Below the pieces are notes generated by a model. That model was not told where the DNA came from. It did no database searches and worked only from the letters and a program-made list of their open reading frames with translations. 54,422 nucleotides of DNA from a virus: IMG/VR virus record IMGVR_UViG_3300021420_000044, positions 1-54,422 of that record. One strand, 5' to 3'. The number at the start of each line of letters is the position of its first letter. Position 1 is the first letter of the stretch. The position numbers and the translations under genes are program-made. Below are positions 1 to 54,422 of this stretch, one piece after another.

Positions 1-140
1 ACTGCTGTAAGCCGGTAATGAGTTGGTTCTGGACCGTTTCGGTATGCGTCCCTGAATTGAACGAGTACGTGCTGTCCGCTCCAAACGCTCCAAGATTCCT
101 AAACTGCACTTCTGTAGTTGAGCCAGCAGGAGAGCCACTG
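1..140. repeat. Terminal direct repeat, left copy
   Basis: The first 140 bases match 54283-54422 in the same orientation. Only two positions differ: 8 (T here, G at 54290) and 131 (A here, C at 54413). The repeat lies inside a fibre gene and both copies keep its frame. The first difference changes Leu to Phe and the second is silent. This is what an overlap of contig ends of a circular or circularly permuted genome looks like. The two differences suggest strain variants in the assembled population rather than a packaged exact terminal repeat. Confidence 0.9.
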
Positions 141-847
141 ACTGTTGCGCATACCCATGACGACCCATTCCACTGCTCAACCTGCCCGTTAGAGCACGTC
201 GTAAGCAGGCTAATATTCAGACTGCCAGACGAGCCACCGCCTTGAAGACCAGACGCCCCTCCAGTCAATACCGCCGTGACCGTGCCATTCGTTCCACAAT
301 TCCACGCTGAGCCTGTCGATACTAGCGTCTGAGTATTCGGGCATGTGATGACTGCGATAGGCACCGACCCAGGCCCGCTTCCGCCTCCTACCAAGCCAAT
401 GCCTGCCGTGATGCCTACGATTCCCCCGCCTCCACCTCCCGCCGGTGGCAGGACTGGCGCTACAGCGTGAAGTTGGGAAGAAATATCCATCGCACCGCCA
501 GTAATCGTTATCAGCGCCGTGCCACAGTATTTTCCTGTCTGGTCGCAAAAGTCGATTTCCCACTGCGATGGAGTAGGAGTCACAACGTTGTTGTCCGCCA
601 AGCGCATTGTGAACTTAGCGAACGAATCGCAGCGGATGCCAGCAAGGTTGCCTTGAAAAACCGAGCCTGCAAGCAGGTATGGGCCAGGAAGGGATGACTG
701 CCCAATGAAACTCGCACTAACAGTGCAGCCCTGAAAAAGCGCTCCTGTGGGGTCAGTGATTTGAGCGCTTACTTGGACGAACTGGCTCCACGCCGCCGTG
801 CTGAGTAGCAGAACCAGCAGAAGCGAGATTGCGAATAGGCGTTTCAA
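1..847 (-). CDS. Exported tail fibre, N-terminal part (continues at 54282)
   Basis: A leftward frame opens with TTG at 847 and stays open to base 1. Through the terminal repeat it continues in the same frame into the frame ending at 51557. The joined gene is 3573 bases, about 1190 residues. The TTG overlaps the TGA of the upstream beta-helix gene, which supports this start. Residues 1-22 are a Sec-type signal: Lys-Arg, a leucine-rich core, then AAWS before Gln. Residues 23-135 hold a domain with an LADN motif (83-86), an SQW motif (94-96) and cysteines 101 and 108, shared with the 844-4263 protein. A glycine run near residue 137 looks like a hinge. The likely role is a receptor-binding or fibre protein. 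A signal peptide on a virion fibre is odd. Confidence 0.75.
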   Translation of the reverse strand, partial: MKRLFAISLLLVLLLSTAAWSQFVQVSAQITDPTGALFQGCTVSASFIGQSSLPGPYLLAGSVFQGNLAGIRCDSFAKFTMRLADNNVVTPTPSQWEIDFCDQTGKYCGTALITITGGAMDISSQLHAVAPVLPPAGGGGGGIVGITAGIGLVGGGSGPGSVPIAVITCPNTQTLVSTGSAWNCGTNGTVTAVLTGGASGLQGGGSSGSLNISLLTTCSNGQVEQWNGSSWVCATVSGSPAGSTTEVQFRNLGAFGADSTYSFNSGTHTETVQNQLITGLQQ

Positions 848-3800
848 TGGTTTACCCAATTCGTGCCATTGCAATACACCGGGATATGCACCGTGCCACC
901 AGCGGCCACTATTGCATTGTAAACAGGCGCAGCCGCCGCATCGCTGACTGCATTGAATGTCCCCTCTGCACCAGCGTTGCAGGTAGGAAGCGTTGCGACG
1001 GTTGGGATAACAGAGAGTTTTATAGGTCCAGCGAAACTCGTGCTTCCGTCAGCATTGAAATTCGTGATTTTCAGTGAACCGCTGGAATTGTTGATGAGTT
1101 GCAATCGGCCATTCAGCGTTCCAGCACCGTTAGGATCGGGCTTTAGACAGATGTCCACAGTGGGCAGACCGGCAGCCGTTCCAGCACCCCAGCACACTGG
1201 CACGCTGGCCTTTTGGTCAAAGGTGAAGTTTGAGATAGGTGCGCTGATGCCGCTGTTCCGTTTAAAGGACCAGTTACGCAACAGGACAGTCCCTAGCACA
1301 CCCGCCCCCGTACCCTGTCCGCCTGAAGGAACGCCTACAAGTACGCCATCATAGTGGTAAGAAACATTCAGTCCATCCAGAGCGAAGCACGATGGCGAAA
1401 TTGTGCAGTACCAATCCGTGCGCGTGACCTGAAGATTTCTGACGCTTCCAATACCGCCTGTATTAACAGTCAACCCAGGCACGAACAGGCCGTCAATAAT
1501 ACTTTCGTTTCCACCCCCAACGTACTTAGTGAAACCTGCCCAAGTTGCACCGCCCGAAGTGGTCTGTGTGCCCCATGCAGGCTCCACAATGTAACGCGAA
1601 GTTGCGTCAGGCGAAGCAGTTGTTATCGTGTTGAAGTCCGTAACCCATCCCGCCGTGCAGGTAAATGTCGTAGCCGTGTTCGAGGTGACCACGCAGTATT
1701 GATTCGCGCCTGTGCCGGAAAGCACGGAGACATACCATCCAATCCATGCGTTCACCGTCAAACCGCCAACCGAGTCTACTAAAGTAGTGGCGCTGCCACT
1801 GCTTGCAGATAAAGGCGCGGCAGGCTGCCCTAGTCCACTCAACGCGCCGGAGACTGTAATTTTGTAATAGACTCCATGACCTCCAGCCTGCGAGCCTTGG
1901 ATGACCTGACCAACAGCTGGACTGGTGCCAGGATTCCCGAGGAACGCCGCCTGGTCTACGGTGAAACTGTTCTTCACGTAAAACGCGCACGATCCCCCAA
2001 AAAGGAACAGGCTCTCAGAACGAACGTCGTCAATCTCCACTCCCCCGCCAGCCGGGACGCTGGTTGCAAATATGTCGTATCCCGTTTGTGTGTTGAATCC
2101 ATTCTCAAACGTCGTGCCATCTATTTTGAGCAGCCCGCCTCCGAAATCCTCGATGCCGTAAGCAGTGCAGCCTTGCACGTCCCCGCCAAACCATGTGATA
2201 GCGACTGCGTTGGTGGCTATTGTGGTGGCTACGCCGCCAGAGCCGGAGCCGATCATGTAGCAGGCTTCGGTAAATCCGCTGGCCAGGTTGTTGTGGAAAT
2301 AGATGTTCGACCCTTGCGCCCCTCCACCGGCAGGAGAAACTTGAAAGCCAATTGCTGCCAATCCGCCGCCTTGCCATGCGTTACGATGAAAGTCTATGAA
2401 TTGTGTAGATAAATCGGCTCCCTGCGCTCCGGTGTAATCCATTATCACCAGAGGGTGAGCTATATCCTGAGCCACGGTAGAAGACCATGCGAAATCCTCA
2501 AATACTCCGTAAGATACGGATTGTCCATTGAACAATGTGGTATTTACTGTTGTTTCGTTTAGCCCACAGGCAGCACGCTGTGAGCACGTCCATTTGAATC
2601 CGTTCATGTGGTAAACGTTCAGGGTTCCATTCACGTTGTACAAGCCAGAAAAGTGCAACTCGCGGTTGTAGTTATTCAACGTGCTCCCGTTGACTCGATT
2701 TGTGCCATACGCTCCATTGATAGCCGCTTGCAGCGCAGGGGTGTTAACCGCAGCAGTCGCAACAGGTGCAGCCCCCCACCATTCGGGAAATACCTTATCG
2801 ATTGCGGTGTTGTTGGTTAGGTCAATGGTTCCTTGACCTGGGTTGGCATTGTAGAAAATCTGTTGCACTGGACTGATAATCGTGCCCTGAATGTTTATCT
2901 TGGCCGAGGTCGGTATCACTGAGATGATGCTGTAGGACCAGTACCTATTGAGGGGGATGCTGGCTGGATCGTCGGTGATTGTCTGCGTTGCAGATTGCGC
3001 TCCACCGGGAGATACGAGTCTGTATTCCGCGCACAGAGATTCCCCGTAGCCATTGACGGGCTGGGTTTGTCCTCCCACGCTTCCCGCCGCTCCTGCTGGC
3101 TGGGTATATCCAGTCCCCTGTGTGCAAGTTTCGTTCTTGTAGGTTTGCCCGCCGTAACCAATGAGAAGCGCCCCGGTAGTAGTGGTCACTGGCCCCGCAG
3201 CCATAGTGAGGGTTCCAGCACCCCTGTTTTCGTTCGCGTTAACCCCTGCGTCTAATCCGACAATTGGTCCCATGCCGGAAATTTCCCACGCAATGCAGGA
3301 ATTGGCTACGGTTGCCACAAGGGGAAGAGTTACGGTGACCGTACCGCCGGTTATGTTGGAGGCAGCCCAGCTTGTATTGACGCTGGTAAGATTGTATCCC
3401 TGTTGGAGAAGTCCAGAATACCGATTGCCGCCTGTGTCGGTTGGAGGAGTAAGCAGCAGCGAGCCGGTATAGTAGTGGTTCTCCATGAAGATAATGGCGT
3501 TGCCAGCGGTGGTTCCCGTAAGCGTCACGGAACAACTGTTCGTCAAAACCGCTCCATTAACAATTCCACTGCCTTGCACGAAACCAGCTCCTCCAGGAAC
3601 CGTGGAACTATTTATCGCTTTCAAGCCGCCATTTTGAGAGAACTGCAATGTTACGTTTGAGGGAAACGCGATAGATGAAAGTGCGCTTATTCCAGTGAAC
3701 AACAACGTCGCAGGATTACTTCCTATAGCGGTTAAGGCCCGAACTACAGCAGGGGCATCGTCGGTGGTGCCATTTTGAACCGCTCCATAGTCCCTAACGT

Positions 3801-4263
3801 CAAACACTGGCTTCACCTGATACACTGCTGGCTGATTCACACCGTTAGAAACTAATGCCGAGCCATTTGCGACGCCAGTTGGTAAACCTCCACCTCCTCC
3901 ACCCGAAGTACACGCAAGGGCTGGAATACTCCCCGTGATGCTTTGCGTTGCCCCGCTGATGGTCAGAGTCGTATTGACGCACGTCGTCAAATCCTTCGCA
4001 CAGACATCAAATCTCCACTGCGAGTTGGTAGCAGACAGTTTTGTGTTGTCCGCCAATGGCATGCTGAATGCTCCATTTGCATCCAGTGTTTGCTCCACGG
4101 GAGTTGGAGGCGGCGTCCCACTGGAATTGAATGTCTGCCCCGCAGGAGTCAAATTGGCAGTTATTTTACCGCCAGAACAGCCCGCTAAAACCCCGCTCAC
4201 AGTCGTGTACTGACAGAAGGCCGTCAGCGGGAACAGCAACACGAATAGGAGCAGAAGTCTCAT
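844..4263 (-). CDS. Exported pectin-lyase-fold tailspike-like protein
   Basis: 1139 residues. Residues 1-17 are a Sec-like signal (MRLLLLFVLLFPLTAFC, then Gln). Residues 18-117 are the same small domain as in the neighbouring fibre (LADN at 70-73, SQW at 81-83, Cys88 and Cys95), followed by six glycines. Next comes the motif VFDVRDYGAVQNGTTDDAPA, a classic start of the pectate lyase superfamily beta-helix domain found in phage tailspikes that cleave surface polysaccharide. The remaining residues are rich in Gly, Thr, Ser and Asn, as expected for a beta-helix. Its ATG directly follows the stop of the 92-residue gene. It is probably an adhesin or depolymerase; the substrate cannot be told. The N-terminal signal is not usual for a tailspike. 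Confidence 0.75.
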   Translation of the reverse strand: MRLLLLFVLLFPLTAFCQYTTVSGVLAGCSGGKITANLTPAGQTFNSSGTPPPTPVEQTLDANGAFSMPLADNTKLSATNSQWRFDVCAKDLTTCVNTTLTISGATQSITGSIPALACTSGGGGGGLPTGVANGSALVSNGVNQPAVYQVKPVFDVRDYGAVQNGTTDDAPAVVRALTAIGSNPATLLFTGISALSSIAFPSNVTLQFSQNGGLKAINSSTVPGGAGFVQGSGIVNGAVLTNSCSVTLTGTTAGNAIIFMENHYYTGSLLLTPPTDTGGNRYSGLLQQGYNLTSVNTSWAASNITGGTVTVTLPLVATVANSCIAWEISGMGPIVGLDAGVNANENRGAGTLTMAAGPVTTTTGALLIGYGGQTYKNETCTQGTGYTQPAGAAGSVGGQTQPVNGYGESLCAEYRLVSPGGAQSATQTITDDPASIPLNRYWSYSIISVIPTSAKINIQGTIISPVQQIFYNANPGQGTIDLTNNTAIDKVFPEWWGAAPVATAAVNTPALQAAINGAYGTNRVNGSTLNNYNRELHFSGLYNVNGTLNVYHMNGFKWTCSQRAACGLNETTVNTTLFNGQSVSYGVFEDFAWSSTVAQDIAHPLVIMDYTGAQGADLSTQFIDFHRNAWQGGGLAAIGFQVSPAGGGAQGSNIYFHNNLASGFTEACYMIGSGSGGVATTIATNAVAITWFGGDVQGCTAYGIEDFGGGLLKIDGTTFENGFNTQTGYDIFATSVPAGGGVEIDDVRSESLFLFGGSCAFYVKNSFTVDQAAFLGNPGTSPAVGQVIQGSQAGGHGVYYKITVSGALSGLGQPAAPLSASSGSATTLVDSVGGLTVNAWIGWYVSVLSGTGANQYCVVTSNTATTFTCTAGWVTDFNTITTASPDATSRYIVEPAWGTQTTSGGATWAGFTKYVGGGNESIIDGLFVPGLTVNTGGIGSVRNLQVTRTDWYCTISPSCFALDGLNVSYHYDGVLVGVPSGGQGTGAGVLGTVLLRNWSFKRNSGISAPISNFTFDQKASVPVCWGAGTAAGLPTVDICLKPDPNGAGTLNGRLQLINNSSGSLKITNFNADGSTSFAGPIKLSVIPTVATLPTCNAGAEGTFNAVSDAAAAPVYNAIVAAGGTVHIPVYCNGTNWVNH

Positions 4264-4542
4264 TCAGCTCACGTACAGCACGTCAACAATGTCATTCTGT
4301 GTTCCAGCTACCCACCAATCGAAAAGATTCGTCGCATACACTGCCACAGGGCCAGAATTGATTGAGCCGCCTGCCGGTCCCGCCGCGATTCTTATGCCAT
4401 TAGTCGCAGTCACGGTGCTGTCACCGATTGTCATGGTGTGCGCGGCGTTGTTCTGAATGATGATTTGACGGCACGGTACGGAAGTCGCGCTGAACTGCGT
4501 TGCAGCGGCTCCAATCGTTATCTGTTTCAGGATGACTGCCAT
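4264..4542 (-). CDS. Small virion-like protein of unknown function
   Basis: 92 residues, beta-rich, with no signal or membrane segment. The middle contains alternating hydrophobic strands (RQIIIQNNAAHTMTIGD), which resembles small capsid-decoration or tail-accessory proteins. It has a good ribosome site (GAGGACA before ATG), and its TGA is immediately followed by the ATG of the beta-helix gene, so the two are probably co-translated. Function is inferred only from position between internal virion proteins and fibres. Confidence 0.6.
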   Translation of the reverse strand: MAVILKQITIGAAATQFSATSVPCRQIIIQNNAAHTMTIGDSTVTATNGIRIAAGPAGGSINSGPVAVYATNLFDWWVAGTQNDIVDVLYVS

Positions 4543-4551
4543 AAAATGTCC

Positions 4552-5754
4552 TCATTCCTTGCTGCCACTTTCCACGACTGAACGCACCAGCGAACCAGCA
4601 AGCGGCTCTCCTATCTTTGCGCCTGCGTAGCCAAGCGGGAGAGGGTGGCCAATGCCAGCCAAACCAGCACTGTAGCCAGCGAGTTTTCCGCTAACGTAGC
4701 CGATACCTAAAGCTCTCTCTCTCCACCTCATAGCCTTGGCGTATTCTGCGTTCGCTCGCTTGAATACCGTATCCACCCCGTAGGGCTTGAACGCCTCAAC
4801 CGTAGCCCTATCGAGCGCTTTAGCCATGTCCTTTGAAAGACGGTGCATCTTGCCGCCTTTTTTCCCGAAATCATCCCACGGAACAGCCTCATTAATCGCT
4901 GTTTTGAAGTCCTGAGACGCCCTGTAATCTAGTGGCATCATTGGGCTTCCAGGAGTGTCTATGGCGGCGTTAGGCTGACCCGGAATGCTCGTAGGCGCAC
5001 CTTTGGACCGACTTTCGATCCACTCGATGAACTTGTTTATCGGAGGCGGGATGCTGAACCCTTTCTTTTCCAGCAATTTTGCCTTCTGCGCGATGGCATA
5101 CGCTTCAGAATGGTCAATAGGAACGTCACCATAGGCGCTAGAAAGCCGTTTGTACGCCTCTACGGCCCTCGTATGGCTTCCAATGAGAGAACCGGGCTTG
5201 GTAGCATCCACAGGTGCCGTAAAACGCTTTCCAGCAGTCTCCGTAATCGAACCTTCCTCGCCTCCCGGCATGTAAAATGCCGCCGCATCGCCAACGAGAT
5301 TTGATGGAGGTTCTTTTCTGGCTAGTCGTCCGGGGAGTCCAAACGCGGAGACGTTGTAATAGCTCTGGGCCAGTTTTCCGACCAAATCGGTTACGTCCCG
5401 AGGGACAGCCATCATCATGCCCTTAACGTCTCCCTTGTCCCGCGCTTCCTTGAATCGAGCACGGCTCTCCGTCAGGAACTGGCCCGGCATGTCGGCCATT
5501 GCATCGAAGTTTTGCCCCATGCGGTCCAGAATCTTGCTAGTTTCGGACTTCTGCGGCCCAGCGGGAGTAGTCGGAGCCGCTTTTGCTGGTTCCTGCTTAG
5601 GTGCAGGTGTAGCGTCTTGAGCCAGAACCTTGCCGTAGTCGGGATACTTCGCCAGAATCGACTGCACTAGCTTGTCGTCAGGGATAGAGGCGTACTGCGG
5701 ATATTTCGTCTTGATCCGCTTGGCAAACTCCGCTTTAGACACGGTTTCCGGCAT
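4552..5754 (-). CDS. Putative internal virion protein
   Basis: 400 residues. The first 45 residues carry the pattern FAKRIKTKYPQYASIPDD, followed by a second KYPDY, a short helical motif that recurs at the start of many large phage internal or tail proteins. A Pro/Ala-rich linker follows (residues about 47-70), then a mostly helical body. The C-terminus is Gly/Ala/Leu-rich (about 350-390) and could touch a membrane. It lies two genes upstream of the fibres, where podoviruses keep ejection proteins. The specific role is unknown. Confidence 0.65.
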   Translation of the reverse strand: MPETVSKAEFAKRIKTKYPQYASIPDDKLVQSILAKYPDYGKVLAQDATPAPKQEPAKAAPTTPAGPQKSETSKILDRMGQNFDAMADMPGQFLTESRARFKEARDKGDVKGMMMAVPRDVTDLVGKLAQSYYNVSAFGLPGRLARKEPPSNLVGDAAAFYMPGGEEGSITETAGKRFTAPVDATKPGSLIGSHTRAVEAYKRLSSAYGDVPIDHSEAYAIAQKAKLLEKKGFSIPPPINKFIEWIESRSKGAPTSIPGQPNAAIDTPGSPMMPLDYRASQDFKTAINEAVPWDDFGKKGGKMHRLSKDMAKALDRATVEAFKPYGVDTVFKRANAEYAKAMRWRERALGIGYVSGKLAGYSAGLAGIGHPLPLGYAGAKIGEPLAGSLVRSVVESGSKE

Positions 5755-6840
5755 TTACTTCCCCAACACCCCCAAGGGGTCAGCAAACGAAGGCGCTGCT
5801 TCCTGTCCCAATGATTCCTTGGCTTCATCCACAATTCCCTGAAGAAAAATGGCCTTCTCGTACAACTGCTGCGGAGTGTCTGAGGGAGAAGGAAGATGCT
5901 GTTTGATGGTTTCAAACGTGTACTTACTCCGACCAATGATTGACCACGGACCAGCACCCATAATTTGTAGGGCAGCGGCAGTTTTTATCAAATCGCCAGA
6001 GAGCTTTTCAGGAGCTACGCCACGGTTGTAGCCAAACATACGAAGATGTTGCATCAAGGCAGAGTGATTCCCGAATACCCAATCATTGTCCGTTTCCAAC
6101 CCAGCGTCTTCGATGATTTTCTTTAACTGTCCCACCTTCGGCTCAATTTGGCGGACCACGTCTGCTAGGGCAGTCTCTTTCGCATTGAGCTTGCGCTTGG
6201 CATCCATCTTGTTCTCGCGCATGTACGTGGCTATTGCACCGCGCTCTTTGGTCGGGAAGTCTTTTAACGTGGCAAGGCCGGATTCAATATCTTTAGCCTT
6301 GTCCGCTATCGAACGCGCATCTCCACTCCCTGTCCCTGCACCACGAGCCGCCAATTTTCCGATGATGTCACTCTGAATCGGCTTCTTCGTCGGGTCCTTG
6401 GACATGTAGACGAATCGCCCTTTGCTGTCCTGCTTAATCTCGTAGTCCGATTCAGGCTTGTCCTTGAAAAACAGTTTGTCGGTAATCTCTGGACTAGGGT
6501 CCTTGCCGTGAATGGTTTTGTACTGACGAACGAATTCCTTCAGCGGATCGTCTACTTCCCCTTCGGGAAGGTCAATCATCTTTGCCTGATCTGGGTCCCA
6601 AAAGCGCTGGAACTTCTTGCCGCCTTCGGTGTACGACTGGCCCATAGCAAGCGGTCTGCGAGCCGCCAGTTTCTCTAAGAAGAAGCGCTGCTGCTGTAGA
6701 TTGGCTTCATCCTGTGCTCGCTTGTCGGCCAATTGGCGCAGAACCATCTCTTTGTCGGCACGTTCGCTGTCTTGGCGAAGTACGCCAGCTTTCCCGTAAG
6801 ACTCTCCGAGTTGGCCCAACGCGCTAGCGAACGCGGACAT
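5755..6840 (-). CDS. Putative internal virion protein, helical
   Basis: 361 residues. Residues 20-60 are a highly charged helix that is likely coiled-coil (many Lys, Glu, Gln and Arg). Residues 190-260 form another charged helical stretch. No catalytic motif was recognised. GGAG precedes the ATG at good spacing. The stop abuts the ATG of the 400-residue gene, suggesting coordinated expression. Position in the late tail block suggests an ejection or core protein; this is inference. Confidence 0.65.
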   Translation of the reverse strand: MSAFASALGQLGESYGKAGVLRQDSERADKEMVLRQLADKRAQDEANLQQQRFFLEKLAARRPLAMGQSYTEGGKKFQRFWDPDQAKMIDLPEGEVDDPLKEFVRQYKTIHGKDPSPEITDKLFFKDKPESDYEIKQDSKGRFVYMSKDPTKKPIQSDIIGKLAARGAGTGSGDARSIADKAKDIESGLATLKDFPTKERGAIATYMRENKMDAKRKLNAKETALADVVRQIEPKVGQLKKIIEDAGLETDNDWVFGNHSALMQHLRMFGYNRGVAPEKLSGDLIKTAAALQIMGAGPWSIIGRSKYTFETIKQHLPSPSDTPQQLYEKAIFLQGIVDEAKESLGQEAAPSFADPLGVLGK

Positions 6841-6843
6841 TTT

Positions 6844-7050
6844 CTACTCCACTTTCTCCTTTAGGCATATCGCGCATTTTCCCTGAAGCGTGTAGCCAAG
6901 TGGATGACTACAGTCCACTCTTGCGCGTCTCATGCGGTCACGCATTTGCTCCGTCGCTGCCATCTCAAACACCGCCAAGCCTACGACTTGGAGAATTACC
7001 AGCAGAACAAATACTGGTACCACCAGCGCAATGAGACTTAGTATTCTCAT
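6844..7050 (-). CDS. Small single-pass membrane protein with Cys motif
   Basis: 68 residues. One strong membrane segment lies at about residues 4-29 (LIALVVPVFVLLVILQVVGL). A basic stretch follows, then a C-terminal CSH...C..C cluster that could bind a metal. The ATG overlaps the stop of the upstream 78-residue gene by four bases (ATGA). It was not recognised as a known family. It could assist ejection or lysis, but nothing proves it. Confidence 0.6.
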   Translation of the reverse strand: MRILSLIALVVPVFVLLVILQVVGLAVFEMAATEQMRDRMRRARVDCSHPLGYTLQGKCAICLKEKVE

Positions 7051-7283
7051 ACAAGCGGTTTCCCAAGATATTCCATTTGCTCCCGCAACTGCCAGCCAAG
7101 GGCTATGGCTCCGAGCACTGTCGATTTTGCCGAATACTCCTTTGGCGACTCGTAGATTCTTTTTATGTATTCCGACTCAGCAAACAGCGCAAAAAGTTCT
7201 GACGCACGGTGAGGGTCTTCTACTTGAACCATCTCAAAAGCTTTGTCTATTGTCTCAGGATAAATATGCAACACTTGTCCCAT
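7047..7283 (-). CDS. Hypothetical small helical protein
   Basis: 78 residues if the second of two tandem ATGs is used. AGGAGG lies only two bases before the first ATG (7286) and five before the second, so 7283 is preferred. It is acidic and helical, with no recognised motif. It is coupled to the small membrane protein by an ATGA overlap. Confidence 0.6.
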   Translation of the reverse strand: MGQVLHIYPETIDKAFEMVQVEDPHRASELFALFAESEYIKRIYESPKEYSAKSTVLGAIALGWQLREQMEYLGKPLV

Positions 7284-7297
7284 CATTTCCTCCTAAG

Positions 7298-7918
7298 TTA
7301 ACTCCCCCACACTGGTACAGAACTGGACATGGAATCGGGATTGAAAATGTCCGTAGGAAATGGGCTGAACGCGCTCGACGGTAAGCCAGTTGGCGACATA
7401 CCGGGAGACGACCCATCGTTACCGAGATTTGTTCCGGGAGCGTAGTTTGAACTGTAATCCACTCCCGGTGCTGGCTTCTTGTTGAGCGCCTGCATGAGCA
7501 TGAACAGCGGCATAGACGTATCTGCGGTCGGTCCTGCCGTTTGCGGCATGATTCCGAGCGAGTTCATTGCTGCTTGAATCGCCATCTGCTGCTCATTCTG
7601 CTGGTATGGTGCTAACGCTTGTGCGTACACGTCGGCGCTGATGGTTGGAGAAGAGGAGAGGCCACGTTCCCCCAACGCAGCCTGCACCTGGTTCTCCACC
7701 CCGCTCGTCAGACCCTTGCTCAAGGGCTGCTCGAAACCGGAGATGTACTTGTTCATCTTGGTAGGGTCTTTGGACAACGACTCCAGAAAGTTCTGGCGCT
7801 CGTTCGTCTTGCGCTGATTGAGCCAGTTTCCTAGAAAGCCTGCTCCAGCCGCTCCAGCAGGGATAATCTTGCTGGCGTTTTGGCCGATAAACGAGAAGAT
7901 TGACATGATTTGTTCCAT
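7298..7918 (-). CDS. Internal virion (ejection-like) protein
   Basis: 206 residues. An Ala/Gly-rich hydrophobic segment at residues 14-31 (IIPAGAAGAGFLGNWL) is followed by Asn/Arg/Gln-rich helix, an arrangement common in podovirus DNA-ejection proteins. The C-terminal 60 residues are Pro/Ser/Gly-rich and probably disordered. TAGGAGACATT before the ATG is a good ribosome site. A related architecture is seen in the next upstream gene, so the two may be partners in a membrane-spanning ejection complex. The family is inferred from shape, not a signature motif. Confidence 0.6.
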   Translation of the reverse strand: MEQIMSIFSFIGQNASKIIPAGAAGAGFLGNWLNQRKTNERQNFLESLSKDPTKMNKYISGFEQPLSKGLTSGVENQVQAALGERGLSSSPTISADVYAQALAPYQQNEQQMAIQAAMNSLGIMPQTAGPTADTSMPLFMLMQALNKKPAPGVDYSSNYAPGTNLGNDGSSPGMSPTGLPSSAFSPFPTDIFNPDSMSSSVPVWGS

Positions 7919-7926
7919 AATGTCTC

Positions 7927-8397
7927 CTATGCCAGCGAAGGCTCTGCGTTCGACTCTCCGCTGTTGAATAATCTCCTGATTGCATCCGTCAACCCGCCCC
8001 CAGACGGCCCACTAGACGGTGACACGCCGCTGAATACCCCTTCCCCGGTCAGTCCCGGAGCACCACCACCACTGGCTCCACCCCCGCTATACAGAGTCCT
8101 CTGTGCCTCCCCCAGACTTCCGGGATTTCCTGTCAGGGAAGCGACCATTTGCGAGAAGGATTCCTGCGTCAAGTCTCCGCCAACCTGTCCTTGAAGACCG
8201 GGAGCAGCTGCTTTGAACGCTTCTTGCTTGGTGAGTTGGTCTTGCTGCTGTGTGTGTAGTTGCTGCTGCCGGAGCGAGTCTTGTTGCTGCTTGAGGTTGC
8301 TGGAGGGGCTGAACGTCCCTGCTAATTGCAGGCCAGTCGTGGTAGCGGCGGTAGCGGCTGGAATAATCCACGGCAATGCAGCGACAAACCACGGCAT
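7927..8397 (-). CDS. Internal virion (ejection-like) protein
   Basis: 156 residues from the ATG at 8397. The frame extends upstream, but that part lies inside the acetyltransferase-like gene, whose stop ends at 8400. Residues 1-27 are hydrophobic (MPWFVAALPWIIPAATAATT). Residues 37-55 are very Gln-rich (QQQDSLRQQQLHTQQQ), then Gly/Ser-rich low complexity. This resembles small ejection proteins of podoviruses. It could act with the 206-residue neighbour. Confidence 0.6.
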   Translation of the reverse strand: MPWFVAALPWIIPAATAATTTGLQLAGTFSPSSNLKQQQDSLRQQQLHTQQQDQLTKQEAFKAAAPGLQGQVGGDLTQESFSQMVASLTGNPGSLGEAQRTLYSGGGASGGGAPGLTGEGVFSGVSPSSGPSGGGLTDAIRRLFNSGESNAEPSLA

Positions 8398-8399
8398 AA

Positions 8400-8798
8400 T
8401 TAATACCCCGTTTCCGTTGTACCGAACGCCCACGCACCGTAGGACGGCAGCAGCATTCCACCATGCTTTTGCACGATTCGCATGAGCTTCACTTCCTGCT
8501 TGTTGCAGTCATCCAGAAACAGCATAAATCCCATACAGCCACGCTCTTTAGCTTCCGCCAGTATTCGTCGGTAGGCTAACATGACCCAAGACTTAGGAGC
8601 ACTCGGGATGGCGGTAATCCGAAAAAGAAAAAGTATTCCATGCACGTTAGCGGCGAGCACCTGACCAACAATTTCCCCCTCGTATTCCGCGACCCACTGC
8701 CAGTTGTAGTCAATCGGGAAAAGGTCAAGACTCCCCATCAACTCAGGTGGCAACGTCTCGCCCTCTTCCCTGTTGCGAATTGTGATTGTGCTCAGCAT
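8400..8798 (-). CDS. GNAT-like acetyltransferase-fold protein
   Basis: 132 residues. The order of elements fits a GNAT domain: an EYEGEIVGQVLA strand pair, a middle strand, then a helix with KSWVMLAYRRILAEAKERG (position of the acetyl-CoA pyrophosphate loop and helix), and a C-terminal strand GAWAFGTTETGY. Such domains occur in phage structural clusters, where their substrate is unknown. The canonical R/QxxGxG/A loop is not clear, so acetyl-CoA binding is uncertain. It lies between the nozzle-like gene and ejection proteins. Confidence 0.55.
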   Translation of the reverse strand: MLSTITIRNREEGETLPPELMGSLDLFPIDYNWQWVAEYEGEIVGQVLAANVHGILFLFRITAIPSAPKSWVMLAYRRILAEAKERGCMGFMLFLDDCNKQEVKLMRIVQKHGGMLLPSYGAWAFGTTETGY

Positions 8799-8799
8799 T

Positions 8800-11400
8800 T
8801 CAGCTTATGACGAGCGCAGCCCCGACTGGCTTCTCCACAACTTCATGGTCAACACTCGAGATTTCCGTTGGCCCGACAATCGACAGCGTAGCGTGGAAGT
8901 TCTCTATCGTCCTCATCAAGTCCACGCGAGCCTCAAACTGGTTCGCTCCCAACGGCCTTATCCCTGCCGTAATCGTCAAATCATCACTCCCGTTGTAGGT
9001 TGGAATCACGCTGACGAACGGGTTCGATGACACGCCACGAATCACCAGCCGCCTGAAGAACGTTCTCTGGCTTCCACCTTCCGCGTACACTTCCGCAGTC
9101 CTGAATCCGCCCCGAACTTTGCCATCCACTGCACCAGCATTGACCGCTCCTGAGTCCCAATCTTGGTCCCCTGCCTGCCAGCGTCTCGTAGCTCCATCTG
9201 AGTACCCTGCCATGACGGTAATTGGGATGGTTCCTACCGCCCTAATCTGCTTCATCGTGGAAATCAGGAATGGCAGGTCAACTATGGCCCAAGCCTTCAG
9301 AACCAAGTCGTAACAAAACACGCGGCTTAACGCCCCACCAGCAGAAGCCGGAGCGCCTGCGGTCGTTGGAGTCGCATTCGTAATGCTGACTTGTGTCACC
9401 GAGCCTAGGACCGAGACGTAGTACGATTCTCCCCCTGGAGATGAGCCGATATAGACTCGCCACGTAACGAACGCCCCAGCATTCGGGAAAGTGACCAGCA
9501 AGTATTGCGACTGGTTGAGAAACGCCCCGATGAGCACCTTCTGCTCCGCAGTAATCGTGGCACTGCCGTCACTGTTCATGCCTTGAACTTTTATGTAATA
9601 GATTCCATTGGTGAACACAGGCCCAGAAGTCCTGACTCCCTGAGCCGTGAACGGGTAATTGGTCGATGAGGCATTCGTTCCCTGAATCGGACACGCGCAA
9701 ACGTACATTGGCGGGTTGGCTACCTGAGCGCCTTTCGAGAACCATGCAAAGTTCCAATCCACAGGAACAATATCCGGCTCCCCGCCGAAGATGTAGGGCC
9801 TGACTTCCTCACTCACCACCTTGTCGTAGAGTCCATCAAAGATGGCAAAGCCCAGATGCGTCAGCCGAATCAGGCCAAAACCGGGAAGATACTGAATGGA
9901 TCGGCCAGCAGAGCACCCCATATCAGTCTGAGCCTGCTGAATCGAGAAGTCTGCCGCCCCAAACACGCCATTGGTGACGTAGGTGCTAAAGTCCTTAAAT
10001 ACAGCAAGTTGGTTCGTGGTAGGAATCCCTGCCGCCGCCACGGCAAACGACTTGATGCCTGAAATCTGCTGCCCATCGTCTCTAGCAACTTGAGCCGCAT
10101 TCAGCGGATTCCATGAATTCGGGTTGTTGGCATCCGACATTCGGATAGCCGACGGCCCGTCTAGTTGGTCAGCACTGATTTGTGGAGCCGTATTCGCTAC
10201 CCAAATCGACCCTGCATAGACTTCCACATGCGCTGCCCCACGCGGAGGCGGGGAAGTAGAAACCTGCCCTGCGTTCTTCCAGATGATTGTTGACCCTGCA
10301 CCATCCCCAACGGTCTTATTCAGCGTGGCAGGCCACGTAGGCGCTGCTGTGGGGTTAGTTAAACCGCCTTGGACGGCGGTAAAAACGTAAGCAGTGCCTC
10401 CCACGGTCGCCTGAATCGAGTCGCCTTGGTTGAAAGCCAAATTAATCGCCCACGCTGGATAGGTAGCCGTGAACGTGTTGACGATTTGGATGGTATTCGC
10501 GTTCGTCCCGTCAGAAGTGAACGGAGACAGGCCATTTCCCAAGGCCAGAAACATCAGATTGGCGAACTGGATGATTTGAGGAATCGGGCTGATATTGCCT
10601 GTGATTCCTCCAGCCGGCGTAGGTGGCTGATTCCCGCTGGTTGGAGGGTGTGCCCCGCCTCCTCCTCCCCCGTATCCCCCTGGAGTATTGTCCTTGGGAG
10701 GAAGCCAATCCGCAGGGAAGGTAAACACAATGTTTGCAGCGCCATAGGTTCCGGGAGGCATTTGCTGGAATAGGCTTACCTGTGTGCTATTTATCCCTGG
10801 AGGAACCGCAGCGCCTAAATTAGCGTCAGGAACGTTGTCGATGTAACTGTTTGTTAGGATTGGAGTTGGATTGACCAAATGAACCAGCGAGCCGTTTGCC
10901 GTCGTCCGGTAGACGTTGTACCCGATAGCGTTGGTTACGGCAGTCCACGTCAGACTTTCTTTATGATTCGCCGCCAACGCAGTGCTTGACCCTGCCGACT
11001 GCGTAGTTTCCCCTCCAGCGCCGTCCAGAGCCGTCACAACCCACAGGTACGAGCCAGCCGAGAGCAAGCCTCCAGCCCCACCATCAACCGCTACGAATCC
11101 TGTCGGAACACCAAGATGCGTGTTGTAGTCCTTCCTGAGCAGGTAATAAGCGTTTGGCAACCCAATAGGTTCGTACAGGAACAACTCCATAATCGGACCG
11201 ATGTTGTCAGCCAGCGGGTGCATCGCGTTGTCGAGTTGAGAAATCAACTGCGTGCCATCACACGTCAACCAGCCTCCACGCTTCGTTAGCACCATGTTGG
11301 AGACACGCGGGACGGTGTTCTTAGGCTGTCCGAATGTCGAAAAAGCAGCGGACACGCCCTTGAACCACTTGCTCTGCCCCTGATTGCGAAGTGGACTCAT
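8800..11400 (-). CDS. Tail nozzle/hub-like protein
   Basis: 866 residues. The N-terminus contains many Arg, Asn and Gly residues. Residues about 90-190 contain a fibronectin-like segment (SYLWVVTALDGAGGETTQS). After a Pro/Gly loop the rest is beta-rich. Residues near 470-540 contain LAVFKDFSTYVTNG and LIRLTHLGFAIFDG, which resemble blades of the beta-propeller nozzle of podovirus tails (T7 gp12 or P22 gp10 type). It is encoded directly after the connector with a four-base overlap. Size and position support a tail hub or nozzle; fold assignment is inference. Confidence 0.6.
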   Translation of the reverse strand: MSPLRNQGQSKWFKGVSAAFSTFGQPKNTVPRVSNMVLTKRGGWLTCDGTQLISQLDNAMHPLADNIGPIMELFLYEPIGLPNAYYLLRKDYNTHLGVPTGFVAVDGGAGGLLSAGSYLWVVTALDGAGGETTQSAGSSTALAANHKESLTWTAVTNAIGYNVYRTTANGSLVHLVNPTPILTNSYIDNVPDANLGAAVPPGINSTQVSLFQQMPPGTYGAANIVFTFPADWLPPKDNTPGGYGGGGGGAHPPTSGNQPPTPAGGITGNISPIPQIIQFANLMFLALGNGLSPFTSDGTNANTIQIVNTFTATYPAWAINLAFNQGDSIQATVGGTAYVFTAVQGGLTNPTAAPTWPATLNKTVGDGAGSTIIWKNAGQVSTSPPPRGAAHVEVYAGSIWVANTAPQISADQLDGPSAIRMSDANNPNSWNPLNAAQVARDDGQQISGIKSFAVAAAGIPTTNQLAVFKDFSTYVTNGVFGAADFSIQQAQTDMGCSAGRSIQYLPGFGLIRLTHLGFAIFDGLYDKVVSEEVRPYIFGGEPDIVPVDWNFAWFSKGAQVANPPMYVCACPIQGTNASSTNYPFTAQGVRTSGPVFTNGIYYIKVQGMNSDGSATITAEQKVLIGAFLNQSQYLLVTFPNAGAFVTWRVYIGSSPGGESYYVSVLGSVTQVSITNATPTTAGAPASAGGALSRVFCYDLVLKAWAIVDLPFLISTMKQIRAVGTIPITVMAGYSDGATRRWQAGDQDWDSGAVNAGAVDGKVRGGFRTAEVYAEGGSQRTFFRRLVIRGVSSNPFVSVIPTYNGSDDLTITAGIRPLGANQFEARVDLMRTIENFHATLSIVGPTEISSVDHEVVEKPVGAALVIS

Positions 11401-12641
11401 GGAATAATCACGCCCCCGAAGACGGTCCCCAAATTATAGGTCTGCTGGTTGTACCCTCCGCCAGCCTGAATCTGTCTCGGCCCTGCCACAATCCTGTTCG
11501 CCTTCAAGTTCATCACTTTTGCCGTGAACTCCTTCATCATCCCGGTCGCTTCCTGATACTGCTTCTCAGCCTTGAGGAAACGCGCCTCTAGGTAGGTAAT
11601 CATCGCCTCTTCCCACCCAGGAGCCAGCGTGAACGTAGACGCCGCTGCGCCTACCGAGTAATCCGATGGCACCCTCCAGCCAGAAATCATCAAATTCAAC
11701 TCCGTTACCGCTGTTCCGTCAGGCCACGAAGCCGCAAGCGTACCGCTCATGCCGCGAGTTAAACCTTGCAGCGTTCCGCCTTCGTTGCCCGCAAACTCCA
11801 CAATTTCTGTACCGATTTGCGCTAAGCCAAAGCCGAGAACGAAATTACTTGTCGCCAACAATGCGGACGTGTCGCTAGGGCCTATCGAGCCATTTCCTGA
11901 CAGGGTAGTCTGCCCAGATGTTCGCGACGGTTGCGGCCACAACTCCACAATCAAGCGATCCGACACCTGATTGACGGTCAGCGTCCCTGAAGTGCCCGTA
12001 ACGTTGTTTCGCCTGAACACGTCATTCTTGTTCCCCAGATACAGCGGATAGCCGTCATACCATGCCGTATCAATCTTTTTCCACACTCCGTTCATGGTGT
12101 AAATCGGCTGTTCAACAACCGTTCCCACACCTCCGAAGTCCGGTATCCCGCCACACAGCGTTGACGCTGACTTAAGCCCATCGTTCAGCCAGCGATATAG
12201 CGCCGAAACGCTCACTACCCCACCATCCGAATCGGGCAAATACGCAGTATTTCTGGTCGGCGGAACTTGCGCTACCGCAACGGCAGGGTTGTACGCATAC
12301 GGCAGAGAAGTGAATTCGTTGTACTGATTCTCCTGACCCGCTTGCGTGCCAATGTAAGCTCGCATCTTGGTCGCACCCAAAGGTATCCCGCCAGCAAAGT
12401 TTGCCGTGAACTGTAGCGTTTGATTGAACGCGACAACCAAACTCACCTCAGACGAGGCTATCGTTTCTCCCCACTGATTCAGTGCAGTCAGGACGATGTA
12501 GTAGGTGAATACAGGAAGCGGAGTAGAAGAAGAAACTGCGGCTATGCTGAAATTCGCAGTGACCGGAGGCGCAAGAGTCTGTTGAGGCAGGTCGGTGAAA
12601 AGCTCTCTGGCTCCGAGTAGCACGCTTCCGACAAGTGACAT
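11397..12641 (-). CDS. Head-tail connector/tail adaptor protein
   Basis: 414 residues. Residues about 25-100 form a fibronectin-like beta domain (YYIVLTALNQWGETIASSEV). The C-terminal third contains WEEAMITYLEARFLKAEKQY, a long amphipathic helix pair typical of phage head-tail adaptors, then a Gly/Gln/Asn tail. It sits between the capsid block and the nozzle-like gene, the expected place for an adaptor. AGGGAG precedes the ATG. The exact family was not identified. Confidence 0.6.
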   Translation of the reverse strand: MSLVGSVLLGARELFTDLPQQTLAPPVTANFSIAAVSSSTPLPVFTYYIVLTALNQWGETIASSEVSLVVAFNQTLQFTANFAGGIPLGATKMRAYIGTQAGQENQYNEFTSLPYAYNPAVAVAQVPPTRNTAYLPDSDGGVVSVSALYRWLNDGLKSASTLCGGIPDFGGVGTVVEQPIYTMNGVWKKIDTAWYDGYPLYLGNKNDVFRRNNVTGTSGTLTVNQVSDRLIVELWPQPSRTSGQTTLSGNGSIGPSDTSALLATSNFVLGFGLAQIGTEIVEFAGNEGGTLQGLTRGMSGTLAASWPDGTAVTELNLMISGWRVPSDYSVGAAASTFTLAPGWEEAMITYLEARFLKAEKQYQEATGMMKEFTAKVMNLKANRIVAGPRQIQAGGGYNQQTYNLGTVFGGVIIP

Positions 12642-12656
12642 TGCATACTCCCTCGG

Positions 12657-12944
12657 TTAATCCATCGTAGACGCTGCGATAACGGTAACTGCCGCTTCAA
12701 TAGCAGTCTTGTCGGCAGCAAGCGTTGTCATGTAGACCGACACGGCTCCATTGACGGCAAGATTCGAGATTACGTTGGCAACGTTCGACATGAACGAATC
12801 CACGCCCGTAGGATTGGAGCCAATCGGGTACTCAAAGAACGGGCTGCCCTGAATCGTAATCACGTTCGGCGCAGGAGTGATGTTCGTGCCTTCGTTCTGA
12901 ATCCCGTTCCCAATCACCGTTCCCTTGAATCGAATCGTTGCCAT
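12657..12944 (-). CDS. Hypothetical structural-block protein
   Basis: 95 residues, mostly small hydrophobic residues, with an N-terminal beta segment and a C-terminal Ala/Val-rich helix. AGGTAGG precedes the ATG, overlapping the end of the 27-residue basic gene three bases away. It may be a capsid accessory; no motif seen. Confidence 0.6.
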   Translation of the reverse strand: MATIRFKGTVIGNGIQNEGTNITPAPNVITIQGSPFFEYPIGSNPTGVDSFMSNVANVISNLAVNGAVSVYMTTLAADKTAIEAAVTVIAASTMD

Positions 12945-12947
12945 GAC

Positions 12948-13031
12948 CTACCTCCGCTTTGACGACTTGTTGCCCATCTTCGACAGGAAGCGATTAGCTC
13001 TGCCCTTGTACTTCTTGGATGCCTTTTTCAT
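12948..13031 (-). CDS. Basic mini-protein, 27 residues
   Basis: The peptide begins MKKASKKYKG and ends NKSSKRR; 12 of 27 residues are Lys or Arg. An excellent ribosome site (AGGAGGGAGCG before ATG at 13031) makes translation likely despite the length. It lies between two structural genes, three bases from the next ATG. It is one of several Lys/Arg-rich mini-proteins in this head block. DNA or capsid-interior binding is a reasonable guess, nothing more. Confidence 0.65.
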   Translation of the reverse strand: MKKASKKYKGRANRFLSKMGNKSSKRR

Positions 13032-13110
13032 CGCTCCCTCCTGTAGAAAAGCCGGAAGCACTGGCTCCCGGCTTCCTCCACCATGCACGCACACACTTTG
13101 TTACCGAACG

Positions 13111-13494
13111 TCAGGGGCAGCAGCAACATTCCACATCAAATGTCGTTGTGTTGTTGACCACGTTGATTGCCACGTTGATGGAGTTCACGTTCAAGTCCGA
13201 AATCCACTCAATCACTTCGCAGTAGCTCTGACCGTTGGCCGTCTGCGCTGCATCCCCGGCATAGACTTGCTGCGTCGTGGTTCCGTCCGTCACGAGTATG
13301 TTCGTGATTTTTGTGGTCGCGTTCACGCCAATGGCGAGCGTCTGCACACGAATCTTTCCCTTGGTGAACGACGTAGGAAAGGCGTTCAACACCACGTTGG
13401 TCACGCCAGCAGCAACGGAGACGTTCAGGTTTGACACCGTTGTGCCAGAACCCATGCCGGGAAGAATTTGAGCAACTTTATTCACTATCGCCAT
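13111..13494 (-). CDS. Putative capsid accessory protein with CCCC tail
   Basis: 127 residues, beta-rich, Val/Thr/Asn-heavy, resembling a small jelly-roll decoration protein. The last six residues are ECCCCP. Four adjacent cysteines at a virion protein terminus are rare and could form disulfide cross-links or bind a metal. GGAG precedes the ATG. It would directly follow the capsid gene if the homing nuclease gene were absent, which fits a decoration or cement protein. Confidence 0.6.
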   Translation of the reverse strand: MAIVNKVAQILPGMGSGTTVSNLNVSVAAGVTNVVLNAFPTSFTKGKIRVQTLAIGVNATTKITNILVTDGTTTQQVYAGDAAQTANGQSYCEVIEWISDLNVNSINVAINVVNNTTTFDVECCCCP

Positions 13495-13504
13495 TTCGAG
13501 TCTC

Positions 13505-14002
13505 CTATGCCCGCCTGACTACGTATTCCTTTTTGAGTTCATGTGCTCGCTTGAACAGTGCTTCACGAATATCCAAAACGTTCGCTGGAGTTTTGTGACC
13601 TCTACCACTGCCGCCGTGACGCGCAATAGTATTCACAAACGCGATAGCAACCTCAGCCTGTTCGCGCTTGATAATCAACCACGGCAGAATGCCAGTCAGA
13701 ATCGCCAGCACCGCCTTACGTCCAGGTGACCACGTATAGTGAACGCGTGGCTGGCCCTGAATGATTCGCGGCTTACGCTCGTGAACTACTCCACCAAACA
13801 CCGATTCGCACCACATCGGCAAGCGAAAATCGTTGTTGCAGATATACAAAGCGCAATGAGACTGAACTTGCTTCTCGCTTCGTGTTCGCGGAGTTTTGTT
13901 AACACGCCTGAAATCCACCGAGATGCACCCCTCCCCATCCACGAAGGCTGCGAGGCGTGCCCAATCAACATCTGGAATCAATTTGTACTCAGCGTTTGTC
14001 AT
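13505..14002 (-). CDS. LAGLIDADG-type homing endonuclease
   Basis: 165 residues. Residues 17-28 read LAAFVDGEGCIS, a clear LAGLIDADG motif in which the acidic Asp22 and Glu24 would bind the catalytic metal. Basic patches and a KREQAEVAI helix follow, as in single-motif homing nucleases that work as dimers. It is a free-standing gene between the capsid gene and the accessory protein, both of which look intact. A perfect TATAAT lies six bases before its ATG and there is no Shine-Dalgarno sequence, so it may be transcribed on its own as a leaderless message. It likely cuts phage genomes that lack it and spreads by repair. Confidence 0.8.
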   Translation of the reverse strand: MTNAEYKLIPDVDWARLAAFVDGEGCISVDFRRVNKTPRTRSEKQVQSHCALYICNNDFRLPMWCESVFGGVVHERKPRIIQGQPRVHYTWSPGRKAVLAILTGILPWLIIKREQAEVAIAFVNTIARHGGSGRGHKTPANVLDIREALFKRAHELKKEYVVRRA

Positions 14003-14008
14003 CAGCGC

Positions 14009-14014
14009 ATTATA
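14009..14014 (-). promoter_or_regulatory. -10 box of the homing endonuclease gene
   Basis: The minus strand reads TATAAT, then GCGCTG, then the ATG. A transcript would begin at or next to the start codon. No good -35 is visible 17 bases upstream (TGTAAC). Confidence 0.45.
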
Positions 14015-14037
14015 CTCATGCTAACTACATAGTTACA

Positions 14038-15036
14038 TTACGCCGTGATATTCGTGAGTTTCACGAGCATACGCGGCGAGATGCAACTGAGCTGAAAAGT
14101 GAGGTACAATGTTGACACCAAAACCCTTTGGTTTGTTGGCTTTATGAATGGGTCAACATTGAAGTAATCGGCCTCATGGAAACACGGAAACACGTATTTA
14201 CTATTTAGGAAATAGGCAGTGTTCGGCTGCGCTGCCTGCTCGAACAAATCCGGTACAACGATGGCGTTGTTGAACAGGAAGTGATTCCTGAATCCAACCT
14301 GCAACGCTTCCTCATCCTGCATTCCCTGACCGAAGCGAATCTCCGTGGTGAATGCGCCTTTGAATCCAGCGTAACGTTGCTGAGAAATTGTCATTAAGTC
14401 AGGCTCGTCGTAACCGAATACGACTGTCTGATACGCAGTCTCAGCGTTGGTCGGAGTCAGCACACCGGAGCCGTTAGAGACGTTCGCTGCTGGCTGCCAG
14501 AAAGCATTCGCGGCTGCTGAGCGGTCGATGCCTGCGATGACGTTCGTTGTCGCTCCAGCCCACGAATCAATGTCGTCAATGTCGTTGGTCGTGTTCTGCG
14601 GCGTGGTGTGCCACAGAGCGCGTGAGAGCTTCGTAAGGAACGATGCTGACGCGACTTGATACTTCGCCTTGATGATGTCGAGATTCCCTGCTCCACCGCG
14701 ATTCAGAATGATGTCGGTAATCGGGATGACGATTGGCTGTCGGTACGGACGCCACTGTTGGTTCGCCGGCTGAATTGAGTCCACCACGGAGGTATCGAGC
14801 AACTGGTCGCCGTAGTACGCGCCCCCTGGGAGTTCTTCCTGATTGATTTCAGGGAAGATTAACTCGCCAGCTCCAAACTTCTTGCCTTCACGAGTCAGTG
14901 CCCAGAACACAGGCGATGGCTTGAATACGTTGTCACCGAGGACCGGGACAATGTATTTCTGAGAAATTGCGTTGACCGTATTCGAGAGCTGAACCGGAGG
15001 AGTTGCGAGTCCGAGTCCAACTACGCTGTTAGCCAT
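14038..15036 (-). CDS. Major capsid protein
   Basis: 332 residues, no signal or membrane segment. Size, composition and position (after the coiled-coil scaffold, before connector genes) fit an HK97-fold major capsid protein. Typical segments include an N-terminal arm with KYIVPVLGDNVF, an E-loop-like GGAYYGDQLLDTSVVDSIQ and a C-terminal RMLVKLTN strand that ends the protein. AAAAGGAGCACACA precedes the ATG. It is the strongest capsid candidate in the window; no separate protease gene was recognised, so maturation may not need one. Confidence 0.8.
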   Translation of the reverse strand: MANSVVGLGLATPPVQLSNTVNAISQKYIVPVLGDNVFKPSPVFWALTREGKKFGAGELIFPEINQEELPGGAYYGDQLLDTSVVDSIQPANQQWRPYRQPIVIPITDIILNRGGAGNLDIIKAKYQVASASFLTKLSRALWHTTPQNTTNDIDDIDSWAGATTNVIAGIDRSAAANAFWQPAANVSNGSGVLTPTNAETAYQTVVFGYDEPDLMTISQQRYAGFKGAFTTEIRFGQGMQDEEALQVGFRNHFLFNNAIVVPDLFEQAAQPNTAYFLNSKYVFPCFHEADYFNVDPFIKPTNQRVLVSTLYLTFQLSCISPRMLVKLTNITA

Positions 15037-15051
15037 TGTGTGCTCCTTTTG

Positions 15052-15912
15052 CTAGTTCGAGGCGCGACCCGCCATAATCCCAGACCACAATTCCGTGTCG
15101 TTGGCCGCATCCTGCAATACTTGGTCGAAAGACTTGGTTCGTCCCTTATCGTCCTTGAACGACTTCGGCGTAGCTCCGCGAGGTCCAGGAGAGTTGCTTC
15201 CCGGCTTCGGCAACGAGGATGCGAACTGCTCATCTTCCAGTTCCTTCTTGAGCTTGATACGCTCTGCTTCCCGCCACTCATCCTGCCGGTATTCGGAGGT
15301 CATGTCCTCTGCCGCCTTGCGAAGATTCAGCCGGCCTTTCGAGTCCTTCAAGCCTTCCTTTTCCGCGTGCTTCATCACGTCTTCGAGCTTGATTTTGTCC
15401 TTCGCCTTCGCTGGAAGTTTCGGCTCGATTTTGTCTGACCACTGGTCGCCGTACCAGTCATCGAGGTAGGTTCCGAGCATGGGCTTGAGAATCTTTTCCT
15501 TGGCTTCGGAGAGTTGTCCTTCAAGCGTGCCGACTTTGGCCTTCAGCGCATTGAATTCCTTCACCATCGGAGCCAGCAATGGGTCGTCTGGGTCGAGGCC
15601 GGTGTCTTCCGCGACTTGGCGTTTGGTAATCTTCGGAGCCTTTCCTGCCAGCGCTTCCTCTGCGGTCAGGCCAGTCAAGGTAAGGTACTTGTTGAACATT
15701 TCGTAGACGCCATTCGAGGCGGTTTCGAGTTGCTGCTTCTCTTTGGCGAGAGCTTTCTCTTTCGCGGTCAACTGCTCAGTGAGAGCGCCTTTGGTTTCTT
15801 TGTCGTAGGCGCGCGCTTCTCCGAGTTTTAACGTTTGACCATCTTTCGTGGTGATTACAACATCATCAGGAAACGCAGTAACGTCAGCCAAAATCTCTTT
15901 CCAAGAAAGCAT
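15052..15912 (-). CDS. Scaffolding-like protein
   Basis: 286 residues. It is highly charged and helical, with a long coiled-coil (residues about 40-70 and 115-150; for example EKALAKEKQQLETASNG). The acidic-basic pattern ends in a Pro/Gly-rich linker near residue 240 and a short helix. This is the usual make-up of phage scaffolds, and the gene immediately precedes the capsid gene. It starts one base inside the stop region of the 132-residue gene. Scaffold function is inferred from position and composition. Confidence 0.7.
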   Translation of the reverse strand: MLSWKEILADVTAFPDDVVITTKDGQTLKLGEARAYDKETKGALTEQLTAKEKALAKEKQQLETASNGVYEMFNKYLTLTGLTAEEALAGKAPKITKRQVAEDTGLDPDDPLLAPMVKEFNALKAKVGTLEGQLSEAKEKILKPMLGTYLDDWYGDQWSDKIEPKLPAKAKDKIKLEDVMKHAEKEGLKDSKGRLNLRKAAEDMTSEYRQDEWREAERIKLKKELEDEQFASSLPKPGSNSPGPRGATPKSFKDDKGRTKSFDQVLQDAANDTELWSGIMAGRASN

Positions 15913-16310
15913 TAGATGGCTCCTGACTGTGGCTCACCGCCTCCGGGATTCTGTGTCGGATTCGGCATGGCGGCGTTGTTAGCAATAGGTGGACGTACAG
16001 ACGCTTGCGTGGCTGCGCCCTGCTCCAGAGCCTTAATCATCGCGTCCAGCGACTTTTGAGCAGAGGCTGCATGGCGTGACGCTTCGGGAATCGAGAACGC
16101 AGTTCGCACGTAAATCTGGACTAGCATCTGCTTCAACTGCTTGGCCGACTTCAGTAGCAAATTCGGGTCAGCGCCTTGGAGTTCGGAGAACTGAGAGGCT
16201 AATTGGCTGTCAGCGGCTTCCGGCGCTGCTCCACCTTGGCCCTGAGCGAGCCTCTGCACAAGCTGGCGAGCCATCGAGGACTGCATGATTGGATTGGCCG
16301 CGCCTGCCAC
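15912..16310 (-). CDS. Hypothetical helical protein of the head block
   Basis: 132 residues from a GTG at 16310 that overlaps the TAG of the 46-residue basic gene by one base. An ATG nine codons in is an alternative. It is Ala/Gln-rich and helical, with a disordered Pro/Asn/Gly C-terminus. It may be a scaffold partner. No motif was recognised. Confidence 0.55.
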   Translation of the reverse strand: MAGAANPIMQSSMARQLVQRLAQGQGGAAPEAADSQLASQFSELQGADPNLLLKSAKQLKQMLVQIYVRTAFSIPEASRHAASAQKSLDAMIKALEQGAATQASVRPPIANNAAMPNPTQNPGGGEPQSGAI

Positions 16311-16450
16311 TATCGGCCTCCACCACGATTGCCGCGCTTCGGAAGGCGCTTTACGCGATGCGGAGCATGACGCTTCACCATGCGCTCTTTGAACGGGAAT
16401 GTCGTAGGTCGCAAATGATTCTTGCCGCCACGATTGTGCTTGTTAGCCAT
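16310..16450 (-). CDS. Basic mini-protein, 46 residues
   Basis: Starts MANKHNRGGKNHL and ends KRGNRGGGR. About 40 percent of residues are Lys, Arg or His, with no acidic residue except one Glu. AGGGAGGGCGT precedes the ATG. The stop overlaps the start of the next gene, so it is locked into the operon. This may be a nucleic-acid-binding head peptide. It has no recognised family. Confidence 0.65.
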   Translation of the reverse strand: MANKHNRGGKNHLRPTTFPFKERMVKRHAPHRVKRLPKRGNRGGGR

Positions 16451-16459
16451 ACGCCCTCC

Positions 16460-16639
16460 CTAGTCGTTGCCCAACTTGCCCATCTTCTTCGAGTTGGATG
16501 GGATGAACTTCAACGGGTCGTCAGGGGCCATTACCGGGCTGTTATTTACGGCCGGTCCAGGTTCTTTCTTCGGCCTCGCAACTGTCAGCGGACTCTTCAA
16601 AATCTTGTCATCGAAAGCGGTGCCCATCTTATTCGGCAT
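16460..16639 (-). CDS. Small protein of the head block, 59 residues
   Basis: Starts MPNKMGTAFDDKIL and ends KKMGKLGND; the middle is Pro-rich. TTAGGAGAGTC lies before the ATG at a workable distance. It is net basic but less so than its neighbours. It ends ten bases before the next ribosome site. Function unknown. Confidence 0.6.
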   Translation of the reverse strand: MPNKMGTAFDDKILKSPLTVARPKKEPGPAVNNSPVMAPDDPLKFIPSNSKKMGKLGND

Positions 16640-16709
16640 GGTGTGACTCTCCTAAGAGTGCAGGATGAACAGGAGCAGCCCGGAAGCCGCTCCTGCCTTG
16701 CGGAATCCG

Positions 16710-16763
16710 CTAATAGCGCCGTGACATACGCCGTCTACGACGACGCCCTCCACGGTGTGCCAT
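16710..16763 (-). CDS. Possible arginine mini-peptide, 17 residues
   Basis: The peptide is MAHRGGRRRRRRMSRRY, nine arginines in 17 residues. GAAGGAGGGCATC before the ATG is one of the better ribosome sites in the region, which is the main reason to list it. It could be chance in an otherwise untranslated gap between 16640 and 16844. It fits the pattern of basic mini-genes on both sides. Confidence 0.4.
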   Translation of the reverse strand: MAHRGGRRRRRRMSRRY

Positions 16764-16844
16764 GATGCCCTCCTTCGCTATCGGCGTTGATGAGACGTGA
16801 GCGATGGCGCGAAGGCCAGCAACTTTCGCTCACACTACGGCAAG

Positions 16845-16895
16845 TTATTTTCTCTTGCCGCCCTTGTGATGCTTACGACCTCGCTTGCGGGCCAT
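16845..16895 (-). CDS. Basic mini-protein, 16 residues
   Basis: The peptide is MARKRGRKHHKGGKRK: 11 of 16 residues are basic. The ATG overlaps the TGA of the upstream gene by one base, and GAGGAGG lies seven bases before it, so translational coupling is very likely. Candidate DNA-neutralising or signalling peptide; no homologue recognised. Confidence 0.55.
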   Translation of the reverse strand: MARKRGRKHHKGGKRK

Positions 16896-17125
16896 CAGGC
16901 TACCTCCTCTGTTAGGCGTTGTGACCTTACATCGCCGTAAGTCTCAAGCAGTGAACTTGCCTGCCGTTCGAGCATTTGGAAGTACGATTCGTCGTCTCTG
17001 TACCGCTCGCGGTCGCTGCGATGCACTTGAAACGGTACACACAGCTTTCCGTCTACCGCACAGCGAATCGTAATCCAGCCGTCTCGGGGTTCAGGATGCT
17101 CAAGAAGCTCGAAACTACGGCTCAC
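16895..17125 (-). CDS. Hypothetical protein, 76 residues
   Basis: Starts at a GTG (17125) without a clear ribosome site, so the start is uncertain. It contains beta segments (GWITIRCAVDGKLCVPF) and a C-terminal helix. It resembles small conserved phage proteins of unknown role. It is coupled to the 16-residue basic gene through TGATG. Confidence 0.5.
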   Translation of the reverse strand: MSRSFELLEHPEPRDGWITIRCAVDGKLCVPFQVHRSDRERYRDDESYFQMLERQASSLLETYGDVRSQRLTEEVA

Positions 17126-17176
17126 GTTTGGAGATTGCAGGTTTGGTGCGGAGAAAGTAAATAGGGTAGTTGCAAT

Positions 17177-17194
17177 TTTCGCGAAGATGCGAAA
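17177..17194 (-). other. Short inverted repeat after the HTH gene
   Basis: TTTCGC and GCGAAA flank a six-base loop, two bases past the stop of the HTH gene. There is no following T-tract, so it could be an mRNA processing or attenuation hairpin or an operator. The gap 17126-17195 holds nothing else visible. Confidence 0.3.
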
Positions 17195-17195
17195 G

Positions 17196-17405
17196 TTAAT
17201 AGCGGAGTTTTTTCATAGTGTAAGCAGTGACTTGTATCCAGATTCTCCCACCGATTTCCCTACGAGTCTGAATCGAGAATGCGTGCAGCGTACCATCGGA
17301 TACCCATTCATACACAGTGCGCAGCGGACGATTGACTAACGCAGAGAATTCCTTCACGGATAACCACTGCGGGGCACTTTCAGTGTTGATGGGCTGAGTG
17401 CTCAT
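17196..17405 (-). CDS. Excisionase-like helix-turn-helix protein
   Basis: 69 residues. Residues 14-45 fit a MerR/excisionase-type winged helix-turn-helix: WLSVKEFSALVNRPLRTVYE, followed by WVSDGTLHAF and a wing with basic residues. Such domains bind DNA and act as excisionases or regulators. No integrase is seen, so a regulatory or packaging role is more likely. The ATG overlaps the portal stop by four bases. A regulator placed between portal and scaffold is unusual. Confidence 0.7.
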   Translation of the reverse strand: MSTQPINTESAPQWLSVKEFSALVNRPLRTVYEWVSDGTLHAFSIQTRREIGGRIWIQVTAYTMKKLRY

Positions 17406-19090
17406 TTTTTGTTCCCCTTCGTCTTCGCCAGAGCTGCCAGTTCCATCTCGCGCTCTATGCGGTCTGCTACCCCTCCAGCATCCGGGAAGTCCAAATGCTC
17501 TAGGCCAGTTCGCGTATCCATCATGCCGAGTTTCTTGAGTTCCGGCACCATGCGCTTAATCATCATCTGCGACATTGGACGCAGGCTGGCGTCGTCCAGT
17601 TCGACATCGTAAATGTCGTGGCGGCTCAGCAGTCCCGGCCACTTCACGATTTCCCGTCCTGACTCGCCATCGTACTGAACTGCCTGCTCGCGCATGAATT
17701 TCCCAATGAGGTGAAACTGCGTCCAAGCAATGCGGTAAAACGCTTCCGCATGAAGTCGTCCACGAAGCTGAGTTAGACCTTGCGAGCGAATCACCGACTC
17801 ATCAAATAGTTCAGGAGAAATGTTTCCTGCTCCTGGCTTGCCAGAACGAGCGTCAGTGAAGCCTTGCAATTCTTTTTGCTTGTCGAGTAGTAGTTGCGGA
17901 TACTGCGAGAATTGTTGTGGGAAAGGAGGAGGAGCGAGAATCTTTACACCATCAATCGTGTTGGCGTTGACTACCTGGACTTCTCCCGGCATCCCGCCAT
18001 AGGCGTCAGGGTCGATTCCCGTTCGTTCGTCAATAAGTGTAATCCCGTTGTTGATGCGGATAGCATTCTCGAAAAGCTGTGTCCAGAGTCGTTCAGAAAC
18101 GTTCTGAATATCGCGGGAATACCTAACGGCAGGGACCGCCCAGATACCATGCAAGGGAACGGTTGACCAGAACGGGACAATGGGGAAACTTTTGAGAGGA
18201 TAGGGATTATCACCATCTTGGAGTATCTGCCCTTCGCAGTCAACAATGAGCCGGTTGTTAGGATACCGCCACTCAAAGTCCGCAGGAACTATAGCGCCTT
18301 CTGGGAGCTTCTTTTCCTCGATTTTCAGCCGCGTGGAGTCTTCGCAAAAGCACCACCTTACCCGCACTCGATTGTCGTTTGGTATGGACCGATTATTCGG
18401 TAACCCAGGAACCATCGACATTGGCCCTTGCGGCATCTGGAATCCATAGCCGGAATCTCCAATAGCGGGGCTAACACTTCGTCCTGCCACTCTTGGCTTG
18501 ACTCCGGCAGAAGTCTTGGGCCAGCGTTTCCGTACCCGGTCCAGGTGCATGTAATCTTCGAGGATGACATAAGACCAATCCAGCTCATACGACGTAAACG
18601 GGTCGCAGTCAAACGTCCGTGGGTCCCTCATTTTAGCCCACGTGCCACCTCTCCCGCTTCTCATGTCAGGGTCATAGCCAATCTGAATCGGCGTCATCCC
18701 GGTAAACATCGAGGAGAGAATGGCGAACATCGAGTGATAGTTAATCTTCGACCGTCGCCACTCCGATTGCAGGACTTTTTCGCGTTCTTCTTCGCGCTTC
18801 GAGGATTGCGTGTTGATGATGTAAGGGCGAGGCGCGACTTCCGTTAAATCGTTGGCCTCGCGCATCATCAAGGTTTGGAGTTCAGGAGTGCGAATCAGCG
18901 GACGGAATGAAGGCAGTGGCCCACCGGAATCGGTTAGCGCGTAGAATGCTTCCATGTCCTCGTACCAGCGTTCCCCGAGGACTTGATTTTTGTGGTCTTT
19001 GGAAAGTCTTTGCCACTCTGAAATGTGGGATGACAGTGGGTTTTCTGTCTCCACAGACTTGCGAGATGTAACGACATGCAGGTTAGCCAT
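17402..19090 (-). CDS. Portal protein
   Basis: 562 residues. Features fit a phage portal: an N-terminal helical part, a central alpha/beta segment with many Trp and Pro residues, and a C-terminal helical region (MAIL-like helices ending in AALAKTKGNKK). The segments IWAVPAVRYSRDIQNVSE and WTQLFENAIRINNGITL fit the wing-to-stem transition, and GAGNISPELFDESVIRS fits the loop region of podovirus-like portals. It lies between terminase and scaffold, as expected. Start: ATG overlapping the TAA of the 46-residue gene (TAATG). Confidence 0.75.
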   Translation of the reverse strand: MANLHVVTSRKSVETENPLSSHISEWQRLSKDHKNQVLGERWYEDMEAFYALTDSGGPLPSFRPLIRTPELQTLMMREANDLTEVAPRPYIINTQSSKREEEREKVLQSEWRRSKINYHSMFAILSSMFTGMTPIQIGYDPDMRSGRGGTWAKMRDPRTFDCDPFTSYELDWSYVILEDYMHLDRVRKRWPKTSAGVKPRVAGRSVSPAIGDSGYGFQMPQGPMSMVPGLPNNRSIPNDNRVRVRWCFCEDSTRLKIEEKKLPEGAIVPADFEWRYPNNRLIVDCEGQILQDGDNPYPLKSFPIVPFWSTVPLHGIWAVPAVRYSRDIQNVSERLWTQLFENAIRINNGITLIDERTGIDPDAYGGMPGEVQVVNANTIDGVKILAPPPFPQQFSQYPQLLLDKQKELQGFTDARSGKPGAGNISPELFDESVIRSQGLTQLRGRLHAEAFYRIAWTQFHLIGKFMREQAVQYDGESGREIVKWPGLLSRHDIYDVELDDASLRPMSQMMIKRMVPELKKLGMMDTRTGLEHLDFPDAGGVADRIEREMELAALAKTKGNKK

Positions 19091-19230
19091 TACTTCCGCT
19101 TTCGCGTCTTGCGCCTATCCTTGCCGATGCCCAACCGTGTTCCCTTGCGTACGGGCCGCTTCTGCTCACGGCGAGACATTTCCTCTTCGGGCCTACCGTA
19201 GTCAGAGCATGGAATCGGCGTCGGATTCAT
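19090..19230 (-). CDS. Basic mini-protein before portal, 46 residues
   Basis: Starts MNPTPIPCSDYGRPEEEMS and ends DRRKTRKRK. The C-terminal 30 residues carry 16 Lys or Arg. GCAGGAGTGCT precedes the ATG. It overlaps the upstream Cys-rich gene by four bases and the portal gene by one, so all three are translationally linked. Role unknown; perhaps DNA or portal contact. Confidence 0.65.
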   Translation of the reverse strand: MNPTPIPCSDYGRPEEEMSRREQKRPVRKGTRLGIGKDRRKTRKRK

Positions 19231-19412
19231 AGCACTCCTGCAATCGACAGGCAATCAGGCGCGCAACTGCAACATTCATCGCACATGCAACACACATTAC
19301 ACCACTGATAAATCGGCCACATCTCCTCACATACTGAACACATCAAGCGCCTCTGCGACCATAGGCCAACGGTGCTTTCCCATCGACAGTCGTACCCGCT
19401 AGGGCTAGACAT
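19227..19412 (-). CDS. Cysteine-rich protein, 61 residues
   Basis: Eleven cysteines, nine of them between residues 28 and 53, with CxxC-like spacing (for example CNVCCMCDECCSC). This suggests a compact fold with two metal ions, as in zinc clusters or metallothioneins. It is coupled on both sides (TAATG at the start, ATGA at the end). No family recognised. Confidence 0.55.
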   Translation of the reverse strand: MSSPSGYDCRWESTVGLWSQRRLMCSVCEEMWPIYQWCNVCCMCDECCSCAPDCLSIAGVL

Positions 19413-19519
19413 TACTGCCGCTTCCGATTGCGCATGTAGCGGCTCAGCACCTTGCCCTTGCCCGACTTGCCGCTAGGCATCTTCCCCTTGTGGGAGAAGT
19501 TCTTCCTTGGATTTCTCAT
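19412..19519 (-). CDS. Basic mini-protein, 35 residues
   Basis: Starts MRNPRKNFSHKGK and ends YMRNRKRQ, with 15 Lys or Arg and no acidic residue. It starts inside the end of the 180-residue gene in another frame (47-base overlap). GGAG about nine bases before the ATG is a fair ribosome site. Its stop overlaps the next start (TAATG). Confidence 0.5.
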   Translation of the reverse strand: MRNPRKNFSHKGKMPSGKSGKGKVLSRYMRNRKRQ

Positions 19520-20015
19520 TTGTTGGCTCCGCGTTCAACCATTGTGAGAAGGCATCGGCCATCGTCATCTTGCCTTCGTCCCCGCCCTCTTTCAGATGCG
19601 ATTGCAACTCTTTCACTCGCTCATCGAGTTCCTTCGCAGTATAGATGCCGCCATCGACTAGCGTGCGCTGATGTTTTCTGAGTTCCAAAAGAAAGTAGCG
19701 GTAGGACTTTGAGGCAGATTCTTCGTCGTAGATTCGGGCAAACTCGTTGCCGATTTTCTCGTACAGCGTAAGCGCTTTGTTGCGGACGCTCAGCGCCTTT
19801 CGGTTCTGAACGGATACAGCCCGGACTCCACTCTCTGTTTGCGCTCCGTCTCCGTTCTCTGCTTTTTCTGACGCTGTTCCCGCTCCTGCTCCATCAGGTA
19901 AAGACGTAGGTTGTCTTCGGTCGATACTCGGGCTGGCGGGATTTCCTGTGGCTCCTCGGTTGGCGTACTCAACGGCGGCTGCGACTTTCGCGGAGAAGTT
20001 TTCGGAGCTGCCCAT
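19473..20015 (-). CDS. Hypothetical protein, start uncertain
   Basis: 180 residues if the ATG at 20015 is used. The C-terminal half (from about residue 75) is a convincing helical protein with RYFLLELRKHQRTLV and KELDERVKELQSHL. The first 70 residues are low complexity and share 226 bases with the end of the 153-residue gene in another frame. No ATG, GTG or TTG was found in this frame just after that gene ends. Either a long overlap or a ribosomal frameshift is needed. Position upstream of portal is where some phages place a small terminase or packaging factor, but no such motif is seen. Confidence 0.5.
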   Translation of the reverse strand: MGSSENFSAKVAAAVEYANRGATGNPASPSIDRRQPTSLPDGAGAGTASEKAENGDGAQTESGVRAVSVQNRKALSVRNKALTLYEKIGNEFARIYDEESASKSYRYFLLELRKHQRTLVDGGIYTAKELDERVKELQSHLKEGGDEGKMTMADAFSQWLNAEPTNEKSKEELLPQGEDA

Positions 20016-20251
20016 GCAGGAGGCTCGCTAACTACATAAAGGTCTGTGGTTCTTGGACCTAAACGTAGCACAACTTCCGTCAGACTGTCATTAGGAAACC
20101 GCGTCAGAACTTGGTCGGTGACCGCGAGAATATCGTTTACCTTAATGCGAATCTCCCCGCCCTGCTTCTTCACAATGGCCGCAAGCAAGTTCAGCAGATA
20201 GCGGTCTGGTGCCATGCCGGCACTCGAAAGGGGGTACGGAAGTTCATTCAT
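19790..20251 (-). CDS. Hypothetical protein, possible packaging factor
   Basis: 153 residues. Residues 15-75 look globular (YLLNLLAAIVKKQGGEIRIK), a Pro-rich linker follows, and residues 110-153 are a charged helix (LYLMEQEREQRQKKQRTETE). It lies just downstream of the terminase block and upstream of portal. It overlaps the next gene by 226 bases, so its relation to that frame should be treated as open. Confidence 0.5.
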   Translation of the reverse strand: MNELPYPLSSAGMAPDRYLLNLLAAIVKKQGGEIRIKVNDILAVTDQVLTRFPNDSLTEVVLRLGPRTTDLYVVSEPPAWAAPKTSPRKSQPPLSTPTEEPQEIPPARVSTEDNLRLYLMEQEREQRQKKQRTETERKQRVESGLYPFRTERR

Positions 20252-20477
20252 TTTCGCACGGGCAATCTAGTCCGACTGCCCAATAATGCGTGCAGCAGAA
20301 ATAGTTTCCAGTAGTATAAAAATGAAATCTTGGCAGTTTCACTGGCACCCCTCGGCCCAGAGAGTCATATACCATCAGAGAGCCTTGCGGAAAGTGAGCG
20401 CACATACCAGCAGTGTTCTGCTTGCCGCAGGAGCAGAGAAGCATTTCGTATTTCCTGCCGTCCGCCGTGCTCACCAT
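20244..20477 (-). CDS. Cysteine-rich protein, 77 residues
   Basis: Contains CSC, a single Cys near residue 26, CC and CPC motifs with His residues (HFPQG, CCTHYW), so a zinc-binding fold is plausible. It is eight bases into the next gene. Function unknown. Confidence 0.5.
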   Translation of the reverse strand: MVSTADGRKYEMLLCSCGKQNTAGMCAHFPQGSLMVYDSLGRGVPVKLPRFHFYTTGNYFCCTHYWAVGLDCPCENE

Positions 20478-20478
20478 G

Positions 20479-20673
20479 CTACGCCGGCTTGTCGATGACA
20501 GCCTTTAACGCGACTTTCAAGTCCGCCGCTTTCTTTGTGGCCGCTGTGGCTACCTGCTGCGCTCCAGCGAGCGTTTGCTGTGCCACGGTTACCGCATGTT
20601 GGGCCTTTTCCAGTTCGTCCAAGGCTATCTGGTAGTTATTGGAAGCATCGCGTAGGTCTTCGCTGTTGCTCAT
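20479..20673 (-). CDS. Small coiled-coil protein, 64 residues
   Basis: One long helix with heptad spacing through residues 10-58 (ALDELEKAQHAVTVAQQTLA). Ala-rich and without cysteine. It overlaps the 82-residue gene by four bases. It may oligomerise; position next to terminase might suggest packaging, without direct evidence. Confidence 0.55.
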   Translation of the reverse strand: MSNSEDLRDASNNYQIALDELEKAQHAVTVAQQTLAGAQQVATAATKKAADLKVALKAVIDKPA

Positions 20674-20918
20674 AGTTTCCCTCCGTGGGGAATATTAACC
20701 GATTCCAGAACAGGCCACACAGAAAATTCGCTGACTAGCATATCGTCGTAGTAAACCACCATAGCTCCGAAGAACCGCCAAGGTTCCCCTCGCCTTTTGT
20801 CTGCCAATATCACGGCCTCCAAAGCGCGGTACACATCAAGTCCGCACCGAATCTGTTTCGGCTCTTGATTGCCATACGAATTGCTCATTTGCACTTCTAT
20901 AATCTCGGCAATGTTCAT
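20670..20918 (-). CDS. Hypothetical protein, 82 residues
   Basis: Starts three bases after the terminase stop. It has a small mixed alpha/beta pattern and no motif. ATGA overlap with the coiled-coil gene indicates a shared operon. Confidence 0.55.
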   Translation of the reverse strand: MNIAEIIEVQMSNSYGNQEPKQIRCGLDVYRALEAVILADKRRGEPWRFFGAMVVYYDDMLVSEFSVWPVLESVNIPHGGKL

Positions 20919-20921
20919 CGC

Positions 20922-23705
20922 TTACACTCCGTCAATTAAGGACTTCTTTTTCGCTTTCTCGTTGTAAATCCGCAGCTTGTTCAGATGATTTGTGCTCGTC
21001 CACCCAAACAAGCCAAACGCATTCGTCTCTGGACTCTCCATCCACTGCACCCCTTGATGATTCTCTTTGTCCTCCGTCAGCTTTTGCGACATGCGGTCTT
21101 CGTGAGAGCCATGCGGATAGTGATGGTCCTGCATTGCGGCCCAACCGAGCAGACCAGCCATCATCAAATCGTCGTGGCCCTTCACTACTGTCCAGCGCCA
21201 ACCCATTTCCATTTTGCACTTGGACATCTGCGTGACTAATTCTTGGTCGTGCGGGAAACATTCTTTCCGCCGTAATGAAGTTCTAAATAATGCGAGAGCG
21301 CGCTGTCGGCTTCGTTCTGTTGTTTCCCATCCGAGAGAAGTACGCGGCTTTTTATCAAAACGGTCGTCGCGGCCAAGCCATAAATATTGCCCGGGATAAT
21401 GCCATCGATCGCGGAGTTCTCGCAGCACAATGTATCCCCATCCTCCGGTGATTTCAACATTGACCATCGCCTTTCCGTACATTCTTCCAATGTAATTAAC
21501 AATACTGCCGAGAATTTCTGGTCCAACGTGAGCCGCATAACTGAACGCTTGGTCACCAGTCTCCGCATTCCAGCCAACCATCGCAGAAAAATCTCCCGAC
21601 TCCAGACCCTTGCTCGCGTCCACGCCCACGTATACATGCTCGCCTTCTTTCGGCCACTCAAATATTTTCAGCGGACCTTCTCTTGCCTCTTCAAATTCCA
21701 GTGACCAATCAGTCGAGAGCGGGACCATACGCATGTGCGTAATCGGTTCTCTTATGTGGTCCTGCGCCATCTTCATTTCCTGGAAGTCGAAGGCTGGATT
21801 TCCGGTGCTAATAAATGCTTCATCTGGCGTGTTGTGAGAGGCGATTCCATTCGCACCGAAGACGTGTTCTTTGTGGTCTATCGAGAGGTCGTACACTGGA
21901 TGGAGGCCAATGTTCGTTACCTGCACCACAGTGTCTTCAAACGTAATTTGCTGGAATCGGCGTGAAAGCGGGACCACTTTACGGTGCCTGTTTTTCTTTC
22001 GTTCGCTCAGGAATCCAATCTGCTCGTTGAACTCCACTGACTCCCGCAGGCGCAGATTAATATTGTTGTCCATGTAGTGATACCCACGGTCATTCACTAC
22101 TGGTCGGCTCGAAATTTTGGCTGTAATACCGAATCCCAGAAGCAGCAATTGGATTTGCTCAAGGAACTCGATGTGTTTAGAAAATAACTTTATTCGGTTG
22201 TCCTTGTAAGCATTGAAGCCATCCGCCTCGAACAGCCCAGACAGAAACTCTTTGACGATGTGCTTCGGAGACTTCCAGATGCAATCTGGCACACAGACCC
22301 TTCTGTGCGGTTTGTCTTTATGATAAATACCGAGTTTCTTCATCAGGTGACGAAAGTAGACACTGCCGACACGGACCTCCGTACACCCTTTGTTTGGTCC
22401 AGTTTGCCTCTGAGTTGAGTTCCCAAATAATTTTCGTTGATATGCCGCGACCCACTCCACCAAATCCACGTCTTGCCCGAAGCACGCAATAGACACGATG
22501 CCATCCGTGTAGCAACCGTCGCCCATGAACACGCCGAGAAAGCGTGCAAAGTCTGGCGTAATTTCTATTTCTGACTTAACATCGCATGGCTCGTTCCACC
22601 TGACAGTCAGTGGCGTATCAGCAAAGCGCGGCGGTAGCAGGCGGAGTTTTTTATTCAGTGTCTTTTCTAGATGTATAAACGTGCCGTCCGCCAATTGCAC
22701 AGGATGATCCAATGTGCCTCGAAGAACTCGGCCTTGCTCAGTTCTTATTTCGCAGCACTCCTTGAAGCCAGTCATCCCGCATGACGTGACTGTACCCAAT
22801 TCGGAAATGTCTCCTGGCACAGCATCGCGTATTTTCACGATTCCACGATTCGTACCAACCAGGGTATCGGCCAAAAGGCACGCGGGATACTCGGCTCTCC
22901 ACGTATAAATTGACCCGCCGCATTTCGTCTCCAACGTCTGACGATGCCACGCAATCTGTCCTTTCGTAACCTTGAACTCGGCACAAAGCCACTTCTCGTA
23001 GTCATCTGCGGGAGCGTCTGGGGCGAGTGAATCTGGGAGAAACGAACCTGGGTCTTCGTACCAGGGAAGAAAAATTGGCATGAAGTCGTTTTGCCCGTCT
23101 ACGGCGGCATTCCAATAATCGTAATAAGCCTCCCCTGGCCCCTCCATCCCATTCGCCGTCGTCTCAATCGCCACAATGTTGTCTGGGTCTTTCGATGAGA
23201 CGGTGTTGAGTAGCGCGATAAACGAATCCGCCCCTGGGTAGAATGCCGCCTCTGTGAGATGAAGTCCGTTGAGCGTCAATCCGCGTCCGCTAATAACAGT
23301 TTTGGCTGTAGCTCTGCGAAGCGTGGACACTCCTCCAGAGTGAGGGAAATAAATCTCACGCTGCGTATGCGGCGGCAATGTGAACGGCAAGCACAACGAA
23401 AACTCTGTTACTTGCGTGAACAGTTCTTTTGCCGTCTCTCCTAGCTGCGCGACAATCATTCCTTTGCAGTTCCGCTTCTGCAACTGCTGCGCCATCAGCA
23501 GAGAGAGCACCCACGTAGACACCCCGAGCCGGCGACTTTTCAGGAACACGGCCCACAGAGGCTTCTTCTGTTCCTGCCGTTGGCGCACCATTCGCATTAT
23601 CTTTTCTTGGGATGGGTTAAAGCGAAACGGTTTTTGCGCGCCGGTATCGCGGTCCTTGATAGTCAGTCGATTACACAAAGCCGCAAAATGGTCGAGGTTC
23701 AGCAT
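20922..23705 (-). CDS. terL: Terminase large subunit with intein
   Basis: 927 codons encode a 577-residue terminase split by a 350-residue intein. The ATPase part has a Walker A-like KSRRLGVST (residues 56-64), a Walker B-like region ending LTEAAF (150-155) and the coupling motif ETTANG (181-186). The intein spans residues 276-625, between YPA and TPDEAF, a conserved terminase motif. The nuclease part follows with YVGVDASKGLESGDFS, whose Asp fits the first metal-binding acidic residue. The enzyme cuts and pumps DNA into the prohead through the portal. Activity should require splicing. The ATG overlaps the stop of the Tat-signal gene (TAATG). Confidence 0.9.
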   Translation of the reverse strand: MLNLDHFAALCNRLTIKDRDTGAQKPFRFNPSQEKIMRMVRQRQEQKKPLWAVFLKSRRLGVSTWVLSLLMAQQLQKRNCKGMIVAQLGETAKELFTQVTEFSLCLPFTLPPHTQREIYFPHSGGVSTLRRATAKTVISGRGLTLNGLHLTEAAFYPGADSFIALLNTVSSKDPDNIVAIETTANGMEGPGEAYYDYWNAAVDGQNDFMPIFLPWYEDPGSFLPDSLAPDAPADDYEKWLCAEFKVTKGQIAWHRQTLETKCGGSIYTWRAEYPACLLADTLVGTNRGIVKIRDAVPGDISELGTVTSCGMTGFKECCEIRTEQGRVLRGTLDHPVQLADGTFIHLEKTLNKKLRLLPPRFADTPLTVRWNEPCDVKSEIEITPDFARFLGVFMGDGCYTDGIVSIACFGQDVDLVEWVAAYQRKLFGNSTQRQTGPNKGCTEVRVGSVYFRHLMKKLGIYHKDKPHRRVCVPDCIWKSPKHIVKEFLSGLFEADGFNAYKDNRIKLFSKHIEFLEQIQLLLLGFGITAKISSRPVVNDRGYHYMDNNINLRLRESVEFNEQIGFLSERKKNRHRKVVPLSRRFQQITFEDTVVQVTNIGLHPVYDLSIDHKEHVFGANGIASHNTPDEAFISTGNPAFDFQEMKMAQDHIREPITHMRMVPLSTDWSLEFEEAREGPLKIFEWPKEGEHVYVGVDASKGLESGDFSAMVGWNAETGDQAFSYAAHVGPEILGSIVNYIGRMYGKAMVNVEITGGWGYIVLRELRDRWHYPGQYLWLGRDDRFDKKPRTSLGWETTERSRQRALALFRTSLRRKECFPHDQELVTQMSKCKMEMGWRWTVVKGHDDLMMAGLLGWAAMQDHHYPHGSHEDRMSQKLTEDKENHQGVQWMESPETNAFGLFGWTSTNHLNKLRIYNEKAKKKSLIDGV
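21831..22880 (-). mobile_element. Intein with LAGLIDADG homing nuclease in TerL
   Basis: Codons 276-625 of the terminase. It starts with Cys (CLLADTLV), has a block B-like GTLDHPV (residues 330-336), two nuclease motifs FLGVFMGDG (389-397) and FLSGLFEADG (487-496), and ends VFGANGIASHN, followed by Thr as the first extein residue. These are all parts needed for splicing and for homing. It sits at a conserved motif of the terminase, as is common for inteins, because loss by imprecise deletion would kill the phage. Confidence 0.9.
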
Positions 23706-23965
23706 TATTCCTTCACTTCGTAAATCCTGATAGCGTCATCCATCGTGTGATTGCTGGAGGTCATCACAGGAATAATTGGAGTGCCGACTGGCAGTGGCCC
23801 TGGAGTGGAAAGAAACGCATCCAAGTCCACACTAGCAGGGTCAATGAAGACGATGTACTTTTTCTTGGCGTCTATCTCGAATGCCTTGCCAACTTCCAGA
23901 CCTTTAGCAATCACAGGAATGCCCGCGAGTGGAGCAAGCGACTTCAGCAGTTCTCTCCGATTCAT
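23705..23965 (-). CDS. Small Tat-signal-like exported protein
   Basis: 86 residues. The start at 23965 is supported by an ATGA overlap with the zinc-ribbon gene; the frame is open 14 codons further up. Residues 2-21 read NRRELLKSLAPLAGIPVIA: a twin-arginine motif (RRxLLK) and a weakly hydrophobic stretch. The rest (VFIDPASVDLDAFLS) is a compact alpha/beta segment. Export of a small phage protein through the Tat route is unusual. The gene directly precedes the terminase. The role is unknown. Confidence 0.6.
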   Translation of the reverse strand: MNRRELLKSLAPLAGIPVIAKGLEVGKAFEIDAKKKYIVFIDPASVDLDAFLSTPGPLPVGTPIIPVMTSSNHTMDDAIRIYEVKE

Positions 23966-24108
23966 GGCGTCGTCCATTTTCCAATAGCGTTGTAGCATTT
24001 CCAGCACAGGGATTTATCCCCAACTCTCACCAATTGGATGTACGTTTTCGGCTTCTTGCAGCAGTCGCACAACGTCATCTCTTTCACAACAAGCACCGTC
24101 TCGGTCAT
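23962..24108 (-). CDS. Zinc-ribbon-like protein, 48 residues
   Basis: Contains CDCC near residue 14 and CWKC near residue 35, a classic four-Cys zinc ribbon spacing. ATGA overlap with the glycosyltransferase stop fixes the start. Possible DNA or protein contact; no family recognised. Confidence 0.6.
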   Translation of the reverse strand: MTETVLVVKEMTLCDCCKKPKTYIQLVRVGDKSLCWKCYNAIGKWTTP

Positions 24109-24908
24109 AGCGTCTCTCCCGTCTGCGCAATGGCCGGAATATTAAGTTCGTACTCATATTGGCCAATGTGCTTGCTCACAATCCACGGACATAACCAAGT
24201 TGTTCCGCCGATTCTTTTCCACGTTCTAGCGAAATACCAGTCTTCGCTGAGGTGGATGTGGTCTTTCGGGTCAATCGGGTCCATGAAGAATGCGAATGCC
24301 TTGCGAGTCTTCATTTGCGGCAGTTCTTCGTCTACGAATTTGTACCATTGAATTGCCTTGCGGGAAATCATCTTGGTAAACACGTAACGCGGTATAAGCA
24401 TAATTCCAGTGCCCGATTCGAGCACCTTAATCGGCTTGCGCCACGACATGTTCGGGACAATAAAGTTTGCTACTACGCTGCCACCGTAAGTGTTCATGAG
24501 TTCTAGCGGATACTCTTTTTTCTGCTGACATACCTTCGCGATACGTGCCCAATTTATCCCTTTTTTGGCATAAGGTGCACACACAATCCCTCTGTGCTTC
24601 TTGGAAATTAGCAGCATGTGCAATACATCCTCTGCTTTGAGCCAAATGTCAGCATCGAGGAACAGCAAGTCCGTATAGTCGGATTGCAGAAAATGGCAGG
24701 CGATTTTGTTACGCCCTCTCGTGATGAGCGATTCGTCCATCTGCCCGCTGAACTTGTGTGTCACGCCAAACTTAGTAAGCAGATGCGTAAGAGAGAGGCA
24801 CAGAGCACGATGCTGACCAGTACATTGCGCCCCATACATAGGCGTCGCGATTTCCAGTTTCCTCTTCCGTAACCATTTCTGGTCTGTGGTGCTCACGGTG
24901 AAGCTCAC
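24105..24908 (-). CDS. GT-A-fold glycosyltransferase
   Basis: 267 residues. The motif LLFLDADIWLK (about residues 81-91) contains a DxD that binds metal and nucleotide-sugar in GT-A enzymes. The pattern after a basic segment (SLITRGRNKIACHFL) resembles phage glycosyltransferases that read as family 2-like. The ATG overlaps the FkbM-type methyltransferase stop by four bases. It has no membrane helix, so it acts in the cytoplasm. Likely targets are host surface polysaccharide precursors, phage proteins or DNA; the sequence does not decide. Confidence 0.75.
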   Translation of the reverse strand: MSFTVSTTDQKWLRKRKLEIATPMYGAQCTGQHRALCLSLTHLLTKFGVTHKFSGQMDESLITRGRNKIACHFLQSDYTDLLFLDADIWLKAEDVLHMLLISKKHRGIVCAPYAKKGINWARIAKVCQQKKEYPLELMNTYGGSVVANFIVPNMSWRKPIKVLESGTGIMLIPRYVFTKMISRKAIQWYKFVDEELPQMKTRKAFAFFMDPIDPKDHIHLSEDWYFARTWKRIGGTTWLCPWIVSKHIGQYEYELNIPAIAQTGETL

Positions 24909-25531
24909 AGTGCCTCACGGTAGAACTTCATGATGCCGCGATTTGGACGCCACGATTCGTCCGAATAGCATTTCAGGCCAGCGTCAATGAGTAAGTGTCC
25001 ACAGCGGTAGCGGTCGGCAGGGGAGTGCCATTCGAGCATGATGGCCTTTACTTTCCGCAGGAAGGAGTAGCCATGCAGGATAAAGTATTCCGAGCCTTCC
25101 GTATCTAGTTTGATGATGTCAGCGTAGGGGAGATTATGGGCAGAGACGCATTCCACGGTGAAGCCTGTTGTTGCCTGCTCGCCTAAATCGTACAGCGAGC
25201 TTTCCCCGGAATTGTTGCGGCCTTTGCGCAGAAACATCTTGCCACTGAGACGGGAGACAGCAACGTTGTGCAGTTCCGCGAATGAGCAGTTGGCTTGGAG
25301 CACGGTGAAGGATTCGGGATTCGGCTCGTAGCAGTCAATCTTCGCTCCCGGCCAGCGTTCTTTGGCCCAGACAGCGAAAGCTCCGTAGTGCGCTCCGAGG
25401 TCGAGGATACGTGGAGATTTGAGCGAATCTAGTTCCTGAATAGGTACGCTGTACTCCCCAGAAAAAACGCGGTCGATATGTAGTTGCATATCAGAGTCAG
25501 GGCAAACAAACTGCTTCTTGGTGGAAATCAT
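24905..25531 (-). CDS. FkbM-family methyltransferase
   Basis: 208 residues. The SAM-binding motif I is ILDLGAHYGAFAVWA (residues 42-56), then CYEPNPESFTVL with the acidic residue that binds the ribose. The signature IIKLDTEGSEYFIL (about 139-152) is the FkbM hallmark. FkbM enzymes O-methylate sugars of polysaccharides or small molecules. Coupled by ATGA overlaps with both neighbours, so it pairs with the glycosyltransferase. Together they probably build or cap a methylated sugar. Confidence 0.85.
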   Translation of the reverse strand: MISTKKQFVCPDSDMQLHIDRVFSGEYSVPIQELDSLKSPRILDLGAHYGAFAVWAKERWPGAKIDCYEPNPESFTVLQANCSFAELHNVAVSRLSGKMFLRKGRNNSGESSLYDLGEQATTGFTVECVSAHNLPYADIIKLDTEGSEYFILHGYSFLRKVKAIMLEWHSPADRYRCGHLLIDAGLKCYSDESWRPNRGIMKFYREAL

Positions 25532-26091
25532 ACTGGCGGCTTCGTTCGTGGATTCATGTCAGAGGTCATTCCAGAATCACTGATGCCTTTGACGCCATGC
25601 GTTTTCTGATTCTCCAGCGCCACGCAGGCAATCTGGCAGAAGTATTCGTTGTTCACGAGCTGCGTTACCGGGTCGCGTTTAGGCCGTATCAGTGCCCACT
25701 GCTTGTTGGCTTTCTTCGCTCCTCCACAAGTCTTGCAACGAGACTGAGAGTCGTCTGCCGTGATGCGCTGATTCAGAGCATAGGAAGCTATCTCGCAGTT
25801 CTTACGCATTCGGGCTAGGAGCTTCAGTCCTTCTTCCACTTCCACGCCGCGAGTGAAGAAGCGTCGTACCTCTTCTTCGGTAGCGTCTTCCGATGACCAG
25901 CGAGCGCGAGCAGCTTCTGAGCGTTGTTCTATAGCGGCAGGAGTGCGAGTGTAGCTCCGCTTCGGCTTGGCTTCCTGCTGCATTGCCAGTTTGGCAGCTT
26001 TATTTGCCGCACGAGTTGCTGCTGCCTTGGCTCTTACAGCAGGGTCGGACATGGGCCATTTCTTTTGTGGAGCTTCAACGGTGTCGGTCAA
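25528..26091 (-). CDS. Basic protein with C-terminal Cys cluster
   Basis: 187 residues from a TTG at 26091, chosen because AGGAGGAGAA stands just before it; the frame is open five codons further. The first third is Ala/Lys-rich helix (AVRAKAAATRAANKAAKLA), and residues about 48-65 have AAARARW-like repeats seen in DNA-binding proteins. Residues 115-160 carry CKTCGG and CQIAC, a probable zinc site. Position before the glycosyl and methyl genes gives no clear role. Confidence 0.55.
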   Translation of the reverse strand: MTDTVEAPQKKWPMSDPAVRAKAAATRAANKAAKLAMQQEAKPKRSYTRTPAAIEQRSEAARARWSSEDATEEEVRRFFTRGVEVEEGLKLLARMRKNCEIASYALNQRITADDSQSRCKTCGGAKKANKQWALIRPKRDPVTQLVNNEYFCQIACVALENQKTHGVKGISDSGMTSDMNPRTKPPV

Positions 26092-26099
26092 TTCTCCTC

Positions 26100-26318
26100 C
26101 TAGCAAGCCAACATTGGAACGCTCTCAGGCGCAACTCTTACAAACTCCCGCAGCGCCTTATCGCACTCAGGGCAGAGTAAGATAATCGTTCCGTCGCGGT
26201 CGGACCATTCTTTCCAAGCGCTCGGCTTCTCGAAATATCCGTTCTCAGTCTTTTTCTTAACCGTCACGAATTTGTCGCATCGGTCACACGTGCACAGAAG
26301 TTGTTCTTGCTGCGGCAT
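26100..26318 (-). CDS. Zinc-ribbon-like protein, 72 residues
   Basis: CTCDRC at residues 9-14 and CPEC at about 49-52 form a four-Cys zinc ribbon. It resembles small host-derived zinc ribbons. AAGGA about nine bases before the ATG. Confidence 0.6.
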   Translation of the reverse strand: MPQQEQLLCTCDRCDKFVTVKKKTENGYFEKPSAWKEWSDRDGTIILLCPECDKALREFVRVAPESVPMLAC

Positions 26319-26323
26319 GATAA

Positions 26324-26722
26324 TTATTCCTTCTCCAGCGCCTCTGCATACGCCAGCAGTTCATCTTCGCTGAATCCAAACAGCGGTGGCCCGTCATGGT
26401 CTACGCCTTCGCCTTCCGGCAGGCAGGCTTTCAAGTCTTGCTCTACAGCCTCTACATCATGCTCCAATTCTCGCAGCAAACGCTCAGGAACGTCGATTCT
26501 AGGGAAAGCGGAGGTCGAGAGCCATCGTCCATCTTCGGTGAGCGTACAGTCAACGGAAGCGGCTCTGGCATCGGTCTGGTAGCGATACGTGAGCGGGCCA
26601 ACGGTGATTTCCTGAGTCTGGAGTTCGCGGACGATGCGCTCCTGATTGGCAGCGCGGAACTCGGAGCGCAGTTCGTGGAAGCTACGTTCTTCGTCAGGAT
26701 GCGGGATACGGATTGTGTTCAT
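26324..26722 (-). CDS. Hypothetical protein, 132 residues
   Basis: Acidic protein (many Glu in the last 40 residues, EALEKE at the end) with a central beta segment (VGPLTYRYQTDARA). Start overlaps the stop of the 68-residue gene by four bases. No recognised motif. Confidence 0.55.
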   Translation of the reverse strand: MNTIRIPHPDEERSFHELRSEFRAANQERIVRELQTQEITVGPLTYRYQTDARAASVDCTLTEDGRWLSTSAFPRIDVPERLLRELEHDVEAVEQDLKACLPEGEGVDHDGPPLFGFSEDELLAYAEALEKE

Positions 26723-26925
26723 CTAGCCGTCCTCAGTCGCCAATTTAGTAGCGTTACCCATATTTCGGGAGTTGGAAGAGCCGGAGAATCGTCTACTCTA
26801 ATCCGTGCTTGGCTGTATTCCATAAGATGTGCGTCGAGTTCTAGCACCGTTCCCAAGATTATGTATTTGGAATACGTGCGGTCTATCACCTCGATTTGGT
26901 CGCCTATTTTCGGGTCGTCGGTCAT
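26719..26925 (-). CDS. Small SH3-like protein, start inferred
   Basis: 68 residues from the ATG at 26925 (MTDDPKIGDQIEVID). The frame is open upstream to 27027, but the extra residues are basic and unlike a start. KIGDQIEVIDRTY looks like the first strands of a small beta-barrel. No strong ribosome site. Function unknown. Confidence 0.45.
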   Translation of the reverse strand: MTDDPKIGDQIEVIDRTYSKYIILGTVLELDAHLMEYSQARIRVDDSPALPTPEIWVTLLNWRLRTAR

Positions 26926-27030
26926 CGTAATTTTGGGGCCAGTTCGGTTGCGGTGCCGTCTACACGCCATGACGCGTCTAGGAAGATTGCTACTCCGGCC
27001 CCATAAAGTAGGTCTTCCCGCAACCAACTA

Positions 27031-27228
27031 TCACTCAAGCTCAACTAGTTTACGCAGTTGTTGCAGTTCGTAATCTTTCGGCTTTTCTTCCTCAGCCATC
27101 TTCCAGCACCCAGGAAATTCCTTCGTTTTCCTCTTCTGGCAAACACCGCACTCCAACATAAATACGGTGTACGACAGAAATGCGTCAGCGCCGATATACT
27201 TCCACTTGTGCCGATGCCAGCCGAACAT
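27031..27228 (-). CDS. Zinc-binding-like protein, 65 residues
   Basis: From the ATG at 27228 (MFGWHRHKWKYIGADA), preceded by GAGGTGGG. Contains CGVC and a later Cys near residue 41 plus several His, so a zinc site is possible; the C-terminus is a Lys/Glu-rich helix. Similar short proteins sit on either side. Confidence 0.5.
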   Translation of the reverse strand: MFGWHRHKWKYIGADAFLSYTVFMLECGVCQKRKTKEFPGCWKMAEEEKPKDYELQQLRKLVELE

Positions 27229-27239
27229 CTCAGCCCACC

Positions 27240-27506
27240 TCACGCATGATGATACGTCACTTTTTTGGCCACGTACCGATACCGCTGCTGCGCATGTTCT
27301 AGGTTTCGTTGCTCGTTCAGCCAGCGTGCTTGGTCCCATCCTTTTGGCCGTGTGATGACTTGCAACGCACACATTCCCTCTGAGGCACAAATTTCGCATA
27401 CGAACGCGATTCTGTACTGGTCCTGATGGCTTACTTTCACTGCGCGGTCGCGGGGAACGCCGAATGGATGTTCAGGATTACGGCATGGTGGAGGCTTTAG
27501 CGCCAT
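27240..27506 (-). CDS. Zinc-binding-like protein, 88 residues
   Basis: The N-terminus carries PPCRNPEH and a later CEIC with another Cys in MCALQ, which suggests one metal site. The C-terminal half is helical (RWLNEQRNLEHAQQRYRY). Its ATG overlaps the stop of the next upstream gene by one base. Confidence 0.5.
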   Translation of the reverse strand: MALKPPPCRNPEHPFGVPRDRAVKVSHQDQYRIAFVCEICASEGMCALQVITRPKGWDQARWLNEQRNLEHAQQRYRYVAKKVTYHHA

Positions 27507-27685
27507 CAGCGGACACTCCGGCGCAACTCTTCTATATCCCCAGTGCGAAGATCAACCTCGTATATGCTGCGACGGTAAGCGCACTCCGCAAACATACACG
27601 TTACCTCTCGTGCATGACCGGCCTGAGTAAATACTTTCATTGGCTTTCCGCAACCTGGGCATATAACTTGAATGTGAACTTTCAT
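27506..27685 (-). CDS. Zinc-ribbon protein, 59 residues
   Basis: From the ATG at 27685 (MKVHIQVICPGCGKP); this start overlaps the stop of the DnaJ-like zinc protein by four bases. CPGC and a C-x5-C pair in TCMFAECAY complete a zinc ribbon. Could bind RNA or DNA. Confidence 0.55.
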   Translation of the reverse strand: MKVHIQVICPGCGKPMKVFTQAGHAREVTCMFAECAYRRSIYEVDLRTGDIEELRRSVR

Positions 27686-28197
27686 CTTCCCCTCCGATGC
27701 CCAAATCTGCGAATCACTTTCGCTCCCTGACAAAGTGGACACGTACCCTGCGCTGCTTGCCCACCTTCCATGAGAACGCCAACTACTCCTGCGCCTCCAC
27801 ACCGCCCGCATGTGTCGGTCATGCCGGCCTCTGGCGTAACTGATTTCCGCCGCCTCACAACTTTCCCCTGCGGCGTCTCAGCTACCACCTTTAACTTCGG
27901 CTGCTCCGCACGCTCTGCCTGCTCTGCCAAGTCAATGGCATCCTGCATCGGGTCTGAGGATTCCGTTACCGGCTCCCGAATCTCTTCCTCTACCTGCTGC
28001 TGATTCCCGTTCTCCGAGAACGAAAATACTTTCATATCTGATGGCGTGATTACCAGAAGCGTCTGCAAATCAGGAATGAATTTGGCAATGTTGGCGGCAA
28101 GAAAATTATCAGCGAGGTCGAACAGACGGAGAGCGTAGGAACCTGGAGAAGTCCTATGCAACGTCAGGATCGGTGGAATTTGCGGCGAGCTAGGCAT
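27682..28197 (-). CDS. Protein with DnaJ-like CxxCxGxG cluster
   Basis: 171 residues from the ATG at 28197, which has GGAGTGCA before it; an upstream TTG also exists. The C-terminal 40 residues carry CGRCGGAG and CPLCQGAK, two repeats of the DnaJ zinc-finger type, which bind unfolded or partner proteins. The N-terminal 60 residues look like a small alpha/beta fold. The centre is acidic and probably disordered. Not a co-chaperone as such (no J domain). Confidence 0.6.
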   Translation of the reverse strand: MPSSPQIPPILTLHRTSPGSYALRLFDLADNFLAANIAKFIPDLQTLLVITPSDMKVFSFSENGNQQQVEEEIREPVTESSDPMQDAIDLAEQAERAEQPKLKVVAETPQGKVVRRRKSVTPEAGMTDTCGRCGGAGVVGVLMEGGQAAQGTCPLCQGAKVIRRFGHRRGR

Positions 28198-28216
28198 TGC
28201 ACTCCAGTGATACGAT
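28197..28216 (+). promoter_or_regulatory. Promoter-like element of the 28224 gene
   Basis: TTGC at 28197-28200, ten bases, then TACGAT at 28211-28216, seven bases before the ATG. A near copy stands before the rightward gene at 29767 (TTGC, ten bases with CCTGTG, TACCAT). The element lies over the start of the leftward DnaJ-like gene. Confidence 0.3.
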
Positions 28217-28223
28217 TCTATCC

Positions 28224-28394
28224 ATGTCTCCAATCCAGTGGCGTAAACCTACAGCTAAAGAACTGCTCCGCCTAAAAGCTATCGCACAACAGGGCGGACG
28301 ACAGAAGTCAGAAGCCAAGCGTGAGGCGTTGCGGGAGAACCTAAAGATTGCACGCGCTGCACGATGGCCTGGACGAACACCGAAAACATGGTAG
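28224..28394 (+). CDS. Rightward basic small protein, 56 residues
   Basis: Starts MSPIQWRKPTAKELLRLKAI, and its second half (KIARAARWPGRTPKTW) resembles Lys/Arg-rich repeats of bacterial DNA-associated or plasmid-borne small proteins. It is the only rightward gene inside this leftward block, ending one base before the stop of the RodZ-like gene. It has no Shine-Dalgarno sequence, and a TACGAT box seven bases before the ATG suggests a leaderless message. Possible moron gene. Confidence 0.5.
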   Translation: MSPIQWRKPTAKELLRLKAIAQQGGRQKSEAKREALRENLKIARAARWPGRTPKTW

Positions 28395-29096
28395 TCACTT
28401 CGTCTCCGCAATGAGGTTGACAAGTTCGACTTTTTCAGAATTCTTAGCTTCGTTTACTGGATACACAACCTTGTCATCAATTCGGTACGTCACCTTGCCA
28501 GGACACCCTGAGCGTACCTGAGCCGATTCGGTAGCATCGAAGGCTACCCTACCAGACTTTACTCCCTCCACAATCTGAGCACCGTCCGCCGTGATTTCAG
28601 TCCAACACCTTCCCTCAAAATCAATCTGGATAATATGGTCCACCGGAGGCTCAGGCACGACAGCAGGAACTGCTGGCTTGGGAGAAAGTTCGACCTCGTT
28701 TTGCAGAGAATGCAGCGCGGCCCAGAGCATGTTCACCCGCTGCGTATCGAGTTCCTTCACCCCGCCAATCTGAAGCGTGAACAGCACTCCGAAAGCCGCC
28801 ACGAGAAGAAGAGTCCCAATCAACGGCAAACGCGACGGCTTAGTAACCTCTGCCGGAACGTACATCCTAACTGCTGACCTAACTTCCTCTTGCATCTTCG
28901 GATGCTGCTCCGCAAAGCACGTCATGACTACTTCCCTGACCGCTAACCGCTCTGCCACCGTCAGAGTCGGAGCCTCTGGCTGCTCCTTTAACCACGCCTT
29001 CAGTATCTCCCGAACTTCATCCGAGAACACGGGGTTCTGAATCACGTCCTCGACCGTAAGTGGTTTAACCTTCGTCTTCGTCGTAGAAGTAGCCAT
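28395..29096 (-). CDS. Membrane protein with RodZ-like C-terminal domain
   Basis: 233 residues from the ATG at 29096, with AGGAG before it (an earlier ATG nine codons up is in frame). Residues about 90-111 form one membrane helix (LPLIGTLLLVAAFGVLF). The C-terminal part has GRCWTEITADGAQIVEGV and later a Gly/Pro-rich segment, like the periplasmic RodZ/DUF4115 domain. The N-terminal 88 residues are cytoplasmic and helical. It could interfere with the host elongasome; that is inference. Confidence 0.55.
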   Translation of the reverse strand: MATSTTKTKVKPLTVEDVIQNPVFSDEVREILKAWLKEQPEAPTLTVAERLAVREVVMTCFAEQHPKMQEEVRSAVRMYVPAEVTKPSRLPLIGTLLLVAAFGVLFTLQIGGVKELDTQRVNMLWAALHSLQNEVELSPKPAVPAVVPEPPVDHIIQIDFEGRCWTEITADGAQIVEGVKSGRVAFDATESAQVRSGCPGKVTYRIDDKVVYPVNEAKNSEKVELVNLIAETK

Positions 29097-29493
29097 AACT
29101 AGCTCCTGCGTGAGGTGCGGCAAAGAACGCTGGCTGCCGCTTATCTTCTTTCCTCCTGGGATTCAAATCATAATTTTTTAGAGGATGACCGAGCGATGAT
29201 AAAAATTCGACCCACCATCTTTCCCGTTTTAGAATCTCCGACTTTGGAGCCAATTCCAACAACAAACACCTTGCATAGTCCCCATACTTCGCCCGTTTTT
29301 CAACCCGCTGCAACCAGCGAAGTAATTTGGGATTCGAGACTTTTGCGAACCCTCTCCCACCAGTACGATGGTTGCAAGCTCTCATCAGCGGATCGACCGT
29401 CTGCCCAATGTAATGAATCCGGCACCCGCCTTCTCCAGTGTCGATTAAGCCGTAAATCCACTTGTATCCAGGAGGAGCCTTCTGCGTGCTCAT
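29065..29493 (-). CDS. GIY-YIG endonuclease
   Basis: 142 residues. The N-terminus has the motif pair IYGLI (13-17) and HYIGQT (27-32), with Arg38 and His42 downstream and an acidic residue in the LKRERWWVEF helix (near 90), matching the GIY-YIG catalytic domain. No extra DNA-binding domain is seen, so it is a minimal nuclease or a homing enzyme with a short tail. It ends about 30 bases into the RodZ-like gene. Confidence 0.8.
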   Translation of the reverse strand: MSTQKAPPGYKWIYGLIDTGEGGCRIHYIGQTVDPLMRACNHRTGGRGFAKVSNPKLLRWLQRVEKRAKYGDYARCLLLELAPKSEILKRERWWVEFLSSLGHPLKNYDLNPRRKEDKRQPAFFAAPHAGASYGYFYDEDEG

Positions 29494-29681
29494 GATTGCT
29501 CGTACCCATCTTTCACGTATTCCCGTTCGCGCAAGCCACGCTTCTCCAACTCCGACTCAACCCGTACAACTTTCCCCTTCGGCTTGTCCCACATCGGACT
29601 CTTGCACCCAGGACAGTTTCTCGGCCTCCCAACTATTCGTGGCTCCCAACAGTACCCGCATCTCACACAAGTCAATTCCAT
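29490..29681 (-). CDS. Zinc-ribbon protein, 63 residues
   Basis: From the ATG at 29681 (MELTCVRCGYCWEPR). CVRC, CPGC complete a zinc ribbon, followed by a basic C-terminus. The frame is open upstream to a TTG at 29747; the ATG is preferred. ATGA overlap with the GIY-YIG start. Confidence 0.55.
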   Translation of the reverse strand: MELTCVRCGYCWEPRIVGRPRNCPGCKSPMWDKPKGKVVRVESELEKRGLREREYVKDGYEQS

Positions 29682-29740
29682 ACGGTCATCATCATTAGCA
29701 CCACCACGAAGCCCTGTAAAGAAATAATAATGATGACCTG

Positions 29741-29760
29741 TTGCCAACCTGTGCTACCAT
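29741..29760 (+). promoter_or_regulatory. Promoter-like element of the 29767 gene
   Basis: TTGC at 29741-29744, ten bases, TACCAT at 29755-29760, then six bases to the ATG. It matches the element before the 28224 gene, including CC(A/T)GTG in the spacer. Confidence 0.3.
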
Positions 29761-29766
29761 TTCCCC

Positions 29767-29973
29767 ATGTTGCGCTGGATTACTCCCACCGAGCACTACC
29801 GTTCACTTCGGCAAGACTCGAATATCATGATGGTTCGCAGGCGTGCCATCTGGGCCAACCAAGACCCTGACCTCGCAGAAAAAAATTACCTTGCCAAAAT
29901 TGCAGAAAATTCCCGGCCCACAAAATCTCACTTCGAGACGAGATGTCAGCATGAGACGCTCGAAAGTGCTTGA
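29767..29973 (+). CDS. Rightward small protein, 68 residues
   Basis: Starts MLRWITPTEHYRSLRQ. It is Arg/Asn/Glu-rich and plausibly helical. No Shine-Dalgarno sequence. A TACCAT box six bases before the ATG, within a 20-base element that is similar to that before the 28224 gene, supports expression as a leaderless message. Not recognised. Confidence 0.4.
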   Translation: MLRWITPTEHYRSLRQDSNIMMVRRRAIWANQDPDLAEKNYLAKIAENSRPTKSHFETRCQHETLESA

Positions 29974-30000
29974 CAAATAACAATCGCTTGTGCATATGAT
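29970..30000 (+). promoter_or_regulatory. Rightward promoter
   Basis: TTGACA at 29970-29975 and TATGAT at 29995-30000, spacing 19. Next possible product is a short RNA or the 30883 operon; no convincing rightward gene lies directly downstream. Confidence 0.45.
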
Positions 30001-30310
30001 AACCTGTCCATTTAGGCAGGCACCCAAGACGCACCAACAGCCGTTACCCTCCCCTGCCGAGTTCAATTAGTTCCCACTGTGGTAAGTGTCTTTTTCCTGG
30101 CTAGCCACGTCACAGTTCTCCCTACCATAGCACAATGATGATGTAGCTTACACAGATTCTGGAAATATTATGAATGTGGTCATGCCCACCTCACTCCCCG
30201 TAGCCGCTGCTGAAGGCGGGTGCACGACTCGAGAGCAGAGCGAAGCCTCCGAGGAGGTACGGAGATGAATGCCGGCGTTTGTGGAGCTGTACGGGCCAAT
30301 TGGCAGCGGA
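30001..30310. other. Gene-poor interval
   Basis: No convincing gene on either strand. Downstream of the TATGAT box lie GGCAGG (30015-30020) and CCTGCC (30053-30058), then CACT/AGTG followed by TCTTTTT (30075-30095). These could form a short structured RNA. At 30265 a 22-codon frame begins after GAGGAGG and ends at 30333; its meaning is doubtful. Confidence 0.3.
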
Positions 30311-30538
30311 TTAGCTGCGAATCTTCGGCTTAGTTCGCAGCGGAGGGATAACGCGGAAGCCGTGACGGACTTGCTCGAGGATGCGCATGGCCTGTAGCGT
30401 ACGGCCTTTCCAGGACGCAGACTGTTGACCTGACACCGGCTTACCTCTAGGCGTCTGTAGCCATGAAAGGGCCTGTCTAGCGACCTTACGACGCTGGTCT
30501 CTGAGTTGCCGTGATGGCATGGAGATAATTGACGCCAT
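30311..30538 (-). CDS. Leftward basic protein, 75 residues
   Basis: Starts MASIISMPSRQLRDQRRKVA and ends RTKPKIRS. It is strongly basic and helical, so possibly DNA binding. A CATAAT box lies five bases before the ATG with TTGCAA 18 bases upstream, and there is no ribosome site; a leaderless message is likely. It ends before the gene-poor interval. Not recognised. Confidence 0.45.
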   Translation of the reverse strand: MASIISMPSRQLRDQRRKVARQALSWLQTPRGKPVSGQQSASWKGRTLQAMRILEQVRHGFRVIPPLRTKPKIRS

Positions 30539-30543
30539 GTCGG

Positions 30544-30573
30544 ATTATGGCGCAATGCGCCTCAGTCTTGCAA
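30544..30573 (-). promoter_or_regulatory. Leftward promoter of the 30538 gene
   Basis: On the minus strand TTGCAA (30573-30568), 18 bases, CATAAT (30549-30544), then CCGAC and the ATG. Start of transcription would fall at the start codon. Confidence 0.45.
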
Positions 30574-30741
30574 GGGTTGTGGAAAAGTAGGGGAAGCGAG
30601 TTTAGCTTGCTTACGCTGGCGATCAGCAGTGAGGCAGGTTTGGCAGCGCCGTTTGGAGCGTTTTGCTAGCTTGCGAAGTCCGCAAACGGCACAGAGGCCA
30701 CGCTTTAGCTGCTGTTTCTGCCAGGTTGCTTGGCGCGTCAT
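30562..30741 (-). CDS. Zinc-finger basic protein, 59 residues
   Basis: Starts MTRQATWQKQQLKRGLCAVC. CAVC and CQTC are 15 residues apart with many Lys and Arg between and after them (KLAKRSKRR), typical of a nucleic-acid-binding zinc ribbon. AAGG lies seven bases before the ATG. It is the first gene of the long leftward block and stands opposite the rightward operon; a transcription regulator is possible. Confidence 0.65.
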   Translation of the reverse strand: MTRQATWQKQQLKRGLCAVCGLRKLAKRSKRRCQTCLTADRQRKQAKLASPTFPQPLQD

Positions 30742-30770
30742 GTGCTTACCTTAGTGGAGTGTCAAACGAA

Positions 30771-30837
30771 AGTCAAGCGAGAATAATTGCAGCGTCATAC
30801 GAATTCGCTTGACACATTTATCTATTAGTGCAAGAAT
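30771..30837. promoter_or_regulatory. Divergent promoter pair with 9-base inverted repeat
   Basis: GTCAAGCGA (30772-30780) is an exact inverted copy of TCGCTTGAC (30805-30813), 24 bases apart. Each half forms the -35 of a divergent promoter: TTGACA (30809-30814) with AAGAAT (30832-30837) 17 bases on, rightward; and TTGACT leftward with a poor -10. Two more TCAA-like sites lie near by. The symmetry suggests one regulator controls both operons. Confidence 0.45.
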
Positions 30838-30882
30838 CCATGCATATCAAAGCTGCTAACCGAGCAGACAGGAGAGAATGAG

Positions 30883-31218
30883 ATGGAAAAAGCGATCGCG
30901 AGTTATGTTGAGCAAGATTGCACGTTTGAGCACGCCGGAAGGAAGTTTGAAGCGGGCGGAGCGGTAGTCACAGACAAGTTCATCACAGCTTATCTAAAAG
31001 CCATGTGTTCATGGTCGAGTCACGAACACAGCGGCATTCTCACAGACTGGCATGGCAAGCAGATTGGCACGTATCGTGTGCTGTCGAGCTGGCCTATTCA
31101 CTCGTTCATTACAGACCGCATGTATTCAGTGGAGTGCTTTGTCAATGGAGTGCGGTATGTGGGGCGGTCCGCCGGCGCTGGAATGGCAATCAACGCCAAA
31201 CGGAGTCCGAAGCAGTAG
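30883..31218 (+). CDS. First gene of rightward operon, unknown
   Basis: 111 residues. AGGAGAGAATGAG precedes the ATG. It is an alpha/beta protein with no signal, membrane helix or metal cluster; notable segments are GTYRVLSSWPIHSF and VECFVNGVRYVG. It stands alone before a hairpin, so it may be expressed more than the following genes. Early-gene position opposite the zinc-finger gene suggests host takeover, without direct evidence. Confidence 0.6.
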   Translation: MEKAIASYVEQDCTFEHAGRKFEAGGAVVTDKFITAYLKAMCSWSSHEHSGILTDWHGKQIGTYRVLSSWPIHSFITDRMYSVECFVNGVRYVGRSAGAGMAINAKRSPKQ

Positions 31219-31222
31219 TTTT

Positions 31223-31242
31223 AGCCCTCCCCTAATAGGGCT
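31223..31242 (+). terminator. Hairpin after the first rightward gene
   Basis: AGCCCT and AGGGCT with an eight-base loop, then GTTT. Could be a partial terminator or attenuator between genes. The T-run is short. Confidence 0.35.
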
Positions 31243-31287
31243 GTTTAGCAGTCAACTCGTACCAACCAACACGAGAGGAGCATGTAT

Positions 31288-31701
31288 ATGGAAACAGAAC
31301 AGTTAGCCGACTTTGTAAAGCGTAATCGCATTCACTTTTCAGCAGAACTCACCGACACTAACCCGAACATGGCATCGGACGATCAATGGATGCGAGCTGC
31401 AAACCATTGGAAAGTGACGTTTCGTTGCGAAGGCCGACAGTTGACAACGTACTTCTCGCAGGGTTCAGGAATCAGCCGCGATCCATCAGCAGAGGACGTG
31501 CTAGATTGCCTTGGCTCCGATGCGAGCGGAATTGAGAACGTGAACAGTTTCGAGCAATGGGCCTGCGAGTACGGGTATGACACAGACTCACGGAAGGCTG
31601 AAAAGACTTTCAAAGCCTGCGAGCGTGCAGCGGCAAAACTTGAGCAGTTTTTGGGCGCTGATGAGTACCAGCATTTACTGTGGCATACGGAGCGCCTGTA
31701 A
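31288..31701 (+). CDS. Conserved-looking phage protein, 137 residues
   Basis: Start at the ATG at 31288 because GAGAGGAG lies at proper distance; an ATG two codons earlier is too close. It has a beta-rich N-terminal half (HWKVTFRCEGRQLTTYF) and a helical second half ending in EQFLGADEYQ. The LDCLGSDASG turn and FEQWACEYGYD are memorable features of small proteins I associate with phages and plasmids, without a proven role. Cytoplasmic. Confidence 0.6.
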   Translation: METEQLADFVKRNRIHFSAELTDTNPNMASDDQWMRAANHWKVTFRCEGRQLTTYFSQGSGISRDPSAEDVLDCLGSDASGIENVNSFEQWACEYGYDTDSRKAEKTFKACERAAAKLEQFLGADEYQHLLWHTERL

Positions 31702-31758
31702 TCTCTTGCTGTGCCCTTCTCCGGGCCTGCAATTGCCCTACGGCTGGTCGCCGTTCAC

Positions 31759-31781
31759 ACCGGGTGGGAAAGCCCGGTTTC
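31759..31781 (+). terminator. Hairpin in the 31702-31805 gap
   Basis: ACCGGG and CCCGGT with an eight-base loop followed by TTC. It is the second such hairpin in this operon, which suggests attenuation between genes. The T-run is short. Confidence 0.3.
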
Positions 31782-31805
31782 AAATCTATGGTATTGGAGC
31801 GAGTT

Positions 31806-32048
31806 ATGAACACAACTTCAACTAGAACTGAAGAGTTTCTGCACGCTGTCGACGGCGCGCACGAGTGGGAAGAGGACGAAGTGTACGGCGGTCAGGGAAA
31901 TCTGAACGTCACCATCACAAACACTTGCTCAATATGCGGACTCCAGCGCCGTAAACTTACTTTCCATATCGGCCTGCCTCGTTACGAGTTTCTGAACTCG
32001 GACGGCGAGAAAATCACGCTCAAGGAAGCGGCTGCTTTGGAATGCTGA
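31806..32048 (+). CDS. Cys-pair protein, 80 residues
   Basis: From the ATG at 31806 with GGAGCGAG before it; the frame is open upstream. CSIC at residues about 43-46 hints at half of a metal site or a redox pair. The rest is acidic. The start of the next gene lies inside its last codons. Confidence 0.55.
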   Translation: MNTTSTRTEEFLHAVDGAHEWEEDEVYGGQGNLNVTITNTCSICGLQRRKLTFHIGLPRYEFLNSDGEKITLKEAAALEC

Positions 32049-32134
32049 ATTACGAGGCCATAACCGAGATGCTCATTGCCTTGGCCGCGTTCTTTTGTGG
32101 CGTAACAGTGGGCTACTACGTTGATAGGAGATGA
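32042..32134 (+). CDS. Membrane mini-protein, 30 residues
   Basis: Starts MLNYEAITEMLIALAAFF and ends GYYVDRR: one short hydrophobic helix and a basic end. The ATG overlaps the upstream stop by seven bases. Early membrane mini-proteins can alter host envelope functions; no role known. Confidence 0.5.
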   Translation: MLNYEAITEMLIALAAFFCGVTVGYYVDRR

Positions 32135-32137
32135 CTT

Positions 32138-32524
32138 ATGGGTGTTCACATCTTGGAAGACCGCGAATCTAACGAAGCTGCATTCTACTGCTCGACTTCT
32201 GGCTGGGCCTTCGGGCCAGTGTTCCCGAACAGGGAAGCGGCAGAATTGTTCCTGCAAGTGTATTCTGACGATCCGCGCCGGCTGACTGACGCTGAACTGT
32301 CGGCACGCTACTCCGAGTTCATCAACGGCTGGGTCTGTGAGTGTGGATCGGTGCGCGACCTGGACGAAGAAATTCCCGAACTGACAGGACGATTCGAGTG
32401 TGCGTACTGCTCCACAAAGACTTGCGCTACCTGCGGAGCTTCCCGAGATGCCACAGTTCACAAAGTGGAGACCTATCGGCGCGTTCCTGGCGGGTACGGT
32501 CATCCATTCGTGAAAGGACAGTGA
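32138..32524 (+). CDS. Zinc-ribbon protein, 128 residues
   Basis: Start at 32138 after GATAGGAGATG. The N-terminal 60 residues form an alpha/beta segment. Residues about 66-104 carry CECG, CAYC and CATCG, six cysteines with zinc-ribbon spacing. Could bind nucleic acid or a protein partner. Confidence 0.6.
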   Translation: MGVHILEDRESNEAAFYCSTSGWAFGPVFPNREAAELFLQVYSDDPRRLTDAELSARYSEFINGWVCECGSVRDLDEEIPELTGRFECAYCSTKTCATCGASRDATVHKVETYRRVPGGYGHPFVKGQ

Positions 32525-32528
32525 AGCC

Positions 32529-32672
32529 ATGAGCCTAGCTTGGGGAACGCATCGCCATGTTAACGGCTACCGCTTTCTGAGAGGCGTTTTGTATGCTATT
32601 TGCTGGCAGGTCGTAGCTTTCGGAATTATCTGGTTGATGCTAAGAAATTCTTCGTACTGGAGTCCAAAATGA
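32529..32672 (+). CDS. Membrane mini-protein, 47 residues
   Basis: Starts MSLAWGTHRHVNGYRF and has one hydrophobic helix (VLYAICWQVVAFGIIWLML). Its TGA overlaps the next ATG. Role unknown. Confidence 0.5.
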   Translation: MSLAWGTHRHVNGYRFLRGVLYAICWQVVAFGIIWLMLRNSSYWSPK

Positions 32673-32884
32673 GCAAGTGGAATCACTCGATTTGCGAGGC
32701 GTGCTGGAATGTGAAGAATCCAGACCGTGAGCCGTGTCGAGTCCGCGAGGAGTATCGAGACGAGACGCCGGAGCCATGCTGCTACTGCGGAAGGCCACAC
32801 GGTTCAGGCATTTACGTTAGAGGCAATCCACTATCTCCAGAATTGAAGTGCGCTGGACAAGGAGCAGCCCACACCGATGACTAA
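32669..32884 (+). CDS. Zinc-ribbon protein, 71 residues
   Basis: From the ATG at 32669 (MSKWNHSICEACWNV), fixed by ATGA overlap. CEAC and CCYC are about 30 residues apart, as in a zinc ribbon. Acidic and Arg-rich middle. Function unknown. Confidence 0.55.
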   Translation: MSKWNHSICEACWNVKNPDREPCRVREEYRDETPEPCCYCGRPHGSGIYVRGNPLSPELKCAGQGAAHTDD

Positions 32885-33071
32885 CCAGAATGACCTGCTT
32901 TGCCACTTTACTCTCGGCTCGCTCCTAGGAGTAATCGAGATGCTGGAAAAGGGCCTCGCTACCCAAGGCTATGTACTGGACCGCATACGGGAGATTCGCA
33001 GGGAATACCTAGCCTCAGTAGGCATAGCCGTGGAAGCGGACAGAGTTCGATACGCCAAGGAGTTAGCATGA
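32877..33071 (+). CDS. Helical protein, 64 residues
   Basis: Starts MTNQNDLLCHFTLGSLLGVI and is helical throughout. Overlaps both neighbours (8 and 4 bases). No motif. Confidence 0.55.
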   Translation: MTNQNDLLCHFTLGSLLGVIEMLEKGLATQGYVLDRIREIRREYLASVGIAVEADRVRYAKELA

Positions 33072-33247
33072 CTTGCGACCGATGCGGCGAGGAGATTTGC
33101 AAGCATGGCGTCTGCTGGTGCGACGACGAGCACCAAGGCCATTGTCTCGACTGTGTGCGAAGGCGCGAGGATGAACTGGACTGCGAACGTGAAGCTGCTT
33201 TCCAGCGTGACGTAGCAGGACCATTGCTAGGATTCGAGAAGCCATGA
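33068..33247 (+). CDS. Zinc-binding protein, 59 residues
   Basis: From the ATG at 33068 (MTCDRCGEEICKHGVCWCDD). Seven of the first 30 residues are Cys, plus His residues, so two zinc sites are possible; the C-terminal half is acidic and helical. Fixed by overlaps with both neighbours. Confidence 0.6.
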   Translation: MTCDRCGEEICKHGVCWCDDEHQGHCLDCVRRREDELDCEREAAFQRDVAGPLLGFEKP

Positions 33248-33435
33248 GTGAGCGATTCCTGCGAAAACAGTTGATAAACGGCGCCATTGAACGCCTAACC
33301 AGCATAGCTGAATATGCGGACGCTAGCCATGCCCCATACCAAGCCGACACGTTAATAGACGAACTGCGACAGATGTTGCGTGGCGAGATTTCCCGCCTTA
33401 CGGCTATTCAAAAGGACTTAGCAGAGGAGCCATGA
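33244..33435 (+). CDS. Helical protein, 63 residues
   Basis: All-helical and charged, starting MSERFLRKQLINGAIERLTS. ATGA overlap at both ends. Not recognised. Confidence 0.55.
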   Translation: MSERFLRKQLINGAIERLTSIAEYADASHAPYQADTLIDELRQMLRGEISRLTAIQKDLAEEP

Positions 33436-33578
33436 AGTCCTGCAAAGACCCCGACTGCTCATGGTGCGCTAGGGGCAGGTATGACGAACAGCGCCTCTAC
33501 TCCGCCCTTGCCTTCCTCCGTGCCGTGCTCTGGATTGCCCTGTGGGCTGTTTTGGTCGGTTACGCACTTTCGCGTTAG
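33432..33578 (+). CDS. Membrane mini-protein with Cys head, 48 residues
   Basis: Starts MKSCKDPDCSWCARGRYDEQ; three cysteines in the first 12 residues precede a hydrophobic helix (FLRAVLWIALWAVLVGYAL). The last gene of the rightward operon that can be supported. Role unknown. Confidence 0.5.
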   Translation: MKSCKDPDCSWCARGRYDEQRLYSALAFLRAVLWIALWAVLVGYALSR

Positions 33579-33710
33579 GCGGGGATGGAAGTGGGCCAAA
33601 GTAGAATTTGACCAGTTTCACGGTTTTCACCCCAAAAGTCGCTCAGACGACGCCTACGATGCCCTAGCGTTCATTTCTGTGGAATGGTCTGACGGCGTTT
33701 TGTTACTCGC

Positions 33711-33744
33711 AAGCCTGTACGCTGACCGCCGACAGGGCTTTTCT
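33711..33744 (+). terminator. Rightward operon terminator
   Basis: AAGCCTGT pairs with ACAGGGCTT (one bulged base) around a 13-base loop and is followed by TTTTCT. It lies between the end of the last rightward gene and the oncoming leftward operon. The 33579-33831 gap holds little else; a longer rightward frame across it was not accepted. Confidence 0.4.
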
Positions 33745-33831
33745 CTATCCCGTACAGTTTCTGTTCCTGGCGAGCCACTCGGAGCTTGTAGTCCTGCCAA
33801 GCCTTTTCTAGCCACGCATGGTACGAACATT

Positions 33832-34176
33832 TCATGACTGCCGCCACTCTGGAGGTCCGCCACGCCTTGCGTCTAGTTCATCTAGCAGCGATTCATAGTC
33901 TGCTTTGGTCAGGGGCTGGTTACCTACCAGTTTCTTCCTAAGAGTCAAGCGGTGGTAGAGCCAGAGCATATCGCGGTCATTGTAGCCTTTACCGAAACGA
34001 GAGTACGCCGGACGAAGCGACACATTGCCAGCACGATAATCTAGCAAGCACTGGCACGGTTTTGCTGCTCCCGTATTTTCATCTACCAATCTACCGCCTT
34101 CGGTCTGACCGGAAAATACTTTGATCCACCCACCAGAGCATCCGTTTTGTTCGCACGGCACGAAGTTGTTGTTCAT
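33832..34176 (-). CDS. Cys-containing protein, 114 residues
   Basis: Start chosen at the ATG at 34176, which overlaps the upstream stop by four bases; another ATG is three codons earlier. CEQNGC and CQC near residues 7-45 suggest a zinc site. The second half is helical (LWLYHRLTLRKKLVG). Last gene of the leftward recombination and replication operon. Confidence 0.55.
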   Translation of the reverse strand: MNNNFVPCEQNGCSGGWIKVFSGQTEGGRLVDENTGAAKPCQCLLDYRAGNVSLRPAYSRFGKGYNDRDMLWLYHRLTLRKKLVGNQPLTKADYESLLDELDARRGGPPEWRQS

Positions 34177-34409
34177 GAATTCCATCCCTCGAAGTAAATA
34201 GATTCTTGGTTCTTGCGGATTAGATGGATAATATCGGCTGGCTTTGGAGGGTACACACTAGTCTTGAAGTGCCTACGAAAGGCCCATGCAACAGCTTCCG
34301 GCCTCTCACTTCCGAGGGAGTATTTCCAAATGCGAATCTCCCCTGGCAGTATTTCCGTTTTGTACAGTTGGCTCACCTCGTCCATTTTCTTGGCTAATAT
34401 CAAGTCCAT
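34173..34409 (-). CDS. Replication-associated protein, start uncertain
   Basis: From the ATG at 34409 this is 78 residues; the frame itself is open to 34643. The segment KYSLGSERPEAVAWAFRRHF followed by a YPPKPADI motif resembles short proteins or domains next to phage replication initiators. Overlaps the end of the 305-residue replication gene by about 104 bases in a different frame. Could be a helicase-loader-like partner. Confidence 0.5.
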   Translation of the reverse strand: MDLILAKKMDEVSQLYKTEILPGEIRIWKYSLGSERPEAVAWAFRRHFKTSVYPPKPADIIHLIRKNQESIYFEGWNS

Positions 34410-35223
34410 CGAGGATGGCTTTGCGGTTGTTAGCGACCCTTCGTTCAGTTTTGGTAGGCCCTGAATCAGCCCCTGATTCTTCGCCGCGATCCCATTCCTT
34501 CGGGTCATCAAGGTATCTTGAGCGATTAAACCAAGTTGCCGGGTACGGCGTGTACTTTCCTCGGTTCCCGGCTGGACTTTGGGCAAAGAGGGCTGTTCGG
34601 TCTTTGATTCCTGCGATGGCTTCTGCTTCGGATACTCCGTCATTTTTGTATTCTCCTTCCCGCACTCGCTTGATAGCGGCGGTAATAGCCTTCAGTGCTT
34701 CCCGTTTTTCCACCTTCCTAGGATAGAGCTGGTAAATCTCATTCACCTGCGAAGCAGGGGGTGTAGTTGCTTTTAACTGCTTTTGTGTATGGGTATGCTT
34801 CTGTGTGTGCTTATCGTTACCATCGTTACTTGTAACAGCGGTAACGCTCTGTAACGCTTGCTGGCGCTTTCGCCACTGCTCTACGCGCATTCTGGTTCTT
34901 TCTCGCTGCTCCTCAAGGCTCATTAGCTCCCGATACTTGGCGTGATTGATTAGAAGCCAGCCTCCGTCTACTTCTTCGATTCTCCGACCTCCAGCCTCTT
35001 TGCTCCACGAATACTTGTCTGGCTGCTGGAATCTGGCTAGGGCTAATTCACATTGCGGCACGGTAATACGCGCTCGGTCGGCAAGCCCTGGAATCGTGCA
35101 CTGGACAATGCCGTCTTGGTCCGCAAGTGCCAGCATCGTTACCCACAGGATGCGGGTCGGGTCGTCCTCTCGCCATATCGTTGAATCGAGAATGCGATTG
35201 AAGAGTTTCGTATACCCACGCAT
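34306..35223 (-). CDS. Replication initiator-like protein
   Basis: 305 residues. The N-terminal 110 residues (GYTKLFNRILDSTIWREDDP, then WVTMLALADQDG and TIPGLADRARI) match the winged-helix replication domain common in phage initiators and DnaD-like proteins. A Lys/Arg/Gln linker follows (EEQRERTRMRVEQWRKRQQ), then a Ser/Thr/Asn segment that overlaps the GTTAC repeats, and a second helical domain with EAEAIAGIKDR. No Shine-Dalgarno sequence is seen before the ATG. Likely role: bind the origin inside its own gene and load the host helicase. Confidence 0.65.
   Translation of the reverse strand: MRGYTKLFNRILDSTIWREDDPTRILWVTMLALADQDGIVQCTIPGLADRARITVPQCELALARFQQPDKYSWSKEAGGRRIEEVDGGWLLINHAKYRELMSLEEQRERTRMRVEQWRKRQQALQSVTAVTSNDGNDKHTQKHTHTQKQLKATTPPASQVNEIYQLYPRKVEKREALKAITAAIKRVREGEYKNDGVSEAEAIAGIKDRTALFAQSPAGNRGKYTPYPATWFNRSRYLDDPKEWDRGEESGADSGPTKTERRVANNRKAILDGLDISQENGRGEPTVQNGNTARGDSHLEILPRK
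34816..34855. repeat. Cluster of GTTAC/GTAAC repeats inside replication gene
   Basis: Five copies within 40 bases: GTTAC at 34816 and 34825, GTAAC at 34832, 34841 and 34851, spaced 7-10 bases. Three more copies stand at 35226-35250. Repeated short sites inside an initiator gene are the layout of the lambda-type origin, where the initiator binds its own coding region. Confidence 0.5.
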
Positions 35224-35225
35224 GC

Positions 35226-35310
35226 GTTACCGTAACGAGTAAATTGTTACGAGTCAAGAGGGAAAATAAAGCGATAAACCCTGTGGAAATCGTGACTTAC
35301 GTGTGGAAAA
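35226..35310. promoter_or_regulatory. Initiator operator or origin with DnaA-like boxes
   Basis: GTTACCGTAAC (35226-35236) is a near palindrome right before the initiator start codon, followed by GTTAC at 35246. TGTGGAAAT (35282-35290) and TGTGGAAAA (35302-35310) are 20 bases apart and match seven or eight of nine bases of the DnaA box complement TGTGGATAA. The region also has A/T-rich runs. Suggests autoregulation and an origin; not proven. Confidence 0.45.
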
Positions 35311-35427
35311 CTATTTACTATCTTGGTCCTCAATCGCTCTGCGAATCTTCCCAAGCTCGTCCTGCACGTCGCGCACCAGCAGGAGAACCAAAACAGTAAA
35401 CACGCCAATGACTAGGCTCAGTATCAT
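35311..35427 (-). CDS. Membrane mini-protein, 38 residues
   Basis: Starts MILSLVIGVFTVLVLLLVRD: one strong hydrophobic helix then an acidic-basic tail. ATGA overlap with the 58-residue gene. Role unknown. Confidence 0.55.
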   Translation of the reverse strand: MILSLVIGVFTVLVLLLVRDVQDELGKIRRAIEDQDSK

Positions 35428-35600
35428 TTTCGCGCGTCGTTGAATTCATCTGCCCTGGCAAGCTGCGCCTCACGCCAGTCGTCCATTGCAAGTTGGAATA
35501 CGGCACGCTGCTGGTCCTCGGGCAATTCGTAGAACGTGACGCCGAACTTCTGGCCGGCTATGGCTTCGGCCCTAACCATCATTTGCCAGCGGTCTGTCAT
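35424..35600 (-). CDS. Small helical protein, 58 residues
   Basis: Starts MTDRWQMMVRAEAIAGQKFG and is helical with mixed charge. Linked by ATGA overlaps to the exported protein upstream and to the membrane mini-protein downstream. Confidence 0.55.
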   Translation of the reverse strand: MTDRWQMMVRAEAIAGQKFGVTFYELPEDQQRAVFQLAMDDWREAQLARADEFNDARK

Positions 35601-36067
35601 TTTGGCTCCTGCGGCGGTTTCGCGTCTACATGGTCAGGGGTAGAGCAACTGTAGCCCTGCCAATTCGAGTCCCATGTCCCTGGCTTGCCGTCGAAGCATT
35701 TCGTAGGCTTGTCGCCGCACATCTCTTTTTGATTGGCGTCCTGCGGTCCAGGATTAGGGCACCATTTGTAATCGCGATAGTCCGCTTTCGTTGCGATGTG
35801 GGGACGGTCGCAGCTTGGCCTCCCTAGCTCAGTCTCGTAGACATAGCCGTATTCAATGCCCATCCGCCGTCTGCCTGCAATCTCTATCTTGCCTTCATCG
35901 CATTGATAGATTTCAGATGTGTCAAACAGGTGCGGCACGTTTCCAGAGCCTCCGACAAAGGTGCAATGATGGAACGTGTGGTTAATCGGCTCGTTTGAGA
36001 ACGGAACTGCTGTCTGACTCGCCGCACTCCCAATCAGCAACATTACCGCTAATAGGCACTTCGTCAT
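35597..36067 (-). CDS. Exported Cys-containing protein, 156 residues
   Basis: Residues 1-17 are a Sec-like signal (MTKCLLAVMLLIGSAAS) followed by Gln. The mature part has seven cysteines spread over 120 residues and many Pro, Gly and Asp, as in secreted disulfide-bonded proteins. Not recognised. Such a protein in an early operon might block receptors or protect the cell from other phages. Confidence 0.6.
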   Translation of the reverse strand: MTKCLLAVMLLIGSAASQTAVPFSNEPINHTFHHCTFVGGSGNVPHLFDTSEIYQCDEGKIEIAGRRRMGIEYGYVYETELGRPSCDRPHIATKADYRDYKWCPNPGPQDANQKEMCGDKPTKCFDGKPGTWDSNWQGYSCSTPDHVDAKPPQEPK

Positions 36068-36068
36068 T

Positions 36069-36287
36069 TCACCTCCGTAGGACTTCTTCTTTCAGCAATC
36101 CGTAGTCATGTCGCAGTTTCTCCACCATTGCATCTAGGGATGCGAGTTGTTTGCGACATTCGGCAATCGCCGCCCCGAGTGTGTACGCCTGTTCGCCCGC
36201 TGAAATCACGCCAAGATAGAGCTTCGTCTGCTTCTCCTCGATGGTCATTCCCGGCTCAATCTCGTAGCTTAGGTACGTTGCTGGCAT
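36069..36287 (-). CDS. Small coiled-coil protein
   Basis: 72 residues if the ATG at 36287 is used; a second ATG 13 codons in (after GGGA) is possible because the first overlaps the upstream gene by 32 bases. Residues 30-70 are a charged helix (AAIAECRKQLASLDAMVEKL). Stop stands just before the exported protein start. Confidence 0.5.
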   Translation of the reverse strand: MPATYLSYEIEPGMTIEEKQTKLYLGVISAGEQAYTLGAAIAECRKQLASLDAMVEKLRHDYGLLKEEVLRR

Positions 36288-36528
36288 TGTTCGCGTTTAA
36301 TTCCGATTCCTTTGCGTTGAGGTTAACGATTTCATCCACAATCGCAGTCGTCGATAAACCAGACTGCTCAGCAACTGTGACCAATGTAAAAAAGCGCTCT
36401 GGCGTTCCTGCTTCTGATAACCGCATAACGCGCTCCGCAGCACGACGCAATCGGCTTCTAAGAGTTAACGCAGATAGAAGCCGATTGCGTAAGCGTCCCA
36501 ACTTAGCCAGTTCTCTGATTTCATCCAT
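36256..36528 (-). CDS. Arg-rich helical protein, 90 residues
   Basis: Starts MDEIRELAKLGRLRNRLLSA. The first 40 residues have many Arg and Leu, the rest is mixed, with a Ser/Thr-rich stretch like a helix-turn-helix (LVTVAEQSGLSTTAIVDEIV). DNA binding is possible. Confidence 0.5.
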   Translation of the reverse strand: MDEIRELAKLGRLRNRLLSALTLRSRLRRAAERVMRLSEAGTPERFFTLVTVAEQSGLSTTAIVDEIVNLNAKESELNANNASNVPKLRD

Positions 36529-36928
36529 CTTGAGTGTCCTGTGGGGGAGCGGCTGCGCCCTCGGCCTGCGCTCGTACCCATAAACGATTCTCTCTATCGT
36601 TGAGAATTTTAGCCCGTCGCTGATTAGTCGGATTGGCCCGCAAAAATAGCTTCACGCTGTCTGCATCCCAGCGCCATTTTTGGGAGTCATTTCTTTCAGG
36701 CGATTTCTGGGCTAGGTGGTAAGCCTCTGCAAATTCGCAAGCTGGTGCTTTGCCGATGTCCGCCGAGCACATTGTTTGGTTGCTGAGCCTTGCGCGAATC
36801 TCCTCTATCGGCTGCGTCTTACCCTCGGCCATTTCCGTCAAGCCTTGAACGATTCCCTTTAGGTCGGCTAGTTCGGCACGGGCTTGGGAGAGAAGGGATG
36901 ATAGTTCAGAACAGTTTTTACAGTCCAT
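36521..36928 (-). CDS. Hypothetical protein, 135 residues
   Basis: MDCKNCSELSSL at the start gives a CxxC. A helical coiled-coil (ARAELADLKGIVQGLTEM) and a Trp/Arg-rich segment follow. Eight-base overlap with the next gene. Function unknown. Confidence 0.5.
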   Translation of the reverse strand: MDCKNCSELSSLLSQARAELADLKGIVQGLTEMAEGKTQPIEEIRARLSNQTMCSADIGKAPACEFAEAYHLAQKSPERNDSQKWRWDADSVKLFLRANPTNQRRAKILNDRENRLWVRAQAEGAAAPPQDTQDG

Positions 36929-36975
36929 GTTTTACCTCTTTTTGAAAACAGCCCTTTTCGGCAGGGTCGCTCGTC

Positions 36976-37608
36976 TTACACTTTCATTGCTGGAGTCCGC
37001 TGCTCTAAAAGCCTCTCCGCGTAATCCGCTACTGTGTTTGCCAGTTCTGGGGGAATGGTGGCCCACATTGCTTTTAGTTCCTGCCGGCGCTTCGATTTGC
37101 TGGAGCCGGTTGTCAGGATGTACTTGCGGTCCCATGCGCCGAAGCCTTTAGTGATTCCCTCCGGCATCAGGGGCGGTACGCCTTTTCCCCATAGCGAGAA
37201 CGGCCCGCATTTATGGATTTCTGGGCCGACGAACTTCCAGGCTGAGCGAACGTTTTCCATCGCGTAGGGAATCCCAGCCCGTTCAAACAATCCCCGTGCA
37301 TGATTGAACAGTTCAATTCCTTCGAAGGGGTACGGCGGATCAGGATGAAAATGCGCCATCCCAAAAACCGCGAACTTCTCACAAGGCGAACTCGCCCATC
37401 CGTAATCGAAGTTGCCGAGACGGACGCCGGGCTGCACCCAGAACTGGCCATCGCGGTAATAAACATCTCGCACGTCTGCCTTCACAAACTTAATTCCCTC
37501 CGGAATCTCCGGCGGCCCTACTAGATCGACGGCTACAACTTCCCAGCCTCGCGCGGCAAAGACCTTCCCAATGCCCAACCTTCCGCAGAATAAATCCAGC
37601 ATTCTCAT
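36976..37608 (-). CDS. C5 cytosine DNA methyltransferase
   Basis: 210 residues. Motif I is MLDLFCGRLGIGKVF (3-17), motif IV is SSPCEKFA with catalytic Cys76, and motif VI is ENV (118-120). The usual target-recognition domain and motif X are short or missing, so this is a compact form. It methylates cytosine, probably to resist host or competitor nucleases or to mark origins. It ends in a Lys/Arg/Glu helix. Confidence 0.8.
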   Translation of the reverse strand: MRMLDLFCGRLGIGKVFAARGWEVVAVDLVGPPEIPEGIKFVKADVRDVYYRDGQFWVQPGVRLGNFDYGWASSPCEKFAVFGMAHFHPDPPYPFEGIELFNHARGLFERAGIPYAMENVRSAWKFVGPEIHKCGPFSLWGKGVPPLMPEGITKGFGAWDRKYILTTGSSKSKRRQELKAMWATIPPELANTVADYAERLLEQRTPAMKV

Positions 37609-37609
37609 C

Positions 37610-37930
37610 CTATGGAGTCCAGTTCGGATCGCGCCATTGCGGATTGATGCGTTGCAAGCGCTTCCAATCGACGTAGCAGCGAGCTAATTCCTTTTTGGTC
37701 TGTGCGTCAGGGCCAGTGGTTAGTGTGGAACCGGGCAGACAATCATCGACACAAGTCGGAAGAAACTGAAATTGAGTGCCTGAGCCGCGCGAAAATCTGG
37801 GCATACCGCGTCGCGAGAGAGTCACGCACACACCGTTTACATTCTTGATGCACTTGCAGGCTTGAGTATCCTGTCCGTAACTCCGACCAACGCCGGCTAC
37901 CAACAGCAACACAATGCAAAGTCTTTTCAT
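37610..37930 (-). CDS. Exported Cys protein, 106 residues
   Basis: From the ATG at 37930, AAGGGG eight bases before it. Residues 1-19 are a Sec-like signal (MKRLCIVLLLVAGVGRSYG) followed by Gln. The mature part has six cysteines (CKC, C, C, C, C) and basic residues. It looks like a secreted disulfide-bonded protein. Not recognised. Confidence 0.6.
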   Translation of the reverse strand: MKRLCIVLLLVAGVGRSYGQDTQACKCIKNVNGVCVTLSRRGMPRFSRGSGTQFQFLPTCVDDCLPGSTLTTGPDAQTKKELARCYVDWKRLQRINPQWRDPNWTP

Positions 37931-37935
37931 ACGGC

Positions 37936-38367
37936 TCACCCCTTCAGCCTCTCAATTTCAGCCCTCAATTGGTCGAGTTCCAACCGGTTGTACACGTCGA
38001 GGCCGCTTCGTTTATAACAACCTTTCCATCCATCCCAGGCTGCATCACATTCCGGCCAGATATACTCCCCATCGTCACTTCGACCAAAGTCTGTCGCATC
38101 CCAACCCCATTCAGCGACTGCCCACTTCTCAAAACATGAACGCATTTCTTTGGCGGTCCATAAGCCGATTCGAGATTGTTTGGCCAGTTTCTTCAATTGG
38201 TCGAGTTCCTGCTGAAGCGCAGCACGGGAGGCTTGCCACACTTTCCATGCCTGTTCAGTATCGTAAACGTATTGCCACGTGCCGTCTGTCATCGCGTAAC
38301 TGCTCAGACTTTTGCCTGTAGCCTTCGCCCAAGCTTCAAATTCTTTCCGGCTCTCCATTTCAGACAT
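37936..38367 (-). CDS. Conserved-looking phage protein, 143 residues
   Basis: From the ATG at 38367 with GGGGAAG before it. The segment SRKEFEAWAKATGKSLSSYA followed by QYVYDTEQAWKVWQ is a pattern I recognise from many small phage proteins of unknown function. C-terminal coiled-coil. Eight-base overlap with the RusA stop. Confidence 0.6.
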   Translation of the reverse strand: MSEMESRKEFEAWAKATGKSLSSYAMTDGTWQYVYDTEQAWKVWQASRAALQQELDQLKKLAKQSRIGLWTAKEMRSCFEKWAVAEWGWDATDFGRSDDGEYIWPECDAAWDGWKGCYKRSGLDVYNRLELDQLRAEIERLKG

Positions 38368-38764
38368 CGGCTTCCCCAATCTTTACCTCCATGCGTGGCG
38401 GCTCCCCATACTGCTTCGTGGCATGAAGTTCCGTTACCTGACTGTCATCCTCGAAGGCAATGCCTGTCAGCGCGTCGCACAAAAGCCTCAATAATTTGTC
38501 GGCATCAGGACGAGTAGTTTTCGCCTTACTTTTCACCGACTTAGGACGTGGAAAGTAAAACGACACTTCCACGCGCACTGGCACCTCACGCCCCATCATC
38601 GGCTCCTGCCCACGCGCTGCTAAGCACGTCCCTGCTACCTGCTGCCTCCACGGCTTCGTCTTGGCGTTGTCGTTGGTCACAATCGGGAACTTGCCACGCT
38701 TCGGCATAAACGCCTTCATGCTCCCTTGGGGCTGAGGTACGCCGAGCACCGTGAACTCAATCAC
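38360..38764 (-). CDS. rusA: RusA-family Holliday junction resolvase
   Basis: 134 residues from the GTG at 38764, preceded by GGAGTGAAAGA; the longer frame to 38926 has an unconvincing N-terminus. GVPQPQGS near residue 8 and RPDADKLLRLLCDAL (85-99) with DDSQV (106-110) are RusA signature parts; the Asp residues bind the metal. It cuts recombination and replication junctions. Sits with Sak4-like and RecB-like genes in one operon. Confidence 0.85.
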   Translation of the reverse strand: MIEFTVLGVPQPQGSMKAFMPKRGKFPIVTNDNAKTKPWRQQVAGTCLAARGQEPMMGREVPVRVEVSFYFPRPKSVKSKAKTTRPDADKLLRLLCDALTGIAFEDDSQVTELHATKQYGEPPRMEVKIGEADV

Positions 38765-38999
38765 TCTTTCACTCCGTCTAGCAGAGCTTATGCCTTGTCC
38801 GCTATCCAGCAAGCCAGATCGGCCCAATACCACTCCCAAGCCCATCGCTGAGCATCGTACCTTCGGCCTGCGTCCCTGCCGCTCGAACCGCGAACGCTCG
38901 GTATCCACTCCACAAATAAAGCGCATATCGTCGCTGCTACACGCCCTTAAACTAGCCCTACAGCGCGTTCTGAGGCGTTTTGGGAGGCTTTTACGTCCT
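38765..38999. other. Gap without a supported gene
   Basis: A GTG-initiated frame of about 41 codons (MEWIPSVRGSSGRDAG) and the upstream extension of the RusA frame lie here, but neither is convincing. I see no hairpin. Confidence 0.3.
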
Positions 39000-39590
39000 C
39001 TATCGTCTCCCCACTAGGAAATTCTCCGCGAACTCGCGGTACTCCCGCGCCCATTTCAGGCATTCCTCGTGCATCCCATCGTAGCGATACTGTGTAAGTG
39101 TATGATAACCAAACACTTCGCATAAATGGTCGCAGTATTTGCTCGTCGTTTCTCGCATCTGGAACACATGCCAGTCGAATCTGTCGGCCTCGGTCATGTC
39201 GAGGTAGAAACGCCACTGTAAGCCGTCTAGGTAGCGTTCTGGCTCGAACTGCTCGGTCGTCTTGAGGTCTGACACGATTTTGGCGTCTATCGCGTCCACT
39301 CGACCTTTCACCAGCAGGCCGTCGTACTCCTTGGACATAGACACCTCCCGCAAGGTCGGAAGCGCCAGCTCCGCATCGCACAAGAATTGGAACACGTAGC
39401 CCATCGCCCCCAGGGAGTAGTGCTCCGACTCCTGAGCCTCTTCGATGGCATTGTGAAACGCCTCTCCAGCCACCATTTTGGGCGTCTGCTCCCGAACAAG
39501 AATCTTTGTCAGCAACCAGCCAACATCGAGGCCCTCTTCCTGCTTCCATGTGCGATACAGGTTGACGTTGGTGACCGACGTTTCTATCAT
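39000..39590 (-). CDS. PD-(D/E)XK nuclease (RecB/Cas4-like)
   Basis: 196 residues. GEAFHNAIE (His46), the motif VDAIDAKIVSDLKT with Asp99 and DxK at 108-110, and the following helix fit the RecB-type nuclease core. No Fe-S cysteine set is clear, so Cas4 itself is less likely. Its ATG overlaps the Sak4-like stop by four bases; the pair probably trims and anneals DNA ends. Confidence 0.8.
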   Translation of the reverse strand: MIETSVTNVNLYRTWKQEEGLDVGWLLTKILVREQTPKMVAGEAFHNAIEEAQESEHYSLGAMGYVFQFLCDAELALPTLREVSMSKEYDGLLVKGRVDAIDAKIVSDLKTTEQFEPERYLDGLQWRFYLDMTEADRFDWHVFQMRETTSKYCDHLCEVFGYHTLTQYRYDGMHEECLKWAREYREFAENFLVGRR

Positions 39591-40486
39591 GCGTTCACCT
39601 TCTCGGCCTTCGGCTCGTACACGCCGGCAGTCCGGTTGAACACGAGGCCCTTCTTAGTGGCGCGGGAATGCAGTAACATTTTCACGCTCATGCCAGCTTT
39701 GGTCGCTTCCGGCACGTAGTTGTTGAAGTCTGCCGCCGTCTTGCACTCCTCAATCGCAATCCGCCATTCGTCCAGCAAGTCGTGCTCGTCTTTCTGGACC
39801 GCGCTGAGATGGTTGATTTTCTCTTTGATTTGCGTAATCAGGCCAGCTAGGAAGCCGTCAGGCATCGGGTACGGAACCTCCAAGATGCCGAACTGAGCAG
39901 GATTCTTGCCGTAGGCGTTCTCTCGCGGCGAAAAGTCGAGCAAGTACCTCTTGCCCTCGATGTAGAGCTTAGCCATCGCATCCACAGACTTATAAATCTC
40001 CCCTTTCGATCCACCCTGAACGTCCAGACGCTCAATCACGTCATCCCCACGCCTCTGTTCGTCCATGTGGCACAGCAACACAACGTCTTTGCCGAATCCG
40101 TTCAGCATCTTCATCCATGCTGAGAACTTGGATTTTAGCTCTCCGTATCCCTGTAACGTGAGCGCCCCGCCACGCCCCAACTTAGGATTAGACGCGATGA
40201 TGGCAGTGGTCAGCTTATCGAGCGCACGCCCTGCCGTGTCCACAATTACCGTCGCGTATGGCTCCACATCGGCCTTTTGGATGGACTCCATATCCGACCA
40301 CGAACGCACGAGAACTGTATCCTTCCGATTCTTCGCCCGATACGAACCTTCGTCGGCGTCTAGGAGTAGCGGCCTCTCTGCCGTGTACCCCATCGTTGTC
40401 TTACCCAGGCCGGGAGCGGAGTACAAACATACATTTACCCTGTCCACCGTGACCGGCTCACTCGCTTTGGTGATTCGTAGGCTCAT
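39587..40486 (-). CDS. Sak4-like RecA-fold ATPase
   Basis: 299 residues. Walker A is SAPGLGKTT (23-31) and Walker B is ATVIVDTAGR (around 78-87). VVLLCHMDEQ later fits motif 3. This AAA_24 or Sak4 type acts as a single-strand annealing recombinase with nuclease and SSB partners. It heads the recombination operon after the ribbon-helix-helix gene; ATGA overlaps on both sides. Confidence 0.8.
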   Translation of the reverse strand: MSLRITKASEPVTVDRVNVCLYSAPGLGKTTMGYTAERPLLLDADEGSYRAKNRKDTVLVRSWSDMESIQKADVEPYATVIVDTAGRALDKLTTAIIASNPKLGRGGALTLQGYGELKSKFSAWMKMLNGFGKDVVLLCHMDEQRRGDDVIERLDVQGGSKGEIYKSVDAMAKLYIEGKRYLLDFSPRENAYGKNPAQFGILEVPYPMPDGFLAGLITQIKEKINHLSAVQKDEHDLLDEWRIAIEECKTAADFNNYVPEATKAGMSVKMLLHSRATKKGLVFNRTAGVYEPKAEKVNA

Positions 40487-40632
40487 TTGTGATTCCTCCC
40501 CGTGACCGCTCTTTCCATTATCTCAATCAGGAATTGCGACACGCTCTTGCCGCCAACAGCAGCAGCAGCCTTGACTTTCCGCCACAACTCGACTGGTATA
40601 TTGCGGACGTTGATTATCTGTTTAGCTTCCAT
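40483..40632 (-). CDS. Ribbon-helix-helix regulator, 49 residues
   Basis: Starts MEAKQIINVRNIPVELWRKV, with a beta strand then two helices (VGGKSVSQFLIEIMER), the Arc/MetJ/CopG-type fold. It lacks a Shine-Dalgarno site; the -10 lies seven bases before the ATG. Likely represses its own promoter and so the operon. Confidence 0.7.
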   Translation of the reverse strand: MEAKQIINVRNIPVELWRKVKAAAAVGGKSVSQFLIEIMERAVTGRNHK

Positions 40633-40639
40633 GTGGGAG

Positions 40640-40669
40640 ACAATACGACATGCTAATCATGCTTGTCAA
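40640..40669 (-). promoter_or_regulatory. Leftward promoter of recombination operon
   Basis: On the minus strand TTGACA (40669-40664), 18 bases, TATTGT (40645-40640), then seven bases to the ATG of the ribbon-helix-helix gene. The spacer includes GCATGATTAGCATG, a repeated GCATG that could be an operator. Confidence 0.6.
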
Positions 40670-40685
40670 GATAATAATGATTGCA

Positions 40686-40716
40686 TAATGAAAAGCCGCC
40701 CTGGGAAAAGGCGGCT
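40686..40716 (-). terminator. Terminator of the late leftward operon
   Basis: On the minus strand AGCCGCC, nine-base loop, GGCGGCT, then TTTTCATTA. A good intrinsic terminator 67 bases after the last lysis-block gene and before the next operon promoter. Confidence 0.75.
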
Positions 40717-40782
40717 CTGAGGTGAAGCGGTATAGGGGTGACTCGAATCTATCAGGCGTTCAGATTCATTGTCGGTACGCTG

Positions 40783-41532
40783 TCAGACTTTCATAGCTGC
40801 TAGGTCAGCTTGCAGTGTGGCTAGGTCCAGCCCGCCAGGAGTGCGCTGCGTAGCTTGATTGATAAATTGCGGGGTGATAATCACGTATTCCTCATCTATA
40901 CAGTTCGCTTCCCAATCGTTCGATGCTTTCTGGTCCCACTTCGCCCAACTCTCGTAATCGCTCCCCGCTGCCCCGTAGCCGCATCGTAATATTGCATGAC
41001 CACCCTCTATCGGGCTATCAGGAATGTATTCCCACGGCTGTCCTGCCGCGAATTGTTCTTGAGCACTTGCCGGTAACTGAACGCCGACCAGCGTCATGCC
41101 GAACAAATCCACACCGAGCTTGCGATGAACGAGATTCGTGTGGTCTATCTGCGCCCATGCAAGAATCTTGTGACCGCCAATTCCTACATCCTTCCAATAT
41201 GCGAGAGCATCAGTCATCGCCGTGCCGTCGTCGTTAGCTCCCGTCAGCGGATCAAAGCCTGTCACGGCACTGTAGCCTGCTAGTACTTCTTGCAAGGTTG
41301 GGACAACTATCGGTCCAGTGTGAACGCTGGTCAGAATAAGCGCGTTCGCACACATTGCCCAAACGCAGTCCGAGTAATCAGAATTTCCATACATCTGCTT
41401 GGCAGACGCGGGAACGGCATATTCTCTCCAGACTTTGTGTGCTGGCTCCGGCAGTTCTCCTGTCAGGTATCGTGCGAAGTCCAGCGTTGCTGGATGCGGG
41501 CGTGGGTCTAATTTACCGAGCTTCAGTGGCAT
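40783..41532 (-). CDS. Papain/C39-like cysteine peptidase
   Basis: 249 residues. MYGNSDYSDCVWAMCANAL carries the likely catalytic Cys56 in a QxxxGxC-like context, and EGGHAILRCGYG supplies His179, followed by an Asp/Asn-containing YESWAKWDQK. This is the layout of papain-like and C39 peptidases, which in phages often cleave peptidoglycan cross-links or modify host protein. It has no signal. Last gene before the terminator. Overlaps the upstream membrane gene by 20 bases. Confidence 0.65.
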   Translation of the reverse strand: MPLKLGKLDPRPHPATLDFARYLTGELPEPAHKVWREYAVPASAKQMYGNSDYSDCVWAMCANALILTSVHTGPIVVPTLQEVLAGYSAVTGFDPLTGANDDGTAMTDALAYWKDVGIGGHKILAWAQIDHTNLVHRKLGVDLFGMTLVGVQLPASAQEQFAAGQPWEYIPDSPIEGGHAILRCGYGAAGSDYESWAKWDQKASNDWEANCIDEEYVIITPQFINQATQRTPGGLDLATLQADLAAMKV

Positions 41533-41695
41533 TGTTTGCTCTCTCGTACTTTATGTACGTGAACCAACTTATTGGCCAGACTTCATACAGGCCGAAGCGG
41601 AAAATAACGTTGAGCCAGAGCCACATTGGCACCCATTTACGCTTGCTGCCAACCTTCACCAAATCCTCGAAGTCAAAGAATTCAGTGTGCTTCAT
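41513..41695 (-). CDS. Small membrane protein, 60 residues
   Basis: One Trp/Leu/Phe-rich hydrophobic segment (WVPMWLWLNVIFRFGL) preceded by acidic and basic residues. Coupled by ATGA to the Tat-signal gene. Could be a spanin or accessory holin. Confidence 0.5.
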   Translation of the reverse strand: MKHTEFFDFEDLVKVGSKRKWVPMWLWLNVIFRFGLYEVWPISWFTYIKYERANNATEAR

Positions 41696-42306
41696 CGAAT
41701 TGCCAACTGTGGATAGCCGTTCTGTTCAAGGAGCGCATTGAATCGCTTCTTAAACTGCGCCGGCGTGAGTTTCAAAGTCGGAACTGTAAGCCGTTTCGGA
41801 TTCTCAGCAGCGGCTTTCAATGCTGGCGTAGGAGCAGGAGCCGGTAGCTGCGTAGCGAAGCCCTGTAGAGTTGAGATGATGATTCCTAGCAAGCCCTGGA
41901 CCAGCGCAGCCAGCTTGCCATCTGGAATTTGCAAGTCGCTCCAGAATGTCTGAATGTTGGCTTCGAGCGATGCCAGTGCGGCAGAAATTTTGCCTAGCAG
42001 CGTTGTCTTGTCCCCAGGATTGTTGTTGTAGTTCGTCACTGCTACTTGCAAGTCAGCGAATCCTGCTTTCACCAGCGCAATGATGGCATCGAGCGCAGGG
42101 GCGCTTCCTAGCGGCAATACTCCAGCGCCAGTAAGCAAGTCCACCACGGCCTGAAATGCTTGCAGACCCACGCCAACGTACTTCAGAATCGCGGCGAACA
42201 CTGTGCCGAACGTACACGCTGTTTCCAGCACTGTGCTGCCAAGAGTTGAAGCTAGGGCTACGGCTCCCAAAGATAACTGCGCAAAACTGCGACGTGATGT
42301 GTTCAT
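41692..42306 (-). CDS. Tat-signal exported helical protein, 204 residues
   Basis: From the ATG at 42306, which overlaps the endolysin stop by four bases; an ATG nine codons earlier is less likely. Residues 1-30 carry SRRSFAQLSLGAVALAST, a twin-arginine (SRRSF) signal, ending near ETA. The mature part is Ala/Leu-rich helical (about 45-190), with Pro linkers. Position in the lysis block suggests a periplasmic lysis or envelope protein; no known family. Confidence 0.65.
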   Translation of the reverse strand: MNTSRRSFAQLSLGAVALASTLGSTVLETACTFGTVFAAILKYVGVGLQAFQAVVDLLTGAGVLPLGSAPALDAIIALVKAGFADLQVAVTNYNNNPGDKTTLLGKISAALASLEANIQTFWSDLQIPDGKLAALVQGLLGIIISTLQGFATQLPAPAPTPALKAAAENPKRLTVPTLKLTPAQFKKRFNALLEQNGYPQLAIR

Positions 42307-42800
42307 AAGTTCTCCCTGTCCAGAGCTGCCCATACTGCGGGGTATCCACCAGTCATAAACAGATGCCGTACTTCATCGGTCGGTTCGCTTTCGGGCCAGT
42401 GACCGTTCATTTGGAAGTGGGGTGCGTCTACAAATGTACGCCAAAACGCACCAGATACCAGCCCTAAATCTCGTCCTTTAGTTTCCATCAACCGCCACAC
42501 TGGATGCGATGCGTTCCAATCAGGAGAGTATGGTTGTCCAGGTCCGAACTGAGATGGAGCACAGTCAACGGCTAGGCCGAAGCAATGGAAACTGTATCCG
42601 CCTTGTACATTTGTGATTATGCTTCCGCGTGTAGTGCGGCCCTGAGCGTAGAGAACGTCTTGCTGTATCCAAGTCCGCAATCCTTGGACAACGCGAATCA
42701 AGATGCCCTGCGACTCCAGTGTTGAAGCCAGCACGACAATCTTGTCCGCGAGTCCAGGATAAACCGATTGCAATTTCGTGATTGAAACCGGGTCAAGCAT
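42303..42800 (-). CDS. M15-type peptidoglycan peptidase (endolysin)
   Basis: 165 residues. SFHCFGLAVDC gives His72 and Asp79, and DAPHFQM gives His128, the three zinc ligands of the M15 family (VanY, T5 endolysin-like L-alanyl-D-glutamate peptidases). Arg42 matches the conserved pocket. It cuts peptide stems of peptidoglycan and has no cell-wall-binding domain or signal, so it needs holin help. Main lysis enzyme. Confidence 0.85.
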   Translation of the reverse strand: MLDPVSITKLQSVYPGLADKIVVLASTLESQGILIRVVQGLRTWIQQDVLYAQGRTTRGSIITNVQGGYSFHCFGLAVDCAPSQFGPGQPYSPDWNASHPVWRLMETKGRDLGLVSGAFWRTFVDAPHFQMNGHWPESEPTDEVRHLFMTGGYPAVWAALDRENL

Positions 42801-42807
42801 GTTCAGT

Positions 42808-43431
42808 CTACGGCTCTGTCAGTGCAAGTACGAACTTACTTGCCACTCCCGGAGGAGCTGGCGTTACGTCCAAGCCCTGACTGACTTCCGTCTCTGGTGC
42901 CGTCTGCCCATCCAAGCCGCTGGCAATCGTCGCTGCAACGGTCAGGCCCGTAGGCAGCGGACTCGGAGGCGGCGTAGGCAGAGTTACCGTAATCAGGCAA
43001 GTCTTGCCGTCAGCCGATGGCGCTAGCGTCAGTACGGATGGCCCAGGAGTCGCGTCACTCGCGGCCCAGGTCGCCGTCGCTGCGGTTGATGGTACGTTAG
43101 TGGTTACGTTACCCGAGGCGTCTTCAAAAACAATCGCTGCGGTCGCTGTGCCGTTGGGTAAAATCGTGATGTCGAGAGCGTTTACTGCCCGTGCTTTGCC
43201 TGCCATTGGTAATACTCCTTTTGTAAGTTGAATGCTAAATCGGGCCGCTGGAGGTGGAGCTAAAGCGAGTTGGAGTTGCGCTACTGCCGCTTGCAATTCG
43301 AGAATGTCTTCGTGCAAGTCTACAAGTCGGTCTGCATTCGCACGTTCTTCTTCGAGAATCGTGCGCAGCGCTTTCATTATGTTTTCAGTGTTGTCGAATA
43401 TCCGTTCTTCCTCGGCGGATAACCAGCTCAT
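42808..43431 (-). CDS. Coiled-coil plus Ig-like protein, 207 residues
   Basis: Residues 1-60 are charged helix (ERIFDNTENIMKALRTILEE). The rest has Ala/Val/Thr/Pro beta repeats with Asp-Gly-Lys turns, like one or two Ig-like domains (residues about 80-205). AAGGTGAAGCT precedes the ATG. No signal. Could be a virion appendage or a cell-wall binding partner of the endolysin. Confidence 0.5.
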   Translation of the reverse strand: MSWLSAEEERIFDNTENIMKALRTILEEERANADRLVDLHEDILELQAAVAQLQLALAPPPAARFSIQLTKGVLPMAGKARAVNALDITILPNGTATAAIVFEDASGNVTTNVPSTAATATWAASDATPGPSVLTLAPSADGKTCLITVTLPTPPPSPLPTGLTVAATIASGLDGQTAPETEVSQGLDVTPAPPGVASKFVLALTEP

Positions 43432-43476
43432 AGCTTCACCTTTTGCGGAGTCTCGATTCTTTCAGCACTTCACACC

Positions 43477-43623
43477 TCAGTCTGTGCGATTTTGCTCAGC
43501 GCGTTTTCGCTGCAACTCGACAATGCGTTCCATGACTTTCTCGGTCAAAGATGTATCCAATCCCACTTTGAGACACGAGTAGAGATATTCCAACTCGGCC
43601 TCGATTTCTTCGTCCCTGTCCAC
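43477..43623 (-). CDS. Small acidic helical protein, 48 residues
   Basis: From a GTG (MDRDEEIEAELEYLYSCL). Compact charged helix with VMERIVELQRKRAEQNR at the end. The ribosome site is poor. It fills the gap between the coiled-coil gene and the holin-like genes. Confidence 0.45.
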   Translation of the reverse strand: MDRDEEIEAELEYLYSCLKVGLDTSLTEKVMERIVELQRKRAEQNRTD

Positions 43624-43643
43624 AAATCATCACTTTTCATTGT

Positions 43644-44012
43644 TCACGAGGGTCGCGGGGGGGGGGTGGTCACCGCATCTACTTGTGCCTGCCGTTGCAA
43701 GTGAATCTCTAGAATGCTCTCAGCTTCATGCACAGCCACGTCAGCAGCTTTAGCGGCAGCTATGTCAGCATCGGCTTTGGTCTGAACTGCCAACCGATGC
43801 AGAGCGACCGCCGCCGTACGCAGGGCCACAACATTCAGCTTTAATTGAGCGCCCATGCTGCTATTGGATAGCGTGTGAGTCGCTTCGCCAGTCTCCTTGA
43901 TGCTTTCTAACGTCTTGGTTCTGGCTTTTTGCGCGATTCGGTCAAGAATGCCATTAAAGGCCGTGACCACGGCCAACGATAAAAGCCCAACAGTGTTCCC
44001 CGAGAGTTCCAT
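43644..44012 (-). CDS. Single-pass membrane coiled-coil protein
   Basis: 122 residues from the ATG at 44012 (MELSGNTVGLLSLAVVT); a GVV frame upstream is also open. One membrane helix (about residues 6-26) then an Ala/Lys/Glu-rich coiled-coil (about 60-105). A C-terminal tract of C10 encodes PPP. Could be a spanin or holin accessory. Confidence 0.5.
   Translation of the reverse strand: MELSGNTVGLLSLAVVTAFNGILDRIAQKARTKTLESIKETGEATHTLSNSSMGAQLKLNVVALRTAAVALHRLAVQTKADADIAAAKAADVAVHEAESILEIHLQRQAQVDAVTTPPPRPS
43657..43666. repeat. G10 homopolymer near the end of a membrane gene
   Basis: Ten identical bases in the reading frame shortly before the stop. Slip-prone in replication; could be a real variable tract or an assembly artefact. 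Confidence 0.6.
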
Positions 44013-44060
44013 GCCAACAACCCTCACCATATAGATTTGCCCACGCTACCCATCCCTTTG

Positions 44061-44231
44061 TCACTCCACGAGAAACGACAGCGTGAAGCAGAAGAGGCCC
44101 CAAGCTATCATGCGTCCGCGCCACGGCCATTCAGCAGGAGCAGGCGACCACGGACCACCGAGGCCAGCGAGCAGAAACAATAAACACGCCAGAATCAACA
44201 GAATCAGCTTGAACGGTGCTTTCATGTGCAT
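44061..44231 (-). CDS. Small two-helix membrane protein, 56 residues
   Basis: Starts MHMKAPFKLILLILACLLFL (the ATG two codons later is possible) with AGGAGGAGGAT before it. Two hydrophobic segments with a short Pro/Trp loop: a candidate class II holin. Confidence 0.6.
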   Translation of the reverse strand: MHMKAPFKLILLILACLLFLLAGLGGPWSPAPAEWPWRGRMIAWGLFCFTLSFLVE

Positions 44232-44240
44232 ATCCTCCTC

Positions 44241-44549
44241 CTACGATTTTAAGCTACTCTTTGATGCCACAATCGGGACTGGCGGTGGCAGCGGCGGTAC
44301 GCCTACATCATGGCCTGCGCTGGCCTCTACTTCCGCAACGGTGCTATGCACTTGGCGGTCTTTCGCGTTGATTCCAAGCATCAATCCGCCGAGACTGATT
44401 GATAGCGTCAGCGCGAACATCACCCATTTGCCAAGCGTAATGTTGGTTGCCAGAGCCGCCGCAATTATGAGCGGAGGAACAGCAGCTAATATTCCCCCTA
44501 TGGAAGTTCTGTAGCTAGGCCCAAACCACTTGGTTAGAAGTTCGCCCAT
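44241..44549 (-). CDS. Two-helix holin-like protein, 102 residues
   Basis: From the ATG at 44549 (MGELLTKWFGPSYRTSIGG), with TAGGAGGCAAT before it; the longer frame upstream lies inside the beta-helix gene. Membrane segments are IGGILAAVPPLIIAAALA and KWVMFALTLSISLGGLML; a Pro-rich tail follows. Likely opens the membrane for the endolysin. Confidence 0.65.
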   Translation of the reverse strand: MGELLTKWFGPSYRTSIGGILAAVPPLIIAAALATNITLGKWVMFALTLSISLGGLMLGINAKDRQVHSTVAEVEASAGHDVGVPPLPPPVPIVASKSSLKS

Positions 44550-44557
44550 ATTGCCTC

Positions 44558-47500
44558 CTACTGCAAAGCCGCAACGTATAAATCCGCTCTCGCATGTCCT
44601 GCCGAATCGCTTCCCTCGCTCCCCAGATGGGTGCTCACCCAGGCAAACATGTCTCCCCGAGGCGAGACAATTCCAATACTCTCCTGCGCTCCAAAGCCGA
44701 AGTCTCCACCATTGGTGCAGTGCGCGTGTGAAGCGTCTCCACAACTGAACGTGTGCGCGATTCGGGCCACTTTATTTGTGGCTGGCACTCCGTTTGTAAA
44801 CCACACCATAATCTCGTTGTTGTACGGATTCGGGTTGTACACGCCGCCATTTGCCACCGTGGTTAGGTCGGAGGCGCATATCCAAGGCAGGGTATCGTCC
44901 ATCGTTCCGTTGTTGTTGTGCGGCCATGAACAGTGCTGGTCTTGGATGGCGAGAGCGTTCATGTACTTGGTAAACGAATTTAAGTTCGATAGCGGCCTGA
45001 TGGATGGCCCACCTAGAGGAGCGTTACCGGAAGCCGGAGTAAGCAGTTTGGCAATGCCTACCGATTCGTGCGCTCCGCATTGCAGACTGCCAGCGTTGTT
45101 ATTCGAGCACCACTTCGAGGTGCCCGCGTTCATGTTCACGAAGGCTGGCCCCGATGAGGCTATGCCAGCGCATCCCCCTATCGTCCAGACTCCTGCTTTG
45201 GCAATGTCAATGTAGGGATTCGAGGAATCGGCTCCTGCGAGAACGTCATGGATTCCGGCTCCATGTGCGCCGTCAGAGCCGTAACATTCCGTCGCGTCTG
45301 ATGGGAAAGTTCCCGCAGCGGGAGTGGAAGGACCGCAGCCTGAAGGGCAGTAAGCCCAATATTGTCCGGTGTGCGCATTGACGGTACGGCATCCACGAGT
45401 CCGGCTCCACTGAAATACCCAATCAGCGTCCCCCTGGGCGGTTGGCCCTAGTCCAATGGTGAAAGTGTCATCATCATCGGTGACGTTCAAGACGGAATGC
45501 CATGTCGCAGAGAATGGAACAGCATTCCAGCCAGGGCAAACGCCGGCTCCCATTAAATCGACTAGTTGCGACTCGGTGAACGCGGTATCGCTGGTCAGAT
45601 GCCCCTTCCAGATTTGGCTACCGGACTTGAAGCGGTAGAAATCCGTATCTGCCAGCCACGAAGTGTGAAAAGCTCCACCAGGCACCACATTCAAAGGCAA
45701 GCCCGTGTTGACGACTTGCGCCTTGCCGCCAGATAGGGCTATGTGCGCTAAATTCAGTGAGCCGCCAGCGATTGAGTACCAGAGGTACGTTCCGTTGGGA
45801 TAACTCCACTGATGGTCGTTGTCGCCGCCTGAAAGCGTAAAGTTGCCTACGGACGCCCCTCCGGCGATGGTTGTTCCATCTGAGGCGCGGCAGATTTGCT
45901 CCGTTCCCGGCGTATGCCCTGGAATGGTCAAATCTTCTTTGCAGGAATTTAAGCAGTCTCCAATGCACTTGTCAGGGAATGCGTAGTTCGATGCGCTGGC
46001 CGTGTTGACGCTTCCTGTGATATGCAGTTGGGTTGCCGAGTCGCACGAGCCAATCGTGAAAAGGATGGCGATTATCAGAATCTTATCCCCGACTACACAG
46101 TTTCCGCCGTTAAACTGGTCGCCAGCAGCCCAATTCACCGTCTGTGGAAACACGGTGTTCACTTGCCCACTCGGAGGCCGCGAGATGAACAAGGGCGCAA
46201 GCGTGCCTATCATGGGTAACGTGCTGTAGGAAGCTCCCAGATACAGTGGAGGGCCAAAACTGGCTCCAGCCTGAGAGCCGATGGCGAATGAACCAGAAAC
46301 GCAGTTCGTGTCGCAGCCTATGGCAGAAAAAGGTAAGACAAACTCATACGCTCCGCGGTCCCATGTTCCGTCTGCGCCTCGCGTATTACCTAATGGGTCA
46401 ATATCGTTTGCAGCTAATGTTGCATGTGTATTGGTGCCGTCGCTTAAAACGTGTCCGCTCGTGATTTCGCCTGCCAATAAGTAACTGTGCAGTGCCTGAT
46501 TAACGAATGGATCGCTTACTGAAGTCCAGACATGATCGTGAGTGTTGGGAGAAGACGGCGCGTTGCTGCCTAGATTAAGAAAAGTGTTGTAATCTTCGGT
46601 AGTTACTGCGCTGCTATCCCAAGTGCCAGCCGCTGCGGTGGTGTTATAAGCCAAATTATTGTAGGCCAGCCCTGTGCTGGTTACGCACCCGACACATCTC
46701 CAGCCCCAATGATTCGTATGGCTGGTCGTTCCGTCGCCTATGATGGTATTGTTAAGTATGAGGATGTTCGAGCAGCTTTGACCGTTATTGCCGCATGAGA
46801 AATTGCCATCCTGAATGCCGGTTCTGACGTATGGATTTCCGGGAGATAGTCCGAATATGTTGCCGTAAATATAAACGTTGGAAGTCGTTTCCACTGCTCC
46901 GCCGCGATACAAGACCACGAGATCGCCAGTTCCTTCAGTGTCAAGAAACCAGTTGTTAGCGAACGTGATGTTGTTGCTTCCGTCGTCCGCCCAACTCTCC
47001 GCGTGGAATCCATTAACATCGGTCGTCTCACGTTCAAAAGCGGTTCCACTTATGGTCGCCGTGTCCCACTGCGCGCTTATGATTCCGTTGGTAAAGTCGT
47101 GAACATAGCTGTCCGTGATAAATATGTTCGTACAGCCGGAACCCGGACTGCCAATCGTTCCGATGCACCGAACAAAGGCATCATCCGCCGCCGAGGCCAC
47201 AACTCCATTCACGGTACCGCTGCTGGATACGCTGGCGTTGGGGGTGCAGGATACGGGGTAAGTAAAATGCCGCGGGTCGGCGTTCGTGGCAATTTGTACG
47301 GCGGCGATATTGAAATTTCCGGATGAGACAGAAGCGACAGCGATCCACTGGCCGTTATAGATGTAATTATGAGCGCGCGTGGTCGCTAGCACTACTGTTG
47401 CGGTCGCACCACCAGCATCACATGCAATCGAGGAAATATTTGCCGTGTTTAGAGCCGATGCCTCGTTGTCCAGTTCTGGTCCGTAGTATTCAACGTTCTT

Positions 47501-48025
47501 GAATGTGAAGTTGCTATGTCCAGCGGTGATGTCTACAGCGGCAGTCTGATTCGACGGGTAACGGTTGTCGAACATCATGTTATAACCTGAATCCTTGCTA
47601 GCGCGACCATTACCGTCAAACACCCAGTAACTGCTGGTAATGACAAACATATAACCAAAAGCGTTGAAGGTGCAGGCACCGCACTGCCACCGGACTTGGT
47701 TTGAGGGAGTCGCAGCTAGTGGGCTAGTCCAATTTGTCGCTGTGCAGTGATCGGTCCCGGTGGCGGCCCGGAAGGTAATAGTTAACGTTCCGCTGACCGC
47801 TTGTGACAATGCCCAACCTTGTGAACTGCTCGCGGTATGGGTATACAGCCCCCCCGCCATGTAATACACGTCGCCTCTCGTCAGCGTTCCGGCAAGCTGA
47901 GCAGGCCCCATTGGACTTGCCCAGTCAGCCGCCACAGCATTGGAGGCTGAACCTGTCGTTGTGACGACGTGACAGGTCGCAAATACCGATGACGTTAACA
48001 TTAGAACGCAAAAGACAAGCCTCAC
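44558..48025 (-). CDS. Exported beta-helix protein, 1155 residues
   Basis: GTG start at 48025. Residues 1-16 (MRLVFCVLMLTSSVFA) are a Sec-like signal before a Thr/Cys-rich start. Residues about 40-540 have Asn/Gly/Ser-rich rungs and WVFDGNGR, FADNW and YIYGNIFG-like repeats typical of right-handed beta-helices in polysaccharide lyases and adhesins. The C-terminal half has Trp/Gly/Asn-rich repeats and resembles a lectin or propeller. Many cysteines (over 30) suggest disulfides. It lies between fibres and holin. Likely a surface-polysaccharide-directed protein. Confidence 0.65.
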   Translation of the reverse strand: MRLVFCVLMLTSSVFATCHVVTTTGSASNAVAADWASPMGPAQLAGTLTRGDVYYMAGGLYTHTASSSQGWALSQAVSGTLTITFRAATGTDHCTATNWTSPLAATPSNQVRWQCGACTFNAFGYMFVITSSYWVFDGNGRASKDSGYNMMFDNRYPSNQTAAVDITAGHSNFTFKNVEYYGPELDNEASALNTANISSIACDAGGATATVVLATTRAHNYIYNGQWIAVASVSSGNFNIAAVQIATNADPRHFTYPVSCTPNASVSSSGTVNGVVASAADDAFVRCIGTIGSPGSGCTNIFITDSYVHDFTNGIISAQWDTATISGTAFERETTDVNGFHAESWADDGSNNITFANNWFLDTEGTGDLVVLYRGGAVETTSNVYIYGNIFGLSPGNPYVRTGIQDGNFSCGNNGQSCSNILILNNTIIGDGTTSHTNHWGWRCVGCVTSTGLAYNNLAYNTTAAAGTWDSSAVTTEDYNTFLNLGSNAPSSPNTHDHVWTSVSDPFVNQALHSYLLAGEITSGHVLSDGTNTHATLAANDIDPLGNTRGADGTWDRGAYEFVLPFSAIGCDTNCVSGSFAIGSQAGASFGPPLYLGASYSTLPMIGTLAPLFISRPPSGQVNTVFPQTVNWAAGDQFNGGNCVVGDKILIIAILFTIGSCDSATQLHITGSVNTASASNYAFPDKCIGDCLNSCKEDLTIPGHTPGTEQICRASDGTTIAGGASVGNFTLSGGDNDHQWSYPNGTYLWYSIAGGSLNLAHIALSGGKAQVVNTGLPLNVVPGGAFHTSWLADTDFYRFKSGSQIWKGHLTSDTAFTESQLVDLMGAGVCPGWNAVPFSATWHSVLNVTDDDDTFTIGLGPTAQGDADWVFQWSRTRGCRTVNAHTGQYWAYCPSGCGPSTPAAGTFPSDATECYGSDGAHGAGIHDVLAGADSSNPYIDIAKAGVWTIGGCAGIASSGPAFVNMNAGTSKWCSNNNAGSLQCGAHESVGIAKLLTPASGNAPLGGPSIRPLSNLNSFTKYMNALAIQDQHCSWPHNNNGTMDDTLPWICASDLTTVANGGVYNPNPYNNEIMVWFTNGVPATNKVARIAHTFSCGDASHAHCTNGGDFGFGAQESIGIVSPRGDMFAWVSTHLGSEGSDSAGHARADLYVAALQ

Positions 48026-48026
48026 G

Positions 48027-49883
48027 TTAACTAGCTCCAGTGATTTTCACATCACAGCGAGGGATGATTGACCCCGTAGTAGCAGATTGAATTTCCTGTA
48101 TAGCGATCTTGTGGCCTGATGTTACAGCCACGGAAAGCCCGGTGACACTGCATGTTTGCGCCGTTCCAGTGATCGTGCAGGTTGCCGTGGTGGTAGTTGC
48201 ATCGTCGTAGTAGGCAGTAAACGCAATTGTTTGCCCACTTGCAGGCGGAGATATAGAAGCACAATACATTTCGCTAATCGTGCCAGTGAACGGGAGGAGT
48301 ATGTCGGCGGCGGCCACCGTGGCCGCCGCCGTAAAAGAAAAGTAATGGGTGGCAGCTTGAGCTGTGCTTACGGGTGACCATAGCGAAAGAAGAGCGGTCC
48401 CCGCGACTGGAGCGCTATACGCCCCCGTTCCATTCAGAAAATGAGTGGCTACATTATCAAGTTTTGGCGTGAATCCGTGAGCAGATGTAGAAACATTGCC
48501 AGTAGTATTATCAGCGAAAACGTGCATGGCTTCGGTTACTTGTGCAGCACCAATAGTCAATGCCAAAGAACCTGCGGAGTTGGTAACGTTTCCGGTATGG
48601 GCTGGTTCGCGCCCTGCTGCGAGAGTGCCTGTCGCGTCTGCTCCACTTAAATCCACCGCGCTGCTGGTCACGGCTTGCGTTGATCCGGCGAAATGAGCGA
48701 TACCCACACCTGGAGAAGTAGCTGTAACGATATTGCTGGGATTAAGAGCAAACTGCGTGAAAGTGACCGCATCAGTTCCTATCGTCGCTACCGACGACGT
48801 TTGTAGCCACTGCGTTTGCGCGTTTACCGTGCCGTTCACAACCGGGATTGCTCCCGTATTGTTCATGTCCGAAGGCTGGTCATAATCCAGAGCACGAGTC
48901 AGTATCCAAGCCACACCCACGCCAGATACCTGAGTAACGAGGTACACGCCGTTTTGGAACGTACTAGCCTGATTCTTGACCAAGATGCGGTCGTTCAATA
49001 CCGGAGTGTAGCCGTCCACTACCAATGACGTGTTTGTCGTCGCTGTTGTGAGTGTCGCGCCAATTCCTGCCACTCCATTGCTATAAGTAGGAGAATTTGG
49101 CAGTACAGCAGCAGAAGTAGCCTGCACAGCCACTGCTGGATTGACCGCTGCAATGGCATTGGTGACTGCTGTTGCCACGAACGCTGTGGAGGCTGCGTTG
49201 GTGCTACTATCTCCCGCTGATACTGTAGAGACTTTCGTAGCCGTGGCTCCAGTTAAATCCTGCGTCCCAGTCGTAATCGTATTGGAAGCATTAGTCACAA
49301 CACAGGTCGCGCAAGCAATTGTTCCTGTGCCTGTGATTGTGCCGCCAGTGATGGGAGCAGTGGTTGCTATCGAGGTGACTGTTCCAGAACCACCCGCCGC
49401 GTCCGTAGGTGACAGCATCTGCCAAACACCAGCAGCAGATTCAAATGTCATTAATGTCCACTTGTTAGCCAGCATATCGTTAGCTACCAAATTGGCCGAG
49501 CCGCCTTGCTTTTTGATTGTCCCTGCCGTCGCCCCATTGACGGCTAGCGTTGATGAACCAGTATTCGCCACATCAGACTCAAACAGTACGGTATCACCGT
49601 CTGCTGGCGTGAAACTTGGCGACGTAGTGCAGGTATAAGCTGTCCCAGAAGCAGAAGCGGCCTCGCAAATAAGCGGTAAGGCGACAGCATGGGCAGTGTA
49701 GGTAAAGCCAAGATTTCCAGTCGTTGTCACCGGAGAACCTGTAATCGTAAAGCCGGTTGGCGCTGTCAAACCTACGCTGGTTACGGTCCCAGACCCTCCT
49801 CCACCAACGGGAGGATTCGTAACCTGAGCAACAGCCAAAGAACAACAGAGTAGTAACCACGTTAGCGCTAGTTTATTCATCAT
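48027..49883 (-). CDS. Exported fibre-like repeat protein, 618 residues
   Basis: From the ATG at 49883 (or 49880); it overlaps the stop of the collagen-like gene. Residues 1-19 are a Sec-like signal ending LAVA before Gln. Thereafter beta repeats of tail-fibre type: GTVTSVGLTAPTGFTITGSP and GTVTSIATTAPITGGTITGT are near copies. Gly/Thr/Ser/Ala-rich to the end. Likely a trimeric fibre shaft or tip. Directly follows the collagen-like protein. Confidence 0.65.
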   Translation of the reverse strand: MMNKLALTWLLLCCSLAVAQVTNPPVGGGGSGTVTSVGLTAPTGFTITGSPVTTTGNLGFTYTAHAVALPLICEAASASGTAYTCTTSPSFTPADGDTVLFESDVANTGSSTLAVNGATAGTIKKQGGSANLVANDMLANKWTLMTFESAAGVWQMLSPTDAAGGSGTVTSIATTAPITGGTITGTGTIACATCVVTNASNTITTGTQDLTGATATKVSTVSAGDSSTNAASTAFVATAVTNAIAAVNPAVAVQATSAAVLPNSPTYSNGVAGIGATLTTATTNTSLVVDGYTPVLNDRILVKNQASTFQNGVYLVTQVSGVGVAWILTRALDYDQPSDMNNTGAIPVVNGTVNAQTQWLQTSSVATIGTDAVTFTQFALNPSNIVTATSPGVGIAHFAGSTQAVTSSAVDLSGADATGTLAAGREPAHTGNVTNSAGSLALTIGAAQVTEAMHVFADNTTGNVSTSAHGFTPKLDNVATHFLNGTGAYSAPVAGTALLSLWSPVSTAQAATHYFSFTAAATVAAADILLPFTGTISEMYCASISPPASGQTIAFTAYYDDATTTTATCTITGTAQTCSVTGLSVAVTSGHKIAIQEIQSATTGSIIPRCDVKITGAS

Positions 49884-50269
49884 TTGCACCCGTTAAACGC
49901 CGCTCCCGTAGCGGAAATCACCACAGACGTGCAGGTAAAGGACGTTGGCATGGTGCCAGCAGGGCCGACCGGGCCAACGTCGCCTCTCGGGCCAATCGGG
50001 CCAGCAGGTCCAACGCTCCCGCCAAGCGCAGTGTATGCCGCGCCATCAACGCTAACCTTGACCCCAGACGACGTAAAGCAGACCGCAACGATTCCCACGG
50101 CCGGCGTCTGGCACGGACTACCCGTAGTCGTGCTCATGCCTATTGAGGTGCCGTTAGGGATTGTGCCCTGCGCTGCCACGCGGTCAGGCATGAACAGGCC
50201 CAACGCTACCCCTACGACCAGCGAGCCTCCGAGCACCACTCCTACGCCCATTGTCCTCACAAGTCGCAT
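49880..50269 (-). CDS. Exported collagen-like protein, 129 residues
   Basis: Residues 1-35 contain a long hydrophobic signal (MRLVRTMGVGVVLGGSLVVG) ending RVAAQ. Residues about 90-112 have four to five Gly-X-Y repeats (GPAGPIGPRGDVGPVGPAG), as in collagen-like phage fibres. AGGAGGGACC precedes the ATG. Probably trimerises, forming a hinge or base for the fibre downstream. Confidence 0.65.
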   Translation of the reverse strand: MRLVRTMGVGVVLGGSLVVGVALGLFMPDRVAAQGTIPNGTSIGMSTTTGSPCQTPAVGIVAVCFTSSGVKVSVDGAAYTALGGSVGPAGPIGPRGDVGPVGPAGTMPTSFTCTSVVISATGAAFNGCK

Positions 50270-50277
50270 GGTCCCTC

Positions 50278-51555
50278 CTATTGCGTTTCAAGCAAAATCG
50301 GCTGTATCCCTACCGGAATCCCTGGACAGATCGGGGAGCAGGCTGGAGTCGGAGTCCTTGTTCCGTCCAATTTCCTGATGAACTTCCATTTAGCATCCTG
50401 CGCGTACAGTCCAGTCGTACACTTCCCTCCCGAGCACGTCTTGCTCGTATCCCACACAGCCTCAGACTGATATCCGCCAGCCTTCGTGAAATAGCAATCC
50501 CATACTGTGCCATTTTTACCACACACGTTGGTCGGAGTCGCCCCAACCAGCCATATTGGCATCTGCTTGTACGCCACGCCCGAAGGTAGTAGTTTCCCGC
50601 CTGCTACCAGCCCTCCCCAATCGCCCTGAGACGTGTACCAGAACGCCTTTTTCACTCCCAAGCTGGCCTGAATGAGATACGCTCTCGCTACCCAACTCGC
50701 CTGCAAATCAGGGTCGTTGAAGCAGGTAAAACCCGATTGCCCCCATGAGAATTCGGTGTCCCACAGAGGCTTGAGAGGTGGATAAGTAATCATCAGGGCC
50801 GTCAGATTCGCTACATGTACTCGTACGTCCTCTGGAATCGCTGAAACGCCGCATTTCTGAGGGTAAACGTTGGTATACCCATGATACGCAACGTAATCCA
50901 CTGAACCGAGTCCGCCTGCCGCCGCCAAACCTTGCCACCATTTCATCTGATAGCCGAATTGCGCTTGATTCTCCGGCGTCCCGCATAGCACCCCTGGAGC
51001 TAGCTTATGAACGATGTCGCAGGTGTCCTTCGTCATACGGGCTAACTGCGCTGGAGTGCCGTTCCAATGACCCAACCAGCCCGGCTCATTCCATGTACTG
51101 AAAGCGGATACGTGAGGACGGCCATTGATGCGGGACTCGCTCCGGTTGACTATCGCCGTAACGAAGTCTTTCCAGTGCTGGTCGGTGGTTGCAATGTCCG
51201 AAGGCGGGGAGCAGGCATACTGCGTTTTCCCCATCTTGCAATTCGGGTCAGCCCTGAGAGCGGCCCACTGCGGCGTCTCGCTCAACGTCATCAGAACGTC
51301 AGTCACGCCCAAGACTTTGGCATCCTCCAAGAGTTTGTCGAACGTGGTCCAGTTGTACGTTCCGTTAGCCGTGTTGGTGTCTTTCCACGGAGTACCCACG
51401 TCCCACTGACGTAGTGCTCCTGTAGGTGATGACATCAAAAGGTTGCTGGTCCCAATCCCATTCTGGTCAGCGGAGACGAAGCTAGGCGTAATCTGCCCAG
51501 AGGCCATGATAGATAAGCAGAAACTAACTGCCAAAAGTCGGAATAGATTTTGCAT
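50278..51555 (-). CDS. Exported clan GH-A glycoside hydrolase
   Basis: 425 residues. Residues 1-20 are a signal (MQNLFRLLAVSFCLSIMASG) before Gln. A TIM-barrel with WNEP at 155-158 (acid/base Glu157), VAYHGY near 222-227 and LWDTEFS at 264-270 (nucleophile Glu268) fits clan A retaining hydrolases; closest in style to GH39/GH5 or PslG-like enzymes. Such enzymes cut beta-linked polysaccharides. Placed among fibres, it could cut host capsule or biofilm, or serve as auxiliary carbon enzyme. No carbohydrate-binding module is seen. Confidence 0.8.
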   Translation of the reverse strand: MQNLFRLLAVSFCLSIMASGQITPSFVSADQNGIGTSNLLMSSPTGALRQWDVGTPWKDTNTANGTYNWTTFDKLLEDAKVLGVTDVLMTLSETPQWAALRADPNCKMGKTQYACSPPSDIATTDQHWKDFVTAIVNRSESRINGRPHVSAFSTWNEPGWLGHWNGTPAQLARMTKDTCDIVHKLAPGVLCGTPENQAQFGYQMKWWQGLAAAGGLGSVDYVAYHGYTNVYPQKCGVSAIPEDVRVHVANLTALMITYPPLKPLWDTEFSWGQSGFTCFNDPDLQASWVARAYLIQASLGVKKAFWYTSQGDWGGLVAGGKLLPSGVAYKQMPIWLVGATPTNVCGKNGTVWDCYFTKAGGYQSEAVWDTSKTCSGGKCTTGLYAQDAKWKFIRKLDGTRTPTPACSPICPGIPVGIQPILLETQ

Positions 51556-51556
51556 G

Positions 51557-54422
51557 CTAGTTCCTTCCTACGCACCCATAATCAATCACGTCACTCGCGC
51601 CGGGAGTAGTGAACGTCACTGAAGCGACTCCAGTGTAGGTGACTTTGATTCCGCCTGCGGTGGTTTCATCCGACGCCCAACACACAGGATGGGAGGCGTA
51701 CGTTCCCAAGAATGCGTAGGTCACCGTGCTTCCAGAAGCGGTCAACGTACCACCCATGTCTGTGTTAGCAGCTAAACCTGTGCCGATTCCACCAGGACTC
51801 TCTAGCCCGCCAGGAACGTAGAACTCCAAGCCCCTACTGAGAGACGCAGAGCCAAGCACAACATTGAATTTGTCGTCCTGCATGAGATTGAAATTGCCCG
51901 ATGTAGACGCCACGGAGTTGAACGTCTGTCCGCCATCTGCCGCCGCTCCCTCTCGCACTCCGCAAGCTAACGTGGACGGTCCAGAGACTCCCAAGAAAAC
52001 ACCATTCCTGACCAGACTGTAGGTGCCAACCTTTATGGCGCAATCTGTGCTCTGCTCGCCGTGGAACGACACTACGACTGGATTGTTCACGCCATCAATC
52101 ACCAGTCCAGCAGTCATGCGGCCTGGATTAGCACTGCCCTGCGCTGTGTTCGATAGCAGGCGATGAGGCCCGTCCGCCTGTGGCCCGTTGTTGTAGCCCG
52201 TATTCCCGCCACCGCTTGCCACCACTGCCGTAACTACGTTCGTCTGCGAGATGCCATTAATCGTTCGTGAGCCGACCGTGACTGTACAGGTAGCTCCTGA
52301 TACCAGAGCACCGCCGTAGGTCGATGGCGCTCCGTAAATCGTGCAAGTCGGAGGAGTGACGTTGCATCCCCCTGAGCCTGCCGTATTGCCGTTGCCATCG
52401 TTGCCGACTCCAATTGAAGTGATAGCCCCTGTGCTCACGCCCACCACGTATGCGGTCGGTTGCACGGCACACGACCCTTGCGTCATCACTACCGTATCGC
52501 TGGCCCCTTCAATGACAATGCCGTTTACCGGAGCAGACGCTACAGGGTCAACCGTGGCCTTCGTATTGATGTGCAAATCTTCGGCTGAGAAGTGAGTCGG
52601 CCCAGAGGCAGAGGTTGGAGCTTCTGTCCGGTCCCAGAACACTGCTGCCGCATTCGCTGGCACCGTAGCGTTGATGGAGCCAATATCACCGAACGCAATT
52701 CCAGTGTACTTGCAGCCTTCTTGGCAGTTCATGTTGTAGATACCGAAGGCGTTGTTGTTGCCGCCGAGCGAGACTTTGATTTCCGGCCCAAGAATGTGAC
52801 GGAAAGAATCAGTCTGCCAGCCTACCCCGAACGACCCGCCACTCTGCGCTCCATCACAAATCAAGCAAGCATAAGTTCCAGCCGCGTAAGGACCGTGCTG
52901 GATGGTAAACGTCAGTTGGTTGGTAGCATTCGGGAAACGTGGGACTGTGACTCCCCCCACACTGCAATTCGTAGTCACCCAAGTAGGCGCAGCAGGGCCG
53001 CACGCCTGAATCAACGTGCCAGTAATATTCGCTGGCCCTGAAGCAGCCCCTGACCCGTACATCTGAAACGCTACCTGCGGAGTTGACCACGGCACGCTCG
53101 ACACAATCTGTGCCGCTCCAAGCATCAACGTCAACGGCTTATTGCATCCCGCAAACGGGTCAGAATTGCACGCCTGCGGTCCAGAGAAGCCACGAGCATC
53201 AATGGTTCCGCCAGAGGAAGGCAGTTTGGCCGTACAAGCATTGTTAATCTTGGCGCACATATCAGCGCCCGTAGCCCCTAGAGCATCCACGAAGCCGCTG
53301 GAGCCGAATCCGGTACATAGCCCTACGCACGTTGCCCCGCCATTCAGTGTTACTGCACCACCAAACTGATTTTTGGCCGTTCCTGCCTCAAATATCCCCC
53401 AAGGGTCGGCATTCGATGCGCCAATCGTCTGGTCAGCTATGTACATCCCGTAATGATGGCTGACCGTGCCTAACGAGGCGTTGGGCGAGGCCGCATAGAA
53501 ATCGGCGTCATTTGTCGTCGTACATCCCGAACAAGTGTTGTTTAGGGTTGCTCCGTAGACTGCCGCATTCGTTGTTACGGTATGGTCCTTAGTCTGGGAT
53601 AGGAAATTGCCTCCAGTCTGAAGCGTGACCGCAGAAGTGCTGGCCGAGCCTCCAAAGCCAGAAATGACTTCTACTCCATTCATTCCACTGACAGTTGCAT
53701 TGATATTGTTCTGGGCAGTGAACAGCCCTCCATCAAGTGTCCCAATCGCGGTTGCTGTCGAGCCAAGGCTTGAGACTTTGCCGTTTACTCCGACCATTCG
53801 ATTGGTGGTGTTCGTTGTGGTCTGGTCCTGAAAGATAAACAGACTCCCGTAGCAATCCTGTGCCGAACAGTCAGTCTGCGTGGAAATCGCTTCGAGCGTG
53901 GCGTGATTCGCATTGTCTGTGCCTCCACCTGATGCTCCGTTAAACAGGCCAAACCCGAACTCAAGCGAGTACGTATTGTCATCTTGGAAACGACGCCCAC
54001 TCGCACCTGTATCCGTAAATGGCGAGTTCCCCAAAACTGTTGCGCTCGTCCATTCTGGAAGCAGGGTAGCCGTACCGCTGCCTGTGATGCCTGTCCCTCC
54101 CGCTTCAGCTAAATCCTTGCATACCCCGCTCGCGCCGTGACACTGAGCCAGAAAGCCGTCATTCTGGATGCACAGCCCTGTGTAGCCTGAAACAAGGCCG
54201 CCAGGAAGGAACGTAGAGGTAAACGTCGCTACCGTGCAGGCAGGAATCGGAATCTGTGATGCCATCTGGTACGGCCCGTTAAACTGCTGGAAGCCGGTAA
54301 TGAGTTGGTTCTGGACCGTTTCGGTATGCGTCCCTGAATTGAACGAGTACGTGCTGTCCGCTCCAAACGCTCCAAGATTCCTAAACTGCACTTCTGTAGT
54401 TGAGCCAGCAGGCGAGCCACTG
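51557..54422 (-). CDS. Exported tail fibre, main part (joins base 847)
   Basis: C-terminal portion of the 1190-residue fibre. The GTG at 54391 is internal: the frame is open to the window end and, through the repeat, to TTG at 847. Gly/Thr/Asn/Ser-rich throughout. The first 250 residues after the junction have repeated LGS, ATAIG and GFGGSA-like strands; the second half is beta-helix-like with many Cys. The C-terminus (GASDVIDYGCVGRN) ends two bases before the glycoside hydrolase ATG. Putative receptor-binding protein. Confidence 0.7.
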   Translation of the reverse strand, partial: SGSPAGSTTEVQFRNLGAFGADSTYSFNSGTHTETVQNQLITGFQQFNGPYQMASQIPIPACTVATFTSTFLPGGLVSGYTGLCIQNDGFLAQCHGASGVCKDLAEAGGTGITGSGTATLLPEWTSATVLGNSPFTDTGASGRRFQDDNTYSLEFGFGLFNGASGGGTDNANHATLEAISTQTDCSAQDCYGSLFIFQDQTTTNTTNRMVGVNGKVSSLGSTATAIGTLDGGLFTAQNNINATVSGMNGVEVISGFGGSASTSAVTLQTGGNFLSQTKDHTVTTNAAVYGATLNNTCSGCTTTNDADFYAASPNASLGTVSHHYGMYIADQTIGASNADPWGIFEAGTAKNQFGGAVTLNGGATCVGLCTGFGSSGFVDALGATGADMCAKINNACTAKLPSSGGTIDARGFSGPQACNSDPFAGCNKPLTLMLGAAQIVSSVPWSTPQVAFQMYGSGAASGPANITGTLIQACGPAAPTWVTTNCSVGGVTVPRFPNATNQLTFTIQHGPYAAGTYACLICDGAQSGGSFGVGWQTDSFRHILGPEIKVSLGGNNNAFGIYNMNCQEGCKYTGIAFGDIGSINATVPANAAAVFWDRTEAPTSASGPTHFSAEDLHINTKATVDPVASAPVNGIVIEGASDTVVMTQGSCAVQPTAYVVGVSTGAITSIGVGNDGNGNTAGSGGCNVTPPTCTIYGAPSTYGGALVSGATCTVTVGSRTINGISQTNVVTAVVASGGGNTGYNNGPQADGPHRLLSNTAQGSANPGRMTAGLVIDGVNNPVVVSFHGEQSTDCAIKVGTYSLVRNGVFLGVSGPSTLACGVREGAAADGGQTFNSVASTSGNFNLMQDDKFNVVLGSASLSRGLEFYVPGGLESPGGIGTGLAANTDMGGTLTASGSTVTYAFLGTYASHPVCWASDETTAGGIKVTYTGVASVTFTTPGASDVIDYGCVGRN
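54283..54422. repeat. Terminal direct repeat, right copy
   Basis: Matches bases 1-140 with two differences (54290 and 54413). See left copy. The reading frame of the fibre gene is kept in both. Confidence 0.9.

Follow-up and report, generated by a model that had tools for sequence, protein, structure and literature searches.

Predicted secretion signals on the tail fibres of a family of uncultured podovirus-like phages

Introduction

Tail fibres set the host range of a phage, and the usual view is that they are made in the cytoplasm and joined to the particle there. Fibres that are exported are not, to our knowledge, how phage tails are made, and searches of an open-access library, which leaves most subscription journals outside it, found no published description of exported tail fibres in tailed phages. 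An earlier note on the uncultured virus analysed here claimed ten proteins with export signals, eight of them Sec-type and two Tat-type, and counted every fibre gene among them. This locus raises the questions of whether the signals are present, whether relatives keep them, and whether the proteins that carry them are parts of the virion.

Results

A near-complete podovirus-like genome

The window, meaning the whole stretch of DNA analysed, is an IMG/VR virus record of 54,422 bases (G000). Its two ends overlap by 140 bp, of which 138/140 positions are identical (two mismatches), so that the genome, about 54.3 kb long, is either circular or terminally redundant, and a fibre of 1190 residues encoded across the window ends (fibre 1) is real. 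The window is a near-complete podovirus-like genome with overlapping ends. Its gene content is of the P22/Mx8 podovirus type, with PHROG and Pfam matches to a portal, a major head protein, a terminase, and a virion structural protein. This gene-based assignment draws on a P22-like portal, whose match to the P22 portal is weak and below the cut-off, and on capsid homology and gene order shared with Myxococcus phage Mx8. The capsid is 26% identical to that of Mx8, and both genomes present the same run of terminase, portal, capsid, tail genes, an acetyltransferase-type gene, and structural genes. Unlike the window, Mx8 has a signal on 0/12 of the virion-region genes tested, and those of a Bradyrhizobium relative likewise have none. 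Searches of cultured phages with the large tail protein, the portal, and the fibre N-terminal module described below returned no match, and no tRNA genes were found in the window.

Other features of the core region are recorded here in their own right. The terminase large subunit (20922-23705; 927 aa) is interrupted by an intein with a LAGLIDADG domain; its homologue in G001 has 577 aa, is 83% identical, and lacks the intein, while the terminases of G009 (947 aa) and G024 (939 aa) have sufficient length for one. A small acetyltransferase-like gene (8400-8798) lies within the virion gene block and is kept across the family, and Mx8 has an acyltransferase gene at the same place. Between the capsid and tail genes, a 165-aa open reading frame (ORF; 13505-14002) looks homing endonuclease-like by eye (LAAFVDGEGC). 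Small ORFs that by eye resemble the putative adaptor gene of Table 1 precede the signal-less fibres of G008 and G009.

Sec and Tat signals in the window

Signals were scored with a home-made measure that combines n-region charge, h-region hydrophobicity, and a cleavage matrix over positions -13 to -1. The matrix is of the von Heijne type, and the +1 residue was excluded so that Gln at this position could not bias the score. In a calibration on two regions of E. coli K-12, 15/15 known exported proteins scored at least 11.9 and all non-membrane proteins scored 7 or less, the sole false positives being polytopic inner-membrane proteins.

All eight of the claimed Sec-type signals are present in the window, with scores of 8.9 to 17.6 (Table 1). 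By the home-made scorer, these N termini have the positively charged n-region, the h-region, and the small residues at -3 and -1 that characterize Sec/signal peptidase I substrates. The Gln that the earlier note had placed directly after the cleavage site in seven of the eight was borne out, with Thr at this position in 44558-48025. Two scores are borderline (37610-37930, 9.2; 48027-49883, 8.9), yet both proteins have ordinary cleavage sites (...GRSYG^Q and ...CSLAVA^Q). The weakest Sec case is 49880-50269, in which charged residues separate the hydrophobic stretch from VAA^Q and which possibly has an anchor. An apparent signal on the terminase arises from a downstream start and was left out of the count, and 7927-8433, an internal virion-type protein with a hydrophobic N terminus (score, 13.7), was not taken as exported.

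Only one of the two claimed Tat signals stands. The family of 41692-42306 keeps a twin-Arg motif in 6/6 true homologues, the window included (SRRSF, DRRGF, NRRTF, NRRTF, ARRRF, and DRRPF), and all six have a Cys at a lipobox-like position after it. This conserved twin-Arg-x-Phe-type motif precedes a hydrophobic stretch, as expected of a Tat substrate. Homologues occur in at least five relatives, and the family possibly has a lysis or exclusion role. The second candidate, 23705-23965, is weak: it has no match in 24 relatives and falls short of a conserved twin-Arg motif with a full signal.

Table 1. Signal-bearing and neighbouring features of the window
Positions	Strand	Feature	Evidence
1-847	-	Fibre 1, 5' part (whole protein 1190 aa with 51557-54282): signal, Gln+1, N-terminal module, fibre body	Score 17.6; AAWS^Q
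443-784	-	Fibre 1 mature N-terminal module, 114 aa, 4 Cys	AlphaFold2 pLDDT 95, pTM 0.86; Foldseek
844-4263	-	Fibre 2 (1139 aa): signal LTAFC^Q and module, then a body that is tailspike-like, with a DYGAVQNGTTDDAPAVVRAL motif seen by eye	Score 17.1
4264-4542	-	Small gene immediately upstream of the fibre genes; adaptor role speculative	
4552-23705	-	Packaging, portal, capsid, tail, and ejection-type genes: signal-less core	PHROG/Pfam matches; 0/153 family homologues score as signal
23705-23965	-	Claimed second Tat protein (NRRELLK), weak	Score 5.7
35597-36067	-	Small Cys-rich protein, predicted exported, SAAS^Q	Score 16.4
37610-37930	-	Small Cys-rich protein, predicted exported, RSYG^Q	Score 9.2
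41692-42306	-	Putative Tat-exported lipoprotein adjoining endolysin gene, conserved	49% identical homologue in G001
44558-48025	-	Fibre 5 (1155 aa), signal SVFA^T, Cys-rich	Score 15.4; exported homologue in G016
48027-49883	-	Fibre 4 (618 aa), signal SLAVA^Q	Score 8.9; PHROG tail fiber 5.6e-13
49880-50269	-	Small protein with collagen repeats; long signal or anchor at the N terminus, VAA^Q	Score 11.0
50278-51555	-	Glycoside-hydrolase-like protein, predicted exported, signal IMASG^Q, without module	Score 11.1
51557-54282	-	Fibre 1, 3' part	

Fibre 1 starts at a TTG (847) that shares bases with the TGA of the gene upstream, and its module is ~52% identical to those of the G001 fibres and 50% identical to that of G003. 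A PDB search with fibre 2 returned no match. The collagen part of 49880-50269 has a PHROG tail fiber match, and the homologue in G001 also has a hydrophobic N terminus. The neighbouring 50278-51555 has a weak Pfam match to GH42 and a glycoside hydrolase catalytic core, below the cut-off; its relatives include glycosyl hydrolases on plasmids and a xylanase of a Caulobacter phage, and it is homologous to part of a 1309-aa exported protein of G001. A fold predicted from this one sequence reached a pLDDT of 35 and was discarded. The two small Cys-rich proteins (35597-36067 and 37610-37930) have no homologue among the relatives.

Conservation in uncultured relatives

A capsid search of IMG/VR returned 122 relatives. 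From such searches, 24 long genomes were taken (22 via the capsid protein and 2 via the module), and the fibre N-terminal module is present in 23/24 of them. Counts were then made over 25 genomes, namely the window, G001, G003, and 22 of the 24 fetched genomes, leaving out the other two. Here the conservation that the earlier note had marked for a homologue survey was found: a signal is scored on 26/31 fibres with the ~115-residue module and on 6/6 fibre homologues (32/37 in total), in contrast to 0/153 packaging and core virion proteins (Fisher test, 2e-31). One of the five module fibres without a signal score, that of G023, falls just below the threshold at 7.97, and its ...DITKA^Q is visibly a signal. 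Exported genes of at least 250 aa number a median of 3 per genome (range, 0 to 5). Wrong choices of start codon were considered as a source of the signals and ruled out, given that 26/31 module fibres show the signals and that cysteines accompany them. Judged from their predicted N termini, the window phage, a soil virus, and many relatives equip nearly all of the tail fibres that bind the host with a conventional secretion signal. The earlier note knew of no described phage with so many signals in its tail block; on this evidence, predicted export signals on fibres are no oddity of a single phage and are common in a large uncultured family.

Fibre bodies are exchanged while the signal and module are retained. 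For instance, the match between fibre 2 and G001 is confined to the first 113 aa, which are 53% identical, and the body differs. The fibre 2 body is in turn 50% identical over 881 aa to a protein of contig L031 (3706-7992), which otherwise has no match to the window, a likeness that reads as a recent fibre exchange between phages. The signal-module unit also occurs on contigs without a match to the window core genes, and thus it may travel between virus types. Five such contigs of ~27-35 kb (L034, L035, L036, L042, and L044) carry signal-module fibres; at least four of them have in common an ORF bearing a Walker-like GQTQRAGKTTALEA-type motif, and five ORFs of L036 gave no Pfam match. Possibly, these contigs represent a different virus type with shared fibres.

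A cultured parallel

Tunturi 1 is a plaque-forming podovirus of Tunturiibacter psychrotolerans, and the text of the paper describing it mentions neither signal peptides nor fibres (PMC11924767). Its genome (PP887698) has signals on gp12, gp13, gp14 (annotated tail spike), gp16, and gp17, and the four long signal-bearing proteins contain 1.5-2.7% Cys, compared with 0-0.8% in its other virion proteins. Like the window, this cultured acidobacterial podovirus therefore has a block, previously unreported, of five signal-bearing fibre-region genes of which the four long ones are Cys-rich, so that the trait extends beyond the uncultured family. Unlike the window, it lacks the module, and its tested genes have no sequence similarity to window genes. 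Fibre-like genes of Tunturi 3 and 4 have no signals, which rules out fibre export as a universal trait of acidobacterial phages.

Cleavage profile and cysteines

We compiled 81 non-redundant modules, 75 behind a signal and 6 without one. Part of the set came from a search whose profile contained signal sequences, and the 75:6 ratio accordingly over-represents signals; the capsid-fetched set is less biased. The six signal-less modules represent about four independent lineages. At -1, the residue is Ala, Gly, Ser, or Cys in 73/73 tabulated modules, -3 is mostly Ala, and the +1 column is Gln in 73/75 signal-bearing modules.

Cysteines follow the signals. Signal-bearing modules contain 2 (45 modules), 4 (24), 0 (4), 3 (1), or 5 (1) Cys residues; hence 69/75 modules with a signal have 2 or 4 Cys, versus zero Cys in 6/6 without one (Fisher test, 6e-7). 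Even with the enrichment of this set for signals and the small number of signal-less lineages, the trend points clearly one way. The same tendency is visible at the level of whole proteins. Long exported proteins average 2.1% Cys with an even total in 57/64, and core virion proteins have 0.56% Cys with an even total in 37/75 (parity, Fisher test, 5e-7). In the AlphaFold2 model of a window module, Cys80 closes one strand and Cys87 opens the next, as in a bridged hairpin. The signals look used. Predicted export is well supported by three lines of evidence: the signals are conserved, their cleavage sites follow the textbook pattern, and cysteines occur together with them.

The N-terminal module and the virion

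A Foldseek search with the module model retrieved viral tail-fibre N-terminal regions, with TM scores up to 0.71 (tail fiber protein of Podoviridae sp. ctIlO27), and a lambda-like tail fibre N-terminal domain with a TM score of 0.48; structural matches in the PDB were weaker, with E above 0.001. By sequence, the top PDB match was a virion tail fibre chain (9e7m chain Ta), in the same register but weak (E 0.16). Like the lambda-like N terminus and 9e7m chain Ta, the module is a small beta-sandwich at the fibre N terminus. It differs from known tail-fibre N-terminal domains in the cleavable-looking signal ahead of it and, usually, in one or two Cys pairs.

Gene positions bear on the same question. 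In G005, G006, G007, and L023, module genes with a signal are flanked by capsid genes on one side and tail genes on the other; in G015, the flanking genes are TerL and portal. Such positions within the virion gene block are expected of tail fibres and tailspikes. Signal-less homologues of the module exist within the same family, and no other receptor-binding candidate was seen in the window. The earlier note had offered two readings, either fibres that pass through the membrane or secreted enzymes and adhesins outside the virion. For the module fibres, the fold match, the signal-less homologues, the gene positions, and the lack of another receptor-binding candidate give the virion-part reading, with its membrane-crossing fibres, the better support. 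The secreted-enzyme reading may fit the glycosidase-like 50278-51555, which has no module and may be a free enzyme.

Host

Gln at +1 is a rule for exported proteins of Bacteroidetes (PMC5837995), in which it directly follows the signal peptidase I site as it does in the window. The Q-rule was described for Bacteroidetes, and here the pattern appears in phage proteins and on an acidobacterial plasmid. In Granulicella tundricola plasmid pACIX901 (L205-L209), 15/28 signals have Gln at +1 (22/28 allowing for cut-site uncertainty), versus 0/10 in E. coli, and the rule thus seems to hold in Acidobacteriota too. We consider Acidobacteriota to be probably the hosts of the window phage and its relatives, by analogy with these plasmid signals and with Tunturi 1, which has the trait in an acidobacterial host. 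A Bacteroidota host, with the same biology and with Gln+1 as an instance of the original rule, concerns the host question only and was judged independently of the alternatives below; it is quite unlikely, given the Granulicella proteins and Tunturi 1, and also because the GC content of 51-64% in most relatives and the Shine-Dalgarno-like sequences that precede several window genes favour Acidobacteriota. Two genome scans for a prophage or host link, one with the module and one with the capsid, gave no relatives.

Discussion

We lean slightly toward a reading in which the tail-block proteins are exported, disulphide-bonded fibres or tailspikes, with at least one enzyme among them, and in which virions acquire these fibres at lysis or later. 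The sequences give good support to the signals, to the cysteine link, and to conservation of the signals, while export and cleavage in the cell, the disulphides, attachment through the module, and the timing of assembly are steps that we infer. On this route, the fibres or tailspikes and at least one enzyme would leave the cytoplasm of the infected cell via Sec signal peptides, and cleavage would expose an N-terminal Gln that is probably cyclised to pyroglutamate. In the periplasm, the exported fibres would fold and form disulphide bonds, the cytoplasm being the site of capsid and tail assembly, and the ~115-residue module would serve as the virion-attachment domain. Because Sec export keeps fibres and cytoplasmic virions apart up to lysis, the route requires that fibres be added afterwards: fibres would meet virions as the envelope breaks, and their addition would be the last assembly step. 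A precedent that makes so late a step plausible is P22, whose tailspikes can bind finished heads in vitro. Counting against the route, some exported proteins (e.g., the glycosidase) have no module, and four signal-bearing modules have no Cys. The broader proposal, that there is a group of lytic-type tailed phages with cytoplasmic heads and tails and with Sec-exported, periplasmic, disulphide-bonded fibres joined only when the cell bursts, seems to us evenly poised between right and wrong.

The main rival holds that the exported proteins are not virion parts at all but secreted depolymerases or adhesins. Their targets would be exopolysaccharide or the surface of infected or neighbouring cells, where they would free progeny or block re-adsorption. 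Export takes proteins away from the assembly site, each phage has several exported genes (the median given above), and a glycosidase-like protein occurs both free-standing and as a homologous region within the longer exported protein of G001, all of which would suit secreted enzymes. We nevertheless judge this explanation unlikely: the module fold matches tail-fibre N-terminal regions and has signal-less homologues, several of the genes sit between capsid and tail genes, and both the window phage and Tunturi 1 would then be left with no recognisable receptor-binding protein. A compromise, in which excess fibres are exported and some end up on virions at lysis while others coat the host or debris against wasteful re-adsorption, fits all the data, including the mixture of exported proteins with and without the module; being more complex, it strikes us as very unlikely.

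Less probable still is the suggestion that the N termini are hydrophobic anchors or trimerisation helices inside the virion, neither exported nor cleaved. It draws on the status of the signals as predictions only, on the anchor-like N terminus of 49880-50269, and on the hydrophobic N terminus of the internal virion-type 7927-8433, with its score of 13.7. Against it stand the strict small residues at -3 and -1, the Gln of the host type at +1, and the presence of Cys pairs only behind a signal.

Returning to the exported-fibre reading, its closest described analogue is pIII of M13, which binds the receptor and is synthesized with a Sec signal sequence (PMC8310372). Filamentous phages such as M13 assemble while passing the envelope, whereas the window phage is a lytic-type, tailed, portal-containing phage.

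If the route is true, assembly of these phages would be completed at lysis, the making of disulphide-rich fibres would be accounted for, and co-infecting phages could share fibres. The combination of a signal, Gln at +1, and paired cysteines may also provide a simple sequence marker with which to recognise, in soil viromes, receptor-binding proteins that escape family databases. Moreover, Tunturi 1 makes the exported-fibre idea testable now in a cultured environmental soil host.
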